A stretch of 64,000 nucleotides of DNA, taken from Bradymonas sediminis. GTDB lineage: Bacteria; Myxococcota_A; Bradymonadia; Bradymonadales; Bradymonadaceae. Below the pieces are notes generated by a model. The model did no database searches. It was not told the DNA's origin and worked only from the letters and a program-made list of their open reading frames with translations. This document shows positions 1 to 64,000 of the stretch, piece by piece; the first letter of the stretch is position 1; each line of letters starts with the position of its first letter. The translations under genes and the position numbers were made by a program. The stretch lies in assembly GCF_003258315.1 (NCBI RefSeq), contig NZ_CP030032.1, forward strand, positions 2,581,804-2,645,803, read 5' to 3'.

Positions 1-146
1 GCGTGCCTGCGCCGGTGAGGGTGCCGACCAAACAATTAAAACTGCGCCAACTCAAACCGGCGACCCGCGAGAATGCGCCGCTCAAGATTAACCCCGAACA
101 GCTACAACTCCTGCAAAAAACCGGGAAGGCGGTTAAGGCAGAATAA
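1..146 (+). CDS. C-terminal fragment of an unidentified protein
   Basis: An open frame enters from the left edge (first full codon at position 3) and stops with TAA at 144-146. The 47 visible residues are basic and rich in Lys, Gln and Pro, ending in a Lys/Ala-rich tail. There is no recognisable motif, so no function can be assigned. A hairpin terminator 70 bases downstream supports this being a real 3' gene end. Confidence 0.55.
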   Translation, partial: VPAPVRVPTKQLKLRQLKPATRENAPLKINPEQLQLLQKTGKAVKAE

Positions 147-215
147 AAGGATTATGATTTGAAGTGCCCCCCGGGCTTTGGTATAAAGCTCGCAGAACTT
201 CTTGCATAATTTAGC

Positions 216-251
216 AGGGTCATCGCATTGATGACCCTCTATTTCTTTTTT
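216..251 (+). terminator. Intrinsic terminator after the truncated gene
   Basis: A perfect 9-bp stem (AGGGTCATC at 216-224 and GATGACCCT at 230-238, 5-base loop) is followed by a T-rich run (CTATTTCTTTTTTC). It ends only about 20 bases before the next start codon at 272. It could therefore also act as a leader attenuator for that gene. Confidence 0.75.
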
Positions 252-271
252 CTACCTCACGCGGACGACGA

Positions 272-469
272 ATGGCGAGCGATAAACGCAAACAGAGTCT
301 CTACTTTCCAGTCGAATATTTAGATGAGATTCGCGCGGAATCACTGCGCCAGGATCGCTCGATGTCTTGGGTCGTGCAGAAGGCATGGGAGTTGGCGCGC
401 GAGACCATCACCCAATTTCCGTCGGCCAATGATTTTCTACCCGACGACCCGGCGGACGACGAATCATAA
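272..469 (+). CDS. Small TIGR04563-like protein, possible ribbon-helix-helix type
   Basis: A 65-residue protein. The N-terminal part has a beta-strand-like segment (residues 8-13, QSLYFP), a helix (EYLDEIRAESLRQ) and then DRSMSWVVQKAWELAR. This layout matches ribbon-helix-helix-like small proteins and, from memory, the TIGR04563 family common in myxobacteria, whose signature is a similar 'RQDRSLSWVVQ-AW' stretch. The tail is acidic (DDPADDES). Family members are small, often multi-copy and of unproven function; DNA binding is inferred from the fold only. The gene is monocistronic, lying between two hairpin terminators. No strong ribosome-binding site is visible before the ATG. Confidence 0.75.
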   Translation: MASDKRKQSLYFPVEYLDEIRAESLRQDRSMSWVVQKAWELARETITQFPSANDFLPDDPADDES

Positions 470-506
470 ACCGGCGTCGAAGTTTATCGCTTTGAGACCA
501 CAACAG

Positions 507-546
507 AAAAGCGGCCCCCACATCTTAGGATGTGGGGGCCGCTTTT
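507..546. terminator. Bidirectional terminator between convergent genes
   Basis: A near-perfect inverted repeat: AAAAGCGGCCCCCACATC is mirrored by GATGTGGGGGCCGCTTTT with a tiny loop. The A-run on the left and T-run on the right let it serve both the plus-strand small gene (ending 469) and the minus-strand lipoprotein (ending 658). Confidence 0.9.
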
Positions 547-657
547 CTTCTTGGCGCGAACCGACTCCTTTGCCGCGAACGAAGCGCCCGCTGTGCAGCA
601 GGTTCGCTGGCGCCCCCCGACGCGCCAGCGGCGGTCGAGTGGGCGCGCGGTGCCCGG

Positions 658-2307
658 TCAGGGTGCCGGGTGCACCGCGATATTCTCGACCGACTCGGAG
701 ATGGTCAGGTCGCCGATCCAATCGTGGTCTTTGCCGTTTCGAAGCACGCGCCACAGGTCATAGTTTTGCTGGGCGAATTGCTCACGGTCCACGTTCGGGT
801 TGGTCGCGGCGAAGGCGATATCATTGCCGTCCGGCGAGACCAGGGCCTCGAGGATATAGGGCGAGCAATTGGTGACGTCGGGCATGGCGTTGCCCTCATC
901 CCAGCAAAGATTGGCGTCAAACCCGGTGTCGGGGTTGCCCCAGACGACGCTAAAATCTTTGGCGCGCGGGTTGATCTTAATGATATCGCTGTCGCCAACC
1001 ATGCCCTCACTGGTGCAGTCGCGACGCGCCACGCCGTAGAGGTTTCCGGAGTTGTCAAAGCTGACCGGACCGTCAAATTTCGTGTAGTGATAGGTCGGGT
1101 CGTCGGCGCTCAGGTCACAGCCGCTTCGGGGGGTGTCGCCTGGCACAGCGCGCTGGTACGGCGTATCGGACAGGCCGACGGGTACACGCGCCGGGATACA
1201 CTCCGACACCGACTCACCGCCGGGCTGGTAGCACTGATGAACGCCCCCGCAGTCGCTGTCGGAAGCACATTCTTCGCCAAGCGTCGCGAGGTTATCCAGG
1301 TCGAGGAAGTGGGCCGTCAACTCGATGACCGAGCAGAAGTTATTGGCGCCGCAAACCTTGACCGGGCCGGAGCAATCCGCCGCGGTTTCGCATTCTTGGT
1401 AGTCGTTCGGGGCGTTGACGACGAAGGCCAAAAGCTTGCCGTCCGGCGACACCGCGGTCGGCATGGTGGAGCCATAGTAACTACCGGCGCCGCCGGCATA
1501 ATTCACACCATTGAGCGTATAAACCGACTCAAGCGCAGCGCTGGTGAAGGCGCCGACTTTAAGCTCGAGCGTGTCGAGGGTGGGGGTGAACGCGAACGCG
1601 ACGTCGGCGTCCGGGTCGACGTGCCAGCCACCGGCGAGGCTGTCTTCGCCGCCGCCGACCATCGCGATCTCACGCTCTGAGCCGCCCGCGCCCAGCGAGA
1701 GGAAATACGAGGTGCCGCCCTTGTTATAGGTCAGGCCATTGCCCGCCGCGCTGATCGAGGTCACCCCGGTCGCGACCTGTGTTCCGGCGCCCTGGAGCTC
1801 AAAATTCTCAACCTCAACCGCGAAGAGATTCAAGCCCTGCGGGGCGTTCGGGTCGATCTCGGCCCAGGCGTAATATTTCATATCTTCGGTCAGCCAGCAC
1901 CCGCGGTCGCAGGGGTGGTCGGCGTCGCCGAGTTGGTAGTCGGTGCCATCGGCGGTTGAGCGAACGTGCAGATATTTGGTCGACGCCGTCTTATTCTCGC
2001 GAATATAGGAGATATAATAGTCATCGGCGGTGACGACCTCTCCTTCCCCACCCCCGTCATTATTGGTGGTGGCGTCCGGCGAGTTATTATTGGAGCCGGT
2101 GGTCGGCGTGACGCACACCTGATCTCGGCAGACAAGACCCTGCTGACAATCCTTGCCGACGGTGCAACTCTCGCCCTCTTTTGCGCCCGCGTCCGAGTCG
2201 TCGGAGCAGCCCACGCCCAGGCTCAAGCAGCCCATCAATACACCCGCGTAGAGAGCCGATGTCGGCGCTCGAAGGGAAAATAGATTTCTCAAATCTGTCG
2301 ATTTCAT
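658..2307 (-). CDS. PD40/TolB-like lipoprotein with Cys-rich motifs
   Basis: The 549-residue protein starts with a lipoprotein signal peptide. I chose the ATG at 2307 because it puts the lipobox (LGVGC) about 30 residues in; the open frame extends further upstream, to 2394. After the lipid-anchored Cys comes a short Cys pair region (GESCTVGKDCQQGLVCRDQVC), a pattern common in myxobacterial and bradymonad surface proteins. An Asn/Gly/Glu linker follows, then a long beta-rich body. Blocks such as 'SPDGKLLAFV' and 'SPDGNDIAFAATNP' are typical of PD40/TolB beta-propeller blades. Two further Cys clusters interrupt the propeller at about residues 310-380. It is likely anchored in the outer membrane. 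The substrate or partner is unknown, and no enzyme motif is seen. Confidence 0.8.
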   Translation of the reverse strand: MKSTDLRNLFSLRAPTSALYAGVLMGCLSLGVGCSDDSDAGAKEGESCTVGKDCQQGLVCRDQVCVTPTTGSNNNSPDATTNNDGGGEGEVVTADDYYISYIRENKTASTKYLHVRSTADGTDYQLGDADHPCDRGCWLTEDMKYYAWAEIDPNAPQGLNLFAVEVENFELQGAGTQVATGVTSISAAGNGLTYNKGGTSYFLSLGAGGSEREIAMVGGGEDSLAGGWHVDPDADVAFAFTPTLDTLELKVGAFTSAALESVYTLNGVNYAGGAGSYYGSTMPTAVSPDGKLLAFVVNAPNDYQECETAADCSGPVKVCGANNFCSVIELTAHFLDLDNLATLGEECASDSDCGGVHQCYQPGGESVSECIPARVPVGLSDTPYQRAVPGDTPRSGCDLSADDPTYHYTKFDGPVSFDNSGNLYGVARRDCTSEGMVGDSDIIKINPRAKDFSVVWGNPDTGFDANLCWDEGNAMPDVTNCSPYILEALVSPDGNDIAFAATNPNVDREQFAQQNYDLWRVLRNGKDHDWIGDLTISESVENIAVHPAP

Positions 2308-2563
2308 AGCGTAATCCAGCAATTTTCGTGTGTGAACCCATGCCCTCGACGGCGTCGAAGCGCGGATATCGTGATTTATCAGGAAATTAGTCAATCGGTG
2401 TCATGCATGACACGATTGTAATTCGTCGCCAAACACCTGCGACTATAGAAATGCAGGGGCTTCGAATCAAGCGGGAGTGGGCATAATCTCGCGAATCTGC
2501 GCCAGGGAAGGCGCGAGTATGCCCCGAAATCGAGGCCGGCAGGCGGGAAGTCGAAGCGGCGGC

Positions 2564-4024
2564 CTATTTTCGAACGGCGAGATAAACCACATAGCCGTCG
2601 CGCAGGACCTTCAGGCGCACGAATTGCCCCTCGACAATCGAATTAAGGGCGTTGTCGAATTCAGACGAGTCGGCGACTTCGGCGTTGCCGACCTCGATGA
2701 TGACGTCTTTTCGGCGCAGCCCGGCGATATTGGCGGAGGAGCGGGTGCCGACCTTGGTGACCACGACGCCGCGGTGGCCCGAGGCGCCCAGTTCGTCGGC
2801 CAGGCTTCGGGTAAGCGGTTCGACCTCGACGCCAAATTCGGGGTGCAGGTTCGTCGAAGCCACCCTGGCCTGGCGGCCCGGAATCTTAGGAATCGTCTGG
2901 TCCGGCAATTTGCCCATCTTGACCGCGAGGGTGCGGCGCTCGCCGTCGCGCAAGACGTCGATGTCGACCACCCGCCCCGCCCCGGCGGTCGAGGAGAGCC
3001 AGCGTAGACTGACGCCGCTGTCCAGCGAGTCATTGTCAAAGCCCAGGACCACGTCCCCAACCTTGAGCCCGCCCCTGGCGGCGGGGCTCTCGGCGACGAC
3101 CTCGGTCACCACCGCCCCGGTGGCCGACTCCAGGCCAAAGGAATTCGCCAGGCGCATGTCCAGCGGCTGAACCCGAACGCCGAGCCAACTGCGCACCACA
3201 TAGCCGGTCTTGGCCAGGTGCGGCAGGATCGTCTTGACCACGCGGATGGGGATCGCAAAGCCGATGCCCTGGCCGTGTCGATTGATCGCGGTGTTTATTC
3301 CGATGACCTCGCCGCTCAGCGAGATGAGCGGCCCGCCCGAGTTGCCCGGGTTGATGGAGGCGTCGGTCTGAATAAAGTCGACATAATTTTCTTCTTGAAT
3401 GCCGAGGTCTCGCCGGTCCAGGGCGCTGATAATCCCGGTGGTCACGGTATGACTGAGGCCCATGGGGTTGCCGATCGCCAGGACGTGCTCGCCGGCGCGC
3501 AGGTGGGCGCTGTCGCCCAGCGCGATGGCTTCGAGTTTTTGTTTGGCTTCAATCTTGAGCAGGGCCACGTCGGTCTGAGGGTCCACGCCGACGATATGCC
3601 CGTCGAATTCGCTCTTATCGAGCAGGCGCACCTTCACCTCGTCGGCCCCATTGACCACATGATAATTGGTTAAAATATAGCCGTCGGGGTGGATGATAAA
3701 TCCACTGCCCTGGGCCAATCGGCGCGACTTTCGCTGGGGGGCGCCGAAGATCCCCGCGTGCGCGGAGCCGGCGTCATAGGTGACGATGAGGTTGACCACT
3801 GCGGGGCTGAGTTCGGCGGCCAGGTTGGCCAGGCTGGAGAATCGCAGCGGAGCGTCGGGGTCGATGCCGGGCTCGGCGCGCCCGTCAATCCACACCTTTT
3901 CGGGCGCCTCGGCGTTCGCCTGAGCCCGGGCAGGCGCGGCGAAAATCCCCTGTCCAACCAGGAGCGCTGCGCAGAGCATAAGGACGTGAACGGGGCGTGA
4001 AATCAGATTCATTTCGCGTTTCAT
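2564..4024 (-). CDS. HtrA/DegP-type periplasmic serine protease (S1C)
   Basis: A trypsin-fold protease of about 486 residues with two C-terminal PDZ domains, for periplasmic protein quality control. The signal peptide (hydrophobic core PVHVLMLCAALLVGQ, then AxA-like APARAQA) follows the chosen ATG at 4024. GAGGG lies 11 bases upstream of that ATG; another ATG at 4033 is too close to it. The catalytic triad is complete: His122 in LTNYHVV, Asp152 in QTDVALLKI and Ser229 in NPGNSGGPL. PDZ1 (about residues 280-370) contains the GVV(T/V)xVxxxSPAARGGL pattern. PDZ2 (about 385-486) contains GVVVTKVGTRSSANIAGL. The size and two-PDZ layout fit DegP/DegQ/MucD. It lies on its own between a TetR gene and a lipoprotein gene. 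Confidence 0.93.
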   Translation of the reverse strand: MKREMNLISRPVHVLMLCAALLVGQGIFAAPARAQANAEAPEKVWIDGRAEPGIDPDAPLRFSSLANLAAELSPAVVNLIVTYDAGSAHAGIFGAPQRKSRRLAQGSGFIIHPDGYILTNYHVVNGADEVKVRLLDKSEFDGHIVGVDPQTDVALLKIEAKQKLEAIALGDSAHLRAGEHVLAIGNPMGLSHTVTTGIISALDRRDLGIQEENYVDFIQTDASINPGNSGGPLISLSGEVIGINTAINRHGQGIGFAIPIRVVKTILPHLAKTGYVVRSWLGVRVQPLDMRLANSFGLESATGAVVTEVVAESPAARGGLKVGDVVLGFDNDSLDSGVSLRWLSSTAGAGRVVDIDVLRDGERRTLAVKMGKLPDQTIPKIPGRQARVASTNLHPEFGVEVEPLTRSLADELGASGHRGVVVTKVGTRSSANIAGLRRKDVIIEVGNAEVADSSEFDNALNSIVEGQFVRLKVLRDGYVVYLAVRK

Positions 4025-4283
4025 CGGTGTCATTTCCCTCAGGCGCGCCAGGCAGATGTTAATATCTAGCGTCCCAAGCAAAATTGAAGCGCTATAGACA
4101 TTACGGATAACGGGTAAAGAAGTGCCGGGGGGTAAAACAAATGAATCGGCCCCATTAATCCACGCCCTCTTCCCATGCTTGCACCGACTAAAGGTGTTCA
4201 CCAATCGTGGGGGCGCAACGCCCGGACGTCGGGGCGTGGTATCTCCTCAAAGAACCTGCGCTGAGCGCACCGGGCTCATCAAC

Positions 4284-4871
4284 TCAGCGGGCACCGAGCA
4301 TATCAGCGTAGAGTTCGGCGAGCGTGTCGAGGTAGGCCATACAGGTGCTCTCCCTGATTGAGCGCCCCTGCGACCGCTCCATCACCGCCCCGCCGTGGAT
4401 CGCGCCCAGAAAAGCAAGTGCAACCGCGCTAAAATCAACGTTTCGAATCACTCCGCGGCGATGCAGATTCGCAAGCCAATCGGCGACGGTTTCGATGATG
4501 GGCACCAGCGGAGAATTCTGCTCGCCATGGAGCAACTCGCTCGACACGATGCTCCATTGCATCGCGTACACGGTGCATATCGACTTGGGGAAAAACTCCA
4601 GTCCGACGCGCGCTACCTCACGCAGTTGGACGAGCAGCGGACGCTCGTCATCCGGCTGGGGAAGCTTCACGCCCCATTCCATTGTACTCAGCGGCTGAAG
4701 CGCCGCGACGACCAGGTTCGCTTTTCCGTCGAACCGCTTAAGCAATGCCTGAGCCGACACGTTCACCTGCTCGGCGATCGTCGAGGTCGGGACCTCCGGG
4801 CCGTACTCCAAAATACAGGCCCTCGCCGCCTCAATAATCTCTTCGTCTGACACCTTTTGGGGTCTCGCCAT
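4284..4871 (-). CDS. TetR/AcrR-family transcriptional regulator
   Basis: A 195-residue protein. The N-terminal helix-turn-helix of TetR type is clear: DEEIIEAARACILEYGPEVPTSTIAEQVNVSAQALLKRF at about residues 9-47, followed by a helical ligand-binding domain. The start at 4871 is preferred because GGTGAG lies just upstream; the open frame extends four codons further. The ligand is unknown. It is transcribed away from the AMIN-domain gene at 5416, with a 544-base intergenic region that holds a perfect inverted repeat (5262-5287). Self-regulation or control of a neighbour is possible but not shown. Confidence 0.88.
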   Translation of the reverse strand: MARPQKVSDEEIIEAARACILEYGPEVPTSTIAEQVNVSAQALLKRFDGKANLVVAALQPLSTMEWGVKLPQPDDERPLLVQLREVARVGLEFFPKSICTVYAMQWSIVSSELLHGEQNSPLVPIIETVADWLANLHRRGVIRNVDFSAVALAFLGAIHGGAVMERSQGRSIRESTCMAYLDTLAELYADMLGAR

Positions 4872-5415
4872 TTTTCTCACCACGGCAAAAGTTCTTTTTA
4901 TTACAATTATTACGCTTCAATTAATCCAACCTTGAAGCGGCGCACGCCATGCAACCCATCGACCAGACAATTTTATTCACGATGGGCGAATAGATTCAGC
5001 AGCACTCCTAAAAACCCAAACCCGATAGCCACCTCGATATTGGCCCTCAGTATCCGGAGAACAGGCGAAGGGAGTGCGGTTTGCCCGACGCGCCCATCGA
5101 GTCGATGCGTTCATCGCAAGGAGTGTGGAACGTAGGCACCCGCCTCCGATCTACCATTGGGTGGCCTATGCTCTTTCCACACGATATTCAAACTCAGTTT
5201 CTTGCGCTCCTGCTTCGGTATGAAACACATGTATGCAAATCGGAGACAAATGAGCAACTCTGGCGATAAAATTTCTTTTTTATCGCCATGCGTGTCACCG
5301 AGATATGCACGCTAAACTTGCTCTGCGCAAACTCTCGGGTGATACTGGGGCGAATAGAATTCTACTTCATTGAGCAGATTCGTGTTTCCCCGGGCGTCAA
5401 CTTAAGGTTTTTACG
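4872..5415. other. Long, lower-GC intergenic region with a decayed ORF fragment
   Basis: A divergent spacer of 544 bases between the TetR gene (minus) and the AMIN gene (plus). It starts with an AT-rich block (4885-4925). On the minus strand, codons from 5110 down to the stop at 4973 encode 45 residues including a credible membrane helix (core IEVAIGFGFLGVLLNLFA). There is no usable start codon and an in-frame stop lies directly upstream, so this looks like the decayed 3' end of a membrane-protein gene. No RNA gene was recognised. Confidence 0.4.
5262..5287. promoter_or_regulatory. Perfect 10-bp inverted repeat, possible operator
   Basis: GGCGATAAAA at 5262-5271 is mirrored exactly by TTTTATCGCC at 5278-5287 with a 6-base spacer. 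No T-run follows on either side, so a terminator is less likely than a protein-binding site. It lies about 130 bases upstream of the AMIN gene start and about 390 bases upstream of the TetR gene start. The binding protein is unknown. Confidence 0.4.
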
Positions 5416-6180
5416 ATGAATTTATTGGGTCAACGCATCTTCTTCGCCGGTGTCGCGGCGATCACAGTGGTCGGTCTCGCGTCACCCGTGGCCGCGCAAC
5501 AAATCCATCGCTATGGCGAGGCGCCGGCGGGCTCCGCGGGCACCACGCAGGGCGTGTCGGCGCAGGGAGGGAGCGCTGCCAGCCCGACGTCCCCGGCGGC
5601 CCGACAGGACGGCCAAGCCAGCGAAGAGCCGGCGGGCCACTCCGGTGAGGTACGCATGTCCGCGGCGGGCCGCGTCAACAACCCGGGCGCCCGCCAGACC
5701 CTCGACCTCACGATCGACAAGCTCTATCGCGGCGTGATCCCGGGCATGCGCGACAGCGTCGCGCACCTGAGCCGGGCGCGCACCAAAGGCCAGGACGAGT
5801 CGAATCGCAATGAATTAACCTGGCTGGGGTTTGAGCCCACCGACGCCTACACCCGCGTGTTCTTCCAGACCGCGCGCAAGGCCGACTATAAGATCCTGCG
5901 CAAGCAGAACCCCGCGCAGGTCGAGATCACGCTAAATAATACCGAGATCGCCGCGCGCAATTTCAGCCGCTTCATTGACACGAGCTTTTTTGAGCGCAAC
6001 GTCAAACGTGTTGAGACGACCAAGATCGACGCGTCGACCCTGAAGATCACCATCGAGTTGGGCAATTTTGTCCAACCCACCGTGCGTGAGTCCGACAATT
6101 ATGTCTATTTTGACTTCCCAAATGACTCGGCGAAGTCGGCCGCGCCGACGCGCACCGAGTCCGCAGCCCCCCTTGATTGA
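5416..6180 (+). CDS. Exported AMIN-domain-like protein
   Basis: A 254-residue protein with a Sec signal peptide (hydrophobic IFFAGVAAITVVGLA, then SPVAAQQ, about residues 8-28). A Gly/Ala/Ser/Pro-rich disordered stretch runs to about residue 90. A beta-rich C-terminal domain follows at about residues 130-240 (WLGFEPTDAYTRVFFQT, VEITLNNTEI, LKITIELGNFVQPTVRE). This pattern resembles AMIN domains, which target periplasmic proteins such as PilQ and AmiC to peptidoglycan or septa. There is no amidase or secretin domain, so a binding or scaffold role is the most that can be inferred. The gene is monocistronic and ends at a terminator. Confidence 0.75.
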   Translation: MNLLGQRIFFAGVAAITVVGLASPVAAQQIHRYGEAPAGSAGTTQGVSAQGGSAASPTSPAARQDGQASEEPAGHSGEVRMSAAGRVNNPGARQTLDLTIDKLYRGVIPGMRDSVAHLSRARTKGQDESNRNELTWLGFEPTDAYTRVFFQTARKADYKILRKQNPAQVEITLNNTEIAARNFSRFIDTSFFERNVKRVETTKIDASTLKITIELGNFVQPTVRESDNYVYFDFPNDSAKSAAPTRTESAAPLD

Positions 6181-6196
6181 TTGATAGCCCACTAGA

Positions 6197-6222
6197 CAAA
6201 AGGCGCCTCAATGAGGCGCCTT
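6197..6222. terminator. Bidirectional hairpin between convergent genes
   Basis: AAAAGGCGCCTCA and TGAGGCGCCTT form an 11-bp stem with almost no loop. It lies between the AMIN gene (plus, ending 6180) and the TPR gene (minus, ending 6252). Confidence 0.8.
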
Positions 6223-6251
6223 CGTCCCGGCGAGCCCTGCCCTATGAGAGA

Positions 6252-6998
6252 TTAGGCGGGGCGCGCTTTTAGGCGAGCGAAACGCTCACGCAGTTTGGAT
6301 AACTTGGGGTGCTCGGGGCTCAACGCCTCGATACGCGTGAGCGCTTCAAGGGCGAATTCAGGGTCCTCGATATTGAGGCCAAAGCGCATCAGTATGATGA
6401 AGACCTCGACGTTGTCGGGCTCCATGCTGGCCGCCCGGCGCAGATTCTCCTCGCAGGCTTCGACCACCAGGGGGTCATTGTTGCGCAATTTATATCGCGC
6501 GTAATGAAGGTAGGCGAGCAGAATTCCGCGGGTGGGGTCATGGTCCACCGCCCGGTGCAGGCAGTCTTCGGCGGCGTTCAAATCCCCCAGGCGCAAATAC
6601 GTCAGCCCATCGCGGAAATAGATATCCCCTAAATGCACGCAATCATCATCGTGGGCCGGGACCACGAAGCCTGGCAGGTTCTGGGAGGCTCGCCTTGCAT
6701 CAACCATCGCATTCTCTCTTCCGTTAATCGCCACCATCGCGCGGCTCAGCGCGCTGCGAATCTCCTGCGCCCGCACGGTCAACTCCGGGTCATCGAAGCG
6801 CCGAAAATTCTCCACCCGATAGAAGCGCTCGTATCGCTCAAAGCGCTCACGCACCAATTGAATGTCGCAATTCGGCGCCAGATTCATCACGCCATAGGGG
6901 TCGCGGGTCTGCGAAATCCGCTCGAAATCCGCCTCGACCATCGCGCGGATTTCGGCAGCGCGCTCATTGCTTCGCGAGGATTTGAAAGAATCGCTCAT
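6252..6998 (-). CDS. TPR protein with J-domain-like N-terminus
   Basis: The ATG at 6998 gives 248 residues; the open frame runs to 7037. The first part contains 'RDPYGVMNLAPNCDIQLVRERFERYERFYR...', which follows the spacing of a DnaJ domain ('YxvLgl...vkkayrklal.yHPD') but lacks the HPD tripeptide that stimulates Hsp70. The C-terminal half (about residues 115-230) contains three to four tetratricopeptide-like helical pairs (DGLTYLRLGDLNAAEDCLHRAVDHDPT and AASMEPDNVEVF). There is no signal peptide, so it is probably cytoplasmic. It probably acts as a protein-protein adaptor; the partner is unknown. It is convergent with the AMIN gene and divergent from queA. Confidence 0.7.
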   Translation of the reverse strand: MSDSFKSSRSNERAAEIRAMVEADFERISQTRDPYGVMNLAPNCDIQLVRERFERYERFYRVENFRRFDDPELTVRAQEIRSALSRAMVAINGRENAMVDARRASQNLPGFVVPAHDDDCVHLGDIYFRDGLTYLRLGDLNAAEDCLHRAVDHDPTRGILLAYLHYARYKLRNNDPLVVEACEENLRRAASMEPDNVEVFIILMRFGLNIEDPEFALEALTRIEALSPEHPKLSKLRERFARLKARPA

Positions 6999-7133
6999 AG
7001 TTGCAAAACTGGGTATAGAGTTCCACTTGGGCGTCATGCGCCGAAGCGCCTACGAATGAGGTCCACGAAATTTTAAAGTAGGCAAACGTCCTGACCTGAG
7101 ACTAGACGGGATCACCAAAAGGAGCAACCGCGA

Positions 7134-9670
<2,537 letters not shown>

Positions 9671-9746
9671 TCGGCGCCGCGCGGACGGCGCTCTCCCTGC
9701 CCATGGCGTCACCCCCGAGTTGCAATAAAGCGTCCTGATTCACCCC

Positions 9747-9774
9747 AAACCCTCCGGAGAAATCCGGAGGGTTT
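9747..9774 (+). terminator. Terminator of the queA-tgt operon
   Basis: AAACCCTCCGGA and TCCGGAGGGTTT form a perfect 12-bp stem with a GAAA loop. It lies about 75 bases after the tgt stop. Confidence 0.85.
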
Positions 9775-9931
9775 GGCGCTTCTTGAAGCGCCGCCCCTGT
9801 AATACGCGCTGCGCGGCCCCGAGTAATTGATTCGCTTATCTCAAAAAAATTTCACCTATGATTACGTTGAATTTTGATTTCATGTCATGAAGTACGTCCT
9901 AATCAACACACTAAAAATTGGACGAAATACT

Positions 9932-12241
9932 ATGCGTGCCTCGACGCCGTACTCCAGCGTATTCGTTTGCCTTTCTCTGTCTTTGCTTGTGGCCTGCGGG
10001 GACGCGAAGGTGAACACCTCCGTGCTCGGGCCGAGCTCGGATAAAGACGTCGGAGAAAGCGATCCGGACACCTCGAATACGCCGGATGCCGGCGGTGAGG
10101 CCGACGTCGAAGACCCGGATACATCCAGCGCTTCGCAGATTGATTATCAACCCTGCGTGCTGGGCGAAGCCGCCCCGTGGGATGAATGCGCCGAGGAGGA
10201 CATCTTTGACTTCGGCACGGTGTCATCGCACGACACCGTGATGCGACGCATGCGCATCGATAACCTGGGCGGCGCGCCGATTACGATCACCGGCGCCACC
10301 ATCGACGACCCGAATTTCGAGATCGTCGCCCTCACCTACACCACGGACGACCCGCCCACCTCGAGCGAAGTCGCGTTCCCGGCCGAACTTCCCGCCGGTG
10401 AGTCGCTCTTTATCGAAGTCACCCTGAAGAATCTCAACGCGGGGCAAGCGCTCGTCTTCGAGGCGGACTCGCTCGAGCTCGAGATCGACACCGGCGCCGA
10501 CACTCCCGAAACCGTCTCCGTCGAGCTCATCGGGGACTATGGAACGTGCGGGACGGGGTTCGCAAATTGCGACGATAACGTCGGCAACGGGTGCGAGGTC
10601 AACCTGAACGCGGACCCGCTGCATTGCGGCACCTGCCGCAACGCCTGCTCGGATGCAAACGGCGAGGCGGTGTGCGCGGGCGGGCAATGTGGAACGACCT
10701 GCAGCCCGGGGTTCGACAGCTGTGATAGCGATATCGCCACCGGGTGTGAGACCGATATCCAAACCGTCGACGATTGCGGCGGATGCGGCGTGACCTGCGA
10801 ATTCGACAACGCCAGCGCCCAATGCAGCAGCGGCACCTGCGAGTTCGACGCCTGCGCCACCGGCTGGATGGACCTCAACGCCGACCTCAGCGATGGCTGC
10901 GAGTACGAGTGCACCTTTCAGAGCAACCACGACCTGCCCGATATCACCACCACCGACGCCAATTGCGACGGCATCGACGGGGACATCAGCCGGGGCATAT
11001 TCGTGGCGACCACCGGCTCAGACACCACCGGCGCCGGCACCATGGCGTCTCCCTACCAGAGCATCGGCTACGCGCTCACCGTGGCGAGTCAGGTCAGCGG
11101 GCTGGACCACCTCTACGTCGCCGCTGGCGAGTACAACACCCAGCTTATCCTGTTTAACGGCATCTCGATCTACGGCGGATACGACCCATCAAACGCGTGG
11201 TCGCGCGATATCAACAACGTCACCCGCATCCATTATACCGGCGACAGCGGCCGAAAGATCGCGATGCGCGGCGAGAATATCACCTCGCCGACCACGCTGG
11301 GGATGCTCACGATCAGCACCAACGCGGTCACCAGCGACAATGGAAATAATACCGCGCTTCATTGCGTGAATTGCAGCGGGTTGATCCTGCAAAATAACAA
11401 TTTCATCCCGGGCGATGCAGGCGATGGTATGTTCGTCGGTCCGCCCAACCCGGGCGGCGGAGCCGGAGGCGTCGGTGGCAACGGGCGGTATAGGAACAGC
11501 ACACGCGGCGCGGGCGGTAGCGGCGGGTTATCAGGATGCGGGCGAAACGGGGGAAAAGGAGGCGCGGGCGGAGCTGCCCAGCTGGGACCTGCCTCGTGGG
11601 GACTCGCAGGCATGAGCGGTGTCTCCGCAACACCTGGTGGCGCTGGCACACCGGGAGTCCGCAAAAGCAATTACGGTGCCATCATTATCCCCCAACCGGG
11701 TAAACCCGGCGCTCATGGCGCTCCCGCGACCCACGGCCAACACGGCTCGGGCGGAAGCGGCGGCCAAGTGGTCAACGGCTTCTGGCAAGGCGTCAGCGGC
11801 GGAGACGCAACCGACGGCACCCACGGGAATGGTGGCGGCGGCGGCGGCGGCGGCGGCTGTGCTGGACGCGGCGGAAAGAAGGGCAGCTACGGCGGAAGCG
11901 CCTTCGGCCTCTTTCTGATCGACTCTACCGGCATCACCCTGTCAAATAACACGATTCTTGCTGGCAATGGTGGCAATGGTGGCGCAGGGACCAACGGAAG
12001 CAACGGCTCTCCAGGGGCGAGCGGTCGACCTGGCGGCATCTTCCAGGGTAATAACCTTCGAACCACAGGCGGCGCAGGCGGCAATGGCAGCAGCGGCGGC
12101 AACTCGTACGGAATCTTTACCCTCAACTCCGACCCCAACGGTATCCTGCCCGGCAACAATACGATCACCGCCGGTCAGCCCGGCGCGGGCGGAACCTCGC
12201 TCGGCAATCCCGGCGCAAACGGGGTCGCCCAGGCGTTTTAA
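9932..12241 (+). CDS. Gly-rich lipoprotein 1 of a tandem trio (ASH-like, Cys-rich, MopE-like motif)
   Basis: A lipoprotein of 769 residues; the ATG at 9932 places the lipobox LVAC at residues 19-22. Order of parts: a disordered Asp/Ser/Pro linker; an ASH/choice-of-anchor-like beta domain (IFDFGTVSSHDTVMRRMRIDN...); Cys-rich repeats with two 'CGxCxxxC' cores (CGTCRNAC, CGGCGVTC); a MopE-like metal-binding motif (DANCDGIDGD). A beta-helix-like segment follows (GIFVATTGSD... ASPYQSIGYAL... DHLYVAAGEY... GISIYGGYD), then a Gly-rich tail of about 280 residues. The beta-helix start resembles DUF1565/parallel beta-helix proteins. It is likely exposed on the cell surface. The function is unknown; metal binding or adhesion is conjecture. 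The downstream paralogues share the same order. Confidence 0.82.
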   Translation: MRASTPYSSVFVCLSLSLLVACGDAKVNTSVLGPSSDKDVGESDPDTSNTPDAGGEADVEDPDTSSASQIDYQPCVLGEAAPWDECAEEDIFDFGTVSSHDTVMRRMRIDNLGGAPITITGATIDDPNFEIVALTYTTDDPPTSSEVAFPAELPAGESLFIEVTLKNLNAGQALVFEADSLELEIDTGADTPETVSVELIGDYGTCGTGFANCDDNVGNGCEVNLNADPLHCGTCRNACSDANGEAVCAGGQCGTTCSPGFDSCDSDIATGCETDIQTVDDCGGCGVTCEFDNASAQCSSGTCEFDACATGWMDLNADLSDGCEYECTFQSNHDLPDITTTDANCDGIDGDISRGIFVATTGSDTTGAGTMASPYQSIGYALTVASQVSGLDHLYVAAGEYNTQLILFNGISIYGGYDPSNAWSRDINNVTRIHYTGDSGRKIAMRGENITSPTTLGMLTISTNAVTSDNGNNTALHCVNCSGLILQNNNFIPGDAGDGMFVGPPNPGGGAGGVGGNGRYRNSTRGAGGSGGLSGCGRNGGKGGAGGAAQLGPASWGLAGMSGVSATPGGAGTPGVRKSNYGAIIIPQPGKPGAHGAPATHGQHGSGGSGGQVVNGFWQGVSGGDATDGTHGNGGGGGGGGGCAGRGGKKGSYGGSAFGLFLIDSTGITLSNNTILAGNGGNGGAGTNGSNGSPGASGRPGGIFQGNNLRTTGGAGGNGSSGGNSYGIFTLNSDPNGILPGNNTITAGQPGAGGTSLGNPGANGVAQAF
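11831..11857 (+). repeat. GGC triplet run in Gly-rich lipoprotein 1
   Basis: About eight consecutive GGC/GGT codons encode poly-Gly immediately before CAGRGGK. Similar runs occur at about 14533-14560, 14602-14628, 17083-17103 and 17146-17173 in the two paralogues. Slippage in such a run would change length by whole codons and keep the frame. Confidence 0.75.
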
Positions 12242-12270
12242 TCGCCTGACCTGACCCCCCGTGCCTCACC

Positions 12271-12303
12271 AAACCCCATCGGATAACTCCGGTGGGGTTT
12301 CTT
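12271..12303 (+). terminator. Terminator after Gly-rich lipoprotein 1
   Basis: AAACCCCATCGG and CCGGTGGGGTTT form a stem with one mismatch and a 6-base loop, followed by TTTCTT. It separates lipoprotein genes 1 and 2 into independent transcripts. Confidence 0.75.
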
Positions 12304-12427
12304 CGGTTCGTGCCGCGCTGCCCCCCAAGCGTTGCGCCAAAATATAAACTGACGCGGATTTGCACGCGTGCGCGCACTCTAGTATATTTCAGGAAAGCAC
12401 AACTTCTATACAAAATGGATGGCTAAT

Positions 12428-15040
12428 ATGCGTCACTTAAAGTCTTTCTCGAAATTAGTTATTTGCCTGTCGCTGCTCCTCGGGGTGGGCTGCGCGGAGT
12501 CCGGTATAGGCGACTCCACACAGCCCAACATTGAGGAGACTGACACCGCTCAAGAGACGCGCGACGCGGGCAGCGGGGATGCGTCGACGCCCGACCCCGA
12601 AGATATTGTCTCCCCCAGCGACGCCGCGGGTGACGGTGATGCAAGGGACGGCTCATCCCCGGATGACGCAGATATTCAGACGGATGGTGACACCGCGAGT
12701 GACGCTGGCGCCACGACGGTCGAGTATCTCGCGTGTGTGCTGGGCGAAGCGGAGCCCTGGAGCGAATGCGCGGACCCCGAGATCTTGGACTTCGGCACGG
12801 TCATGGCCGGCGACACCGTGGTGCGAAGCTTGCGCATCGATAATATGGGCGAGGCGGACCTGATGGTGACAGACGCCAGCATCGCGGACCCAAATTTCAG
12901 CATTCGCGCGCTCACCTTCACCCGGGACACCCCGCCCGACTCCGCCGAGGTCGCCCTCCCCGCGGCGCTGCTCGCCGGGGAGGCGCTGTTTATCGAGGTC
13001 AGCGTCAGCGGCACCGGCACCGGCTCCTCGCTTGAATTTGCCGCTCATATGCTCGAAATTCTGGTGGACGCCGGCGGCACCGACCCGGAAACGCTGTCCG
13101 TTGAGATCAGAGGCGGCTACGGAAATTGCGCGACCGGCTATTATGACTGCGACGGGGACGCGAGCAACGGCTGCGAGGTTCACCTGGACACCGACCCGCT
13201 CAACTGCGGCGCATGCGGCAGCGTGTGCGCGGCCGATAACGCCAGCTCGACCTGCGTCAGCGGCCAATGCGCGGTCGCCACATGCGACGCGGGCTTCGAC
13301 GATTGCGACATGGACCCGAGCAACGGGTGCGAGGCCGAGCTCGACTCCATCGATGACTGCGGAAGCTGCGGCAATGTCTGCGGGTTTAATAACGCCAGCG
13401 CCCTGTGCGACGGCGGGGCCTGCGCGCTCGACGCCTGCGAGCCGGGCTTCGAGGACTGCAACGCCAACCAGGTCGACGGCTGTGAGGTCGACACCAATTC
13501 GAACCTGAGCAACTGCGGCGGCTGCGGCAATGTCTGCGCCCTGGCCCACGCCCAAACGCAATGTGTCGCGGGCGCCTGCGAGCTCGACACCTGCCTGGCC
13601 GGCTGGACCGACCTTAACGGCGACCCCAGCGACGGCTGCGAATACCAATGCACCTTCCAGAGCGCCAACGACGCCCCGGACGCCAACGGCGTCGACGCCA
13701 ATTGCGACGGCATCGACGGCGACATCACCCGCGGCATCTTCGTGGCGACCACCGGGTCGGACTCCGCCGCGGGCACCATGAGCGCGCCGTTTGCGACCAT
13801 TACCCGTGCGCTCACCGAGGCCAGTAGCGTCAGCGGCCTGGACCATATCTATGTGGCGACCGGGCAATACGACGGACAAATCCAACTTGTGAACGGCATC
13901 TCCATCTTCGGCGGCTACGACGCCACCGACAGCTGGCGTCGCAACGGCGGCGCGACCACGCGCATCTTCTATAACGGAAATGTCGGCCCAAAAATCGCGG
14001 TGCGCGGCGATACGATCTCCTCACCCACGACCCTCGGGATGCTCGACATCGCCACCGGCCCGGTGAACAGCGGCAATGGCAGCAACTACGCGCTTTACTG
14101 CAAAAACTGCACAAAATTGACGATTCAGAACTCCACGATCACCTCCGGCGCCGCCGGCAATGGTCAAAACGGCGTCAACGGTACGACGCCGGCAGATGGT
14201 CGCCCTGGCAATACGGGCGGCGCGGGCTCCTGCGACGGCTCCGGCTGGGGCTCTGGGGGCTCCGGCGGCACATCCTCCTGCGGCCGAAACGGCGGCAACG
14301 GCGGGCGCGGCGGCAGCGAAGGCAAAAATGATGGCTATACCGGCGGCACCGGCGCCATCGGCTCGTCCGGCGGCAGCAAGGGGCGCTCCAGCGGCGGCCA
14401 CGGTGGCAATGGTGTCGGCGATCGCCATGGCACCCACGGAACCAGCGGCGCGGGCGGCGCCGGCGGCGCAGTGCTCGCCGGGTATTGGGCCGGCAACGAC
14501 GGCCGAAACGGCACCATCGGCACGCACGGCCATGGCGGCGGTGGCGGCGGCGGCGGCGCGGGTCAAGGCGGCTGGAATGTGAACGACGGCTCCGGAAACG
14601 GCGGCGGCGGCGGCGGCGGCGGTGGCTGCGCGGGCACCGCCGGGACCGGCGGACAGGCCGGCGGAAGCTCCTTTGGCATCTTTTTGGTCAGCTCGACCGG
14701 GATCGTGCTGACCAATAACAGCATCACGTCGGGCAACGCCGGCAACGGCGGCCGCGGCGGGCAAGGCGCCCCGGGAAGCAGCGGCGGCGCCCCCGGCGCG
14801 GGCAACCGCTATTGTGACGACGAAGTCGGCGCCGGCGGGAACGGCGGCCGCGGTGGAAACGGCGGCAACGGCGGCCACGGTGGCGGCGGCGCAGGCGGCC
14901 ACTCCTACGGCATCTACCGCGACAACACCCTGGTGAGCGGAACACTCCCGGGCACCAACACCATCATCACCGGCCAGCCCGGCAGCGGCGGCGCCTCCAT
15001 GGGCCTCTCCGGCACCAACGGCTTCGCGGCAAGCTATTAA
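12428..15040 (+). CDS. Gly-rich lipoprotein 2 of a tandem trio
   Basis: 870 residues from the ATG at 12428; an in-frame ATG at 12419 is also possible. The lipobox is LGVGC. Parts are in the same order as in the gene before it: acidic linker, ASH-like domain (ILDFGTVMAGDTVVRSLRIDN), Cys-rich repeats, MopE-like motif (DANCDGIDGD), beta-helix-like region (GIFVATTGSDSAAGT... DHIYVATGQY... FGGYD) and Gly-rich tail. It differs in having three 'CGxCGxxC' cores (CGACGSVC, CGSCGNVC, CGGCGNVC) and the longest tail, with runs of consecutive Gly. The last residues (GQPGSGGASMGLSGTNGFAASY) match the ends of both paralogues. This points to a conserved C-terminus. Function unknown. Confidence 0.83.
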   Translation: MRHLKSFSKLVICLSLLLGVGCAESGIGDSTQPNIEETDTAQETRDAGSGDASTPDPEDIVSPSDAAGDGDARDGSSPDDADIQTDGDTASDAGATTVEYLACVLGEAEPWSECADPEILDFGTVMAGDTVVRSLRIDNMGEADLMVTDASIADPNFSIRALTFTRDTPPDSAEVALPAALLAGEALFIEVSVSGTGTGSSLEFAAHMLEILVDAGGTDPETLSVEIRGGYGNCATGYYDCDGDASNGCEVHLDTDPLNCGACGSVCAADNASSTCVSGQCAVATCDAGFDDCDMDPSNGCEAELDSIDDCGSCGNVCGFNNASALCDGGACALDACEPGFEDCNANQVDGCEVDTNSNLSNCGGCGNVCALAHAQTQCVAGACELDTCLAGWTDLNGDPSDGCEYQCTFQSANDAPDANGVDANCDGIDGDITRGIFVATTGSDSAAGTMSAPFATITRALTEASSVSGLDHIYVATGQYDGQIQLVNGISIFGGYDATDSWRRNGGATTRIFYNGNVGPKIAVRGDTISSPTTLGMLDIATGPVNSGNGSNYALYCKNCTKLTIQNSTITSGAAGNGQNGVNGTTPADGRPGNTGGAGSCDGSGWGSGGSGGTSSCGRNGGNGGRGGSEGKNDGYTGGTGAIGSSGGSKGRSSGGHGGNGVGDRHGTHGTSGAGGAGGAVLAGYWAGNDGRNGTIGTHGHGGGGGGGGAGQGGWNVNDGSGNGGGGGGGGGCAGTAGTGGQAGGSSFGIFLVSSTGIVLTNNSITSGNAGNGGRGGQGAPGSSGGAPGAGNRYCDDEVGAGGNGGRGGNGGNGGHGGGGAGGHSYGIYRDNTLVSGTLPGTNTIITGQPGSGGASMGLSGTNGFAASY

Positions 15041-15097
15041 TCACGCAGCCTCGGCTCAGGCATCTTCGCAAACGCGCTGACGCACTGACTCCGCCCT

Positions 15098-15129
15098 AAA
15101 CGCCTCCGGATTCCTCCGGAGGCGTTTTT
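15098..15129 (+). terminator. Terminator after Gly-rich lipoprotein 2
   Basis: AAACGCCTCCGGA and TCCGGAGGCGTTTTT form a perfect stem with a 3-base loop and a T-run. Confidence 0.9.
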
Positions 15130-15287
15130 AGTGGCCCCAACAACCGCTCCCAACCTGCGAATCCCCCATCAAACCAATATATTGGAGAAAACCCACCTCC
15201 GAGGGTTGATTCGTTGCATGCACCATGCTCTTTAGCTAAGTTGAAAGCGTCATGCGCACACCATTTACCCAGTGAGCCATTTACGAA

Positions 15288-17579
15288 ATGCGAACATTCA
15301 TCCATAAATCAAAATTATCCCTCTTATTGTGTCTAACCCTGCTCTGCCTGATCGAAGTCGGTTGCGCAGAATCCGAGCTGGACACCCAGGTCAACGGTAA
15401 CCTCTCGGACGCAGGCCATGGCGACGTCGAGCAGCCTGACGCCGACCCAAGTGACGCCGGGGCCGACGCCGAGCTGGGCGACTCGGGCAATGACGCCCAG
15501 GACGCGGACACACTCGAGGAGGAAGGCGAGGTCTCCTACGCGGCGTGCGTGATCGACGCGGCGGCGCCCTGGGAGGACGTCGCCTGGGGAGATTGCCAGG
15601 CCGAAACCACGCTGGACTTCGGCTTCGTCGCCGACGGCGCCACGCTGAGCCGTCTGGTGCGCATCGATAACCTGGGCACCGTCGATATTCGCCTCAACGA
15701 GGCGACCGTTCGCGACCCGAACTTCACGATTCAGCCCCGCCGCTACTCCACAGGAAGCGCGCCGGTGGCCACCGACACGAGCCTTCCGGATGACCTGGCC
15801 GCGGGCGAATCGTATTTCTTCGAGGTCAGCGTCTTCGGCTCGGGCACCGCGGGTGATTTCGCCTCGGACGCCCTCGAGATTTTGCTGCTGCCGGCGACCG
15901 CCAGCGCGCGCGAAACCCTGTCCATCCCGCTCACCGGCGCCTACGAGAGCTGCTCGGCCAACACCGCCGACTGTGACGGGAACCCGAGCAACGGGTGCGA
16001 GACCGATACGGGCTCAAGCCTGGACCACTGCGGCGGCTGCAATATCGCCTGCGAATTCCCCGGCGCCAGCGCAACCTGTGACGCCGGCGTGTGCGAGTTC
16101 CTAAAATGCGACCCCGACACCGTCGACCTCAACGGCGACGTCGCCGACGGCTGTGAGTGCACCATCACCGACACCACCGACATCCCCGACGCCGCCGGCG
16201 TCGACAGCAACTGCGACGGGTTCGACGGGGATCTTTCGCGCGGAATCTTCGTGGCGCCCACCGGCTCCGACGCCGCCGCGGGCACCCAGGCCGACCCGCT
16301 CAAGACCATCGCCAGCGCGCTGGCCATGGCCGGCAGCGCCAGCGGTCTCGACCATATCTACCTGGCCACCGGCCAATATAACGAGCAGGTCAACCTGGCC
16401 AACGGCGTCTCGATCTTCGGCGGCTATGACCCCGCCAACAACTGGACCCGCAGCGGCAGCCCGACCTCCAAAATCTTCTATGATGGCCCCGGCGAGCGCA
16501 TCGCGGTGCGCGGCGTCGGCGTCACCCTTACGACCTACCTGGGTATGGTCGAAATCGTCACCGCCAACACGTCGGTGCCCGAGCAGAACAACTACGCGAT
16601 GCATTGCAAAAATTGCACGAAGCTGATCATTCAGAACTCGAAGATCACCGCCGGAAACGCCGGCCCAGGCGTCGACGGCACCAACGGGCAATCTGGACTC
16701 GTGGCCTTTGGCGGCGGCCTGAAGGGAAGCGTGGGCGGCGACGGCGACCCGGACGGCTTCGGCTATGGCGCGGGCGGCAGCGGGGGCGCATCCGCGTGTG
16801 GCCGCAACGGCGGCGACGGCGGCCGCGGCGGGTACCGCGGAGATAACCCGGGCCAAAAAGGCAAGGTCGGCCTGCTGGGCTCGAACGGCGGCGACGGCGG
16901 CGACGGCGACGGCTCGACCTGGTTCCCCATCGGCGAAGATGGGTTCAACGGCGCCAATGGCGCGGTGGCGGCCAACGGGCAAAACGGCTCGGGCGGCTCC
17001 GGCGGACAGGTCACCAACGACTTCTGGACTGGCCGCGCGGGCGCCGACGGCAGCGACGCTGAGCATGGCAACGGCGGCGGTGGCGGCGGCGGCGGCGGCG
17101 GCCAGGGCGTGCCGCTGGACTCCTCGCTCAACGGCTCCGGCAACGGCGGCGGCGGGGGCGGCGGCGGTGGCTGCGGCGGGCTGAAAGGAACCGGCGGCAC
17201 CGCCGGTGGCAGCTCCTTCGGGCTCTTCTTGGTGAACTCCACCGGCATCGTGCTCCACAGCAATACGATCACCGCAGGCAACGGCGGCAACGGCGGCAAG
17301 GGCGGCAGCGGCGGCAACGGCAGCAACGGCGCCCTGGGTGCGGCTGGCGGCCAGGTCTCCACGGACGAAGTTGGCGGCGGTGGCAAGGGCGGCAACGGCA
17401 GCAATGGCGGCGACGGCGGCCATGGCGGCGGCGGCGCGGGCGGCGTCTCCTACGGACTCTACCGCCAGAACACCACCGTCGACCTGCCCAATAGCAATAT
17501 CATCAACGCCGGAAGCGGCGGCATTGGCGGCACCAGCGCCGGGAATAGCGGCTCCAATGGCATCGCAGCGCCCTACTAA
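15288..17579 (+). CDS. Gly-rich lipoprotein 3 of a tandem trio
   Basis: 763 residues. The signal peptide ends in a lipobox-like IEVGC at residues 22-26. It has the same domain order as the two genes upstream, but only one 'CGGCxxxC' Cys core (CGGCNIAC) remains before the MopE-like motif (here DSNCDGFDGD). The beta-helix-like part (GIFVAPTGSDAAAGT, DHIYLATGQY, SIFGGYDPANNW) is followed by the Gly-rich tail. Cys-repeat number therefore falls 2, 3, 1 across the trio, which suggests gain or loss of repeat units after gene duplication. The ATG at 15288 has only a weak upstream purine stretch. Function unknown. Confidence 0.83.
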   Translation: MRTFIHKSKLSLLLCLTLLCLIEVGCAESELDTQVNGNLSDAGHGDVEQPDADPSDAGADAELGDSGNDAQDADTLEEEGEVSYAACVIDAAAPWEDVAWGDCQAETTLDFGFVADGATLSRLVRIDNLGTVDIRLNEATVRDPNFTIQPRRYSTGSAPVATDTSLPDDLAAGESYFFEVSVFGSGTAGDFASDALEILLLPATASARETLSIPLTGAYESCSANTADCDGNPSNGCETDTGSSLDHCGGCNIACEFPGASATCDAGVCEFLKCDPDTVDLNGDVADGCECTITDTTDIPDAAGVDSNCDGFDGDLSRGIFVAPTGSDAAAGTQADPLKTIASALAMAGSASGLDHIYLATGQYNEQVNLANGVSIFGGYDPANNWTRSGSPTSKIFYDGPGERIAVRGVGVTLTTYLGMVEIVTANTSVPEQNNYAMHCKNCTKLIIQNSKITAGNAGPGVDGTNGQSGLVAFGGGLKGSVGGDGDPDGFGYGAGGSGGASACGRNGGDGGRGGYRGDNPGQKGKVGLLGSNGGDGGDGDGSTWFPIGEDGFNGANGAVAANGQNGSGGSGGQVTNDFWTGRAGADGSDAEHGNGGGGGGGGGGQGVPLDSSLNGSGNGGGGGGGGGCGGLKGTGGTAGGSSFGLFLVNSTGIVLHSNTITAGNGGNGGKGGSGGNGSNGALGAAGGQVSTDEVGGGGKGGNGSNGGDGGHGGGGAGGVSYGLYRQNTTVDLPNSNIINAGSGGIGGTSAGNSGSNGIAAPY

Positions 17580-17614
17580 CCCTCGATCGTTTAGGCCCTG
17601 AGCGCACATCCTCC

Positions 17615-17652
17615 ACGCCCCGGATATCCACGCGATATCCGGGGCGTTTTTG
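17615..17652 (+). terminator. Terminator after Gly-rich lipoprotein 3
   Basis: ACGCCCCGGATATC and GATATCCGGGGCGT form a 14-bp stem with a short loop, followed by TTTT. Confidence 0.88.
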
Positions 17653-17799
17653 CGCGCTGCGCTTATAACGCCTCGACGCGTGCCAAGATTTAGAAGTCCA
17701 AGCAAACGTTGCGCAGAGTTGAAATTGAGCCGCCGGGGCGCCGCCCAGGTCGGCATGCGTTGCTGGGTTGACTAGAACACTGCTGGAGGGAGGATTTAG

Positions 17800-19008
17800 A
17801 TGCGCATATTTGCACTGTCTGGCAGCGTGATGTTGGCTGGCCTCGCCCTTTTAGGAGCACTCCAAACCCCGCATAACCCGCATATCCCGGCGCCCTCGCC
17901 GCCGGCGGCATCACCGACCACCGAAGCCCAGCCTCCGCCCGCCGATGCCGCGCCCGCCGATGCCGCGCCCGCTTACGCCAAGATTCGCGCGCTCACCTAC
18001 AATATCTTTATGCGCCCCGCCCCCGTAAATTGGCGCGACCGCAACGCCTGCCGGGCCCAGCGCATCGCCGACTACTTCAGCGATGACGCCCACGCCCACG
18101 ATATCATCGTGCTCACCGAATCCTTCGAGCCCGCGTCGACCCAGATCCTCGCCAGGTCCACCGCGCAGACCTACCCTCATCAAATACTGAGCCAACCGCC
18201 AGCGCGCGGCCTTAGCATCAACGGGGGCGTGTCGATCCTGAGCCCGCACGCCATCGAGGATTGGGAGGCGGTCGCCTTTGAGCGGTGTCACGGGAAGTGG
18301 AATGACTGCCTGGCCACCAAGGGCTTCGTCTGGGCGCGCATACGCGTCTCGAAGAGCCTGAAATTCAATGTCCTCGCCACGCACCTGAACTCCGGCGGGG
18401 GCGCGGGGGCCCGCGCCACCCGACGCGCGCAACTGGCTCAGATCCGCGCCTTTCTCACCACGCACCCAAGCATCGCGCGCTGGCCGACGCTCCTGATGGG
18501 CGACCTCAATATCAATGGTCTGCGCTGGGAGGAGCCGACCCCGGGCGAAGATCGACTAAGCGAATACGCCGACGCGATGCTCTTCCTGGCAGGCGCATGT
18601 CCGCACTGCGACGCCCTGCCCGTCGACACCTACCGCGCAGCCCAGGCGCCCTGGCGCTATGATGAGCCCCAAACACGCGCCGCCAACACCTATAATTGCG
18701 TCGACGAATCGCTCCAGCCCTGCAAGAGCCCAAACGCCGCCGAACACTGGAAGCGCCGGCTTCGCCTCGACTATATTCTAGACTTCGGCGCCCCGCGCGA
18801 CGCCCCGGCTCTCGAGACCCGAACGCTCGCCTCCGCGACCCTCGAGATGGCCGATGACTCGTGCGCCACCCAGTATTTATCCGACCATCGCGCCCTCGAA
18901 ACCACCCTGGAGATGGGGCAATTTCCCCTGGCAAACGCCCAGTTGGATAGGCAGGACACCGCCCAAACTCCCTCGGAGGCATCCAAAGACGAGAAGGCTT
19001 CAAACTAA
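17800..19008 (+). CDS. Exported endonuclease/exonuclease/phosphatase-fold enzyme, sphingomyelinase-like
   Basis: 402 residues, with GGAGGGAGG directly upstream of the ATG. The N-terminal hydrophobic stretch (SGSVMLAGLALLGAL) is an export signal without a lipobox; a Pro/Ala-rich linker follows to about residue 60. The EEP catalytic motifs are present in order: LTYNIF (Asn68), VLTESFEP (Glu107), LATHLNSGG, LMGDLNINGL, LDYILDFG and the C-terminal SDHRALE. The layout suits neutral sphingomyelinase/phospholipase C-type members better than DNase I, because of the 'ATHLNSGG' and short loops, but the substrate cannot be fixed from sequence. Asp/Asn/His metal and catalytic residues all appear intact. 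Monocistronic. Confidence 0.83.
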   Translation: MRIFALSGSVMLAGLALLGALQTPHNPHIPAPSPPAASPTTEAQPPPADAAPADAAPAYAKIRALTYNIFMRPAPVNWRDRNACRAQRIADYFSDDAHAHDIIVLTESFEPASTQILARSTAQTYPHQILSQPPARGLSINGGVSILSPHAIEDWEAVAFERCHGKWNDCLATKGFVWARIRVSKSLKFNVLATHLNSGGGAGARATRRAQLAQIRAFLTTHPSIARWPTLLMGDLNINGLRWEEPTPGEDRLSEYADAMLFLAGACPHCDALPVDTYRAAQAPWRYDEPQTRAANTYNCVDESLQPCKSPNAAEHWKRRLRLDYILDFGAPRDAPALETRTLASATLEMADDSCATQYLSDHRALETTLEMGQFPLANAQLDRQDTAQTPSEASKDEKASN

Positions 19009-19036
19009 GCCAATCAGTACGCTCACTGCCTCCAAC

Positions 19037-19063
19037 CACGCCGCCTTCGCGGCGTGTCTTTAT
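19037..19063 (+). terminator. Terminator after the EEP enzyme gene
   Basis: CACGCCGC and GCGGCGTG pair around a CTTC tetraloop, followed by TCTTTATTT. This is a classic intrinsic terminator. Confidence 0.88.
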
Positions 19064-19323
19064 TTCTTGGGAAGAAAACCACCCTCAAATCACTTGTATA
19101 GATATCCGGCGAGGCGACGACACGCCGACACGGCGCCCCAGCCTGGGCGACACACGAGCTGCGCGTTCGCAAGATAAATCGCCGGGGATGTTGCACCCGC
19201 CTCGCCAGAATGACAAACTACCTTCAGGCACGCACCGCCGCGGACCGCCTCTCCAAAGTGACCCAAGTGAGAGATGCCCCGCGCCGATATTTTGCTTTTT
19301 TAGGGACTGGACGCGACCAATCA

Positions 19324-20388
19324 ATGCACCGACCCGACCAATTAAATCGTAGCATCGTATCGCTTTATAGGGCGCAGGGAGACCTGCCCTTAAGCCCCTC
19401 TTTTGTGGCCTATGAGCTCGATATCCCCACCGCCGACGCCGAGGCTTCCCTCGACGATCTGGTCCGCGAATCGATCTTGGAGTTCGACTTCGACCAGGAC
19501 GGTGAGATCTTTTATCGGCCCGGGTCGGCCTACCCATTTGAGGGTCGGACCACCGAGCAGCCGTCAACCGATTGGGTCGCGCAGGCAACCGGCTGGGATG
19601 CCGTGCCCGGCGCCGCCGATGGGCAGGCCGGCGCACCCAATTCCGATGGCGCAGCCGACGGCTACGCAGGCTCGCCCGCACCTCGTGCACCCCAGGGCCC
19701 GCGCCGCGCCGCCGCCCAACAATACGACGGCTACGCCGGAACGGCGGTCGCCACGCGCAACCGCGCAGCGGCGCCCCAAACGCGCCCGAGCACCTCGCGG
19801 CCGCGCCCGCGCGCGACCAGCAGCGCCCGCGAATATATCCCACCGCGCTCCGCCCGACACACTTCGCGCTCGTCGCGGCGAGGCCGGGGCGACTATCGCG
19901 CATCGCATCGGCGAAACGCAGCCGAGTATGCCCCGTCACACCAGGGCTACGCAGCGGCGCCCCAGCAGCGCTGGGCCGAGATTGGCCCCAATGGCTGCGA
20001 CGGCAGCGTGACCGCGCTTCAGGACACCGCAGCGCCCCGCCATTCCCCGCGCCCAGCTCAGTCCAGCGCAGCGCAACCCGGCCGCCCGCCCAGCGCGTAC
20101 CGCGGCCACGCCGCCCCGCGACCACATAGCTCGACGGCGCTGGTCCCGGCCTCGGCCGACCCGAACCTCCCGGCACGATCAAGGCATCGCGGCGACCCCT
20201 TATTGGCCTCCTTCTTAAGCCTGCTCTTTGTCGGCAGCGGCCAATTCTACAACGGTGAGTTCGGCAAGGGCATCGCCTTCTTCATCTCATTCATCGTGCT
20301 ATGGGCGTTCGCCCTCGGCTGGATCGTGCATATCTGGGCGGCCGTCGACGCCTACCAGGTCGCGACGCTGCGCAAAGAACAGTCCTGA
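19324..20388 (+). CDS. TM2-like membrane protein with winged-helix-like N-terminus
   Basis: 354 residues from the ATG at 19324; the open frame extends to 19210 and neither start has a strong Shine-Dalgarno. The N-terminal 70 residues (LNRSIVSLYRAQGDLPLSPSFVAYELDIPTADAEASLDDLVRESILEFDFD) resemble a small winged-helix unit. A disordered Ala/Arg/Pro/Gln-rich region of about 200 residues follows. Two C-terminal membrane helices (LLASFLSLLFVGSGQFYNGEFGKGIAFFISFIVLWAFALGWIVHIWAAVDAY) have the 'G-GQFYNG...KG' turn of TM2-type domains. It is probably an inner-membrane protein with a long cytoplasmic arm. Function unknown. Confidence 0.72.
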   Translation: MHRPDQLNRSIVSLYRAQGDLPLSPSFVAYELDIPTADAEASLDDLVRESILEFDFDQDGEIFYRPGSAYPFEGRTTEQPSTDWVAQATGWDAVPGAADGQAGAPNSDGAADGYAGSPAPRAPQGPRRAAAQQYDGYAGTAVATRNRAAAPQTRPSTSRPRPRATSSAREYIPPRSARHTSRSSRRGRGDYRASHRRNAAEYAPSHQGYAAAPQQRWAEIGPNGCDGSVTALQDTAAPRHSPRPAQSSAAQPGRPPSAYRGHAAPRPHSSTALVPASADPNLPARSRHRGDPLLASFLSLLFVGSGQFYNGEFGKGIAFFISFIVLWAFALGWIVHIWAAVDAYQVATLRKEQS

Positions 20389-20420
20389 CCAGACGACACA
20401 ACTGCACCGCTTTCGACATA

Positions 20421-20472
20421 AAAAGCCCCGGCACCGCCTCCCGTTTATAGGAGGTGGCGTCGGGGCTTATTT
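20421..20472. terminator. Bidirectional terminator between convergent genes
   Basis: AAAAGCCCCG...CGCCTCC is mirrored by GGAGG...CGGGGCTTATT in an imperfect long hairpin. It lies between the TM2-like gene (plus, ending 20388) and the aminotransferase gene (minus, ending 20494). Confidence 0.75.
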
Positions 20473-20493
20473 GCTCCAGATTTAGCTCGGCCT

Positions 20494-21801
20494 TTAGAGC
20501 AGACTCGGCGCCTGCGCCTTCGCCGGGGCTTCGGCGCTTCGGAAGGAATCAATCATCTTCTCAATGCGATCGAGGCCGCGCTCAAGCGACTCAACCTCGG
20601 GGCCAAAGCTAAAGCGAATATGATTGCGGAAGCGGCTCGGGCGCCCCTGGCGCCGCTGGCCCGGGTTCACGTCGAAGAACGCCCCCGGCACGCAGATGAC
20701 CTTATTCTCCAGACACGCCTCGAAGAAGCTCGACCCGGTGTTGATGCCCTCGGGCAATTTGGAGACATCCGCCCACACATAAAACGTCCCGTCCGGCACC
20801 CGGTCGATGCCGATCCCCATGGACTTAAATCGCCCGAGCAACAGCTCGCGCTTGGCCCGAAAGGTGTGCTGAATCGCCTTGATCTCGGCCCGGCTGTGCT
20901 CCACGTCGAGCAGCGGAATCGCGGCGCGCTGCAGCGGCCGGCTCGCCCCGCCGTCCAGGAAGCTCCCCGCGCTCGCGATGCGCTCGATGATATCGACCGG
21001 CCCCACCGTCCAGGACACCCGCCAGCCCGGATAACGCCAGCTCTTGGTCAGGCCGTTGACGATAATCACCGGGTCCTTATTGACGTCCTCCACGTAGCTC
21101 GCCGCCGTCGACTCCTCGACCGGTCGGTCCCAGACATAATGGCTGTAGAACTCATCGAGGATCAGCGTGCAGTCCACCCGGCGCGCCATCTGAATCCAGG
21201 AGCGCAGCTCCTCGCCGCCCACCAACTTTCCGGTGGGGTTGCACGGATTCGACATCAGCAGCGCGCCGAGGCCGCGCGTCAGGATCTCCTGCTCTAAATC
21301 CTCCACCGCGAAATCATAGGCGTTGGCGGGGTCCAGGAGTTTCGGGATCGACATGAACCGCCGGAACAGCCCGAGCAGCTCCTCATAGGCGGTGTAATCG
21401 GGCAAAAAATGCCCCAGGTTCGTCACGCCCACCGAGGCGGCGATCCGCGTCAGGCCGATGCGCCCGCCCCCCGAGATGCACACATTCTCGGCGCTGTATT
21501 GGCTGGCCATCCCGCGCCGATACATCTGGTTATAATAATTCGCCACGGCCTCGCGAAGCTCCCAGAGCCCGGCGACCGGCGAATATTCCTGGTCGGCGAC
21601 CGCGACCTGAATCGACTCCACCCGCGGCGGCGCGAACGGAAGATCTCCGGTGTCCGGCTGCCCCTGGCCAAAGTTGGTCCAATTCGGGTCATCGGGCTTA
21701 TACCCATGACGCGCGGCCTCGCCCATCACATAAATCACCCCGGTTTTGGGCACCTCGTGAAAGGCATCGACCGAAACATCTTCAGAATAGATTGGACTCA
21801 A
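20494..21801 (-). CDS. PLP-dependent aminotransferase, class I/II fold
   Basis: A fold-type I aminotransferase of about 435 residues. Visible features: FGQGQPDTGDLPFAPP near the N-terminus, YSPVAGLWELREAVANYYN, the substrate and cofactor motif 'NPCNPTGK', 'LILDEFYSHYVW' (Asp and Tyr contact PLP) and the Schiff-base lysine in 'VNGLTKSWRYPGWRVSW'. The C-terminal 'DGTFYVWADVS' is typical of aspartate/alanine-type subgroups. The specific amino acid substrate is not determinable. The open frame reaches a GTG at 21900, but the TTG at 21801 has AGGAG eight bases upstream and gives a family-like N-terminus. It lies 112 bases downstream of the next minus-strand gene. Confidence 0.9.
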   Translation of the reverse strand: MSPIYSEDVSVDAFHEVPKTGVIYVMGEAARHGYKPDDPNWTNFGQGQPDTGDLPFAPPRVESIQVAVADQEYSPVAGLWELREAVANYYNQMYRRGMASQYSAENVCISGGGRIGLTRIAASVGVTNLGHFLPDYTAYEELLGLFRRFMSIPKLLDPANAYDFAVEDLEQEILTRGLGALLMSNPCNPTGKLVGGEELRSWIQMARRVDCTLILDEFYSHYVWDRPVEESTAASYVEDVNKDPVIIVNGLTKSWRYPGWRVSWTVGPVDIIERIASAGSFLDGGASRPLQRAAIPLLDVEHSRAEIKAIQHTFRAKRELLLGRFKSMGIGIDRVPDGTFYVWADVSKLPEGINTGSSFFEACLENKVICVPGAFFDVNPGQRRQGRPSRFRNHIRFSFGPEVESLERGLDRIEKMIDSFRSAEAPAKAQAPSLL

Positions 21802-21912
21802 AGTGACCTGCTCCTGTGCGCGGATAAAGCGAAAAAAGGGATTCGAAAACGTCCTCACGGTAAAATACCGTGAATTTAACTTCGGAGAAACACTGAACAC
21901 GATCTTTTCAGC

Positions 21913-24204
21913 TCAGAGGTTGCCCGCGTTGCTCGAAACATGGGTGAGCGACTGGGGAATCTGGCGAAGCTGAATCGTGTCGAAGTCAAACCCCGGCAGG
22001 AGCCCGAGCTTGATCATCGAGTGGCTCCAGGTGAGCGCGTCGTTCTCGGCGGTAGCCGCCGGGTCGAGCAGTCCATTATAGGCCGCGCGCGGCCACCCGC
22101 CCGGAAGCGTGGGCAGCGTAAAGTCGGCCTGGTCGCCGCGGGCGTGAATCGTCCAAAGCGGCCGGTAAGTGGTGCTTATTTTGTCATCCCCGCAGACGTT
22201 GTAGACCCGGTCGACGCGCTGACGAAGCAGCGTGCGGCGAACGTCGGCGAGCCCAGCAGCTCCGGCGCCCGGCTGGGCGTTCGCCGCCGACGCGCTAAAG
22301 GTTTGGCCATTTCGGCTCAACGTTTGAAGCGCAAGATAATCATCGAAAACGAGGTTGCCTCCCCCGGCACCCCAGCCCAGGTCGCGCTTCACGATGAGGC
22401 TGACGCCCCCGGCGACATCCGGGCTCGGCGCGGCGTCCGCGTCAAAATAACTCGCCACGCTCACCGCCAGATATTCAATGCCGGCAAACGGGCCGCTCGC
22501 CGCCACCGTGGTGAGGTTCGACAGCGCGAACGTCCCGCCCGCGCCAACCTCGGGCTCGACGCCCAGGCCCATCAAAAACAGGCGTCCCTCTCCCGGAGCG
22601 AGCGCCGGGTTCGCCGCGCTATCCCAGTCTCCCATCATCATGCAGAAGACGTTGCTGTCGGCGGGCGCCCCCGACCCCGAGCAGGTCACGTTCGCCGCGA
22701 GCGATTCGCTCAGGCCGACATTCACATTATTGCCCCCCCCCGACGATACGCCAACGACCTGCGATTTCACGCCGATCTTCTTAAACGCAAAGCCCGCCAG
22801 CATATCGAGGATCGAGCCGCTCTGAACGGTCGCGGCCGAAACATTGCCGCCAATCCCGAGCAAATTATGCGCCCCGTGTCCCAGCGGAATGGACGTATAT
22901 TTCTTCTCGTTGACGCGAATCGCCCCGACCCATTGCTGCGGGATATAGATATTGTCCGAGAGCGGAAAATCTGAGAGCCATGAGTTCGCGTTATAACAAA
23001 TGCTATCGGCCAGGATGGAATCCAAATTGAAATCCATCAACTGCTCCATATTGATATCGTCGAACATCAGCCCCGCTTTGACCTCGGAGAGGGACCCGTC
23101 GGGTAAGTGATTAAGCGCCCCGGTATAGGTCTCGGTGGGCAGGTTGGGCTGCACCTTGTCGAGGTGCAGGACAATATCGGACGCGTTGATCTCAACCAGG
23201 GTCGAGTAGGCATAGCCGATCGCCCCGGCGGTGATGGTGGTCGCCCCGTCCAGCGTGTCGGAGAAGTCCAGGAACTCGGCGACGCCCTGGGCGTTGGTGC
23301 GCGCGGTATTCGCCTCATTCGGGGTCGAGGCGAGGTCTTCCTGGTAGGCGTTAAGCACCTGCGATTGGCCGAGCATCACGTAGGCATCGTTGATGGGCGC
23401 CAGGGTCGCGCCGTCCAAGACTTTAACCCGCATATGCCCGCCCACCTGGCAGCCACCCGCGCCGGCTCCATTGCCGTTCAAGGGCGGCGCGACGTCGACG
23501 GTGACATCGCCGATGCTGCCATATTCCCCGCACGAATCCATCGCCTCAATGGACACGCTGATGGGCGCTACGGACGTCGCCGCCGGGGCGTCTAAATACG
23601 CATAATAACTATTGCCGGTCGGGGTCACGGCGAGCGAGTCCCCGGCGTTTGTGGTCATCGAGATGGTCAAATAAGCCTGGCCCTGAGCCTCGACGATGAT
23701 GGCGCTTCGCGCGCCGCTCCCCGCGGTGAGACAGGCGTTGGTGACGTAGATGTCGTCGACCACCGGAAGCGCGCACCCGGAGGAATCACCGGTAACTGAC
23801 ACATCTCCTGCGTCCGAGGCATCTCCAGTATCCGTCGTGTCGCTGACATCCGACGCGTCACCGGCGTCCGGAGCGTCGCTGGTGTCCGACGCGTCGCTGA
23901 CATCCGACGCGTCGCTGACATCCGACGCGTCGCTGACATCCGACGCGTCGCTGACATCCGACGCGTCGCTGACATCCGACGCGTCGCTGACATCCGACGC
24001 GTCGCTGACATCCGAAGCGTCACTGGCGTCCGACGCGTCGCTGACATCCGACGCCCCAGAGCTGTCCTCAAAGCCTCCTCCGTCGATGGTACTCACGTCC
24101 TCCATATCCCACGGCGGCGGCGTCGCGGAGCCGTCAAAACTACATCCATTGCTCCCAAGCAATAATACAGTCGCGATGATTACAGTCGAAACGCGCGTGC
24201 TCAT
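21913..24204 (-). CDS. Lipoprotein with Asp/Ser repeat stalk
   Basis: 763 residues; the ATG at 24204 has GGGAG upstream and yields the lipobox LGSNGC. Right after the anchor lies a stalk of about 80 residues made of six-residue units DASDVS (repeat at 23809-24054). A beta-rich body follows, beginning with Ig-like segments (VDDIYVTNACLTAGSGARSAIIVEAQGQAYLTISM). A carboxypeptidase-regulatory-like segment comes next (GHMRVKVLDGATLAPINDAYVMLGQ... TDAQGVAEF-type), and the C-terminal half is of unknown fold. The Asp/Ser stalk resembles the Sdr linkers of Gram-positive adhesins in composition only. It is probably a surface-exposed outer-membrane lipoprotein. No enzyme motif was recognised. Confidence 0.78.
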   Translation of the reverse strand: MSTRVSTVIIATVLLLGSNGCSFDGSATPPPWDMEDVSTIDGGGFEDSSGASDVSDASDASDASDVSDASDVSDASDVSDASDVSDASDVSDASDVSDASDVSDASDTSDAPDAGDASDVSDTTDTGDASDAGDVSVTGDSSGCALPVVDDIYVTNACLTAGSGARSAIIVEAQGQAYLTISMTTNAGDSLAVTPTGNSYYAYLDAPAATSVAPISVSIEAMDSCGEYGSIGDVTVDVAPPLNGNGAGAGGCQVGGHMRVKVLDGATLAPINDAYVMLGQSQVLNAYQEDLASTPNEANTARTNAQGVAEFLDFSDTLDGATTITAGAIGYAYSTLVEINASDIVLHLDKVQPNLPTETYTGALNHLPDGSLSEVKAGLMFDDINMEQLMDFNLDSILADSICYNANSWLSDFPLSDNIYIPQQWVGAIRVNEKKYTSIPLGHGAHNLLGIGGNVSAATVQSGSILDMLAGFAFKKIGVKSQVVGVSSGGGNNVNVGLSESLAANVTCSGSGAPADSNVFCMMMGDWDSAANPALAPGEGRLFLMGLGVEPEVGAGGTFALSNLTTVAASGPFAGIEYLAVSVASYFDADAAPSPDVAGGVSLIVKRDLGWGAGGGNLVFDDYLALQTLSRNGQTFSASAANAQPGAGAAGLADVRRTLLRQRVDRVYNVCGDDKISTTYRPLWTIHARGDQADFTLPTLPGGWPRAAYNGLLDPAATAENDALTWSHSMIKLGLLPGFDFDTIQLRQIPQSLTHVSSNAGNL
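23809..24054 (-). repeat. 18-bp tandem repeat array encoding (DASDVS)n
   Basis: On the plus strand the unit is GACATCCGACGCGTCGCT. Six copies at 23899-24006 are identical, and about seven diverged copies flank them on both sides. The repeats are in frame with the lipoprotein gene, so copy-number change would alter stalk length without a frameshift. Identity at third codon positions indicates recent expansion. Confidence 0.92.
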
Positions 24205-24310
24205 AAAACTCCCGGGAAGCGGATGGTTCTTCGTCATTGAGGAAAAAAGGAAGGGGTCGCAGCGAAGGTGCTCGGTGTAGCATACGCCGGTCAATCGCGG
24301 GGGATGCGCG

Positions 24311-26428
24311 CTAGATGAATTTGGCGATGCCCACGCCGATATTGTCACCGCCGCCGCCGCGATTCGCCAATAAGATCAGCTCAAGGCAGGCGAGCGCGGG
24401 GTCGGGCTCCGAGACGAGAATATGGTGAATATAATCCTCGGCGGTCAGCATATGAGCCGCGGCGAAATCAACCAGCCCGTCGGTCGTAAGCAGGAGCGTA
24501 TCGCCGCGAAGCAGCGGAAAGGAGATCACGTCGGGCTCGGGGTTGAGCGCGTGCAGGCGCTCGTCTCGCAGCATAAAGGTCCCGAGGCAGCGCGCCAGCG
24601 CATCCCCGTGGGGCATCGCGAGCGCGCTGTCGGCGGCCATGCCATCGAGAATACTCAGCGTCCACAGGTTATGGTCGGTGGTCACCTGCTCGAAGAAATC
24701 ACCGCGCGACAGATAGACCCGGCTGTCACCGAGCGTCACCAAGGTCACAACGCCGTCGTAGAAAATCGCGGCGAGCACGGTCGAGCCCATGACCTCGTGG
24801 GGGCCGCCTCGGAAGGGAAGAAAACGCGCGTTCACATAATCGACGAGCCGATCATTTGCGCGATTTAAAATTTCCTGGAGCACCACTTGCGGCTCAATCG
24901 CCTCATCCTTTTTATAGGCTTCGTGCAACTCCTCCCAGGCCACCGACGCCTCAGCAGCGAGCGCCCCGCTGGCCAGGTCACCCGAACCATAGCTGGCCGT
25001 CGACACCCCGTCGGCGACCACCATCAGCGAGAGGCGATGGTCCTCGGAGACGCCGACAAAAACGGCGTCCTGATTCACCGGGTTCCGCTGCCCCTTGGCG
25101 ATCCCGACGTGGGTGTCGACGGCGACCGAAACACGCGGCGGCTGCGCGCGCGTGCCCTCAGCCCGCGCGACCATCACGTCACACGCATATTCAAACGCCT
25201 TCAGCAGCGCATCGACCGTGGGGTAGCGCTCGGCGGGGTCTGGGCGCGTCGCGCGACCGATCACCGCCTGAAGCCCCGGGGGAAAGTCCGGCCGCAGGTT
25301 GCACGCCGGAATCGCCGGGGTCTCGCGCGTATAGACCGACACCGGCGGAATCTGACCGGCGACCAGGAAATACAGCACCATGCCCAGGCTGAAGATATCG
25401 CAGGCTTCGTAATTGTCGATGGGTCCCTGAGCGATGAGCTCGGGCGCTGAGAATCCACGGGTGAAGAGTATATTCTCAAGGTTCGCGTCGACCTTTACGA
25501 ACCCATCGATGCCGTCAAAAAGCAGCTCCAAGCCCGAGATGGCCGCCGCCGCGTGCGCGGGCGCCGGGGCGGTGTCGCTCGCCACCGTCTCGCCGCCAGA
25601 CAGCGGGATTACATCGTCACGCGTAACCTCAAGCTCGCGCGCCATGGCGAAGGGATTCGAGCTCGCCAACGGCGCCGGCGCCGCGGCCTCGCCTTCGTCC
25701 TCCGAAAAGGTCTCCTCATCTCCCAACCCCGTCCGCTGCCCCGCTTCGTCGACGTTCATCACATCGCGCAAAAACTCGAGCGGAATCCCCTCCGGGTCTT
25801 TGCGGTCGCGCATGCGCAGCAGCCACGGGGTCAGCCTCAGGTGAACCAACCCCTCGCGGTGCACCAGCGCGACCGCGTTTAATACCGGCAAAAAGAGGGA
25901 GCGAATCTGGCGAGGCGAGAGCCGCCCCACGCCCACCTCGACCATCTCATCGAGGGCGAGGCCGCCGTCGTTTCGAAAGACCGACAACTTCGTCCCCTCG
26001 CGGCGCAGCTCGGTGATCGGCCGGCGCACCCAATGCTTGAGATTGTTGGGGACGAACTCGACGGCGCCCAGGACGTCGTCGACCTCCTGCTCGACCACCA
26101 GCGTCAAATCAGTCAGGTTCTCACAAAACTGCGCGTCGTTGGGCGCAATGTCGCCACATGACCAGCCGCCGAGGTGGGCCAACAAAACGCGGCGATGGTC
26201 ATAATGCTCCCATAATTCGACCAGCTCCAACTCAAGGCGAAGCGGCGCGCTGTCGTCGGATTTTAGACCCAGCAGGCCCGGGTCGAGCGACAGGCTGAAA
26301 TGATCGCCGACCTCCAACCACACCGTATTTGCGTCGGCGTCGTCGGGCATATGCCCACAATTTCCGCAGCGCTCGCCGCGCGCCACTGCCCCTCCACACT
26401 CGATGCAGATTATCTCCGGAACCATCAT
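24311..26428 (-). CDS. Pseudokinase fused to a PP2C-type protein phosphatase
   Basis: 705 residues. It starts with a zinc ribbon (CIECGGAVARGERCGNCG, residues 8-25). Residues about 110-415 have the C-lobe pattern of a Ser/Thr kinase: 'FLPVLNAVALVHREGLVH', 'GFSAPELIAQGP', 'CDIFSLGMVLYFLVAGQIPP' and 'PDPAERYPTVDALLKAF'. The catalytic loop reads HLRLTPWL where kinases have HRDLKPEN, so the catalytic Asp is Arg198, and no Gly-loop or DFG is evident. Residues 435-705 are a complete PP2C: NQDAV, VADGVS, GSTVLAAIF, LGDSRVYL, TTDGL and GGGGDNIGVG, with metal-binding Asps retained. I infer an active phosphatase controlled by a dead kinase domain. The substrate is unknown. Confidence 0.88.
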   Translation of the reverse strand: MMVPEIICIECGGAVARGERCGNCGHMPDDADANTVWLEVGDHFSLSLDPGLLGLKSDDSAPLRLELELVELWEHYDHRRVLLAHLGGWSCGDIAPNDAQFCENLTDLTLVVEQEVDDVLGAVEFVPNNLKHWVRRPITELRREGTKLSVFRNDGGLALDEMVEVGVGRLSPRQIRSLFLPVLNAVALVHREGLVHLRLTPWLLRMRDRKDPEGIPLEFLRDVMNVDEAGQRTGLGDEETFSEDEGEAAAPAPLASSNPFAMARELEVTRDDVIPLSGGETVASDTAPAPAHAAAAISGLELLFDGIDGFVKVDANLENILFTRGFSAPELIAQGPIDNYEACDIFSLGMVLYFLVAGQIPPVSVYTRETPAIPACNLRPDFPPGLQAVIGRATRPDPAERYPTVDALLKAFEYACDVMVARAEGTRAQPPRVSVAVDTHVGIAKGQRNPVNQDAVFVGVSEDHRLSLMVVADGVSTASYGSGDLASGALAAEASVAWEELHEAYKKDEAIEPQVVLQEILNRANDRLVDYVNARFLPFRGGPHEVMGSTVLAAIFYDGVVTLVTLGDSRVYLSRGDFFEQVTTDHNLWTLSILDGMAADSALAMPHGDALARCLGTFMLRDERLHALNPEPDVISFPLLRGDTLLLTTDGLVDFAAAHMLTAEDYIHHILVSEPDPALACLELILLANRGGGGDNIGVGIAKFI

Positions 26429-26515
26429 CGTATTTTATACCTGAATTCTGCACGCCGGGGCATGCGCAACTGCGTAGTGATCCGAACGGCCATCAAAAGC
26501 CGACGCTCCCCCGCT

Positions 26516-28594
26516 CTAATACAAGTCCCTAATCGTGCACAACCCGCTATTGACCATTGATTGGCTCACCAGCGGCGGTTGCTCAGCCGGCCTGGCCGGC
26601 ATCAACTCATCGACCTCGTAGACATGAAAGCCCGGCGAGCCCGCCTGGTTCCAGTGGATTCGCCCAACATCCCAGAACTGATTGCCCCGCGCCATCGGCT
26701 TATTAAGCGCCTCGAACACAAGGTTTTCGTTGATATAAATTCGAATCGTTGCGTAGGCGGTGCCGAACGCCTCACGATAATAGTGCACCCCCACCCCGTA
26801 CCACTCGCAATTCACCGGGTCGTCCAGGGTGATATTCTCCGGCCCCATTCCATCGATATCATCGATGTCGAGTCGCGGACTCTCGGGATTCCAGATGCCG
26901 CCGCCGCTATTATTCGAGTTTCGAAAATAGATATCATAGGGCGACTCGAACCATTTTCCGGGCCCTAACTTCACAAAATGAAGGTCGAGGTCGCTGCCAT
27001 TGGCGTCGGTCTCGTCGGGGTCCTCGGGGTTATGCCAGGTCAGCTCGATATGGATCTTCTTATTCGGGATCGCCACGATGGTCGCCACCGCCTGATTGCA
27101 GGAGGTGAACCCTTCGTTGTCGACGACTTCAAGCCCCAACTTATAGGTACCGGTCAGCAGCGCGCGAAACTCGCGCCTTGAGGGATCCGCGTCGGCGCTG
27201 TCTTCGACCGTGGGGCCAAGGTCCACCTCGGTGCCGTCAGGCACCTGCAGCGCGGTCCACTCATAGCTCACGACCTGGCCGTCGGGGTCGTGACTGCCGG
27301 AGGCGTCGAGCACGATATAATCAAGGGGCGTGGCGCTGATCGTGGGGCGCCCCGCGCCGGTCTCGCCGCGCACCTTTGCCTGCAGGCTTGCCACCGGGCA
27401 AACACCGTCTGAGCCGCGCGCGACCAGGTCCACTTCGAACTCAGGTTGAGCCGGGTCGTTGCTCTCGATGAGCAGCTTCCCCGTGTCACTTCCAACCTCG
27501 CGCGGGGCGTAGTCCACGCGAAAGGTCGTGTCCTCGTTGGGCGCGATGGTTACGCTCTCGGCCAGTGAACCATCGGCCTCAACGGCCCATGAGCCAAAAT
27601 CAAGTGAGAACTCGTTGCTGGCGGAGTTCTCGAGGATTTCGATATTTGAAATCACCAACGCCTCGGAGCCACAATTGGTCACGAGCACCGTGTGAGGACG
27701 AACGGCCCCGACAGGGACCGGACCAATATTGCGCACGCTGCCGTCCACCATAATGCAAGGAGCCACCGCGTTGGCCAGCACATCCACGTATTGGATGCCA
27801 CGCCCGCTTTCTTGGGTACCCTCCTGGGTGTCATTTGATTCCACCCGAATCTTGCCAACGCCGGCGCTTCCGGCGCCTTGCGGCCTGTAATGAACCATCA
27901 CCTCGAGGCCATAGGCGCTCGGGTTCTGCGCGGCGAGCGAAGCCTGGTAGGGTTGCAAAACAACCTCGCTGTCTGACAGCGGGTCAATCGAGAACTCCGA
28001 ACTTCCCGAATAGCCAACGTCATAGATAATCAGCGGCGCGGTGCCGTAATTATAGATCGTCAACGGGCGTTGCCGGGCCTGACCGACCGGAGGGAAACTC
28101 ACGGTGCGCGGCGAAAACGAGATCTGGGGCCGGTTGGCCTGGGTATCGACATTGAGCGAAAACGGGGTCTCTCGCCCGTAATTCGGGTCACTGCTCACCA
28201 CGTCGATCTTCGCACGATTAGCTTCACCGGTCGCGCGATACTCGACCTTAACGGTGCGTGACTCCTCGGCCGCGAGCTTGAACTCAGCCGTAGGCTTGTC
28301 CAGCAATTTCAGGTCAGCGACGCGGCCGCCATCGCGCGCAGCGAGCGCGACGCTATAGATCGTGAGCGACTCGCTGGGATGGATGTTGGTAAGCGTGACA
28401 TCTTGCACCTGGGTCTCGCCCAGGGCGACCTGCGAAAAAGAGACGTTCAAGGGCTGAACCAAGAGCCGGCCCGAGGTCCCCGTGACGATGCTCCCTTCGC
28501 CCTCAGAGTCGCTACACGCGCCCAGCGTAAGCCCCAAGGCAAGACAACTCAGCAGAATAACCAACGCCCCAGAGTGCCGCTTGAAAAACTGCAT
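26516..28594 (-). CDS. Lipoprotein with ASH-like repeats, PKD domain and YfaP-like C-terminus
   Basis: 692 residues from the ATG at 28594 (GAG eight bases upstream; the frame opens at 28615). The signal ends at the lipobox LTLGAC. Three ASH/choice-of-anchor-D-like beta domains follow ('VSFSQVALGETQVQDVTLTN', 'VSFPPVGQARQRPLTIYNYG', 'RNIGPVPVGAVRPHTVLVTNCG'). A PKD/Ig-like domain is next (LDASGSHDPDGQVVSYEW). The C-terminal region holds 'HIELTWHNPED... SDLDLHFVKLGPG', which resembles YfaP/DUF2135 modules. It is probably a lipid-anchored surface protein for carbohydrate or protein binding. No catalytic motif was found. It is close upstream of the pseudokinase-PP2C gene (87 bases), so the two may be co-transcribed. 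Confidence 0.8.
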   Translation of the reverse strand: MQFFKRHSGALVILLSCLALGLTLGACSDSEGEGSIVTGTSGRLLVQPLNVSFSQVALGETQVQDVTLTNIHPSESLTIYSVALAARDGGRVADLKLLDKPTAEFKLAAEESRTVKVEYRATGEANRAKIDVVSSDPNYGRETPFSLNVDTQANRPQISFSPRTVSFPPVGQARQRPLTIYNYGTAPLIIYDVGYSGSSEFSIDPLSDSEVVLQPYQASLAAQNPSAYGLEVMVHYRPQGAGSAGVGKIRVESNDTQEGTQESGRGIQYVDVLANAVAPCIMVDGSVRNIGPVPVGAVRPHTVLVTNCGSEALVISNIEILENSASNEFSLDFGSWAVEADGSLAESVTIAPNEDTTFRVDYAPREVGSDTGKLLIESNDPAQPEFEVDLVARGSDGVCPVASLQAKVRGETGAGRPTISATPLDYIVLDASGSHDPDGQVVSYEWTALQVPDGTEVDLGPTVEDSADADPSRREFRALLTGTYKLGLEVVDNEGFTSCNQAVATIVAIPNKKIHIELTWHNPEDPDETDANGSDLDLHFVKLGPGKWFESPYDIYFRNSNNSGGGIWNPESPRLDIDDIDGMGPENITLDDPVNCEWYGVGVHYYREAFGTAYATIRIYINENLVFEALNKPMARGNQFWDVGRIHWNQAGSPGFHVYEVDELMPARPAEQPPLVSQSMVNSGLCTIRDLY

Positions 28595-28828
28595 AGAATA
28601 TCTCGGTCTTCGCACGTAGATTTCTCTTAAAAATATCGCGGCGAAGTTAGCCTCGCCGCGACCTGCAACTCCCAGCTTTTATCGCTCTAATTTTGCCAAG
28701 AAACGGGAAGCAAAAAGAGGCTGTTTCAAATCCAAATTTGACGTTCAAAAAATAGAGAATGCCCCCGGTGATGTCAACGTCACCCCTTGCCAGCACGCGC
28801 CTCCTACGGCTCTACGTGGCGTTGCAAG

Positions 28829-29578
28829 TCACCCACGGAACTCCCCCCTGACCCGCGGTGCGTGAATCTCGCCGCGCGCGCCCACGCGAAAGCGCTCGGC
28901 GAGCGCAGCCTTCATGTCTTTCTCGGAGAGCGTGCGGGTCTTGATGTCGCCCGCCTCAATGGGCGCTACCCCCTGCTCCTCGACCTCAACCTTGCGCCTG
29001 CTGCACCTCCCGTCATCGGCACCCTTGCCCAACCGCCCCGCCCGCTCAAAGGCCTTTTCATAATAGGTCAAAAAACTGCGCGCCCGCTGCCCCGCAACCT
29101 GTTCCGCCGAGGCATCCAGGGTCACCGCCTTGATGAACCGCTGCTGGGCGCGCGGGTATTCGCCCAGCTGAAGCAACGCCTCCGCGCTGCGACACCAGAG
29201 CATCGGGTCGGCGACCCGATTGCGCAGCGCAGCCTCGAAATTTTCGAAGGCTTGGGCCCACTCCCGTCGGCGCATCGCGATATCTCCGAGCACCCGCCAG
29301 GCGCGCGGGCGATGCGGGTCAAAGGAAAGGACTCGCCGCGCGACGCCCTCTGCCTTCGCCAGATGCCAACTCCGGCATAGGCGCTGCGCCTGAAACTCGA
29401 GCGCGGCGAGGGCGTGCTCAGGGATTTGAAGACTTGCCGCGCGCGATTGAGTATCGGCTTTAGCCGGCGTAGGTTCCGTGGCATCGCCCCGCGGCCGGCC
29501 GCCCTCTAAAACCGCGCGACTGGCGGCTTCGCGCGCCATCAAAAGCCGGCGGCGTCGAGCTTCGCGTCGCTCGTTCAC
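28829..29578 (-). CDS. TPR protein, SycD-like, last gene of a three-gene operon
   Basis: 249 residues. Residues about 55-190 have three tetratricopeptide pairs (LAALEFQAQRLCRSWHLAKAEGVARRVLSFDP, RAWRVLGDIAMRRREWAQAFENFEAALR, LWCRSAEALLQLGEYPRAQQRFIKAVTLD). This three-TPR arrangement with short flanking regions resembles class II chaperones of type III secretion (SycD/LcrH), though the family is divergent. The N-terminus is Arg-rich and the C-terminus charged. Its start overlaps the stop of the upstream gene by four bases (ATGA at 29575-29578), so translation is coupled. There is no signal peptide. The role is inferred from the operon only. Confidence 0.68.
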   Translation of the reverse strand: MNERREARRRRLLMAREAASRAVLEGGRPRGDATEPTPAKADTQSRAASLQIPEHALAALEFQAQRLCRSWHLAKAEGVARRVLSFDPHRPRAWRVLGDIAMRRREWAQAFENFEAALRNRVADPMLWCRSAEALLQLGEYPRAQQRFIKAVTLDASAEQVAGQRARSFLTYYEKAFERAGRLGKGADDGRCSRRKVEVEEQGVAPIEAGDIKTRTLSEKDMKAALAERFRVGARGEIHAPRVRGEFRG

Positions 29579-30135
29579 GGATGCCCCGCGGCACTGGTTT
29601 CACGACTGCTGCATTGGGCGATATTCTGCAAAACACTCGAGCGCTTGTGATGCTGCGAGCCGCTCGGGAGCACGTCGATCGCGGCCAATAAGAAGCGATT
29701 CGCCTCATCCGCATGCCCCGCACGAAGCTTCGCCTCACCGAGCTTGGCCAGGATCTCCCCGTCTTCGGGGTTCAACTCATGAGCGCGCTCAAATTGCTTC
29801 ATCGCCGCGCCGTAGTCTGACTTCTGCAGCAGGATATCTCCCAGAAGCAAATGCGGATACGCCCGCGTAGCGTCGAGCGCCATAACCCCGCGCAACAAGG
29901 TCTCGGCCTTGTCGAAGCTCTTCACCCCGTAGAACTGATAGGCCTGGGCAACCGCGTCGTCGATAAACCCATCCCCAATGCCAAATAGATCAGCCGTGCG
30001 CTCCCCATTGAGCACCCGCTGGGCGAACGCCGCCATCTTTGCGGCGAGCTCCGCCGACGCCGCCTCATCGTGATTGATGGCCGCGTCAGCAACTCTGTCG
30101 GCTCGCTCCGTCGATTCGCTCATCTGCTGCTTCAT
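29575..30135 (-). CDS. SycD/LcrH-like TPR chaperone candidate
   Basis: 186 residues from the ATG at 30135, chosen for the strong AAGGAG just upstream; the open frame continues to 30270. The region 'AVAQAYQFYGVKSFDKAETLLRGVMALDATRAYPHLLLGDILLQKSDYGAAMKQFERAHELNPEDGEILAKLGEAKLRAGHADEANRFL' follows the SycD/LcrH layout. It has three TPRs, starts with an 'LA-xxY' helix and has the 'G-xxx-AExxFxxLxxLD' spacing. Such chaperones bind translocator proteins of type III systems. It lies between a cysteine-free secreted-type protein gene (upstream) and a second TPR gene (overlapping, downstream). The chaperone role is inference and no other type III gene is in the window. Confidence 0.72.
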   Translation of the reverse strand: MKQQMSESTERADRVADAAINHDEAASAELAAKMAAFAQRVLNGERTADLFGIGDGFIDDAVAQAYQFYGVKSFDKAETLLRGVMALDATRAYPHLLLGDILLQKSDYGAAMKQFERAHELNPEDGEILAKLGEAKLRAGHADEANRFLLAAIDVLPSGSQHHKRSSVLQNIAQCSSRETSAAGHP

Positions 30136-30262
30136 TCCCTCTCCTTTTTTGCTGAAAGATATCATCTGTCTGGACCAGCCAGCCACGCCACTGCAATTCA
30201 TTGATGCCCCTGAGCGCTTCGTGGGCGCCGCGCCTCTCACGAAACGCTCATGATGAAGCGCG

Positions 30263-30982
30263 TTAGACACGCATATTATTAATCGCCGCCTTGGCCGTAT
30301 CGTGCAGCGACTTCGACATATTGCTCATCATCGAGAACATCTGGTTCATCTCTTGGAGCTTTGCGTTAATCGTTTGCAGAGCAATACCGCGTTGCTCAGG
30401 ATCCAAACCCTTCAATGTCGCCATCGCGGCCGCGGGATCAGTACTCATCAATTTCACCATATTATCGACATCCAAATCAGCGATATCCAAGTAGTCACCG
30501 GAATCAACCGCATCTGAAGACGAAGACGTGCCGCCGGCCCCCGAAGCTCCGTCCGCTCCTGATGCCCCACCGGTCCCAGAAGCCCCGCTCGCCCCCTGCG
30601 AAGCCGGCGGCCCGGAGACCTGCGCAGGCGGCAATCGGTCCGCGATCATCAACTGCTGCTCCACGTGATTCATTGAGTTTTCGGCGCGCGCCATCGCGGC
30701 CTCAACCGCCGAATGATCACCGTCATTTTGCTTATTTCCAGCGGTGGTATCATATCGGCCACTATTGGTTGCGTAATCGAGTCCCTGCTGAATCGCAGCT
30801 TCTGCTTTATCCAGGCTCTCGAGCATCGACTCCCTCTCGGAATCCGACAAATTGGGGTTGTTCTTTACCTGCTCCCTCATCTCCTGGACATCTTTGAGGT
30901 CGCTCTTCAAATCGTCGAATCGACTCTCGAAGCCCTCATAAACCCTTGTTCCGCCATGCTGCACCGTGCCTAAACTCGTCAT
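30263..30982 (-). CDS. Cysteine-free helical protein, candidate type III-like secreted filament protein
   Basis: 239 residues from the ATG at 30982 (GGGAG upstream; an alternative GTG at 31009 is weaker). There are no Cys residues and no signal peptide. The N-terminal half is helical and charged (FESRFDDLKSDLKDVQEMREQVKNN). The middle is a Gly/Ala/Ser-rich linker (GASGASGTGGASGADGASG). The C-terminus is helical with a Met/Ser/Asn pattern (INAKLQEMNQMFSMMSNMSKSLHDTAKAAINNMRV). That C-terminal pattern recalls EspA/SctF-type secreted subunits, which lack Cys and have a coiled-coil C-terminus. Next to two SycD-like TPR genes, this suggests a secreted substrate with chaperones. Identity is not proven. 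Confidence 0.6.
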   Translation of the reverse strand: MTSLGTVQHGGTRVYEGFESRFDDLKSDLKDVQEMREQVKNNPNLSDSERESMLESLDKAEAAIQQGLDYATNSGRYDTTAGNKQNDGDHSAVEAAMARAENSMNHVEQQLMIADRLPPAQVSGPPASQGASGASGTGGASGADGASGAGGTSSSSDAVDSGDYLDIADLDVDNMVKLMSTDPAAAMATLKGLDPEQRGIALQTINAKLQEMNQMFSMMSNMSKSLHDTAKAAINNMRV

Positions 30983-31363
30983 GATGGTCTCTCCCGTAGT
31001 TGTGCTCACATTGACCAGAATTATTGAACTCCCATAACCATAGAACGACTGAGGTGCGAGGTGCGCATCCGCGCTGCCCTCCCATTAGTTTTCGGCAAAG
31101 CAGCGCGATTTGTTGCGTGATTCACAAAACAAAGCCCAACAACCCCACAAAAACCCAACAAATTAAACACCTTAGAAAACACCGCATTTTCAAAAAATCG
31201 CAGTCCTCTGTTTTTCGAAGACCCCAATCCCCTCACAACCAACCCCAAAACATCCACCGAAATCCCCCCAATAAATGTCACTTGCTAAAAGAACGCCCGC
31301 GTCTACACTTGCGCCTGACCTGCTGAACGAACGCTCAGATACCGACTTGAATCAATAGACCCC
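30983..31363. other. AT-richer divergent intergenic region
   Basis: A spacer of 381 bases between the type III-like operon (minus) and the helicase gene (plus). GC falls sharply at about 31120-31290, with many A and C runs. Promoters for both directions must lie here. I see no convincing gene; the reading frames through it have repetitive, non-protein-like composition. Confidence 0.5.
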
Positions 31364-33364
31364 ATGAAGCGATATACAATTAAAAAGAAGTCGCGCTCCG
31401 GCGCGGGCAATATTGACTACGACACGCTTCTCAATGAGCAGCAGCGTGCGGTCGTGACCGCGGGGGCCGGGCCGATGCTGGTCATCGCCGGGGCGGGGTC
31501 CGGCAAGACGCATACGCTGACGTATCGCGTGGCCCATCTGGTGGATCGCGGGGTCGCGCCGGAGAATATCCTGCTGCTGACCTTCACCAATAAATCGGCG
31601 CGCGCGATGATCGAGCGGGTCAGCGACCTGCTCAATATCAACGCCACCTCGCTATGGGGCGGGACCTTTCATAGCGTCGGCAACCGCATCCTTCGCCGCG
31701 AGGCGACCCGCCTTGGGTATGGAGAGGAGTACGGGATTTTGGACTCCCAGGACGCCGCGACCCTGATGCGCGCGTGCGTGGCGGACGCCAAGGTCGGCCA
31801 CCTCGAGAAGCATTTCCCCCGCGGCGGCGTGCTCACCCGCATCTATAGCTATTGTGCCAACACCCAGCGCACCGTCGAAGAGATACTCGCCGACCAATAC
31901 CCCCATTTCGAGGAGCTGGCTGAGTCGATTCGCCGGGTGTTTCGCCTCTATCAGACCCGCAAGCTCGAGATGTCGCTGATGGATTTCGATGATCTTCTGA
32001 TCAATTGGAAAATCCTGATGCAGACCCACCCGGAGGTGCTGCGCGAATATGCCGCGAAATTCGAGCATATTCTGGTCGACGAATACCAGGACACCAACCA
32101 CTTGCAGGGCGAGATTATCGACCTGATGGCGTCGATCCACGAGAACCTGATGGTCGTGGGTGACGATTGCCAGAGTATTTACGCGTTTCGCGGGGCGGAT
32201 TACCGAAATATCCTCGAGTTTCCGCAGCGTTATGAGCGCTGCCGGGTCTATAAACTTGAGACAAATTATCGCTCGACGCCCGAGATTCTCGACCTCGCCA
32301 ACGCCTCCATCCACTTCAACGAGAATCAATTCCAGAAGACCCTGGTGAGCGCGCGCGACGCCGGCGAGCGCCCTGCCCTGATCAAGTTGCGCGGGGTGTC
32401 ACAGCAGGCCGAATTTGTGTGCCAGCGCATCCTCGAATTAGCCGACGAGGGCCAGTCGCTCGACCAGATGGCGGTGCTGTATCGCTCGCATCATCACGCC
32501 CTGGAATTACAGGTGGAGATGACCCGGGCGAAGATCCCCTATGTGGTGCGCTCGGGGATTCGATTCTTCGAGCAGGCCCATATCAAAGACGTGCTGAGTT
32601 ATCTTAAATTTCTCTTTAACCCGCGCGACGAAATCAGCTTTATGCGCATGGCCGGCCAGTGGCGCGGCATCGGGAGCAAGCGCTCTCAGGATATCTGGAT
32701 GTATGTGCAGAGCCAGCCCGATCCGATGAGCGCTATTACCGACCCTAAACTGCTCGGCGCGCTGCCCAAACGGGCGAGCGCGTCCTGGAGCGACGCGTCC
32801 AAGCTGCTCGGAAGTCTTCGGGATAAACGCCTGACCTCGTCGCCGTCCCAACTCATCGACTCGATACTTGGCAGCAAATTTCGCGACCACCTACAGCGAA
32901 CTTATGACAAGCCCGACAACCGACTCGCCGACCTCGAACAGCTCAGCGTCTATTCGGATAGCTTCAATGATATCGACCATTTTCTGGGCGAAATATCGCT
33001 GCTCTCGGGCCTCTCGGGACAGGAGATTCTGGTCGGGGGTGATAAGCCCGATGAGTACGTCACGCTCTCCTCAATTCACCAATCGAAGGGATTGGAGTGG
33101 ACGACGGTCTTTGGGCTCTGGCTCTCCGAGGGGCAATTCCCCGGCTCACGCGCCGAGACCCAGGAGGAAATAGAAGAGGAGCGGCGACTCTTCTATGTGA
33201 TGGCGACGCGCGCCCGCGAGGAGCTTTATCTCTGCCAGCCGATGATCCAACAGGGTAAAAGCGGCCGGCGCACGGTGCTGCGGGAATCGCAATTTATCGA
33301 GGAGCTTCGCTACCTCAAAGACGGACAGCCCAAGCCCTTCGAGGAGTGGCTGGTCGATGGATAA
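31364..33364 (+). CDS. UvrD/Rep-family superfamily 1 DNA helicase
   Basis: 666 residues, a 3'-5' ATP-dependent DNA helicase. Motifs seen: Q-motif LNEQQRAVV, Walker A AGAGSGKTHT (residues 42-51), motif Ia LLLTFTNKSA, motif II VDEYQDTNHLQ, motif III VGDDCQSIYAFRGAD, motif IV LETNYRSTPEIL, motif V VTLSSIHQSKGLEWTTVFGLWLSEG and motif VI EEERRLFYVMATRAREELYL. The length is close to Rep (about 670) and shorter than UvrD. Subtypes (Rep, PcrA, UvrD) cannot be separated by eye. It is probably involved in repair or replication restart. Monocistronic; the next gene, dapA, starts 119 bases later. Confidence 0.95.
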   Translation: MKRYTIKKKSRSGAGNIDYDTLLNEQQRAVVTAGAGPMLVIAGAGSGKTHTLTYRVAHLVDRGVAPENILLLTFTNKSARAMIERVSDLLNINATSLWGGTFHSVGNRILRREATRLGYGEEYGILDSQDAATLMRACVADAKVGHLEKHFPRGGVLTRIYSYCANTQRTVEEILADQYPHFEELAESIRRVFRLYQTRKLEMSLMDFDDLLINWKILMQTHPEVLREYAAKFEHILVDEYQDTNHLQGEIIDLMASIHENLMVVGDDCQSIYAFRGADYRNILEFPQRYERCRVYKLETNYRSTPEILDLANASIHFNENQFQKTLVSARDAGERPALIKLRGVSQQAEFVCQRILELADEGQSLDQMAVLYRSHHHALELQVEMTRAKIPYVVRSGIRFFEQAHIKDVLSYLKFLFNPRDEISFMRMAGQWRGIGSKRSQDIWMYVQSQPDPMSAITDPKLLGALPKRASASWSDASKLLGSLRDKRLTSSPSQLIDSILGSKFRDHLQRTYDKPDNRLADLEQLSVYSDSFNDIDHFLGEISLLSGLSGQEILVGGDKPDEYVTLSSIHQSKGLEWTTVFGLWLSEGQFPGSRAETQEEIEEERRLFYVMATRAREELYLCQPMIQQGKSGRRTVLRESQFIEELRYLKDGQPKPFEEWLVDG

Positions 33365-33482
33365 ATTAATCCCCCACAAGACACCTGCGACGCGGGTGTG
33401 GCTTGCGTTTGAGGCCGCCCTGCCCTAATTCTTTGCACGGCCTTGACGCCCTTTTCTACGACGTATTTTCAGGAGATTTATC

Positions 33483-34364
33483 ATGCAAGTCCGCGGAGCC
33501 TATACGGCACTTATCACTCCATTTCGCAACGGTGAGGTCGACGTAAAAGCGCTCCGGGCGCTGGTCGAGCGCCAGATCGCCGGCGGCATCCACGGACTGG
33601 TCCCCTGCGGGACCACCGGCGAATCCACAACCATGAGCGAAGCCGAGCAATTGCTGGTCATTCGCACCGTCGTTGAGGCTGCGGACGGCCGCGTTCCGAT
33701 CATCGCGGGCACCGGCTCGAACAATACAAAAAAGACGGTGGAATACACCCAGAAGGTCTCCCACATCGAAGGCGTCGACGCCGCGCTGGTGGTCGTCCCC
33801 TATTATAATAAGCCCGACCAGGAAGGACTCTTCCGCCACTTTACCCAGGTCGCCGACGACGGCGGTTTGCCGGTCGTGCTCTATAATGTGCCCGGGCGCA
33901 CCGTCGTGTCGCTGACGCCCGAAACGGTCGCACGCCTCGCCCCCCACGACAATATCGTGGCGATTAAAGAGGCCACCGGCGATATCAAATTCGGCACCGA
34001 AGTCATCGCCGAGGCGAACGGCTACATCGACGTGCTCTCGGGCGACGACTTCACGACCTTCCCGTTGATGGCGTGTGGCGGAACCGGCTGCATCTCGGTG
34101 GTCTCCAACCTCGACCCGGCCGCGATGAGCCAGATGTGTGATGCCGCGCTTAACGGCGATTACAAACGCGCGCGCGCACTTCACCATAAGATCCAGCCGC
34201 TCGCCCGTACGCTGTTCTCCGCGCCGAATCCGATGCCCACCAAGACCATCGCCTCGATGCTCGACTGGTGCGCGCCCGAAATCCGGGGACCGCTCTACGA
34301 GGCATCCGACGCCCAGCGCGCAGCCTTTGGCGAAGCCCTTAAGAATTATAAATTCGAAGGATAA
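33483..34364 (+). CDS. dapA: 4-hydroxy-tetrahydrodipicolinate synthase
   Basis: Condenses pyruvate with aspartate semialdehyde in lysine/diaminopimelate synthesis. 293 residues, the normal length. The Schiff-base lysine is Lys162 in NIVAIKEATGD. Tyr134 (VVLYNVPGRT) and Thr45 (PCGTTGES) of the catalytic triad are present. AGGAG lies upstream of the ATG. dapB follows after three bases, so the two form an operon. There is no visible lysine-riboswitch structure in the short leader. Confidence 0.97.
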   Translation: MQVRGAYTALITPFRNGEVDVKALRALVERQIAGGIHGLVPCGTTGESTTMSEAEQLLVIRTVVEAADGRVPIIAGTGSNNTKKTVEYTQKVSHIEGVDAALVVVPYYNKPDQEGLFRHFTQVADDGGLPVVLYNVPGRTVVSLTPETVARLAPHDNIVAIKEATGDIKFGTEVIAEANGYIDVLSGDDFTTFPLMACGGTGCISVVSNLDPAAMSQMCDAALNGDYKRARALHHKIQPLARTLFSAPNPMPTKTIASMLDWCAPEIRGPLYEASDAQRAAFGEALKNYKFEG

Positions 34365-34367
34365 ACG

Positions 34368-35165
34368 ATGGAAAACAAAATCTTTGTCGCGATTGTAGGC
34401 GCCGCCGGGCGCATGGGCGTGGAGTTGCTAGAGAACGCCTCGCCGCTCGGGGATATCAGCATCACCGACGCGCTGGTGCGCCCGGGCAGCGATGTTGTAG
34501 GCACCAGCCTGGGGCCCGACGCCGTGCACGCGAGCTCAGATTTTGAAACCGCCATCGACAACGCGACCGTGGTCATCGACTTCTCGACCCCGGAGAGTTG
34601 CCTGCGCGCCGCGGCGATCGCCGCCAAAACCGGCACGCCCTTTGTCTCGGGCACGACCGGCCTAACCGCCGAACAGGTCGACGAGCTTCACGGCTATTCG
34701 AGTGACATCGCGATGCTATGGGCCTCGAATTTCTCGGTCGGCGTCAACTCCCTGGAGCGCCTGGTCGAGCTGGCCAGCCGCGCCGTGGGCGAAGACTTCG
34801 ACATCGAGATCATGGAGGCCCATCACCGCCACAAGGTCGACGCCCCCAGCGGCACCGCGCGCTTTTTGGGCGAGGCCGCCGCGCGGGGACGAGGGCAAAC
34901 ACTCGAAGACCACGCGTGCTACGCGCGCCACGGTCAGGTTGGCCCACGCGCGCCCGCAGAGATTGGATTCCAGACAATTCGCGGCGGCGATATCGTCGGC
35001 GAGCATACCGTCTTTTTATGCGCCGACGGCGAGCGCCTCGAGCTCACCCACCGCGCCACCGACCGCGGCATCTTCGCCCGCGGCGCACTGCGCGCCGCCA
35101 AGTGGATAAGCACCCAACCCGCCGGCTGGTATAGCATGCAGGATGTGCTCTTCGGCAAAAGCTAA
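34368..35165 (+). CDS. dapB: 4-hydroxy-tetrahydrodipicolinate reductase
   Basis: Reduces the DapA product with NAD(P)H. 265 residues. It has the nucleotide-binding motif VGAAGRMG (residues 10-17), VIDFSTPES, SGTTGL, and the catalytic signature MEAHHRHKVDAPSGTA with His152/153 and Lys156. It starts three bases after dapA, implying joint expression for diaminopimelate and lysine supply. Full length with no anomalies. Confidence 0.97.
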   Translation: MENKIFVAIVGAAGRMGVELLENASPLGDISITDALVRPGSDVVGTSLGPDAVHASSDFETAIDNATVVIDFSTPESCLRAAAIAAKTGTPFVSGTTGLTAEQVDELHGYSSDIAMLWASNFSVGVNSLERLVELASRAVGEDFDIEIMEAHHRHKVDAPSGTARFLGEAAARGRGQTLEDHACYARHGQVGPRAPAEIGFQTIRGGDIVGEHTVFLCADGERLELTHRATDRGIFARGALRAAKWISTQPAGWYSMQDVLFGKS

Positions 35166-35313
35166 GCCCCTGCCCGAAATCACGCGAGACCATTTGCGCT
35201 GGGGCTCAGAGCAGCATAAGATACCCGCGGAACCTTCTTTTCAACAACGCGCTTAAAGAGAATATAAAGCGAATTCTCACTCGACTCGTCCTCACATTAA
35301 GACGGAGACCTCG

Positions 35314-36540
35314 ATGGCCGAAGAAATTTTTTGTACCGCCTGCAACACCACCAACGACGCATTCGCTCAAGAGTGCGTGGCCTGTGGCGCGGAGCTCGAC
35401 ACCACCGGCGGATATGAGTTCGCCGAAGCTCCCGAAGTTGGCACCGAAGAATTCGAGCTCGAGGCGGAGATGGTCGCCGACGAACAGGACGAATTCTCGG
35501 CGGGCTACGGATTCGCAATCGAACAGACCGACGCAAGCGACGACCGGGCCGCTCACCAGTTTGACGCGAACGACGACGATGCCCTCTACGAACTTGAGGT
35601 CGAGGCCGTTGGCGACGACAACGACCTCTACGAGCTTGAGGTCGACTCCGCCGAAGACGACAACGACCTCTACGAGCTTGAGGTCGAAGCGACCGACGCC
35701 GGAGATTTCGATGCCCCGCAAGACGATTTGCTCGCCGCCGACGGCGGGATGCCCCTCGACGCCGCCAGCGACGCTGAAATCTTCGGCGAAGAAGAAGCAC
35801 CTTCGGATGAAGTCGGCTATGAACTGACCGAACAGAGCGAGGCCACCGCGGGCGACGACGTATCGGTCGCCGCCGAAGAAGAAACACCCGCGGAGCTCGC
35901 CGCGATTTTGAACCCACCGCGCGTCGAGCGCGAACCGATTCTCCCGCTGCCTACGCCAGGCGAATATAGCGACCCGGCGAGCCTTCGGGTTTTTATCGAT
36001 GGCAATGAGCGCGGTGAGCTGGCGATTGACTCGGCCTGCACTGTCCTCGGTCGCGCCGTCGCCTCCGACGACGTCGAGGCGTATGAGCTCGAGCCGAGCT
36101 CAAACGAGTTCCCCTTCGACGGAGATATTGAGGACGAGCCGGTCTTTGACCTGCACGAAATCAGCGAGCCGAGCGACTCGATGGAACTGCTTGCGGGCCG
36201 CATCGAGGACGAAGAAGACACGTTTGGCGCGGCCGAGTCCGAAGGTGTGGATGAGCCCGCCGAACCCGTTGTCGCGGCTGTCCCAGCCCAGGACCCCGAC
36301 GACCTGGAAGAAGGACCGGTCATTGACCTGAGCCAATACGCAAGCGCGGCGAACTTCGCGCTTCGCCATGGCTATATCTTCCGCCAGAACAAAAACTATA
36401 CCCTCTGCGTGCTCTCCGATATGGGAACACAGCTCAACGATGAGATGCTCGAATTAGGCTCGCGCCGCACCCTGAATCACGGCGATTTAATCATTCTCGG
36501 CGGCGAGGTCGGCCTTCAGTTCCGAGTGCCGGCGAATTAG
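35314..36540 (+). CDS. Zinc-ribbon protein with interrupted FHA domain
   Basis: 408 residues. An N-terminal zinc ribbon (CTACNTTNDAFAQECVACG, residues 7-25) precedes a very acidic disordered region of about 190 residues with three repeats of LYELEV...DD (residues 91-130). The FHA fold begins at 'LRVFIDGNERGELAIDSACTVLGRA' (residues 224-248), where LGR is the FHA core. It resumes only at 'DLSQYASAANFALRHGYIFRQNKNYTLCVL' and ends with 'GTQLNDEMLELGSRRTLNHGDLIILG'. About 85 acidic residues sit between the two halves. FHA domains bind phosphothreonine. This fits the kinase-like and PP2C proteins elsewhere in the window, but no direct link is shown. Confidence 0.75.
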   Translation: MAEEIFCTACNTTNDAFAQECVACGAELDTTGGYEFAEAPEVGTEEFELEAEMVADEQDEFSAGYGFAIEQTDASDDRAAHQFDANDDDALYELEVEAVGDDNDLYELEVDSAEDDNDLYELEVEATDAGDFDAPQDDLLAADGGMPLDAASDAEIFGEEEAPSDEVGYELTEQSEATAGDDVSVAAEEETPAELAAILNPPRVEREPILPLPTPGEYSDPASLRVFIDGNERGELAIDSACTVLGRAVASDDVEAYELEPSSNEFPFDGDIEDEPVFDLHEISEPSDSMELLAGRIEDEEDTFGAAESEGVDEPAEPVVAAVPAQDPDDLEEGPVIDLSQYASAANFALRHGYIFRQNKNYTLCVLSDMGTQLNDEMLELGSRRTLNHGDLIILGGEVGLQFRVPAN

Positions 36541-36599
36541 GTCAACATCGGGCGCCGGTTATCCGAGCGTAGATAACCGCCCAGGATAAGCCAGTATAG

Positions 36600-36626
36600 A
36601 GGCCCGCGACCCACGTCGCGGGCCTT
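36600..36626 (+). terminator. Terminator after the FHA gene
   Basis: AGGCCCGCGAC and GTCGCGGGCCTTTT form a perfect 10-bp stem with a CCAC loop and a T-run. Confidence 0.88.
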
Positions 36627-36728
36627 TTGCTTGCCATCGAGCCTTCCCCCCTGCCCTCGCCTGCCACCGCCAATCTTCGCCCTCCTGCGGCCCTGGGCGG
36701 AATGAACGAAACGCCACGCCACAAGAAA

Positions 36729-36766
36729 ATCAAAAGGCCCACAACTTAAGTTGTGGGCCTTTTGAT
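36729..36766 (-). terminator. 38-bp perfect palindrome ending the nuo operon
   Basis: The sequence at 36729-36766 is its own reverse complement with no spacer, centred on CTTAAG, with A-runs and T-runs inside both ends. It lies 23 bases after the nuoN stop, on the minus strand. It acts most likely as a bidirectional terminator shared with the FHA side. Confidence 0.82.
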
Positions 36767-36788
36767 TCAGATGCTTGTGAGCGTCCTC

Positions 36789-38456
36789 TTATTTCGCCTC
36801 GTTGGCGATTTTGCGTTGCTCCAGTCGCTCGAGGTCAGCACGACCGGCCTCGATGACTTCCTGCACCGCAGCCGGCGCACCTCGGAAGTCGACCATGGCC
36901 TCGGTCGCCCAGCCCATCACGCGGCCCGGGACGATGCCGATGTAGAGCGTAAGAATCGCGCAGACGACGATGGCGTAACGCGCGCCTTTGCTCGCCGCGG
37001 GGCGAATGTCGCGGGTCACCGGCTTCATATACATGCTGACGATAACGCGCAGGTAGTAGTAGACGCCGGCGAGGCTGGTAAGGACCGCGAAGATCGACAG
37101 GCCGATGAACGCGAACTCACCGGTGGCGGAGCCAACTTCGACCGCCGCCTGGAAGATATAGAGTTTACCGACGAAGCCAGCCAGCGGCGGAATGCCCGCG
37201 CTGGAGAACATGAAGATACCCATGCACAGACCGATGACCGGGTATTTAAACCCGAGTCCGGCGAGCTGGTCGTAGGTCTCAGCGGTTTCGCCACGACGGC
37301 CGAACCAGGCCAGGACGCCGAAGGCGCCGAGGGTCGCGAAGGTGTAGGTGAACAGATAAAAGATCACCGCGTCGTTGAGCACGAAGAACTCGGGGCGGCT
37401 GGCAGCGGCCGTGAAGCCGAGCAGGATATAACCGGCGTGCGCGATACTCGAGTAGGCGAGCATGCGCTTGACGTTGTCTTGTTTGATGGCGACCAGGTTA
37501 CCCAGGAGCATCGAGGCAGCGGCGATGAACAGGAACGCGTCGACCCAGCCGTAGCCGAAGAAACCGCCCTGCAGTTCCGGAATCGAGAAGGCGATAAGGA
37601 AGACGCGCATGATGGCGGCGAAGGCGCCCGCTTTGACCGCGGTGGCCATGAAGCCGGTGCCGGTGCTTGGCGCGCCGGTGTAGACGTCCGGGGTCCAGAA
37701 GTGGAACGGCACCGACGATGCCTTGAACGCAAGACCCGACAGGATAAGCAGGACACCGAATGCGACCATGCCAAGCGAGGCTTTCGCCGACTCGGGGTTC
37801 GCCATCAGTTCGGTGAGCTGCAGGCCAATATACTCGAGGTTGGTGGTGCCGGTGATGCCGTAAATAAGGGCGATACCGTAGAGCATCATGCCCGCGGAGA
37901 ACGCGCCCAGGAAGAAGTACTTCATTCCGGCTTCGGCGCTGCGCGAGTCTTTGCGCAAGAAGCCTGCGACCACGTAGACCGGAATCGACATCACCTCGAA
38001 GCCGAGGAAGAAGGTCAACAGGTCAGCCGCGCCGGCCAGAATAATCACGCCCGAGATGCTAAAGAGCACCAGGACATAGAACTCGGCCCGGTCCATCAGA
38101 TGGCTGCGCAGGTAGCGCGGGCTCATCATCATGGTCAGGATACCGGCCGCGCCGGCAAGCACCGCGAACAGGAGCGTGAACTTATCCAGGTAGAGCATCC
38201 CGTGGAACGCCGGCAACTCCAGGCTCTTATCCCAGAGCATCCAGCAGCTCAATACCAACACGCCCAGCCCGACAGCCGAGAAATTCGCGAGATACCCGCG
38301 CCCCTGGTCCCCGCGATGGAAACCATCGATCAGGATGACCAGCAGCGCCGTGACGGCGGCGATCGCGGCAGGCACCACCGCAAGATACTCGCTCATCATC
38401 GGCGGCGTCAGCATCGCCAGGGTGTTAAATTGGACCATCAAAAGTGCATTAAACAT
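36789..38456 (-). CDS. nuoN: NADH-quinone oxidoreductase subunit N
   Basis: Antiporter-like membrane subunit of respiratory complex I, inner membrane. 555 residues with about 14 hydrophobic segments; E. coli NuoN has 485. Family features include 'AGAADLLTFFLGFEVMSIPVYVVAGFLR', 'GAPSTGTGFMATAVKAGAFAAIMR' with the key Lys, 'KQDNVKRMLAYSSIAHAGYILLG' and 'FGRRGETAETYDQLAGLGFKYP'. It is last in the minus-strand nuoE-F-J-K-L-M-N operon, 90 bases after nuoM. No strong Shine-Dalgarno is visible. Confidence 0.96.
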   Translation of the reverse strand: MFNALLMVQFNTLAMLTPPMMSEYLAVVPAAIAAVTALLVILIDGFHRGDQGRGYLANFSAVGLGVLVLSCWMLWDKSLELPAFHGMLYLDKFTLLFAVLAGAAGILTMMMSPRYLRSHLMDRAEFYVLVLFSISGVIILAGAADLLTFFLGFEVMSIPVYVVAGFLRKDSRSAEAGMKYFFLGAFSAGMMLYGIALIYGITGTTNLEYIGLQLTELMANPESAKASLGMVAFGVLLILSGLAFKASSVPFHFWTPDVYTGAPSTGTGFMATAVKAGAFAAIMRVFLIAFSIPELQGGFFGYGWVDAFLFIAAASMLLGNLVAIKQDNVKRMLAYSSIAHAGYILLGFTAAASRPEFFVLNDAVIFYLFTYTFATLGAFGVLAWFGRRGETAETYDQLAGLGFKYPVIGLCMGIFMFSSAGIPPLAGFVGKLYIFQAAVEVGSATGEFAFIGLSIFAVLTSLAGVYYYLRVIVSMYMKPVTRDIRPAASKGARYAIVVCAILTLYIGIVPGRVMGWATEAMVDFRGAPAAVQEVIEAGRADLERLEQRKIANEAK

Positions 38457-38546
38457 GAGTGACTCTTTTTATTTACCAGTTCGACCGGCCGGAGCGGGTC
38501 GGACAACTCTTAGGCAACTCGCAAAAGAAGCATCGCCGTGAATAGT

Positions 38547-40352
38547 TCAGGGATTATCGGAGGAATCACCGTCGATAATCTTTCCCTTCGGAAGCCAATT
38601 CTCGCCCTGGGTGGGCGTCACAGTCACGGACCCGGTGGCGCTCACATTCGCATCCATATACTGGAGGAATTGGTGCACCGAGCTGTCCATGCGGCTCAAA
38701 AAGAATTTCGGGAAAACGCCCATGACGATGGCCATCACGACGATCGGCACCAGGTAGGTGATCTCACGCGCGTTGAGGTCATGCAGGACTTTATTCTTGG
38801 CGTTGGTCAGCGGGCCGAACATCACGCGGCGGAACATCCACAGCAAGTAGCAAGCGGCGAGGATAACGCCGAAGGCTGCGACGACGGCGAAGATATAGGC
38901 GGTCATCTCGGGGCCGGCCTGCAGCGAGTTCTCCAGCGGGAAGACCGGGGTCTTGCCCAGCTCAAAAGCCTGGCGCGCGCCTTCTGCGGCGTCGGGCGCC
39001 ATGAAGACGACGGGCTCGCTGAACCAGAGGAAGTGACTCTGCGACGCGCCGAGCATGGCCATGAACTCACCGACGAAGCCGTTGAGGCCGGGCAGACCGA
39101 CCGAGGCCAGCATAATGAGGCCGAAGACCCCGGCGAACATCGGCATTTGTTTGGCGATGCCGCCAAACTCGCTGATCTCCATGGTATGGCGGCGCTCCTT
39201 AAGGATGCCGACGCAGAGGAAGAGTCCACCGGTGGCGACACCGTGGGCGATCATAATGTAGATAGCGCCGCTAATTCCCAGCGGGTTCATCGCGACCAGG
39301 CCAAGCACACAGAAGCCAAGGTGAGCCACCGAACTATAGGCGACGACCTTCTTCATATCCGACTGAACCATCGCGATGAGCGCGGCGTAAACGATGCCGA
39401 TGACCGACAGGACCGCGATATAGGGCGCGAAGGCTTTGACGGCTTCGGGGAAGAGCGGGAACGCGAAGCGAAGCAACCCGTAGGTCCCCATCTTCAGCAT
39501 CACGCCGGCCAGGATGACCGAGCCAGCGGTGGGCGCATGCACATGAGCAAGCGGCAACCAGGTATGGAACGGGAACAGCGGCACCTTGATGGCAAACGCC
39601 AACGCGAAGGCGGCGAAGAGGAAGAGCTGCTCTTTGTAGGTCAGGTCGACCGCGAGCATATCCGCCAGCATAAAGCTGTGCTGGCCGCTGGCGTCGCCGG
39701 TCTTCAGGTAGACATAGAGGATGGCGATGAGCATCAACAAGCTGCCGGCCATCGTGAAGATGAAGAATTGGACCGCGGCCTTGATGCGCTTCTCGCCGCC
39801 CCACACACCGATGATGAGATACATCGGGATGAGCATCATCTCCCAGAAGATATAGAAGAGGAAGACGTCGGTCGCCATGAAGGTGCCGAGCATCGCGGTC
39901 TCGATGAAGAGCAGCGCGATCATATATTCTTTGACGTGCTTATCGACCGCCGCGTAGGTCGAGAAGATGGTAATCGGCATCAGGAAGGTGGTCAGGATGA
40001 TCAGCCACAGGCTGATTCCGTCGATCCCGGTCGCGTAGGAGATCCCGAGACTCGGGATCCAGTCCACCGGCCCCTCGATGAGTTGGAAGGTGAACGCGCC
40101 CGCCGACTGGGTCGGGTTCGGGTCGAAATTCAGAAGAATTCCGAGGCTCACGAAAAAGACGCCCAGAGAGAAAATCAACGCGGTATTGCGCAGCGCCCCG
40201 ACCTGCTCTTTGGGAATCAGCATCAATGCCAAGACCCCGAGCAACGGTGCAAAGGTCACCACGGTCAACCACGGAAAACTCCCGTCGGTCAACGCCGTCC
40301 CGAGGGTTAGCGTGGAGGAAATTATGTTCAACATATGTATCGCTTCAAGCAT
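38547..40352 (-). CDS. nuoM: NADH-quinone oxidoreductase subunit M
   Basis: Proton-pumping membrane subunit of complex I. 601 residues. Signatures include 'FYIFWEMMLIPMYLIIGVWGGEKR', 'KVPLFPFHTWLPLAHVHAPTAGSVILAGVMLKMGTYGLLRF', 'QSDMKKVVAYSSVAHLGFCVLG' and 'GLPGLNGFVGEFMAMLG'. The conserved Glu in FWEMM and the Lys in IKVPLFP are present. The start at 40352 has GAGGA nine bases upstream, better than the ATG six codons later. It lies 99 bases downstream of nuoL. Confidence 0.97.
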   Translation of the reverse strand: MLEAIHMLNIISSTLTLGTALTDGSFPWLTVVTFAPLLGVLALMLIPKEQVGALRNTALIFSLGVFFVSLGILLNFDPNPTQSAGAFTFQLIEGPVDWIPSLGISYATGIDGISLWLIILTTFLMPITIFSTYAAVDKHVKEYMIALLFIETAMLGTFMATDVFLFYIFWEMMLIPMYLIIGVWGGEKRIKAAVQFFIFTMAGSLLMLIAILYVYLKTGDASGQHSFMLADMLAVDLTYKEQLFLFAAFALAFAIKVPLFPFHTWLPLAHVHAPTAGSVILAGVMLKMGTYGLLRFAFPLFPEAVKAFAPYIAVLSVIGIVYAALIAMVQSDMKKVVAYSSVAHLGFCVLGLVAMNPLGISGAIYIMIAHGVATGGLFLCVGILKERRHTMEISEFGGIAKQMPMFAGVFGLIMLASVGLPGLNGFVGEFMAMLGASQSHFLWFSEPVVFMAPDAAEGARQAFELGKTPVFPLENSLQAGPEMTAYIFAVVAAFGVILAACYLLWMFRRVMFGPLTNAKNKVLHDLNAREITYLVPIVVMAIVMGVFPKFFLSRMDSSVHQFLQYMDANVSATGSVTVTPTQGENWLPKGKIIDGDSSDNP

Positions 40353-40451
40353 CTATTGACATCCTCGATTAGTCAGCCTGCAAAACTTGATTCATTCGAC
40401 CGCCGGTGCGCGCTGAGACGCACGCGGCAGTCCTCACTCGATTCGAACGAC

Positions 40452-42599
40452 TTAAATGCACGCGGGGTACATCACCGCCAGGACAATCAAAACCAGTCCC
40501 AGCGCGATATAGATCGCGTAGCGTTGCACGTTGCCGCTCTCCAGATTGCTCAGGATGCCGCCGAATGCCGCGGCGAGCCACGCCAAGCCGTTGGCGATCA
40601 ATCCGTCGATGATATTGTGGTCGAACCAGCCAAGCGCGCGACCGAATTTAACCGAACCCTGCACGAAGACCGCGTCGTAGGCCTCGTCGACCCAGTACTT
40701 GTTCTTAAGCACTTTGTGCAGTCCGCGCACGCGCTCGGAGATCTCTCCGGGCAGCTCGGGGCGTTTGAGATACATAAACCAGGCGGTGCCGATTCCGCCG
40801 CCAGCGATGATGATGCTGACCGCCGCGGAGATGGCCTCGGCGGTGTACGGATGCGCGCCGAAGCGGCCAAAATAGCGGAAGTTGTTGGAGACGACGAAGA
40901 CTTCGTCGAGCCAATGCTCGAAACCGAGCATGATATTATAAGCGGTGCCGTCGTGGAGTCCGAGCCACCCCGGAACGAAATGCGGGAAGCCGATATAACC
41001 CGAAATCACGGCCAGAATGGCCAGGACCAACAGCGGAATCGCCATGGTAGGCGGAGACTCATGCAGGTGCGAGATGGTTTCGGCGTCGGCGCGGCACTCA
41101 CCCTCGAAGGTCATGAAATACGCGCGGAACATATAGAAGGCGGTCATCGCGGCGGTCAGAAGACCCATGATGAAGAAGAACCAGTTGAACCCGACGACCC
41201 AACCCGCCACGTCGACGGCGCCTTCACTAAGAATGGGGCTCGCCTGCACGGTGGTCAAAAGGTCGATGGAGATACCGTTGGCCACGACATCCGGGACCGA
41301 CAGGATATGAGCGTTGGACAGGGCGCTCCACAGGATAAGGTCCTTGGAGAAGAAGCCGCTGAAGAACGGCACACCCGAGATGGCCAGACACGCGATGAGG
41401 AAGGTCTTGGAGGTGACGGGCATATATTTCTTTAGCCCGCCCATCTTTCGCATATCCTGCTCGTCGCTCATCGCGTGAATCACGCTACCGGCGCCCAGGA
41501 AGAGCAACGCTTTGAAGAAAGCGTGTGTCATAAGGTGGAAGACGGCCGCGCCATAAGCGCCCACGCCAACCGCCAGGAACATATAACCGAGCTGGCTGAC
41601 GGTGGAATACGCCAGGACTTTCTTGATGTCGTTCTGCACCAGCGCGATGGTCGCGGCGCCAAAGGCGGTCAAGCAACCCACCGTGGCGATCACGATGCCG
41701 GCAACCGGGTCCAGCGAGAACACGAAGTTCATGCGGCAGATAAGGAAGACACCGGCGGTGACCATGGTCGCCGCATGCATCAGCGCGGAGACCGGCGTCG
41801 GGCCAGCCATGGCGTCGGGCAACCAGGTATACAGCGGAATCTGCGCACTCTTACCGGTGGCGGCCATGAACAGCAGCAGCGACACGGGAAGCGCGATCGG
41901 CAGCAGGTTGATGGCGGTCTCCGGGTTGGTCGCGATCATCTCGATCGAGCCATAATCGAAGGTGCCGGTTTCGTAGAATAGCAGGAAGATCGCGGACAGA
42001 AACGCGAAGTCACCCACACGGTTGATGATAAACGCCTTCTGACCCGCAATGGCCTTGGCCTCATCGGTGTACCAGAAGCCAACGAGCAGATAACTGCTGA
42101 CGCCGACGCCCTCCCAACCGATGAAGGTGACCAGCATATTCTTGCCGAGCACCAGCAGGAGCATGGCAAAGACAAACAGGTTCAAATAGGCGAAATAGCG
42201 CCATTTGGCCGGGTCTTTGGCCATATAGCCGACCGAATAGATGTGGATCAAAAAGCCCACGCCCGTGATGATCAGGATCATCAGCGCGCTGAGCGGGTCG
42301 AGCAGGAATGAGATATCCAGCGACAACGCGCCCGAATAGATCCACTCATAGACGACATAGGTCGCCTGGCCGTATTGCCAGACCTCCTCACCATTCACGT
42401 TGACCATGGCGCCCTGACGGAAAAGCGTCAGCGCGGCGACCATCGAGAAAAGGAAGGACATGAAGATCGACGACGGCCCAATCCAATCGAGGAGTTTCGA
42501 CGGAAGTTTGGCGCCCAAGAGCCCGTTGATGATTGCCCCGAGTAACGGGAACAATACGATCAAACCAAGCACACTAAAATTTGTAAGATGCGGTTCCAT
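40452..42599 (-). CDS. nuoL: NADH-quinone oxidoreductase subunit L
   Basis: Largest antiporter-like complex I subunit. 715 residues; E. coli NuoL has 613. Key blocks: 'FIGWEGVGVSSYLLVGFWY', 'GKSAQIPLYTWLPDAMAGPTPVSALMHAATMVTAGVFLICR', 'QNDIKKVLAYSTVSQLGYMFLAVG' and 'THAFFKALLFLGAGSVIHAM'. The C-terminal part contains the long amphipathic region that clamps the membrane arm. The extra length is spread over C-terminal loops. It lies 156 bases downstream of nuoK, with nothing else recognised in that gap. Confidence 0.97.
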   Translation of the reverse strand: MEPHLTNFSVLGLIVLFPLLGAIINGLLGAKLPSKLLDWIGPSSIFMSFLFSMVAALTLFRQGAMVNVNGEEVWQYGQATYVVYEWIYSGALSLDISFLLDPLSALMILIITGVGFLIHIYSVGYMAKDPAKWRYFAYLNLFVFAMLLLVLGKNMLVTFIGWEGVGVSSYLLVGFWYTDEAKAIAGQKAFIINRVGDFAFLSAIFLLFYETGTFDYGSIEMIATNPETAINLLPIALPVSLLLFMAATGKSAQIPLYTWLPDAMAGPTPVSALMHAATMVTAGVFLICRMNFVFSLDPVAGIVIATVGCLTAFGAATIALVQNDIKKVLAYSTVSQLGYMFLAVGVGAYGAAVFHLMTHAFFKALLFLGAGSVIHAMSDEQDMRKMGGLKKYMPVTSKTFLIACLAISGVPFFSGFFSKDLILWSALSNAHILSVPDVVANGISIDLLTTVQASPILSEGAVDVAGWVVGFNWFFFIMGLLTAAMTAFYMFRAYFMTFEGECRADAETISHLHESPPTMAIPLLVLAILAVISGYIGFPHFVPGWLGLHDGTAYNIMLGFEHWLDEVFVVSNNFRYFGRFGAHPYTAEAISAAVSIIIAGGGIGTAWFMYLKRPELPGEISERVRGLHKVLKNKYWVDEAYDAVFVQGSVKFGRALGWFDHNIIDGLIANGLAWLAAAFGGILSNLESGNVQRYAIYIALGLVLIVLAVMYPACI

Positions 42600-42755
42600 G
42601 TCAGCGAGTCTCGCTCCAGCAGAAATTCATTCCGTGGAATTCATTTCAGGGTGGTTGAGTCCTAAAAAGATACGGGCCTAATGTGCCCTTCTTCCACAAA
42701 TCGGGCCTGGATTATGGCCCGGTCGGTTATGCGCGCGGCGTGCAAAGATAGACGT

Positions 42756-43067
42756 CTAATATTGCAGCTCAGCAGCCTGATCGACGTTGACGCTACGCTT
42801 ATGCCGAAAGAGGTGGATAATAATCGCCAGCCCCACGGCGGCTTCGGCCGCGGCAACTGCGATGACAAAAAATGCAAAGATCTGCCCATCCAGGTCGACG
42901 CGGTATTTGCTAAACGCAATGAACGTCAGGTTCACGGAGTTAAGCATCAACTCGATGCACATAAAGAGCGTGATGGCGTTTCGCCGGATCATTACACCGA
43001 GCAAGCCAAGGCTAAAAACAGCCGCGGCGAGGATCAGGTAATGAGCCAGTGTGGGTTCCCAGATCAT
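42756..43067 (-). CDS. nuoK: NADH-quinone oxidoreductase subunit K
   Basis: 103 residues with three membrane helices, matching the family's normal length (about 100). The diagnostic segments '[35 protein letters not shown]' and '[27 protein letters not shown]' carry the conserved membrane Glu residues in CIELML and AAAEAAVG. Its start is 62 bases after the nuoJ stop. Confidence 0.97.
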
Positions 43068-43129
43068 CGATTAACTCCAGATGAATCCCGCCCAAAACGC
43101 GGCGGGATCTCGTCATATAAAAAGCGTTT

Positions 43130-43969
43130 TTATAGTCGTTTCTTAGCAAGAATCACGGCGCCCACGATGGCGGCGAGCAACAGAATCGCCGTCAACTCGA
43201 AGGGGACCACGAAGCGGTTGACCAGCAAAAGGCTGATCGGCTCGACGGTGCCGAAGACGGTGCCGGAGCGGTCCTTGCCGCCGCCGCGGATGGCGACCGG
43301 GCGCCCATCGGGGCCCATCGCTTTTCCGGGGTGCTCGGCCGACGGCAGCTTCTCCATCAGCCCGGGCGGGACCACATAGGGCGTATCGTCATTGAATCTT
43401 GCGTATTTATCGGTCGCGTAGGTCGTCTCGCCCGAATTCCAGGAGCGCAGCTTGTCTGCGTAGCGCAGTTCAAGCGCGTCCTCGGTATTAAAGGCGTAGA
43501 GGCCGGGAATCGCGGTTTCAACTTCCACGACGTTCGAGGCCTTGGCCTCGCCCTCCCCTTCGGCATCCGTCGCCTGGGCTTGCTTCGCCTCGGCGAGGGT
43601 CGCGTCGACCTTGTCGAAGTCGACCACCGCAACGATGGCAGAAGCCGCAAAGATAAAGACGGCCACCGAGGAGGCGACAGCCAATATCTGATGCAGGCTA
43701 AACAGCCGTGGGCCCAGGTCCTCGTCGCTCAGATTGAGCAACATAATGATAAACAGGAAGAGCACCATGATGGCGCCCCCGTAAACCAGGATCTGGATGA
43801 CGGCCATGAAATGCGCCGACAATAACACGTAGAGCCCGGCAAAACAGAAGAAGTCGGCGATAAGCGCCAACGCACTGTAGAGCGGGTTACGAAAGAGGAC
43901 GACTGCCAGGCTCGTGGCAAGCACGCCGGCTGTAAATATCCAAAAAAATAGGGGTTCCCAAAAACCCAT
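43130..43969 (-). CDS. nuoJ: NADH-quinone oxidoreductase subunit J with enlarged loop
   Basis: 279 residues against a usual 165-200. The N-terminal helices ('YSALALIADFFCFAGLYVLLSAHFMAVIQILVYGGAIMVLFLFIIMLLN') carry the family signature and the pi-bulge region of TM3. A hydrophilic stretch of about 100 residues rich in Glu, Ala, Asp and Gly follows ('VDATLAEAKQAQATDAEGEGEAKASNV...GKAMGPDGRPVAIRGGG') before the last helix (VNRFVVPFELTAILLLAAIVGAVILAKKR). The inserted loop is unusual and of unknown effect. Confidence 0.95.
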   Translation of the reverse strand: MGFWEPLFFWIFTAGVLATSLAVVLFRNPLYSALALIADFFCFAGLYVLLSAHFMAVIQILVYGGAIMVLFLFIIMLLNLSDEDLGPRLFSLHQILAVASSVAVFIFAASAIVAVVDFDKVDATLAEAKQAQATDAEGEGEAKASNVVEVETAIPGLYAFNTEDALELRYADKLRSWNSGETTYATDKYARFNDDTPYVVPPGLMEKLPSAEHPGKAMGPDGRPVAIRGGGKDRSGTVFGTVEPISLLLVNRFVVPFELTAILLLAAIVGAVILAKKRL

Positions 43970-44131
43970 GAACTACTCTCCTTCTGACAGACACGACTCC
44001 AAAAATGGAGCGCCGTGAAAGATATCGTGACTGACGAGATACGGCTTCAATCTCGCGTCTGATAGCGCATTTATACCAACAGGTCAAAGCCGCGCGGCGC
44101 GCGGTTTAGCGCAAAAAATAAGCTCTTATAA

Positions 44132-45445
44132 TTAAGCGACTTCAATCCCGGTATTGCGGGCTTTTCCCCACGCGGGGAACGAGCAGCAACCGTCTTTGAT
44201 ATGTGCCTCAAACTCGTCGGTGAAGACCTGCACATAGCTGCGAAGCGGCACCGCGAAGGCGTCGCCGAGGGCGCAAATCGTATTGCCCTGGACGTTGTTG
44301 ACCATGTCGAGCAGCAGCTCGAGGTCTTCCATGCGCCCTCGCCCGTTCTCGATCGCGTCGAGCACCTTGGCCGACCAGCCACTGCCCTCGCGGCACGGGG
44401 TACACTGGCCGCAGGACTCATGGTGATAGAAGTGGGCGATACGCGCGGCCAGCCGCACGATGCAGGTGGATTGGTCAAAGAAGGTGATGCAACCGGTGCC
44501 CATGGTGCTGCCGAACTCGCGCATCCCCTCGATCGCCATCGGCGCGTCGAGCGCGTCGGCGGTCAAGATAGAGCAGGAGGACCCGCCCGGCACGATCGCC
44601 TTAAGCTCGCTGCCGTCGAGCATGCCGCCGCCGTATTCCTCGAGCAATTCACGGATCGTGATGCCGGAAGGCGCCTCGTAGACGCCGGGCTTTTTAATAT
44701 GGCCGGACAAACCGTAGAGCTTGGGCCCACCGTTTTTCTCAACGCCGATCGACGCGAACCACTCACCACCCTTCTCGATGATAAACGGAATGGCCGAGAT
44801 CGACTCGACGTTATTGACCAGGGTCGGCGCGCCGAAGACGCCCACGATTGCCGGGAACGGCGGCTTAAGGCGGGGTTTACCCGGCTTTCCTTCGAGGCCC
44901 TCGATCATGCCCGTCTCCTCACCGCAGATATACGCGCCGGCCGAGGAGTGGACGTTGAGGTCGAAGTCAAAGCCCGACTTGCCCATGATATCTTTGCCCA
45001 GCAGGCCCTTGGCGTAGCACTCGTCGATGGCCGCCTGGAGTCGCCGCTGCGCCAACTGAAGCTCGCCGCGCACGAAGATATAGCCGTAGCGAATCCCCAG
45101 GGTATGCGCGGTGATGATGCAGCCCTCGATCAGGCGCATCGGGTCGAGCTCCATCAGGTAGCGGTCCTTGAACGTCCCCGGCTCACCCTCGTCGGCGTTG
45201 ACGACCATATACATCGGCACGTCCGAATCCTTGGGCATGAAGCTCCACTTCACCCCGGTGGGGAAACCTGCACCACCGCGGCCGCGAAGGTTCGACTTCT
45301 TGACCTCATCGATGATGGTCGGCCCGTCCATCGTCAGGGCTTTTTTAAGCGCCTGAAATCCGCCGTGGGCCTCATAGACCTTGAGCGTATGGGCGTTGGG
45401 GATCGAAAAGTTCCGGCTGAAATAGAGTTCATCCATGGTCGTCAC
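44132..45445 (-). CDS. nuoF: NADH-quinone oxidoreductase subunit F
   Basis: NADH-binding, FMN- and [4Fe-4S]-carrying subunit, 437 residues. Motifs: GRGGAGFPTGVKWSF (FMN), NADEGEPGTFKDR, GAGAYICGEETGMIEGLEGKPGKPR-type NADH site, and the cluster N3 ligands in SCGQCTPCREG plus a Cys near GNTICALGDA. A GTG at 45445 (AAGG close by) or the ATG at 45436 may be the start. It follows nuoE by 109 bases. The gap to nuoJ (162 bases) contains no NuoG, H or I. Confidence 0.97.
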   Translation of the reverse strand: MTTMDELYFSRNFSIPNAHTLKVYEAHGGFQALKKALTMDGPTIIDEVKKSNLRGRGGAGFPTGVKWSFMPKDSDVPMYMVVNADEGEPGTFKDRYLMELDPMRLIEGCIITAHTLGIRYGYIFVRGELQLAQRRLQAAIDECYAKGLLGKDIMGKSGFDFDLNVHSSAGAYICGEETGMIEGLEGKPGKPRLKPPFPAIVGVFGAPTLVNNVESISAIPFIIEKGGEWFASIGVEKNGGPKLYGLSGHIKKPGVYEAPSGITIRELLEEYGGGMLDGSELKAIVPGGSSCSILTADALDAPMAIEGMREFGSTMGTGCITFFDQSTCIVRLAARIAHFYHHESCGQCTPCREGSGWSAKVLDAIENGRGRMEDLELLLDMVNNVQGNTICALGDAFAVPLRSYVQVFTDEFEAHIKDGCCSFPAWGKARNTGIEVA

Positions 45446-45554
45446 GCGCCTTCAAATTACTTGAGACAATACATCTGGGAGCTGCGAATCGTTCAACGAG
45501 TACTTCAGAAACGAGCCGCATAAGTGTCTGCGTCGAAAAGCTTCGCGCAAAAAA

Positions 45555-46082
45555 TTAATGCATACCCGCGGGCTGCGGAAGCAGCGACACGCGCGCCTCG
45601 AGCTTGGCGAACATCGCATCGAACTTCGCGTCGTCGAGTTTCTCGAAATATTCGATCTCCCCGTCGGAATAGGTCACCATCAGCATCGGCGCGCCGCCGC
45701 ATGCGGCCAGGCACTCGACTTCTGAGAGCGTATATTTGCCGTCCGCGGTGGTCTCACCGGAGCGGATATTCAAGCGGTCTTCAATGCGGTTAATCAGGTC
45801 GAAACCGCCGCAAACCGCGCAGGTGAACGTGGTGCATACCTGCAGGTGTGCTTTACCAACGGGCTGCTTATTATACATGGTATAAAAAGTAGCGGTGGCC
45901 AGCACTTGAGCGGGGTTAAGCGCGAGACGCTCGGCCAAATAGTCCATGACTTCGACTGAGATCCAGCCAAACTCGGCCTGTGCCAACAAAAGCGAAGGCA
46001 GCAGCGCTGCGTGGGTATTCGGGTAGCGAGACACGAGCGTCTGGAATTTGGTCTCGGCCTCTTCGGAAAATTGTAATGCCAT
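45555..46082 (-). CDS. nuoE: NADH-quinone oxidoreductase subunit E
   Basis: First gene of the minus-strand nuo operon, 175 residues. Thioredoxin-like [2Fe-2S] subunit: cluster N1a ligands appear as CTTFTCAVCGG and ECLAACGGAPM. The N-terminal 'YPNTHAALLPSLLLAQAEFGWISVEVMDYLAERL' helix is typical. The operon promoter should lie in 46083-46255; no clear -35/-10 pair was identified. Confidence 0.96.
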   Translation of the reverse strand: MALQFSEEAETKFQTLVSRYPNTHAALLPSLLLAQAEFGWISVEVMDYLAERLALNPAQVLATATFYTMYNKQPVGKAHLQVCTTFTCAVCGGFDLINRIEDRLNIRSGETTADGKYTLSEVECLAACGGAPMLMVTYSDGEIEYFEKLDDAKFDAMFAKLEARVSLLPQPAGMH

Positions 46083-46255
46083 AGCCTGGGAGTCCTAAAG
46101 GGATCGATAAGCGCAGATTCTACGCGTTATGGACGCGAATAAAGCCGCCAATGAGCCTCCGTCGCCGCCCATACGCGCGACGCCGGCAATTGCTCGGGGC
46201 AGAACTAGTTGGAAGGGGCGTGAATTGTCAAGATTGCACCGACTTTCGCGGCCCC

Positions 46256-46352
46256 CGGCGCAGTCGGGCGAGGCAAAAAGACCCGCGCGGCGCAAAATGC
46301 ACCGCCCGGGTCTTGTCATAGGCGCGGCGGCGATCGAATCGCGGCGCCAAAC
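46256..46352 (-). repeat. Direct repeat copy A (97 bp) with terminator
   Basis: About 91% identical (roughly eight substitutions and one single-base indel) to 48614-48709. It contains a minus-strand terminator hairpin around GACCCG...CGGGTC with a T-run on the minus-strand exit side, plus an inner near-palindrome CGGCGATCGAATCGCGG. The copy begins three bases after the stop codon of the collagen-like lipoprotein gene. Confidence 0.9.
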
Positions 46353-46355
46353 CGA

Positions 46356-48473
46356 TTAGGGCCCCTCAACCAGGCCGCTCACACGATCGACCCAGAACGC
46401 TCCGTCGCCGATATAGGTGAGCTCCAACGAGGAGACGCCGTTGGCGACCAGCCTGTCGGCTCCATTGGTGTGAATTTGCTCGCTATCCCCAACAACCACC
46501 AAATCGTCGCCGGACGCCGACGAGGCGATGGCGCGCCAGCGGCCAACCGGACCGCCCAGTATCCAGGTTTCGCCCGCGTCATTTGAGGCCAAGAGTCTTC
46601 CACTCTTTTCGACGGCCACCAGTTTGGTGCCGTCGGCCGACGAGGCTACGGCCCGCCAAAGACCATATTCCGCTCCCTCGACCCAGTACTCGCCCGAGTC
46701 GGTTGAAGTGTAGAGCCTCGAAGTATCCGAAGCGAGAAATCTGGTGCCGTCCGCAGACATCGCCACTGCTTGCCAGGAGCGGGTCGGTCCATATGGGTTC
46801 CAGGTCTCGCCCGAGTCGACCGAAATATAGATAGACCCGTTTTGTTCGACGGCCGCCAGTTTTTTGCCGCTCCCCGACGAAGCAACCTGCCGCCACTGGC
46901 GGTCTGTGTCGCTCATGCGTTCGGTCCAACTCCCGCCCGAATTGTTCGAGGTGTAGATTTTCCCATTCCACACCGTTGCCACCAGCCGGGTACCGTCGGC
47001 CGAGGAGGCCAGCGAATTCCAACTGCGCTGCGTGGCGCGCCATGTCCAATTCACCCCTGCGTCGTACGAGGTGTAGATATACCCGCCGTCCGACGCCGCA
47101 GCCAACTTCTGACCGTTTTTCGACGAAGCCACAGCCTCCCAGTTACGGCTCGATTCGCGTGGGATCCAAGTCGCCCCGGAGTCGCTTGAGGTGTAGATCT
47201 TTCCGCCAAATTCGGCGGCAACAAGTTTGGTCCCATCCGCTGACGAGGCCACGGAGGTCCACTGTCGGCTCGAGTCACGCGGCGTCCAATAGGTCATCGC
47301 GCGCTCGAGCGAGTTCGATGCGAACTCAAAGCTCTGGCCGGTGCCCGGCGCGACGCTGACACGACCCGTGCCGTTATTGATGACACGGATGGTGTCGCCG
47401 TAGTTAAGCACGCTGCTGTCCGGCAAGTCGATCGTCCAATCACTGGTGCCGCTGGCGATAAAGCCGCTATTCGGCTGGGCGGTCGTGTCGGACGAGAGTT
47501 GGCTCCATGTCAACGCATCGGCATCCTGACCATCCTGACCATCCGCGCCGTCCTGACCATCCGCACCGTCCGCACCGTCCTGACCATCCGCACCGTTCTG
47601 GCCATCCGCACCGTCCTGACCTGCAGGGCCCGCGGGACCTTGAGCACCATCTGCACCGTTGCAGACATAGCTAGGCGAATCAGCACCGACCTGCAGCTTA
47701 ACGCCACCGCCGCCGCAATTGGCCCCGCTCGGTTCAGCGCTTATTGTGACGCTCTGACCATCCTGGCCAGGCGTTCCATTGCATACGAACGTGGGCGTTC
47801 CCCCACCGACCTGCAATTTCACACCACCATAGGTGCAGTTGGCGCCCGCCGCCTCGGGAGTCGCAGTGACACTCTGGCCATCCGCGCCGTCTTGGCCATC
47901 CGCACCGTCTTGGCCATCCGCGCCCGGCGCGCCGTTACACACATAGGTCGGCGCGCCCTCGCCGACCTGCAACGAGACGCCGCCGCCCGCGCACGCCGCG
48001 CCTGCAGGCACTGCCGCAACCACCACGCTGTCGCCGTTCGACCCCGGCGTGCCATTGCACACATAGGTTTTCGACCCCTCGCCGACGCGTATTGAGGTTC
48101 CACCATAAGTACACTCGTCACCGGCCGCGACCGCGCCGAGCGCTACCGCCTGACCCGCCGCCCCGTCCGCCCCCTCGCAGAGATAGACCGGCGCATCTGC
48201 ACCTACCTGAAGCGCCACTCCGCCGTACTCGCAATGCTCACCTGCCGGCTCCTCGAGAGCAACGACTACAGGCGACGCCCCGTCCGCCCCGTCACATATA
48301 TAGGCCGTCGCGATGGAAGCATTCCGCGCAATTTCAATAAATTGGCCACCATTGGCACAATGCTCACCGGCCTCCTCGGCGGTGATGGTCGCGGTGAGGT
48401 CAGCCGGCTCGTCGCCACCGCAGGAGGACAGCATAAATAACACTAGAAGCAACGGAACAATTCGACTGCGCAC
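46356..48473 (-). CDS. Lipoprotein with Cys/Gly modules, collagen-like stretch and BNR-type repeats
   Basis: 705 residues from GTG at 48473, which has AAGGAG a few bases upstream; the open frame's TTG at 48494 has no such site. The lipobox is MLSSCG. Six or so modules of about 45 residues follow ('GxHCxxGGvxLQVGxxxPxYVCNGxxGxxG', two Cys each, DUF7151-like). Then comes a collagen-like run (GADGQDGADGQNGADGQDG), with a beta domain after it (SGFIASGTSDWTIDLPDSSVLNYGDTI). Seven or eight BNR/YCF48-like blades end the protein ('WTSVASSADGTKLVAAEFGGKIYTSSDSGATW'). It is probably a surface lipoprotein on a rod-like stalk. The gene is flanked by a 97-bp direct repeat. Confidence 0.8.
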   Translation of the reverse strand: MRSRIVPLLLVLFMLSSCGGDEPADLTATITAEEAGEHCANGGQFIEIARNASIATAYICDGADGASPVVVALEEPAGEHCEYGGVALQVGADAPVYLCEGADGAAGQAVALGAVAAGDECTYGGTSIRVGEGSKTYVCNGTPGSNGDSVVVAAVPAGAACAGGGVSLQVGEGAPTYVCNGAPGADGQDGADGQDGADGQSVTATPEAAGANCTYGGVKLQVGGGTPTFVCNGTPGQDGQSVTISAEPSGANCGGGGVKLQVGADSPSYVCNGADGAQGPAGPAGQDGADGQNGADGQDGADGADGQDGADGQDGQDADALTWSQLSSDTTAQPNSGFIASGTSDWTIDLPDSSVLNYGDTIRVINNGTGRVSVAPGTGQSFEFASNSLERAMTYWTPRDSSRQWTSVASSADGTKLVAAEFGGKIYTSSDSGATWIPRESSRNWEAVASSKNGQKLAAASDGGYIYTSYDAGVNWTWRATQRSWNSLASSADGTRLVATVWNGKIYTSNNSGGSWTERMSDTDRQWRQVASSGSGKKLAAVEQNGSIYISVDSGETWNPYGPTRSWQAVAMSADGTRFLASDTSRLYTSTDSGEYWVEGAEYGLWRAVASSADGTKLVAVEKSGRLLASNDAGETWILGGPVGRWRAIASSASGDDLVVVGDSEQIHTNGADRLVANGVSSLELTYIGDGAFWVDRVSGLVEGP
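47515..47645 (-). repeat. Collagen-like tandem repeat in the lipoprotein gene
   Basis: 9-bp and 18-bp periodic DNA (GACCATCCGCACCGTCCT-like units on the plus strand) encodes Gly-Gln-Asp/Gly-Ala-Asp triplets. It is in frame, so copy-number changes would alter stalk length only. A second short block of the same units lies at about 47876-47930. Confidence 0.85.
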
Positions 48474-48613
48474 AAGACTCCTTAGGAAATCCAAAATGGC
48501 CGATCAGCATACGACCAACTCAGCGCGAACCACAAGCCGAAAACTAACTTTTTGCAAACTCTTATCGAATCATTGATTCCGGAATTGGTCGACGCCGACA
48601 AACCGCTATTAAA

Positions 48614-48709
48614 CGGCGCAGTCGAACAAGACAAAAAGACCCGGGCGGCGCAAATTGCGCAGCCCGGGTCTTGTCATAGGCGCGCGGCGATCGAATCGCG
48701 GCGCCAAAC
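48614..48709 (-). repeat. Direct repeat copy B (96 bp) with terminator
   Basis: Partner of 46256-46352 in the same orientation. Here the hairpin is cleaner: AAGACCCGGGC pairs perfectly with GCCCGGGTCTT, and TTTTTG follows on the minus-strand exit. The copy abuts the stop codon of the GNAT gene. Confidence 0.9.
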
Positions 48710-49201
48710 TTATAAGAACTCTTGGGGGCCGAGGCGATAATAGAAACGCTCGCGCCCCAGGCGGTGAAAACCCATCGTGCGGTAGAGCACCGACGCGGGG
48801 GTGTTGCCCTGGTACGCCTCGATGTCGATGCCGCGAAACCCGTGCTGGTCTGCGTAGTCGAGGACGACATCGACCAGCTCGCGCCCGATGCCCATGCGGC
48901 GAAAGTCGGGGGTGACATAGAGCTCTTCGATCCACATGGCGCGCCCGGCGAATTTGAGCGACCAATTAAAATTGGCAAGCACCACGCCGCAGGGCTCGAC
49001 GCCCGGGCCGGGTCGCGCGACCCGGCACAAAAACGTCGGCTCCTCGGCCATGCTCCCCTCGACGACATGCGTGGCGAGTCGGAACATATCCTCGTCGGTG
49101 ATGCCGACGCCCAGGTCGGTCATATCTTCGAAGAAAAGCTGCCCGATGCGCTTAATGTCGGCGAGGGTCGGGGCGTCGTAGAGAATCTCAGGCTTATCCA
49201 T
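48710..49201 (-). CDS. GNAT-family N-acetyltransferase
   Basis: 163 residues with the full GNAT fold. Beta4 'AMWIEELYVTPDFRRMGIGRELVDVVLDYADQHGFRGIDIEAYQGNTPASVLYRTMGF' includes the acetyl-CoA pyrophosphate loop RRMGIG (Q/RxxGxG/A). The C-terminal 'GNTPASVLYRTMGFHRLGRERFYYRL' is typical. The acceptor is unknown. Its terminator is the repeat copy at 48614-48709. Confidence 0.9.
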   Translation of the reverse strand: MDKPEILYDAPTLADIKRIGQLFFEDMTDLGVGITDEDMFRLATHVVEGSMAEEPTFLCRVARPGPGVEPCGVVLANFNWSLKFAGRAMWIEELYVTPDFRRMGIGRELVDVVLDYADQHGFRGIDIEAYQGNTPASVLYRTMGFHRLGRERFYYRLGPQEFL

Positions 49202-49251
49202 TCAGATCATTAATTACTAAAAAGTAAGGCGCAGGCCGCGGCCCCGCGTCA

Positions 49252-49758
49252 TTAGAGCTTGCTGATTTCTTCGCGCATTCGCTCGCGCTGGTCGGCAGGC
49301 ATGCGCGCCAGCGCGTTATCAAAGAGGCGATTCTCGTTGACCGCGTGATTATGCACGAGCTTACACATCTGCTTGATAACTTTGAGGATTTCTTCGGGGC
49401 GCTCGCCCTGGGCGACGTCCGGGAGCTTGAGCTGGCGGTTCAACCAGCGGGTGCGGTCACAGATGAGCTCATGGCCGTCGACCAGGCGCGCGATATCCTT
49501 GGCGTACTCGGGGAATTGCGCCTCAATTTCGACAAAGAAGACTTCTTCTTCCTGGTTGAAATGATGAAGCATCTCCTCGAGCGCCATCTGCAGGTCTTCC
49601 TGCGCGGTCTCGAGCGCCTCGCCGCGGCGCGGCTCTTCGAGCTCCCCGCTGGTGATCTTCTCGAAGGTCTCGCCGATATCGTCGAAGAGCCGGCAGAGAT
49701 GATCATGTTCGTGATGAACAACGTCGAGCAGTTCCGAGTTCTCTTTTGTGTGTTCCAT
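49252..49758 (-). CDS. Hemerythrin-like HHE domain protein
   Basis: 168 residues; the ATG at 49758 begins the domain directly, and the longer open frame to 49965 is mostly shadow. His/Glu ligands of a di-iron hemerythrin fold are seen in 'LLDVVHHEHDHLCRLFDDI', 'LHHFNQEEEVFFVEIEAQFPE', 'LVDGHELICDR' and 'VHNHAVNENRLFDNAL'. It probably binds O2, NO or iron, or repairs iron-sulfur damage. The exact role is unknown. Confidence 0.85.
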   Translation of the reverse strand: MEHTKENSELLDVVHHEHDHLCRLFDDIGETFEKITSGELEEPRRGEALETAQEDLQMALEEMLHHFNQEEEVFFVEIEAQFPEYAKDIARLVDGHELICDRTRWLNRQLKLPDVAQGERPEEILKVIKQMCKLVHNHAVNENRLFDNALARMPADQRERMREEISKL

Positions 49759-49897
49759 GGCATCCAGCTTTCGATTCGAGGAGATACAGCAGGTCGAGCG
49801 CCCGGCCCGGATGGTCCGAGGGTTCAACGCTGAGCGAAAACATAGCCACGGCGGGGCTAATCTGCAAGCGTGGCGGGCATGCGGGCGCATTCGCGCG

Positions 49898-50824
49898 CTA
49901 TTCGGAGAGCGGGTGCGCCTGGGCATAGGCGTGCATCGTCTCGATCTCATCGAAACGGGTCTCAAAGCCGGTGGCTTTGCGGAAGGCGTGGTCGTCGACC
50001 ACGATGGGGTATTTGATGTGGGCGGTGGCGCCGCGGGGAAGATCGGGCAGGCCGAAGCGGCCGACGCTGAGGTTAAACAGCGGCTCGGGGATCATGACGC
50101 TCTTTCGCCCGGTCGCCTGGATAAGCAGCGACAGCGGCACGGGTTGGGGGCCGGCGACATTATAAACGCCGCGCAACTTATGCTCGAGCGTCTCGCAGAT
50201 GGCGCGGGCGGCGTCTTCTTCGTGGATAAATTGGTAGAGCGGGTCGAAGCCCAGGATGGTCGGCACCCGCGGGCCGCGGATATAATTGGCCAGCGTGCCG
50301 CGCCCGGATTCGCCCAGGGTGTAGCACAGGCGCAAAACGGCGGTGTCCATCTCGGGGAAGCGCCACAGGGCCGAGCCGGCGAAGAGGTCGGCGGCGACGA
50401 GGTCGGCCAGCGCCGGGAAGGTCGACACGGCCAGGGGCGGGTCGGCCTCGCTGTGGTGGTTCGGGGCGTCGGAGGCGGCGCCGTAGAAGGTATGGCGCCC
50501 CACGAATACGGCGTGCTTGACCCCGTAAGTGTGGCAATGGTCGAAGACCGTACGGGTGCCGCGCAGGTTGATGCGGTAGCGCTCCTCGGGGCCGGCGGAC
50601 ACATGCGTCACGGTCGCCATATGGATGGCGGCGTCGGGGCGCTCGGTGCGAAAGACATCTTCGGCCGGGCGTTTTCGGATATCGGCGTGAAACATCTTCA
50701 CGCCCTCGGGGGCGCTCGGCCACCCGCGCCGGTCAACGCCCAGCACCTGATGCCCCGCCGCGACCAATCGCCCCGCCACCAGACGCCCGAGCTTGCTCGA
50801 AATTCCTGTAATCAGCACTTTCAT
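49898..50824 (-). CDS. NAD(P)-dependent epimerase/dehydratase (extended SDR)
   Basis: 308 residues. The N-terminal Rossmann motif reads [30 protein letters not shown], where the second and third Gly of GxxGxxG are altered (GxxxKLG). An acidic residue after beta2 suggests NAD(H) use. A YxxxK is not obvious ([10 protein letters not shown]). '[44 protein letters not shown]' is typical of extended SDRs. Its start overlaps the acyltransferase stop by four bases, so they are co-translated. The substrate is unknown; it may act on a lipid or sugar intermediate. Confidence 0.85.
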
Positions 50825-51687
50825 GGGTCAAACCTCACCGCATCATTGTCGATTCTCGGCTTTGGGCGAAGCCCGCCAAAGACCGAGCGCCGCTCCACCC
50901 TGCCCTGCTCGATCAGCTCGGAGATACGCTCTTTGACCTGCTCGACATACCCGTTGATGACGCGGTCTTCTTCGTTGCCATTGCCGCTAAAATACATCGG
51001 CTCGCCGTAATAGATCTCGCAGTGCACCGGCATCGGCAGCGGCAATAGATAGGGAGGCACCGGGATATAGGGAACCCCGATGAGCTTCGCCATTTTTTTG
51101 AGGTGAAATGCGGTAGGCAGCGCCTCTTCGCCGCCGATAAACGCCATCGGAATCACCGGCGTGTTGGTGGCCAGGGCCAGCCGGATAAACCCGGTGCCGA
51201 AGCGCTCCAACTTATAGCGATCCTTGAAGAGTTTTCCGACGCCCCGAACGCCCTCGGGGAAGACCATCAGGAGACGGTCATCGTTGAGCAGGCGCTCGGC
51301 GTGCTCGGGAAGCCCCGCGAATTGCCCCACCCGGCTGAACCAATGCGACAAAAACGGCAGGCTCTGGGCGAATTTCTCAACCATCCCTTGAGCCAGGCGC
51401 GGCGGGTCCATTTCGGCGAAGAGTGACGCCAGGACCATCGCGCCGTCCACCGGCAGGCCGCCGGAGTGATTCCCCACGACCATCGCCCTTCCCTGGGCGG
51501 GAATATTCTCGATGCCGTGGGTGCGCACCGTGAAATAATCACGGTACAGCGGCAATAGAAGGCTATAAAAAACCGCCAAATAATCCTGAGACACCCCGTA
51601 GGGGTCGAGTCCATAGGCGTTAAACGGGAGCTCGATGCGCCGAACCTTCTCGGCGACCTCTCGATTGGTAAAAAATTTCAGCGACAT
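50821..51687 (-). CDS. PlsC-like lysophospholipid acyltransferase
   Basis: 288 residues. The acyltransferase motifs are present: '[18 protein letters not shown]' (the HX4D motif appears as H-x6-D, as in several MGAT-like subgroups) and '[14 protein letters not shown]'. AGAAGG lies nine bases upstream of the ATG. It is coupled to the downstream SDR gene by a 4-bp overlap, suggesting the two act on the same lipid pathway. The exact lipid substrate cannot be told. It probably acts at the inner membrane. Confidence 0.85.
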
Positions 51688-51724
51688 AAATTATAGCCTT
51701 CTAAAGTCCATCAAAACCGAAAGC

Positions 51725-53455
51725 TCAGGGATTTGCTCCGCCCGCAGCGCTCGGGTTAATGCTCAGGTGGTAGTCCATCACCAGCGCGTGGTCGGTGGCG
51801 TAGAATTCCATGACGAAGAGCCCGAACATATTGGCCATCGTATTGAACATCTCGACCGAGCCCGGCGACTGCCCCATGGACATCGACTGACGGGAAACCT
51901 CCTGCATCAACTTGCTATAATCGTAGGCGAAGATGACCAGGGGATCCTGGGTTCCAGCCGCGGGCTCGGACTCGATGCGGTTGGCGAGCTCCTCCTTCAT
52001 GCCGGGCCCGGTCGACGCGCCGAGCGCGTCTTGGGTCATGACGAGAAAGAGGTCGATCAGGCCGCTTGCCTGAGCCAATTCGGGCACCGACAGCGCCACG
52101 CCGTCGGCCTTGAGCTGGATATTCTGCAATTGCGGAACGAAGGTGCGCATTTGCGAGAAGACGCCGACCGGGTTCGAGCTGCCGAGCATCGCGAGGCCTT
52201 TGACGCTCTCGGCGCCCGCGTTGAAGTCCACGTCGTGGACGCCGACAAACGCGCCGCGCAGGGTGCTCAAAAATTGCGGCATCATGCCCGACATGCCGGT
52301 GGTCCCCTGCGCCATCTCATTGAGATACGCGAAGTCCTCACATTGGTAGGGGTCTTCGTTGATGCGATTGGCCTGGACGTTGGCGAAATCAACCGCCTTC
52401 TTGATGTCGACGCCGAGACCAAAGGAGAAGAGCATTTCGCTAAGCGACGCGCCGCTAAAGCCGGGGATGGGCGAGCCGATGGCGGCGAGTTCGGCGGCAT
52501 ACGGCCCCTTTACTTCCAGGGCGGCCTTCATGCCGAGCATCTCGGTGGACACGGTCGTATAGCCAAAGACAAGGCGCGGCGCCTTCGCGACCATCTCCAT
52601 GGTCTCAGCGCGGCAAACCTCGGAGAGCTCCGGGAAGTTGAACCCGCTGGCTTCAATCATCTCAGCGGTCACCGGATCGGCTGCGGTCGCGCCGGTTACG
52701 GTGCCGACGATGCCCTCGATATCGACATACCCCACGCCAAAGGGGGTCATCTTATATTGTGCCTGGATATCCTGGATCGAGTTGACGTCGGCCAGGGTGC
52801 GACCGAGCTCTTTTTGGCCGAGCATATATCCAACGAAGTCGTCGAACGCCTCGCTGGGGGCAAGGCCCACGATGAGCTGCCCGTCGGTGACGGCCACGGC
52901 GATTTTCACCTCTCCGCCGTCATCGTATTGGCGATAGGTCACCTTTCCGCTGGCGCGCATCTGCGGGGCCAGGCCGGATTTTGCGTCCAGGCGGTCGAGC
53001 AGCGCGGTGAACGCCTCAGAGTCGCTCAAGGTGACGCGCATGACCGGGAACCAGCCGATGCCATAGACCGCCATCTGCGGGGTCGCGGAGATGCCGAGGC
53101 TCTCAAGGCCCTCCACGCTATCGACCCCGCTGAACTCCTCGAGCAGGGCCGCCACGAGGCGCTCTCCCGAGTACTCCGACCCGCCGCCCATCCCCATATT
53201 ATTCAGCTCACGGCTGGCCTGCGCGCTCAAGGCGCCATATTGAGCCAAATACGGCTCCATGACCTCGCGGGGAAACGGCTTCAGCGTGGTGAAGACATAG
53301 GGGGAGTTGGCGGGAATCTTATCAAAATAGACCGGAACCCGCGCCTCGTCGCCCGTCAGCGCCCCATCCTTGGTATCCGGCGAGCTGGCGCAGCCGACGC
53401 TGAAGCTGGCGAATAAGAAAATCGAAAAAATTAGTACGAGTAAACGACGATTCAT
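51725..53455 (-). CDS. Large lipoprotein of unknown function
   Basis: 576 residues; the ATG at 53455 has GGAG seven bases upstream and gives a signal peptide ending in the lipobox FSVGCASS. The mature protein is Ala/Gly/Met-rich and consists of two long alpha/beta halves without recognisable domains. Conserved-looking stretches are 'YFDKIPANSPYVFTTLKPFP' and 'YGIGWFPVMRVTLSDSEAFTALLDRL'. It has isolated Cys residues (in EVCRAE and QCEDF). It lies 37 bases upstream of the acyltransferase gene in the same direction, so it may be co-transcribed. Confidence 0.78.
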   Translation of the reverse strand: MNRRLLVLIFSIFLFASFSVGCASSPDTKDGALTGDEARVPVYFDKIPANSPYVFTTLKPFPREVMEPYLAQYGALSAQASRELNNMGMGGGSEYSGERLVAALLEEFSGVDSVEGLESLGISATPQMAVYGIGWFPVMRVTLSDSEAFTALLDRLDAKSGLAPQMRASGKVTYRQYDDGGEVKIAVAVTDGQLIVGLAPSEAFDDFVGYMLGQKELGRTLADVNSIQDIQAQYKMTPFGVGYVDIEGIVGTVTGATAADPVTAEMIEASGFNFPELSEVCRAETMEMVAKAPRLVFGYTTVSTEMLGMKAALEVKGPYAAELAAIGSPIPGFSGASLSEMLFSFGLGVDIKKAVDFANVQANRINEDPYQCEDFAYLNEMAQGTTGMSGMMPQFLSTLRGAFVGVHDVDFNAGAESVKGLAMLGSSNPVGVFSQMRTFVPQLQNIQLKADGVALSVPELAQASGLIDLFLVMTQDALGASTGPGMKEELANRIESEPAAGTQDPLVIFAYDYSKLMQEVSRQSMSMGQSPGSVEMFNTMANMFGLFVMEFYATDHALVMDYHLSINPSAAGGANP

Positions 53456-53631
53456 TAAAATCTCCAGGAAAACGCAATCAAACTTAATAACTAAAATCGG
53501 GCGCTCCGAGCGATAACCCGCGATCGAAAATGGAGCGAAAATTTGGGTGCGACGCACGTCGCCTCATGCGCGCGAATACGCGGCGCATCGATTGCTCACA
53601 TAGCACGATTTATACACGATACCAGCCGCTT

Positions 53632-54651
53632 TTATCGCATTTCGAACTGCCCGACTAGGGCACTATGATCCGAGCCACCGTAGCCCACCCATTCCCCCTC
53701 GTCGTGCAAAGAATGCACGCTCTCATTGACGTAGCGCCCGCCGCGGGTCGGCGCGATGAGCAGGTGGTCGATCTCCTGGCGACGCTGTTGGTACACGAAG
53801 GTATAGACGTCGAGGATATCCATGCCCTCGGCCACCCGCTTGAGCAGGCCATCGCCGGTCAACGCCATCAGCGGCTCGGAGTCCGGGGTGTCGTTGAGGT
53901 CCCCGCCCAGGATCACCAGCGCGCCGTCGTGATTCGCGGCGACCTCGGTGACGATCTGGTGGGCGGTCTTCGCCTCGGCGATGCGCCGCCCGGCCTGGTC
54001 CTGATATTTGGCCTTAAAGTGGGCCGAAAACGCGATCACTCGCTCCCCTTGAATATCTAAGTCGACCCGCAAAAAACGGCGCGAGAAACGATAGGTGCTA
54101 TCGTTAAGCTCCGAATACTCGCGACTGTCGACCAACGCACCGCGCGCAAGCACCGCGACGTCGAGTGAGGCTGAATACCCGGTCTCCGCCAGAATCGCGA
54201 CGGGATACGGGTCATCAAGCGCGGCGTTGAGCGCGTCGAGCACCGCCTGGGTCTCGACCTCCTGGAGGAAGATAATATCGGCGTTAAGCGCGTCGATCGC
54301 CGCGGCCCGCTCAGCGATCCGCGCGTCGAACTCCGCCTGGCTCCACTTGCGCTCAAAGTCATTGGGCCCGCATTGGCCAGACTGGCAAATTGTGTCGGAG
54401 AGGTGGTGTTGATTAAAGGTCGCGACCGTAATGACGGGGCCAACAATCGCCTCGGCCCCCGGCCCACTGCGCCACCCATCGCCGACCACGGAGCCGACGG
54501 CGTCTTGCTCCCCGCCCACATCGTCCGATTGCCAGGCGTCAACCGGGTCGCGCCAATCCGAGTCGGGGGGCGCAGACCCGCAGGCGGCGAACCAAAAAAC
54601 GCATAGCAACAAAAGGGGCGACAGGCAGCTGCGAAATCTCTGATTTATCAC
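53632..54651 (-). CDS. EEP-fold lipoprotein (endonuclease/exonuclease/phosphatase)
   Basis: 339 residues if the GTG at 54651 is used; the frame continues to 54702. That start gives a perfect lipoprotein signal (SCLSPLLLLCVFWFAAC). The EEP motifs are complete: VATFNQHHL (Asn), DIIFLQEVET (Glu), VIAFSAHFKAK, VILGGDLNDTPDSEPLM (Asp/Asn), EIDHLLIAP and YGGSDHSALVG. It is more DNase I/phosphatase-like than the sphingomyelinase-like paralogue at 17800. The substrate is unknown; lipid anchoring implies an extracytoplasmic function. Confidence 0.83.
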   Translation of the reverse strand: MINQRFRSCLSPLLLLCVFWFAACGSAPPDSDWRDPVDAWQSDDVGGEQDAVGSVVGDGWRSGPGAEAIVGPVITVATFNQHHLSDTICQSGQCGPNDFERKWSQAEFDARIAERAAAIDALNADIIFLQEVETQAVLDALNAALDDPYPVAILAETGYSASLDVAVLARGALVDSREYSELNDSTYRFSRRFLRVDLDIQGERVIAFSAHFKAKYQDQAGRRIAEAKTAHQIVTEVAANHDGALVILGGDLNDTPDSEPLMALTGDGLLKRVAEGMDILDVYTFVYQQRRQEIDHLLIAPTRGGRYVNESVHSLHDEGEWVGYGGSDHSALVGQFEMR

Positions 54652-54894
54652 GCGGACTTGCTCAATGAGGGGAATTTCACTCAACGATTCACCCGGCATC
54701 ATAGGCAGATCGACAGCCTAAATCCAACGCAAAAGGCCCCCAAAACCTGGGGAATTGCGCGGATAGCAAAAAGTCGGTGGCGGGCAGGAACTGTCGAGTC
54801 GCGGGGGATGCGCAGCTCGGGCGCGCAGGCGCGCGTCGCAGCCCGAAGGCCGGGCTTGGCTCAGGGGGGCAAGGGCGCCGCTTGGCGCGGCAAC

Positions 54895-55623
54895 TCAGAC
54901 TTCGACGGGCAGACTCAGCTCAAGGCGGCGCGCGATCTCCTGATACGCCTTAATCAGGTCACCCCTGTCGTAGCGAAACACGTCTTTATCAAAACTCTCG
55001 CCGGTCTCCATATCCCACAGCCGGCAGGTGTCCGGGCTGATTTCATCGCCCAGAATCGCCCGACCGCCCGCGTCGATGCCAAACTCGATCTTGAAGTCGG
55101 CCAGCCGAATCCCCGCCTCGGCGAAGATCGGGCCGAGGATGGTATTCACCTGAAACGCGGTCTCTTTGATGCGGGCGAGGTTCGCGGCGTCGACAAGCCC
55201 GAGCATCTCGATATGGGTGTCGGCAAAGAGCGGGTCGCCGAGCGCGTCATTCTTATAATAGGTCTCGACAATGGGCGGCTCGACCGCGCTGCCGGCGGCA
55301 AGCCCGGTGCGCCGGCCCAGGTTACCCGCGACGACATTGCGCACGACCACCTCGAGCGGGATAATCTCGAGCTTTCGCACCAGCATATCGATGGGGTTTT
55401 GCTGCTCGACATAATGGGTGCAAACACCCGCCGCTTCGAGCTTCTCGAAGATAAACGAAGAGATCGCGCAATTGAGCACGCCCTTGCCCCGGAACTTCGC
55501 CGATTTCTCACCATTAAAGGCCGTGGCATCATCCTTAAAGCGCTGGACATAATGCTCAGGGTCGCCGTCAATAATCAGTAGCTGCTTGGCCTTACCTTCA
55601 TAAGCAATATCAAAATGCGTCAT
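54895..55623 (-). CDS. purC: Phosphoribosylaminoimidazole-succinocarboxamide synthase
   Basis: 242 residues, SAICAR synthase of purine biosynthesis. Seen: YEGKAKQLL, 'KDDATAFNGEKSAKFRGKGVLN', 'EIIPLEVVVRNVVAGNLGRR', 'ETYYKNDALGDPLFADTHI' and 'LADFKIEFGIDAGGRAILGDEISPDTCRLWD'. AGGAG precedes the ATG. Its start overlaps the stop of a small upstream ORF (55620-55623, ATGA). Confidence 0.96.
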   Translation of the reverse strand: MTHFDIAYEGKAKQLLIIDGDPEHYVQRFKDDATAFNGEKSAKFRGKGVLNCAISSFIFEKLEAAGVCTHYVEQQNPIDMLVRKLEIIPLEVVVRNVVAGNLGRRTGLAAGSAVEPPIVETYYKNDALGDPLFADTHIEMLGLVDAANLARIKETAFQVNTILGPIFAEAGIRLADFKIEFGIDAGGRAILGDEISPDTCRLWDMETGESFDKDVFRYDRGDLIKAYQEIARRLELSLPVEV

Positions 55624-55856
55624 GATTCATCTCTCCTGAGTTTAAAGACGCGCGGGGAAACGCGCTCAAAAATCTCGTCGATTTGGCGAAGCGCCCTGGC
55701 GAGGCAGAAGCAATCATCGCCCTGCTCCGGGCTCAAAGGCTCCGCGATCACGGCATTGTCGCGGGTTCGCGCCTCAAGATCCAGTTTTTCTTCTGTGACC
55801 GCACACAGCCTGATTCTCCCCGGCGAAATCCAACGCTCGCGACAACCCGGCACCAC
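55620..55856 (-). CDS. Small ORF translationally coupled to purC, unknown
   Basis: About 78 residues with an ATGA overlap onto purC. The central part (EKLDLEARTRDNAVIAEPLSPEQGDDCFCLARALRQIDEIFERVSPRVFKLRRDES) looks protein-like. The start (GTG) lacks a clear ribosome-binding site and the N-terminus is uncertain. Not recognised. It could be a leader ORF controlling purC. Confidence 0.42.
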   Translation of the reverse strand: MVPGCRERWISPGRIRLCAVTEEKLDLEARTRDNAVIAEPLSPEQGDDCFCLARALRQIDEIFERVSPRVFKLRRDES

Positions 55857-55971
55857 ATTTCACAGCGCTGATGCAATATAAGCGCGGATCACCCGCGGGA
55901 CGAAACAATTCAATACGGTTTTTTCTTCCTACACATATCCCCCGCTCCACTCAAGTCAATTAGAACGCAAA

Positions 55972-55995
55972 ACGGCGGGCCCGAAGACCCGCCGC
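55972..55995 (-). terminator. Terminator after the kinase/FGE-like gene
   Basis: On the minus strand GGCGGGTC-TTC-GGGCCCGCC is followed by GTTTT. It lies about 40 bases after the stop at 56037. Confidence 0.65.
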
Positions 55996-56036
55996 GTGCA
56001 GCCAAATACGGTGCCAGGCACCGCGTTCAACGAAAC

Positions 56037-58514
56037 TTATTCAGCGTCCCCGCAGCAGCGGAAGCCGATATTCGAGCTGCCCGAGCCCGGCGCTTTGGCC
56101 GAGGAATAGCCGCATTGCGCGACGTCCGAACCGCTGTCGAAACCACCGCCAGCGATGCGTTGCTCGGCGACCCACTCGTGGGCGTTTCCGACCATATCGT
56201 AGGCCCCGGAGCGGCTGCGGCATTGCTTGAAGGAGCCCGCGGCAGCCAGGCTGCGCTCGAACTCGTCTTCGTCCACGGTATTGCAGCTATCGGGGTTCCA
56301 CTTGCTGCCGTAGGGGTATTTGCTACCGCAGGCGCTGCGCCACTCCTGCTGCTTGCACAGGCGCGCGCCGCGGGCCTCGCAGAGTTGCTGGGCCTGGAAC
56401 CAACTGGCGTTGGTCTTGGGCTTGGAGCCGCGGCCCGGGTATTCGTAGGCGTCGATGCAATAATTGCCGGATTTGCGCTTGATAAGCAGCATCCCCGCTT
56501 TGCATTTGGTGCCGGCGGCGGCGACCTTCTCAGCCGGCTTGTCGGCCGGTTTCGCGGCGCCCTTTGCGGCAGCCGGCGACACAGCAGCGCCCTTAGCGGT
56601 CGCGGTCTTCTTCTCGGCGGCCGGCTTCTCTGCAACCTTTTGCTCAGCGGCGCGCGCGCCGTCGGTTTGCTCCGAAGCCTCGGCTTCAGCGGCGGCGGCC
56701 GCCACCGCGGCGGCTTCCTGCGACGCCTTCTCTCCCGCCTCTGCCTGGGCTGCGGCCGCCAGGGCTCCCGCGCTCTCAAGCGCCTTCTGGCTGGCCGCGA
56801 AGACCGCCTGCTCAGCCTCCTTCTGCGCGACGCTGACCTTCTCAGACATCGCCTGCGCGTCCGGGTCCGCGGCCACGGCTTCTGCGCCACTCGCCTGCTC
56901 CGCAGCTTCCTCCTTCTCGCCATCCTTCGCCGAGTTCTCGGCGCTGACGGTCGCGGAATCACCGAGCTCAACCTTCTCGGCCGGCGCGTCCCGCATCGCC
57001 CAAGCACCCACACCGACGATCAAAAAGAGCGCCAGGATGCCGGCGAGGATGACCCCCGGCGACAGGCTGGAGCGCTGCTTAGCCGGCGCGGCGCTCGGCG
57101 GCGCCGGCTTGACCGATGTGGTCGTCGGCTCCACCTCTGCGACGCTTGGGATGCTCGGCAGCTTCGGAATATCCTTCGCATCCGCCCCGCTCTTCTTGGC
57201 GGCTGCGGCGGGCTTTTTCTTGCCCCCCTTATTCTTGCTCTTTTTCTTCTCCCGCACGACATCCCGCGGCACCTCATTGGTGGCCAACAGGTCGCCTAGC
57301 TCCAGGTCATCGTCCTGGGAGTCGCGCACGTACTCACGCGTCGCCATATCGTCGGCAACATTCTCCGCGATCGCCGCCGCGTAGTCGCTCGACTCGCTCA
57401 GATCGCTCAACGCATCCCCAGACTCAAGCGTCGCCTCATCGGCCTCGAGCTCGGGCGCCGCGACCGGAATCGCTTCACCCTCGGCGTCATCGGGCGCCAC
57501 CGGACGCACAACCACCTTGGTGGCCTCATTGTCGCCCGCCTGAAGATGATAGGGCACGCCGCCGAGCAACGCCCCGGTGTCGATAAGCGTCGAGAAGTCC
57601 TCGCTGAGCGCCTCGAAGCTATCGTAGCGCTCGGCCGGGTCCTGGGCACAAGCCCGCCGGCACAAAGCGTCGAGCGGACTGGTCGCCGCCTCGGTCGCCC
57701 CGGGCGTATAATCCGGCCCAAAGACCATCTCGCCGATCATCAAGCCAAGGCTGAAGATATCGCAGCGCGGGTCAATCTCGCCGACTTCTACCGACTTGTC
57801 TTTGAGCGCGCGCAACTCGGGGGCGAGGTAGCGGCTCTCGGCCAGGCGCGGGATCACCTGTTCGGTGTCAAACGCGGCCAGCAAATAATGGTCGGTGAGC
57901 TTGATGAGCTCGGGCATCAAAATAATATTGTCGGGCTTTAAGTTGCCGATCGGGAATTCCCGGTGCACATGCCCGGCCGCGCGGATGATCTGATTGAGAA
58001 TCGGCTCAATCTCATCAAGCGGAAAATGCTCGCGTTTCTGGCGGCGCATCTTCATCACTTTGCGCAGGCTCAGCCCGTCGAGCGCCTGCATCGACACCCA
58101 CGCATGATCTTTGTGCACCCCGCTGCAATGCACCCGCACCACATTGGGCTGGGTCAGCGTGCGCGCGGTGCGCGACACCTTCAGGAAGCGCTCCTGGTCC
58201 TGAGGCTTGGCGATCAACTCGGGCGTGAACACCTTGAGCGCGACCTGCGCGTCAATCAGCGAATCCTGCGCCCGGTAGACCTCACCGAAGGGCCCTCGCC
58301 CGATCAACTCCCCGAGGATAAAGCGCTCGGAGACCTCTTCGTTGGGCGGAAAATACCGGTCTTCGACCTGAATGGCGCGCATTTGGCGCGTCATGCGCTT
58401 GAGTCCGTCCGAGCGCAACTTCGCACGCCCAACGCCGCGTTTCAGGTCGGCTTGGCAATTGGGGCAGGTCGAATCTGTCGCGGAAACCGGGCTTCCACAT
58501 TGATGACAAAGCAC
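56037..58514 (-). CDS. Membrane kinase-like protein with degenerate active site and C-terminal FGE/SUMF1-like domain
   Basis: 825 residues; the GTG at 58514 has AAGGAG seven bases upstream and starts just before the zinc ribbon (CHQCGSPVSATDSTCPNCQ). In the kinase domain (about residues 65-330) the Gly-loop (LIGRGPFGEVY), the ATP-binding Lys94 (DAQVALKVF), Asn196 in LKPDN and an APEL activation-segment end are intact. The catalytic HRD Asp is Asn191 (IGNLKPDN), and DFG is D208-H-Y. A basic/Ala-rich linker, one membrane helix (VILAGILALFLIVGVGAWAM) and a long coiled Ala/Glu-rich stalk lead to a C-terminal domain like FGE/SUMF1 sulfatase-modifying proteins ('LCEARGARLCKQQEWRSACG', 'YDMVGNAHEWVAEQ', 'NIGFRCC'). 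ATP binding without normal phosphotransfer is likely. Confidence 0.86.
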   Translation of the reverse strand: MLCHQCGSPVSATDSTCPNCQADLKRGVGRAKLRSDGLKRMTRQMRAIQVEDRYFPPNEEVSERFILGELIGRGPFGEVYRAQDSLIDAQVALKVFTPELIAKPQDQERFLKVSRTARTLTQPNVVRVHCSGVHKDHAWVSMQALDGLSLRKVMKMRRQKREHFPLDEIEPILNQIIRAAGHVHREFPIGNLKPDNIILMPELIKLTDHYLLAAFDTEQVIPRLAESRYLAPELRALKDKSVEVGEIDPRCDIFSLGLMIGEMVFGPDYTPGATEAATSPLDALCRRACAQDPAERYDSFEALSEDFSTLIDTGALLGGVPYHLQAGDNEATKVVVRPVAPDDAEGEAIPVAAPELEADEATLESGDALSDLSESSDYAAAIAENVADDMATREYVRDSQDDDLELGDLLATNEVPRDVVREKKKSKNKGGKKKPAAAAKKSGADAKDIPKLPSIPSVAEVEPTTTSVKPAPPSAAPAKQRSSLSPGVILAGILALFLIVGVGAWAMRDAPAEKVELGDSATVSAENSAKDGEKEEAAEQASGAEAVAADPDAQAMSEKVSVAQKEAEQAVFAASQKALESAGALAAAAQAEAGEKASQEAAAVAAAAAEAEASEQTDGARAAEQKVAEKPAAEKKTATAKGAAVSPAAAKGAAKPADKPAEKVAAAGTKCKAGMLLIKRKSGNYCIDAYEYPGRGSKPKTNASWFQAQQLCEARGARLCKQQEWRSACGSKYPYGSKWNPDSCNTVDEDEFERSLAAAGSFKQCRSRSGAYDMVGNAHEWVAEQRIAGGGFDSGSDVAQCGYSSAKAPGSGSSNIGFRCCGDAE

Positions 58515-58741
58515 GAGGGCTCTCCTTGGGCGCAGCAAATGTACAGAGTTAAGGCACCGCAGTTGCGGCATTAAATCACAGGGTTGTTCCCATAATACAG
58601 CGAATGGGACTACCAAATCACCCCGCCACGCGCAACCTGTAGCGCGCGCGTTACACCCTCAAACCTTGACTTTCTGCATAGCAACCAGCATGTTGACGGG
58701 GATAGGAGTATAGCAACTTTTTCAGCCCTACAGGTGACAAG

Positions 58742-59071
58742 ATGGCGGATATGAAAGACGACTTTCTCAAGATGGCGATGAAGGCGATGCAGAACACGAC
58801 GGTTCAAAAAGTGATGGCCAGCGAGAAGGTCCAGAAGGGCTTTGCCAACGCTTTTAAGGCATCCTACGACGTCAAAAACAAGCTCGACCAGAAAAAATCG
58901 GACCTCGCCGAGCAATTCAACCTTGCGACCAAAGACGACCTGCGCACCATGAAGCGCGAGCTCGACCGCCTGCAACGCCAGGTGTCGAAGCTCAACCGCG
59001 ACAAGAAGGACGCGAAGGCCCAAAAGTCGTCTTCGTCCAAGTCGAGCACCAAAACGAACTCGAACGAGTAG
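58742..59071 (+). CDS. Small coiled-coil protein, unknown
   Basis: 109 residues, basic and helical, with Met/Lys repeats at the start (FLKMAMKAMQNTTVQKVMASEKVQKGF). A heptad-like coiled coil lies at 'ATKDDLRTMKRELDRLQRQVSKLNRDKK', and a Ser/Lys/Thr tail follows. The pattern recalls phasin-like or UbiK-like helical accessory proteins, without firm homology. AGGTGACAAG precedes the ATG. surE follows five bases after its stop, so they may be co-transcribed. Confidence 0.7.
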   Translation: MADMKDDFLKMAMKAMQNTTVQKVMASEKVQKGFANAFKASYDVKNKLDQKKSDLAEQFNLATKDDLRTMKRELDRLQRQVSKLNRDKKDAKAQKSSSSKSSTKTNSNE

Positions 59072-59076
59072 TACCG

Positions 59077-59841
59077 ATGGCAAAGCCCATAATCCTATTG
59101 ACCAATGATGACGGCATCAACGCCCCCGGCCTGCACGCGCTCGAAGAGGCGATGGCCGAGCTCGGCGAGGTCTGGGTCGTCGCCCCGGCCACCGAGCAAA
59201 GCGCGGTAAGCCAGGCCATTACGCTGCGCTCGCCGGTGCGCGTGCGCGACTGCGGGACCCGTCGATTCTCGATCTCGGGCACCCCCACCGATTGCGTCTA
59301 TGTCGCGCTGAATCGACTGCTCGAGAAGGTCGATGTCTGCGTGTCCGGGATCAACCACGGCGCAAACCTTGGCGACGACGTCCTCTATAGTGGCACCGTG
59401 GCCGGCGCGATTGAGGCCACCCTGCGCGATGTCCCCGCGGTCGCGGTGAGCCTGGCCGGCTACAAAGATTTCGACTTCGGCGTGGCCGCCCAGGCCGGGA
59501 GAAAGCTCGCCGAGCAGGTGCTTCGCCGCGGCTTGCCGCGCGGCGTCTTCCTCAACTGCAACGTCCCCCAGGACGCCAGCCCCGACGAGGACTTCACGAT
59601 CTGCAAGCTCGGGCGCAGAAATTACCGCCATATGGTCGAAGAAAAGCTCGACCCGCGCCACAACCCCTATTATTGGATCGGCGGCGCCGAGGTCGGCTTC
59701 GACGACCTGCCCGGCAGCGATTGCAATGCCATCGCCGAGGGAAAGATCAGCGTCACGCCGGTTCACCTGGATATGACGCATTATCGCTTCGCCCGCGAGC
59801 TTGAGTCCTGGGATGGACTGAAGGGATTTCACACCTCCTAA
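59077..59841 (+). CDS. surE: 5'-nucleotidase SurE
   Basis: 254 residues; a metal-dependent phosphatase acting on nucleoside monophosphates and possibly polyphosphate. The metal-binding Asp11-Asp12 (TNDDGINAPG), Ser42 and Asn93 (GINHGANLGDD) are all present, along with 'VLYSGTVAGAIEA'. It starts five bases after the coiled-coil gene. Confidence 0.96.
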   Translation: MAKPIILLTNDDGINAPGLHALEEAMAELGEVWVVAPATEQSAVSQAITLRSPVRVRDCGTRRFSISGTPTDCVYVALNRLLEKVDVCVSGINHGANLGDDVLYSGTVAGAIEATLRDVPAVAVSLAGYKDFDFGVAAQAGRKLAEQVLRRGLPRGVFLNCNVPQDASPDEDFTICKLGRRNYRHMVEEKLDPRHNPYYWIGGAEVGFDDLPGSDCNAIAEGKISVTPVHLDMTHYRFARELESWDGLKGFHTS

Positions 59842-59919
59842 GGCCTCGCTTTTAGCCGGGCTTATTTTGCGCAACACCCACTCTATTTCTCTGCAAGAAT
59901 CACCGCGAGTTGCCGTATT

Positions 59920-60450
59920 ATGAACACACTCGAAGCGCGTATTAAATCCGATATCCGCGAGATCCCTGACTTTCCCAAACCGGGAATCGGCTATAAGGAT
60001 ATCACGACGCTGCTCGACAATCCGGAGCGCTTCGCCGAGGTCATCGACGCGTTTAAGGCGCGCTACGCCGAGCAAAATATCGACCATATCGTGGCGATTG
60101 AGAGCCGCGGATTCATCTTCGGCGCCCCGCTGGCCTACGCGCTGGGCGTGGGGCTGAGCCTGGTGCGAAAGCCGGGCAAGCTCCCCTATAAATGCCACTC
60201 GGTCGACTACGCCTTGGAGTACGGCAGCGACACCGTCGAGATGCATATCGACGCGGTCAAAGAAGGCGGGCGTGTCCTGGTCATCGACGACCTGCTGGCC
60301 ACCGGCGGCACCGCCGCGGCGGCCTGCAAATTGGTCGAGGCCTGCGGCGGCGAAGTCGTGGAATGCGCGTTTTTGGTCGAGCTCGCCTTTATCAACGCGC
60401 GCGAGGCGAAACTCAAAGACCAGAAGGTCTTCGCGTTAGCGACCTATTAA
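59920..60450 (+). CDS. apt: Adenine phosphoribosyltransferase
   Basis: 176 residues; converts adenine and PRPP to AMP (salvage). The N-terminal 'IREIPDFPKPGIGYKDITTLL' and 'AIESRGFIFGAPLAYALG' are diagnostic. The PRPP-binding motif is VLVIDDLLATGGTA (residues 119-132). With surE and purC nearby it handles nucleotide economy. The spacing of 78 bases from surE leaves co-transcription possible. Confidence 0.96.
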   Translation: MNTLEARIKSDIREIPDFPKPGIGYKDITTLLDNPERFAEVIDAFKARYAEQNIDHIVAIESRGFIFGAPLAYALGVGLSLVRKPGKLPYKCHSVDYALEYGSDTVEMHIDAVKEGGRVLVIDDLLATGGTAAAACKLVEACGGEVVECAFLVELAFINAREAKLKDQKVFALATY

Positions 60451-60511
60451 CCCGAAATGACGGGCAGCAATCCTCCGGATTTCAACTCCGACTCGAAGCA
60501 CACGGCATACG

Positions 60512-61447
60512 ATGAGTGACGAAACCCAGCAGCCCAGCCCCCCGACGCCGAAGCCAAACCCATCGGATTCCCGCGGGTTATTAACCGTCGTCGCGATCTT
60601 CGGCGGACTCTTCGTCGTCCTGCTGATCTTCGCGGTGGTGATGCTCGGCGCGTTCGGCTCGGGTGCGGGATTAAGCACCGGGCCAAACCAGATCGGGGTC
60701 ATCGAGATCACCGGCCCCATCATGGAGAGCAAGAAGACGGTCAACGACCTTCATCGCTTCGCCAAAGACGACAATATCAAGGCAATCGTGGTGCGCATCG
60801 ACAGCCCCGGCGGGTCGGTCGCGCCCAGCCAGGAGATGTTCCAGGCGGTGCAGCGCGCCGCCGAAAAGAAGCCGCTGGTTGCCTCGATGGGCTCCACCGC
60901 GGCCAGCGGCGGGTATTATATCGCCATTGGCGCGCCCAAAATCTTTGCCAACCCCGGCACGGTGACCGGCTCGATCGGTGTGATCTCACAGGTCTTCGGG
61001 GTCAAAGGACTCCTGGACACCATCGAGGTCGACGTGCACACCATCAAGACCGGCCCCTACAAAGACACCGGCTCGCCATTTCGCGAGTTTAATGAGGACG
61101 ACCAGCGGTATTTTAACGGGCTCATCACCGATCTTTATGACCAATTCATTGAAGATATCGCTGCGGCGCGCAACCTCAAGCTCGCCGAGGTGCGCGAGGT
61201 CGGCGACGGCCGCGTCTTCAGCGGCCGGCAGGCCAAGAAGCTGAAATTAATCGACGAAATCGGCTCGATGCGCGACGCCATTGAGTGGGCCAAAAAGGAA
61301 GCCGACATCACTGATGATGAAACCCTGGTCTACCCGCCCGACGAGAGCAAAGGGCTGCTGTCCAGCGTCATCAAGGGCGCCGCATCGACCGCGGTCGAGG
61401 AAATCCGCGCCCAGCAAACCCCGGCGTTTGAATATCGCATGCCCTGA
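60512..61447 (+). CDS. sppA: Signal peptide peptidase SppA, S49 family
   Basis: 311 residues: a short cytoplasmic N-terminus (Pro-rich), one membrane helix (TVVAIFGGLFVVLLIFAVVMLGAF, residues 25-48) and an S49 protease domain. The catalytic Ser132 (STAASGGYYIA) and Lys184 (GPYKDTGSP) are present, along with 'RIDSPGGSVAPSQE'. It is a single-domain type, about half the length of E. coli SppA, as in Bacillus and many proteobacteria. It would degrade leftover signal peptides in the inner membrane, periplasmic side. Confidence 0.93.
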   Translation: MSDETQQPSPPTPKPNPSDSRGLLTVVAIFGGLFVVLLIFAVVMLGAFGSGAGLSTGPNQIGVIEITGPIMESKKTVNDLHRFAKDDNIKAIVVRIDSPGGSVAPSQEMFQAVQRAAEKKPLVASMGSTAASGGYYIAIGAPKIFANPGTVTGSIGVISQVFGVKGLLDTIEVDVHTIKTGPYKDTGSPFREFNEDDQRYFNGLITDLYDQFIEDIAAARNLKLAEVREVGDGRVFSGRQAKKLKLIDEIGSMRDAIEWAKKEADITDDETLVYPPDESKGLLSSVIKGAASTAVEEIRAQQTPAFEYRMP

Positions 61448-61477
61448 CGCAACGCCGCGTCGACCTTATAAGATGAT

Positions 61478-61512
61478 AACGGGCCCAATCCCTGCGATTA
61501 GCCCGTCTTCCT
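61478..61512 (+). terminator. Weak candidate terminator after sppA
   Basis: ACGGGC at 61479-61484 can pair with GCCCGT at 61501-61506 around a 16-base loop, followed by CTTCCTTT. The stem is short. The following 45 bases are AT-rich and probably hold the promoter of the TolC-like gene. Confidence 0.4.
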
Positions 61513-61571
61513 TTGCGCATTATATTTTTATTTAATACCGAATTAATATCATATACTGGCCAAAATCTATC

Positions 61572-63281
61572 ATGCTTAAAACGTCGCGCAGGTCGCTATT
61601 CCCCCTCCTCTTCCTCCTCGTCTGCACGACCTCGACGGCCGCGGCCCAGGACGCGCCGGCCGGCGACGACCCCATCAACCCGATGGAGAAGGCGCTCTCT
61701 GATAAAGAGGCGCAAAAAGATGAGCCCGTGAGTGATGACGCGGCAGACGAAGGCGAGGACGCGTCTGCGAAAGAGGCGGACAGCGCTGAAGAGGCAGCCG
61801 AAGATGACGCCTCGGCGGACAGCGATGAAGAAGAAGATGCCGCGCCCGCCGATACGCCCGAGAAGTCTGACAAATCCGAGACGACCGAGAAGACCGCCTA
61901 TTCTCTCGAAAAGCTCGTCGCCCTCGCCCTGCAAAACAAGGCGCTTATCAACGAATTTCACGCGAAGAAGGCCGCGGCCAAATGGGACCTGTACCGGGCC
62001 GAGCATATCACCTGGATGCCCTCCATTCAGGCGACGACCCTTCTGTCGGTGACCCCCGATAACGCCAGCCCGGACGCGTTTGACCGCAATATCGACCAAT
62101 ACCTTGACCTCGACGTCGGGCCTTTTGTGCGCCAGGACCTCAGCATCACGGTGCCGGTCTACACCTTCGGCAAGACCAAGGCGGCGGCCGCGCTGGCCAA
62201 ACTTCAGATCGCCAATACCGACCTTGAATTGGAGAACGCGCGGCTCGAATCGGTCGTGCAGACCCAGCGCGCCTACTGGGGCGCGCGCCTGTCGCTGGCC
62301 TACCAGGAGATGCTCGAAGAGGGCGCCGAGCTCATCGGCGAGCAGCTCGACATCATGCAGGAGAAACGCGACTTCGGTGAGGTCGACTTCGACATCAAAG
62401 ACCTGCGAAAACTCCAGATTTTTAACGCCGAGATTAAAAGTCGTCTGGTCGACAATAATAAGCTCGGGGTGCTGGCCCGCGCGGGGCTGCATTTCCTCAC
62501 CGATATCCCGCAGCCCACCGAGATTCAGCTCGAGCCCCTGCGCGACCTGAACTCCCCGCCCAAGCTGCAGCCGAGTGAGTATTATATCGAGCGCGCGCTC
62601 GGGCATCGCCCGCAGCTCACCCAACTCGACGCCGCCGCCGAGGCGCGCCGCCAACAGGCCGAGCTGGCGACCTCGGAGTGGTACCCGGATATCTTCGCCG
62701 CCCTGCGCTTCGGGTTTAGCTGGTCGACGGCCGACACCGCCTTCCAGGAGATCTGCACGGCGCCGTCGCTCGACGCCGCCAGTGGGTGCGAATTCCCGCG
62801 GGATCAGGCGCGTATTGACGGCCAGCCGCTCTTCGCGCGCCCCTACGGCGACCCCTTAAATAGCCTCTCCCTGCAGGTCGGCGTCGGGCTTCGCTGGAAG
62901 ATCGAACCCTTCCAACTCTACGCCAAATCCAAGAAGGCCCAGGCCCAGGTCCAGGTCGTCGAGGCCCAGCGCGAGCGCGCGCGAAAAGCCGTGGCCTTCG
63001 AGATCCGCACGCTCTACCAGAAGGCCGCCGATGAGCTCGAAAAGCTCGGGATTAACGAGGGCCGCCTCAAGGCCGCGGAGCGCTGGAGAAATCAATTCGG
63101 CATCTCGAACCAGACCGCCGGCGCCGACCTCAAGGACGCCGTCGACCCGCTGAAGGCCTATTTCGAAGCCCGCGCCCAATACCTGCAGACCATCTATGAT
63201 TATCAGATCGCGCGCGCCGAGCTCGCGCGGGCGGTCGGCGCGCGCGGACTCACCGACGACGGCGAAGTCGTTGACGAATAA
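61572..63281 (+). CDS. TolC-like outer-membrane efflux protein
   Basis: 569 residues. A signal peptide (FPLLFLLVCTTSTAAAQ) is followed by an acidic linker of about 70 residues (Glu/Asp/Ala). The remaining body is alpha-helical with the two-fold layout of TolC/OEP proteins: 'SLEKLVALALQNKALINEFHAKKAAAKWDLYRAEHI', 'VVQTQRAYWGARLSLAYQEMLEEGAELIGEQLDIMQEKRDFGEV' and a second repeat 'AVAFEIRTLYQKAADELEKLGINEGRLKAAERW'. It would form a trimeric exit duct. The N-terminal acidic insert is unusual. The next gene encodes an MlaC-like protein, so it may be a lipid- or multidrug-export partner. Confidence 0.85.
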   Translation: MLKTSRRSLFPLLFLLVCTTSTAAAQDAPAGDDPINPMEKALSDKEAQKDEPVSDDAADEGEDASAKEADSAEEAAEDDASADSDEEEDAAPADTPEKSDKSETTEKTAYSLEKLVALALQNKALINEFHAKKAAAKWDLYRAEHITWMPSIQATTLLSVTPDNASPDAFDRNIDQYLDLDVGPFVRQDLSITVPVYTFGKTKAAAALAKLQIANTDLELENARLESVVQTQRAYWGARLSLAYQEMLEEGAELIGEQLDIMQEKRDFGEVDFDIKDLRKLQIFNAEIKSRLVDNNKLGVLARAGLHFLTDIPQPTEIQLEPLRDLNSPPKLQPSEYYIERALGHRPQLTQLDAAAEARRQQAELATSEWYPDIFAALRFGFSWSTADTAFQEICTAPSLDAASGCEFPRDQARIDGQPLFARPYGDPLNSLSLQVGVGLRWKIEPFQLYAKSKKAQAQVQVVEAQRERARKAVAFEIRTLYQKAADELEKLGINEGRLKAAERWRNQFGISNQTAGADLKDAVDPLKAYFEARAQYLQTIYDYQIARAELARAVGARGLTDDGEVVDE

Positions 63282-63380
63282 AATGAATGAAATCCCCAGT
63301 CGCGCGTCTATCTTATCGACGAACGTATCCGGTCGGGCTCCGAGCGGAGCCTGATTGCCGAACTCATTGGAGAATAAAAT

Positions 63381-64000
63381 ATGTCCCATCCTATCCGAAC
63401 GACTCTCGCCGCGCTGACCTTAAGCTGCGCGGTTCTCTTCGCCGCCCTGCCCGCGTATGCCGGGTCGTCCACCGACTTCATCAAAAAGACCTCCACCGAG
63501 GTCACCACCCTGCTGCAAAAGAAGGACTCCAAGACGCGCCAGGAGCAGTTCACCGCCAAGCTCAACGCGACCGTCGACTTCCGTGAGCTCGCCTCCCGCG
63601 CGCTCGATGAGTATTGGAGCGAGCAGTCGCCCGAAGAGCAACAAAAATTCCTGGACCTGCTCCAGCAATTGCTCGAGGCCAACTACCGCGACAAGCTCGC
63701 CGCCCAGCAGATGGGCAAAGACTATAGCATTGACTATACCGACGAGCGTGAGCGCGACGATATGGCCATCGTAAAGACGGTCATCAAGAGCAAAGATCGC
63801 GCCAAGCCGGTCAACTATAAGATGGTCAAAAAGGACGGGAATTGGGTGGTCTATGACGTCGTCATCGACGATATCAGCCTCGTGGAGACCTATCGCGACG
63901 CGTACACCCAGATCATCAAGAAGGAAGGCTGGGACTCGCTGATTAAGCGCATGGAAAAGAAGGTCGCCCAGCTTGAGAAGGCCAAGGCCGCCCCGAAGAA
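63381..64000 (+). CDS. MlaC-like phospholipid-binding protein, 3'-truncated by window edge
   Basis: 206 codons are visible and the frame stays open at the window end. A signal peptide (LSCAVLFAALPAYAG) precedes an MlaC/Ttg2D fold: 'FTAKLNATVDFRELASRALDEYWSEQSPEEQQKFLDLLQQLLEANYRDKL' and 'NYKMVKKDGNWVVYDVVIDDISLVETYRDAYTQIIKKEGWDSLIKRMEKKV'. It would shuttle phospholipids between membranes with an Mla ABC transporter. It lies 99 bases after the TolC-like gene. Confidence 0.85.
   Translation, partial: MSHPIRTTLAALTLSCAVLFAALPAYAGSSTDFIKKTSTEVTTLLQKKDSKTRQEQFTAKLNATVDFRELASRALDEYWSEQSPEEQQKFLDLLQQLLEANYRDKLAAQQMGKDYSIDYTDERERDDMAIVKTVIKSKDRAKPVNYKMVKKDGNWVVYDVVIDDISLVETYRDAYTQIIKKEGWDSLIKRMEKKVAQLEKAKAAPK

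Follow-up and report, generated by a model that had tools for sequence, protein, structure and literature searches.

Three tandem paralogous genes of Bradymonas sediminis encode predicted lipoproteins that set a C-terminal head of nearly constant length behind a stalk with a variable number of Cys-rich units, and profile searches and phylogeny place them as local tandem members of a family that has no name and is spread across the phylum. The genome is one contig of 5,045,683 bases, and the genes lie in the window, by which we mean the whole 64,000-nucleotide stretch analyzed (contig positions 2581804-2645803), in whose numbering coordinates are given unless another frame is named. All three are on the forward strand. 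From open reading frames and translation, supplemented in copy 1 by alignment, copy 1 (9932-12241) encodes 769 residues, copy 2 (12419-15040) 873 residues, and copy 3 (15288-17579) 763 residues. Copy 1 could also be read from an ATG at 9887 (784 residues), but the start at 9932 is preferred because the 15 extra residues are not common to the trio. The proteins can be aligned end to end, copies 2 and 3 being 52% and 49% identical to copy 1, and the best of the long DNA repeats shared between genes span 300 and 256 bases at 74-75%. A prior sequence-only reading of this DNA had described three tandem paralogues with two, three, and one Cys cores, each closed by its own terminator, and open reading frames, alignment, and RNA folding confirm that description.

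The terminators were detected by RNA folding (z −4.7 to −6.2), having been overlooked by a simple terminator scan. An intrinsic terminator hairpin at the end of the preceding tgt-like gene (9747-9774, +) stands before the trio, the fold of 9740-9800 reaching −34 kcal/mol (z −6.2), and further hairpins follow copy 1 (12271-12300, +; z −4.7), copy 2 (15098-15127, +; z −5.3), and copy 3 (17615-17647, +; z −5.6). Since each gene has its own strong hairpin and another lies ahead of copy 1, the trio probably forms three separately transcribed units. A search for RNA elements gave none. The protein encoded directly 3′ of the trio (17800-19008, +) belongs to the endonuclease/exonuclease/phosphatase family and matches the bacterial sphingomyelinase model TIGR03395 below threshold (55.6 bits against a cut-off of 248.2).

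At the N terminus, the family carries the mark of bacterial lipoproteins, a predicted signal peptide ending in a lipobox cysteine. The candidate lipidation cysteine is invariant across the aligned trio, while a textbook lipobox is found in copy 1 only (LVAC; signal peptide 9932-9997, +, Cys codon 9995-9997). Copies 2 and 3 have the weaker GVGC and EVGC, both atypical at position −3, with the cysteine of copy 2 at 12491-12493 (signal peptide 12419-12493, +) and that of copy 3 at 15363-15365 (+). A simple rule detects a lipobox-like signal in 56 of 74 complete homologues, and copy 3 falls outside those 56. In copy 2, an acidic linker predicted to be disordered follows at approximately 12494-12724 (+), AlphaFold giving pLDDT 31-35 over the 80 residues that begin the mature protein.

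The linker leads into a predicted ASH/PapD-like immunoglobulin domain, at approximately 12725-13123 (+) in copy 2 (AlphaFold block means 56-87) and, by alignment to that modeled domain, at approximately 10145-10543 (+) in copy 1. Foldseek matched the copy 2 domain to the CEP192 ASH domain (6fvi) and to HYDIN-type chains of the central pair (7sqc) with probability 1.00 and E-values of 2.6e-3 to 5e-3, and the Pfam scores of the trio for ASH, HYDIN, and PapD-like domains were 12-15 bits, below the cut-offs of 25-27. The same kind of domain is present elsewhere in the window, in a large protein (26516-28615, −) with Cep192/HYDIN-type immunoglobulin and PKD-like domains above the Pfam cut-offs.

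Between this domain and the head lie the Cys-rich units, each a repeat of about 52 residues with eight cysteines and a DCDxDxxNGCE element. Copy 1 has two cores (10547-10690 and 10700-10840, +), copy 2 has three (13127-13270, 13283-13423, and 13436-13579, +), and copy 3 has one (15951-16094, +). Across the family, the number ranges from 0 to about 38, and this variation is real; two consecutive giant homologues in one relative (G033:C149:76000-93600; open reading frames 169-6177 and 8335-16998, of 2003 and 2888 residues) place 20-21 and 35-38 units before the same head. The sequence-only reading had suggested that copies expand by unequal exchange. The trio cores are 36-53% identical and no closer within one gene than to the cores of a sister gene, and in two homologues, with arrays of 38 and 21 units, neighboring units resemble each other no more than units lying far apart; the units are therefore old, and the comparisons give no support to recent unequal exchange. 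In the full-length model of copy 2, the cores were modeled at pLDDT <50, with only three sequences covering them, so that a rigid rod of such units is an assumption.

The most distinctive part of these proteins is the head, which we measured from the DxNCDGxDGD motif to the C terminus. In 79 complete homologues, its length is 480 ± 37 residues against 338 ± 204 (50-915) for the part that precedes it, and it stays nearly constant whatever the number of Cys cores. The heads of the trio span 10904-12238 (445 residues, with DANCDGIDGD at 10955-10984), 13643-15037 (465 residues, with DANCDGIDGD at 13694-13723), and 16155-17576 (474 residues, with DSNCDGFDGD at 16203-16232), all on the + strand. The motif, which resembles a calcium-binding loop, sits at the junction of stalk and head, and its residues D18, N20, C21, D22, G23, D25, and G26 (copy 2 head numbering) are invariant in 56 homologues whose heads have a median identity of 41% to copy 2. 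Of the 315 Gly-rich columns in the alignment of these heads, 296 carry a residue in at least 90% of the sequences. The head of copy 1 is without about 24 residues, comprising one poly-Gly segment and a hairpin that copies 2 and 3 have, and its bundle may therefore contain fewer helices.

The copy 2 head (AlphaFold model m0f45ed99c4dd, built with 56 homologues) was predicted with a mean pLDDT of 95.4, a pTM of 0.86, and no residue below 50. The model begins with beta-helix rungs (13733-14164, +; strands 31-167), continues into Gly-rich segments (14144-15022, +; head residues 168-460), and returns to beta-helix rungs at 14666-14749 and 14900-14989 (+), which interrupt those segments. A common rung pattern recurs at residues 147-174 and 342-369 of the head and, less strongly, at 420-449; within a protein, the first and second of these rungs share 30% identity, where random windows of the tail give 11% ± 6%. 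In the Gly-rich part, glycine autocorrelation is 0.64 at lag 3 and 0.40-0.43 at lags 1, 2, 4, and 5; proline makes up 1.5% and 6.1% of the X and Y positions, respectively, and glycine itself 39-41%, a composition on which a collagen-like reading was rejected. DSSP assigns the Gly segments to neither helix nor strand, and they are modeled at pLDDT of about 95. Glycine at every third residue of a chain that is neither alpha nor beta is what characterizes ordered polyproline-II/polyglycine-II bundles, and in the model the Gly segments have both features, from which, by analogy with similar Gly-rich sequences in the literature, we infer that the head is a beta-helix with polyglycine-II bundles. 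Structure prediction, which the sequence-only reading had proposed, thus gave a single head, and the length statistics, the few indels, and the confident fold argue that the Gly-rich tail is not silk-like or low-complexity. Of the domain order put forward there (lipid anchor, acidic linker, ASH-like domain, Cys-rich repeats, MopE-like motif, beta-helix start, and Gly-rich tail), the order itself was right, the last two elements turn out to be one domain, and the motif is unmatched to the MopE family.

That family, PF11617 (Cu-binding_MopE), shares with the trio a short Asp/Gly-rich motif, but none of the three proteins matches it at E ≤ 1 (cut-off 27 bits), and 1 of the 56 heads does so at E 0.009; the suggested MopE-like membership was accordingly dropped. 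Outside the trio, PF11617 has 40 matches in the B. sediminis genome, and a relative has 120; these make up a separate large set of Asp-rich proteins. The sequence-only reading had named assignment to a characterized family with a known role as one result that would overturn it, and none in Pfam or NCBIfam fits; more broadly, no family above cut-off in Pfam, NCBIfam, or PHROGs describes these proteins, and the literature searches, as far as the texts reached went and with papers on Tad tips and Bradymonadia among them, turned up no paper on such a family. Two NCBIfam models touch parts of it. The MXAN_6577-like cysteine-rich protein NF041328 has the same kind of Cys unit, and copies 1 and 2 match it weakly (about 20 bits; cut-off 100 bits), but its 145-position model lacks the Gly-rich head. 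The LIC10774/LIC10365 family surface protein NF047854 is matched locally, over about 60 residues where the beta-helix is entered (E 1e-7; 31 bits against a cut-off of 380), and so in 13 of 56 heads, with the remainder unmatched.

Further parallels come from proteins that share the architecture in part. Gly-rich polyproline-II/polyglycine-II bundles are described for phage S16 gp38, snow flea antifreeze protein, Obg, and PE_PGRS models (PMC8409303, PMC13243192, PMC10216338). The PE_PGRS proteins of Mycobacterium tuberculosis are a multigene family at the cell surface, whose Gly-rich domain is predicted by AlphaFold to be an ordered polyglycine-II bundle (PMC10216338). The trio has a GGX-type Gly-rich domain as they do, and to this extent the likeness drawn in the sequence-only reading holds, while its comparison with silk does not. 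However, the PE domain is absent from the trio in the Pfam scan, a lipid anchor stands in its place, and rungs alternate with the Gly segments; PGRS domains, moreover, have 7 to 54 helices and tolerate indels, whereas the length and indel statistics of the present head rule out a PGRS-like variable tail as they do a silk-like one. In the long-tail-fiber adhesin gp38 of phage S16, two central helices of ten are poly-Gly (PMC8409303), and copies 2 and 3 likewise carry two poly-Gly runs, but the family differs from gp38 in that its head is part of a bacterial lipoprotein, where it is fused with a beta-helix and a stalk rich in Cys. Searches of phage and plasmid records gave no match indicating an origin of the family in either, phage records held no sequence match to it, and the collagen and phage matches in profile and viral searches look compositional.

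The family extends well beyond the trio. About ten copies are present in the same genome, trio included; two lie in tandem at 1.55 Mb and others stand singly at 0.68, 2.95, 3.39, and 4.04 Mb, which gives six or about seven located paralogues outside the trio, one of them weak. One member (G000:C1:4036947-4040414) is split over two frames inside the Gly-rich part and is either a pseudogene or a sequencing error. Searching with a profile of the module at the start of the head, made up of DxNCDGxDGD and the beta-helix rungs that come first, we found this module in 54 of the 57 genomes that represent the class, at 1-20 copies each, and, in a sample taken across the phylum, in 145 of 237 genomes, which answers the question of spread and copy number that the sequence-only reading had raised. 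Named homologues are mostly from Myxococcota, Sorangium cellulosum among them. Homologues were also found in assemblies labeled Lysobacterales, Rubrivivax, Planctomycetota, Gammaproteobacteria, Bdellovibrio, Polarisedimenticola, and Gemmatimonadetes, reflecting wider spread, transfer, or mis-binned contigs. In the tree, the trio groups with support with one copy from a relative, the closest that it has, and the remaining paralogues of the B. sediminis genome fall in other deep groups; the trio is thus an old local duplication within an older and diverse family.

Taken together, these features would fit outer-membrane lipoproteins built as a lipid-anchored head on a stalk. From the membrane outward, the anchor would be followed by a disordered acidic tether, the ASH/PapD-like immunoglobulin domain, a rod of disulfide-rich units of about 52 residues, the invariant Asp-rich loop, which may bind calcium at the junction of stalk and head, and the head itself, a right-handed parallel beta-helix of about 470 residues. 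Gly-rich excursions between its later rungs may form polyglycine-II helices that pack together as a rigid bundle. How far the fixed head stands from the membrane would depend on the number of Cys units, and the heads of paralogues, differing in exposed side chains and loops, would give each genome several separately transcribed variants that act as adhesins or contact-recognition heads toward the surfaces of prey, kin, or substrate. A fixed head, an adjustable stalk, a membrane tether, and diverged, separately transcribed copies together suggest the design of a surface adhesin or recognition protein. In B. sediminis FA350, predation is contact-dependent and prey is killed on contact, and the group to which it belongs discriminates kin without a type VI system (PMC11509652); for a predator of this kind, binding of prey, kin, or substrate would be the natural role. 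An adhesive role is thus our best guess from anatomy and lifestyle. Against it, the immediate neighbors of about 40 homologues share no function that suggests adhesion, and no conserved gene neighborhood was found among them (99 Pfam families, at most three proteins each). On balance, we consider the odds about even that the proteins are stalked, lipid-anchored heads with which a predator adheres to or recognizes what it touches.

Other functions could be served by the same anatomy. In a protective or structural coat, the flat Gly-rich faces would pack laterally without a specific ligand, in the manner of a PE_PGRS "sail" or a silk-like layer; the faces of such bundles are large enough that they could associate, several copies occur per genome, and separate transcription units would permit tuning. 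However, a filler or silk-like layer would not be expected to keep a constant length with few indels, the longest stalks fit projection better than a flat layer, and the copies are diverse rather than uniform, and we consider a coat unlikely. Binding of ice, minerals, or metal, through an antifreeze-like flat Gly face or through capture of copper or calcium by the Asp- and Cys-rich parts, has its precedent in the snow flea antifreeze proteins, which are polyglycine-II bundles (PMC8409303), and in the resemblance of both the invariant loop and the DCDxDxxNGCE units to calcium-binding loops. The failed PF11617 test weakens the copper version, the even number of cysteines per unit fits disulfides, and metal sites would account for the stalk but not for the conserved 470-residue head, which makes this proposal quite improbable.

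The head could instead be a carbohydrate-active enzyme acting on prey or environmental polysaccharides, since its beta-helix part matches the pectin-lyase-like 8tne in Foldseek (probability 1.00, rmsd 3.4 over 163 columns, E 3.6e-3), with rhamnogalacturonan lyase, pectin methylesterases, GH87 glucanase, and phage tailspikes as its best PDB matches. Yet the predicted resemblance to this fold, which the PfbA adhesin also has, is local, covering about 160 residues in the first third of the head. No PDB match reaches E ≤ 1e-3, no solved structure matches the whole head, and its rungs, unlike those of pectin-lyase-like proteins, are separated by long Gly-rich excursions. The conserved catalytic residues of such enzymes, an acid/base or metal triad, were not found among the invariant residues of the 56 heads, and the near-invariant non-Gly residues beyond the Asp loop (F33, Y76, Y92, W98, R100, and cysteines and serines) look structural; enzymatic activity is accordingly very unlikely. 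We assign a similarly low probability to periplasm-facing or accessory lipoproteins such as envelope scaffolds, a role to which the likeness of the ASH domain to HYDIN, CEP192, and PapD-like scaffolding domains would lend itself; stalks of 35-38 disulfide units seem longer than a periplasm needs, and a variable reach with a fixed head is a design for the exterior.

Few of the structures solved so far are polyglycine-II bundles, and those that are known are mostly small or modular. Here, a near-fixed design that appears to be of this type is combined with a beta-helix in most genomes of the class and in about 60% of those sampled across the phylum, a phylum rich in predators, while no curated family searched describes it. 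Each element is of a kind already known, and what is new is a putative polyglycine-II bundle, a beta-helix, and a disulfide stalk joined in one lipoprotein. The heads also illustrate that a Gly-rich region of "low-complexity" appearance can be a strictly conserved domain. In its widest form, our reading would make this a phylum-wide family with a new composite head fold, in which beta-helix rungs carry polyglycine-II bundles on a stalk of 0 to about 38 units, supplying Myxococcota with interchangeable contact-recognition heads for predation or kin recognition; this we offer tentatively, as a possibility with the odds somewhat against it. The family is widespread and structurally striking enough to deserve a name, and its members are testable candidates for the surface proteins by which contact-dependent predators may recognize prey or kin.

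Follow-up and report, generated by a model that had tools for sequence, protein, structure and literature searches.

Bacteria with dozens of Ser/Thr kinases own only a few phosphatases, and target selection by these enzymes is in large part an open question. A gene of Bradymonas sediminis at positions 24311-26428 of the window (the whole 64,000-nucleotide stretch of contig NZ_CP030032.1 that was analysed) raises this question, as it joins in one chain a PP2C phosphatase and a kinase-like domain that an earlier note on this DNA had described as dead: what would such a domain do for the phosphatase that carries it? The analysis presented here suggests that the dead kinase probably sets the place or the time at which the phosphatase acts. 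Target choice becomes directly testable with a phosphatase that has a dead kinase built in and is conserved in a class of predatory bacteria.

Domain organization of the protein

The open reading frame (24311-26428, reverse strand, as are all features of the protein given below) encodes 705 amino acids, starts with ATG, contains no internal stops and comprises a zinc ribbon, a pseudokinase and a PP2C domain in this order, as assigned from the reading frame, Pfam and an AlphaFold model (44 sequences, pLDDT 85.2, pTM 0.85). The zinc ribbon (residues 8-24, CIEC...CGNC, positions 26357-26407) is weak by profile (DZR, E 0.088), yet the CxxC...CxxC pattern is there. The pseudokinase domain (residues 36-428, positions 25145-26323) has both lobes, recognised by profile and model through their similarity to PknB, and leads through a linker of about nine residues (helix 405-424, strand from 433 in the model) to the PP2C domain (residues 433-705, positions 24314-25132) with its five metal-ligand Asp residues, detected by Pfam, by these ligands and in the model. 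Between the catalytic loop and the activation segment lies a disordered insertion (residues 215-297, positions 25538-25786; pLDDT below 50 at residues 228-296); long insertions (52-166 residues) are confined to family f1, to which the window protein belongs.

Kinase fold and loss of catalytic residues

Regarding the kinase part, Pfam matched Pkinase over residues 314-361 alone (E 5e-7, just under the cut-off). A profile of 50 orthologs matched PknB in a profile search against the PDB (E 5.3e-23), and the pseudokinase profile aligned with 30 kinases of the same genome at E 7.6e-37 and 99.95% (hhalign, profile-profile). In the AlphaFold model, residues 38-417 superpose on PknB (Z 21.5, rmsd 4.0, 242 aligned) and residues 42-421 on the kinase homology domain of STK40 (Z 21.0); the bilobal fold of Hanks-type kinases is present by both the PknB profile match and the model.

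The motifs listed in the earlier note, APEL (residues 328-331), CDIFSLG (343-349), PDPAERY and HLRLTPWL (196-203, positions 25820-25843), are all there as described, and its reading of the catalytic loop, in which Arg takes the place of the catalytic Asp, is borne out by the alignments. With the 30 same-genome kinases (hhalign), VHLRLTPWLL falls on IHRDIKPSNI, which sets HLR on HRD and Arg198 on its Asp, and LELLFDGID falls on TKILDFGLA; the PknB alignment from the PDB profile search pairs the same columns. The note had also seen no DFG, and the position reads FDG (residues 304-306, positions 25511-25519). Asp occurs at the HRD position in none of the 53 orthologs (Gly in 22, Arg in 12, Ala in 6, Gln in 5, Leu in 3 and five singles) and at the DFG position in none either (Phe in 34, Leu in 16, Pro in 3), and the beta3 Lys is absent, residues 57-130 of the window protein being without any Lys. 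The profile alignments, searched for a functional HRD or DFG elsewhere in the domain as the note had proposed, revealed none hidden. All three residues that mark an active Hanks-type kinase (HRD Asp, DFG Asp and beta3 Lys) are missing, and an active kinase with displaced motifs is ruled out by the ortholog counts together with both profile alignments. From its sequence and its model, the kinase part is a predicted pseudokinase, whose kinase fold lacks every catalytic and ATP-anchoring residue.

The sole strictly invariant residues of the pseudokinase domain are Glu330 of the APE motif (residues 328-330, positions 25439-25447) and Arg401 (positions 25226-25228), both found in 53/53 orthologs, which we take to be the ion pair, between the APE Glu and an Arg, that secures the activation segment in kinases. 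Conservation of this pair therefore indicates a fold retained without the chemistry. It is highly improbable that the fold serves other chemistry, such as the transfer of nucleotides or glutamate known from SelO and SidJ: bacterial pseudokinases offer precedents, but SidJ keeps repurposed ATP- and metal-binding residues, as stated in the accessible part of a 2025 review (PMC12599244), and here every ortholog is without the HRD and DFG Asp and the window protein is also without the beta3 Lys.

The pTM of 0.85 suggests that the pseudokinase is packed in a fixed manner against the PP2C domain, and such two-domain packing favours a role in which the pseudokinase would sense a small ligand (nucleotide or metal) and gate the PP2C, the zinc ribbon providing the input. 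Nucleotide binding by pseudokinases of other families also counts for ligand gating. It is nevertheless distinctly unlikely here, since the beta3 Lys, HRD Asp and DFG Asp are all missing, no conserved pocket residue is apparent and the zinc ribbon, by the motif used, occurs in just 34 of the 53 orthologs. The sensor-gated switch proposed in the earlier note is not supported, its presumed sensor, the zinc ribbon, being dispensable and missing in 19/53, and the motif count in the orthologs rules out the ribbon as a defining sensor.

Constraint on the domain was estimated as dN/dS, a simple Nei-Gojobori count that is rough at high dS. In comparisons of L003, L006 and L008 the values were 0.055-0.086 for the N-lobe, 0.011-0.033 for the catalytic-loop segment, 0.024-0.056 from the activation segment to the end of the C-lobe, 0.17-0.19 for the insertion, which is the region of weakest constraint, and 0.008-0.019 for the PP2C domain. 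By these estimates the pseudokinase is under purifying selection in these three Lujinxingia-type genomes (dN/dS 0.01-0.09). Ten further pairs mostly gave pseudokinase values well below 1 too, and some pairs gave no ratio. Constraint was weak in the pair L048/L049, with 0.37-0.90 for the pseudokinase vs 0.09 for the PP2C domain, so the constraint on the pseudokinase is not uniform. Such a pair would be expected if the kinase part were a decaying passenger of an old kinase-PP2C fusion that does nothing beyond folding, and the strict invariance of Glu330 and Arg401 alone, as well as the relatives outside the class, in which mostly just a C-lobe remnant is recognisable, point the same way. This explanation is unlikely, given that the domain is retained in 53/53 orthologs with both lobes confidently folded and that purifying selection in L003, L006 and L008 is strong, including in the catalytic-loop segment.

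The phosphatase part and its clade

Pfam detected PP2C_2 in the protein at E 4.8e-9. The key Asp residues that the earlier note had reported as kept (D454, D473, D568, D650 and D695) are all present in the window protein; the first four are found in 53/53 orthologs and D695 in 52/53, the one miss being due to a contig end. The PP2C part of the AlphaFold model resembles PstP (Z 28.6, rmsd 2.7, 228 aligned), PppA (Z 28.5) and tPphA (Z 28.0). Both the fold and the metal-ligand Asp residues of the PP2C (PPM) family are present, and by these features the phosphatase looks alive. Its loop is unlike the canonical DGMGG(H), and activity is therefore not a given.

This loop marks a separate PP2C clade with the signature DG[VI]S...GSG where canonical PP2Cs carry DGMGG; in the window protein it reads DGVS (residues 473-476, positions 25001-25012), assigned to the clade by alignment and tree. 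Residue 476 is Ser in all 52 rows of alignment A1 and in 21 of 22 relatives outside the class, with Thr in the remaining one, and Gly in 23/23 canonical rows, duplicates included. In the PP2C tree, a branch with support of 99/98 sets 52 Bradymonadia sequences and 22 other relatives apart from 20 canonical PP2Cs; this tree holds 94 of 97 rows, three duplicates having been removed and the shortened L018 left out earlier, and the program issued a long-branch warning. One sequence, L189, bears a DGxS label in the tree that was given by pattern, while its real motif, DGIGG, places it in the canonical set. Membership of the Stp1/IreP equivalog NF033484 was rejected (99.5 bits against a cut-off of 230), as was the serine/threonine phosphatase PRK14559 (NF011149), which scored 50.1 against 374 bits and matched the C-terminal part alone.

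Distribution and inheritance of the fusion

A full ortholog of the fusion was detected in 53 of 57 related Bradymonadia genomes; the genomes without a fused ortholog, G001, G007, G044 and G055, have completeness values of 87, 87, 82 and 75, respectively. Alignment A1 contains 52 of the 53 orthologs, leaving out the near-copy L008, and alignment A2 contains 50, leaving out L007, L018 and L008. The presence of the ortholog in 53 of 57 genomes rules out a chance fusion or an assembly artefact. There is strong support, class-wide, for the central claim of the earlier note, a dead kinase and an intact PP2C in one chain. The named relatives include Lujinxingia vulgaris (L076) and other Lujinxingiaceae, Bradymonadaceae or Myxococcota bins, and come from a set of loci that covers largely the same genomes as the 57-genome search and is not independent of it. 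The contigs of L115, L128 and L135 are titled as Klebsiella pneumoniae bins yet carry Myxococcota-type genes, and these titles look wrong. A single-protein search of genome contigs returned no relatives.

A scan of the phylum covered 284 genomes, 277 of which had any match at E 0.001. Full-length high scorers were those of the class Bradymonadia, and weaker matches in other families spanned the C-lobe and PP2C alone. A profile of 21 relatives from outside the class aligned with kinases over the C-lobe alone (97%, 79 columns; hhalign). Inspection of 17 Myxococcota relatives, most of them from outside the class, revealed neither a canonical HRD nor a canonical DFG motif, and among the clade members seen none had a kinase part that looked live. 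Judged by these sequence comparisons, the pseudokinase-PP2C fusion is inherited across the class Bradymonadia, and its PP2C clade is one that extends to other Myxococcota, there also fused to what would be an eroded kinase C-lobe.

Gene neighbourhoods

All 13 loci of family f1, the window among them, have a co-directional gene for a choice-of-anchor-D lipoprotein upstream; in the window it is at 26516-28615 (reverse strand; choice-of-anchor D / PKD by Pfam). Also on the reverse strand of the window are a lipoprotein-like ORF (21913-24348) in which SDASDVSDASD-type repeats form a long run and, at 28829-31009, two TPR proteins with weak similarity to SycD/LcrH-type chaperones, adjoined by a protein without a clear family match.

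Other families have other neighbours. A VWA-like protein is encoded downstream, mostly overlapping, in 12/12 loci of f3 and 3/3 of f7. Pfam VWA matched none of the four f3 and f7 proteins scanned; against PDB profiles they gave mostly VWA matches, which were weak (best E 0.005), and most f3 members are linked by HMM to Pfam-confirmed VWA proteins. In families f2 (5/5 loci) and f4 (6/6) a small Roadblock-like protein is encoded at most 1.3 kb from the fusion gene. A PDB profile search with this family gave no match, and its assignment comes from fold comparison, the best hits being MglB and a Roadblock/LC7 domain at Z 11.7 (model pLDDT 90.9). The window's genome has one Roadblock homolog, unlinked (C1:359546), and a search of this genome for the VWA family was negative.

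A second copy of the fusion, in which the HRD position is also lost and DGVS is present, occurs in three f2 genomes and is followed in 3/3 loci by genes for a VWA protein, a zinc-ribbon/FHA protein and an active-looking kinase with VLIK, YMDLKPDN (2/3) or FMDLKPDN (1/3) and DFG. At L192, the one locus scanned with Pfam, VWA (6.5e-20), FHA and Pkinase were supported. A fourth f2 genome shows the same gene order, its fusion gene being cut by a contig end. This set of pseudokinase-PP2C, VWA, zinc-ribbon/FHA and active-looking kinase genes is seen in the f2 genomes at L192, L193, L194 and L200, and the Roadblock gene lies a few kb from it in L192, L193 and L194. The VWA-FHA-kinase trio is also found without an adjoining fusion gene in f1, f2 and f6 genomes. 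Outside the class, an active-looking kinase is encoded at most 1.4 kb downstream on the same strand in 6/22 loci, some contigs ending early. Kinase, PP2C and VWA genes are side by side at the second f2 copy (3/3 loci) and not in the window.

A zinc-ribbon and FHA protein is also encoded in the window (35314-36540, forward strand; Pfam, homology), and is related to the FHA protein of the VWA-FHA-kinase module, at 48% over the FHA part. Matches were found in 25/57 genomes. In the closest relative, G010, the genes for the FHA protein and the fusion are far apart, and their 9-kb closeness in the window may therefore be chance, so that the link between the two is uncertain. The earlier note's zinc ribbons in this protein (Zn_Ribbon_1, E 0.002) and in that encoded at 56037 (Zn_ribbon_3, E 3.6e-4) were both recovered. 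The latter (56037-58616, reverse strand) is likely a second pseudokinase, with the Gly-loop and VALK kept, IGNLKPDN in the catalytic loop (Asp to Asn) and DHY in place of DFG, and has a C-terminal FGE-sulfatase domain besides the zinc ribbon.

Proposed role of the pseudokinase

A protein-protein role is supported over sensor gating, the neighbours of the relatives being VWA, Roadblock, FHA or kinase genes. We consider it probable, at roughly 60%, that the pseudokinase is a docking or allosteric module and that the protein is the phosphatase arm, with an active PP2C, of a kinase-phosphatase-VWA-FHA signalling module. The pseudokinase would dock the PP2C onto targets or partners, and might gate it, rather than being a remnant; the targets would most likely be Hanks-type kinases and their phospho-substrates, and the co-workers would be VWA and FHA proteins, joined in some lineages by Roadblock proteins. 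Loss of the catalytic residues in 53/53 orthologs, set against retention of the PP2C ligands in 52-53/53, argues for this role, as do the kinase fold seen by profile and model, the two-domain packing suggested by the pTM, the purifying selection on the pseudokinase in L003, L006 and L008 and the signalling genes next to the fusion in relatives. Against it are the partners, which vary by lineage and in the window's genome are unlinked or absent, the steady f1 neighbour, a lipoprotein that the model leaves unexplained, the weak constraint in L048/L049 and the C-lobe remnant that is mostly all that is left outside the class.

The window's genome, a single contig of 5.05 Mb, has 82 Pkinase vs 5 PP2C_2 matches; one phosphatase would therefore have many kinases to serve, and a targeting device is plausible. 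A tentative extension, possible though doubtful, is that in this clade of myxobacterial-type PP2Cs the retired kinase is a targeting subunit that pairs with live Hanks-type kinases via the shared fold, so that one phosphatase could police some 75-80 kinases, its input being set by a VWA, FHA or Roadblock partner.

Comparison with known systems

TerY-P-type and YegI-PphC-YegL gene sets have kinase, PP2C and VWA genes side by side. Compared by this definition, they resemble the second f2 copy in gene adjacency. They differ from it in that its PP2C is fused to a pseudokinase and that a gene for a zinc-ribbon/FHA protein joins the set; the window is without VWA. The single-domain PP2Cs Stp1, PstP and tPphA share the fold and the metal ligands, but have the canonical loop and no pseudokinase, and the present protein is otherwise in both respects. 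A Chloroflexota protein (L148:7335-8981) has a zinc ribbon, a kinase-like part and a PP2C in the same order; it reads HNN for HRD and HFG for DFG, and its PP2C is canonical and outside the clade. Its origin is apparently separate.

The bacterial pseudokinase families ActPs1-3, GLW, CP1, DYD and DLHK were reviewed in 2025, and are like the present domain in being Hanks-type folds with all or some of the motifs lost; in the accessible text of that review, 'PP2C' is absent and 'phosphatase' appears in one reference title alone (PMC12599244). The GLW pseudokinases are described there as having GLW for HRD and a transmembrane segment after the kinase domain (PMC12599244), whereas the present protein has HLR and a PP2C directly after the domain. 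For the CP1 pseudokinases, compared by description, the same part of the review reports a COG3899 ATPase (PMC12599244), which Pfam did not show in the 24311-26428 protein. Fusions of PP2C and a Hanks-type kinase in one bacterial chain were reported from Pseudomonas in 2005 with the PP2C N-terminal, and the kinase part is not called inactive in the accessible part of that paper (PMC1262709); here the PP2C is C-terminal and the kinase dead.

The nearest concept is that of the kinetoplastid kinatases, in which, according to the accessible part of the source, pseudokinase domains with the HRD Asp replaced share one chain with a presumably active phosphatase (PMC2175518). These protozoan proteins have two pseudokinase domains, LRRs and a dual-specificity phosphatase (PMC2175518), whereas the bacterial protein has one pseudokinase, a PP2C and no LRR in Pfam. 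No description of a bacterial pseudokinase-PP2C fusion was found in open PMC papers, subscription journals being mostly outside this search. The fusion can be regarded as a bacterial counterpart to the protozoan kinatases.
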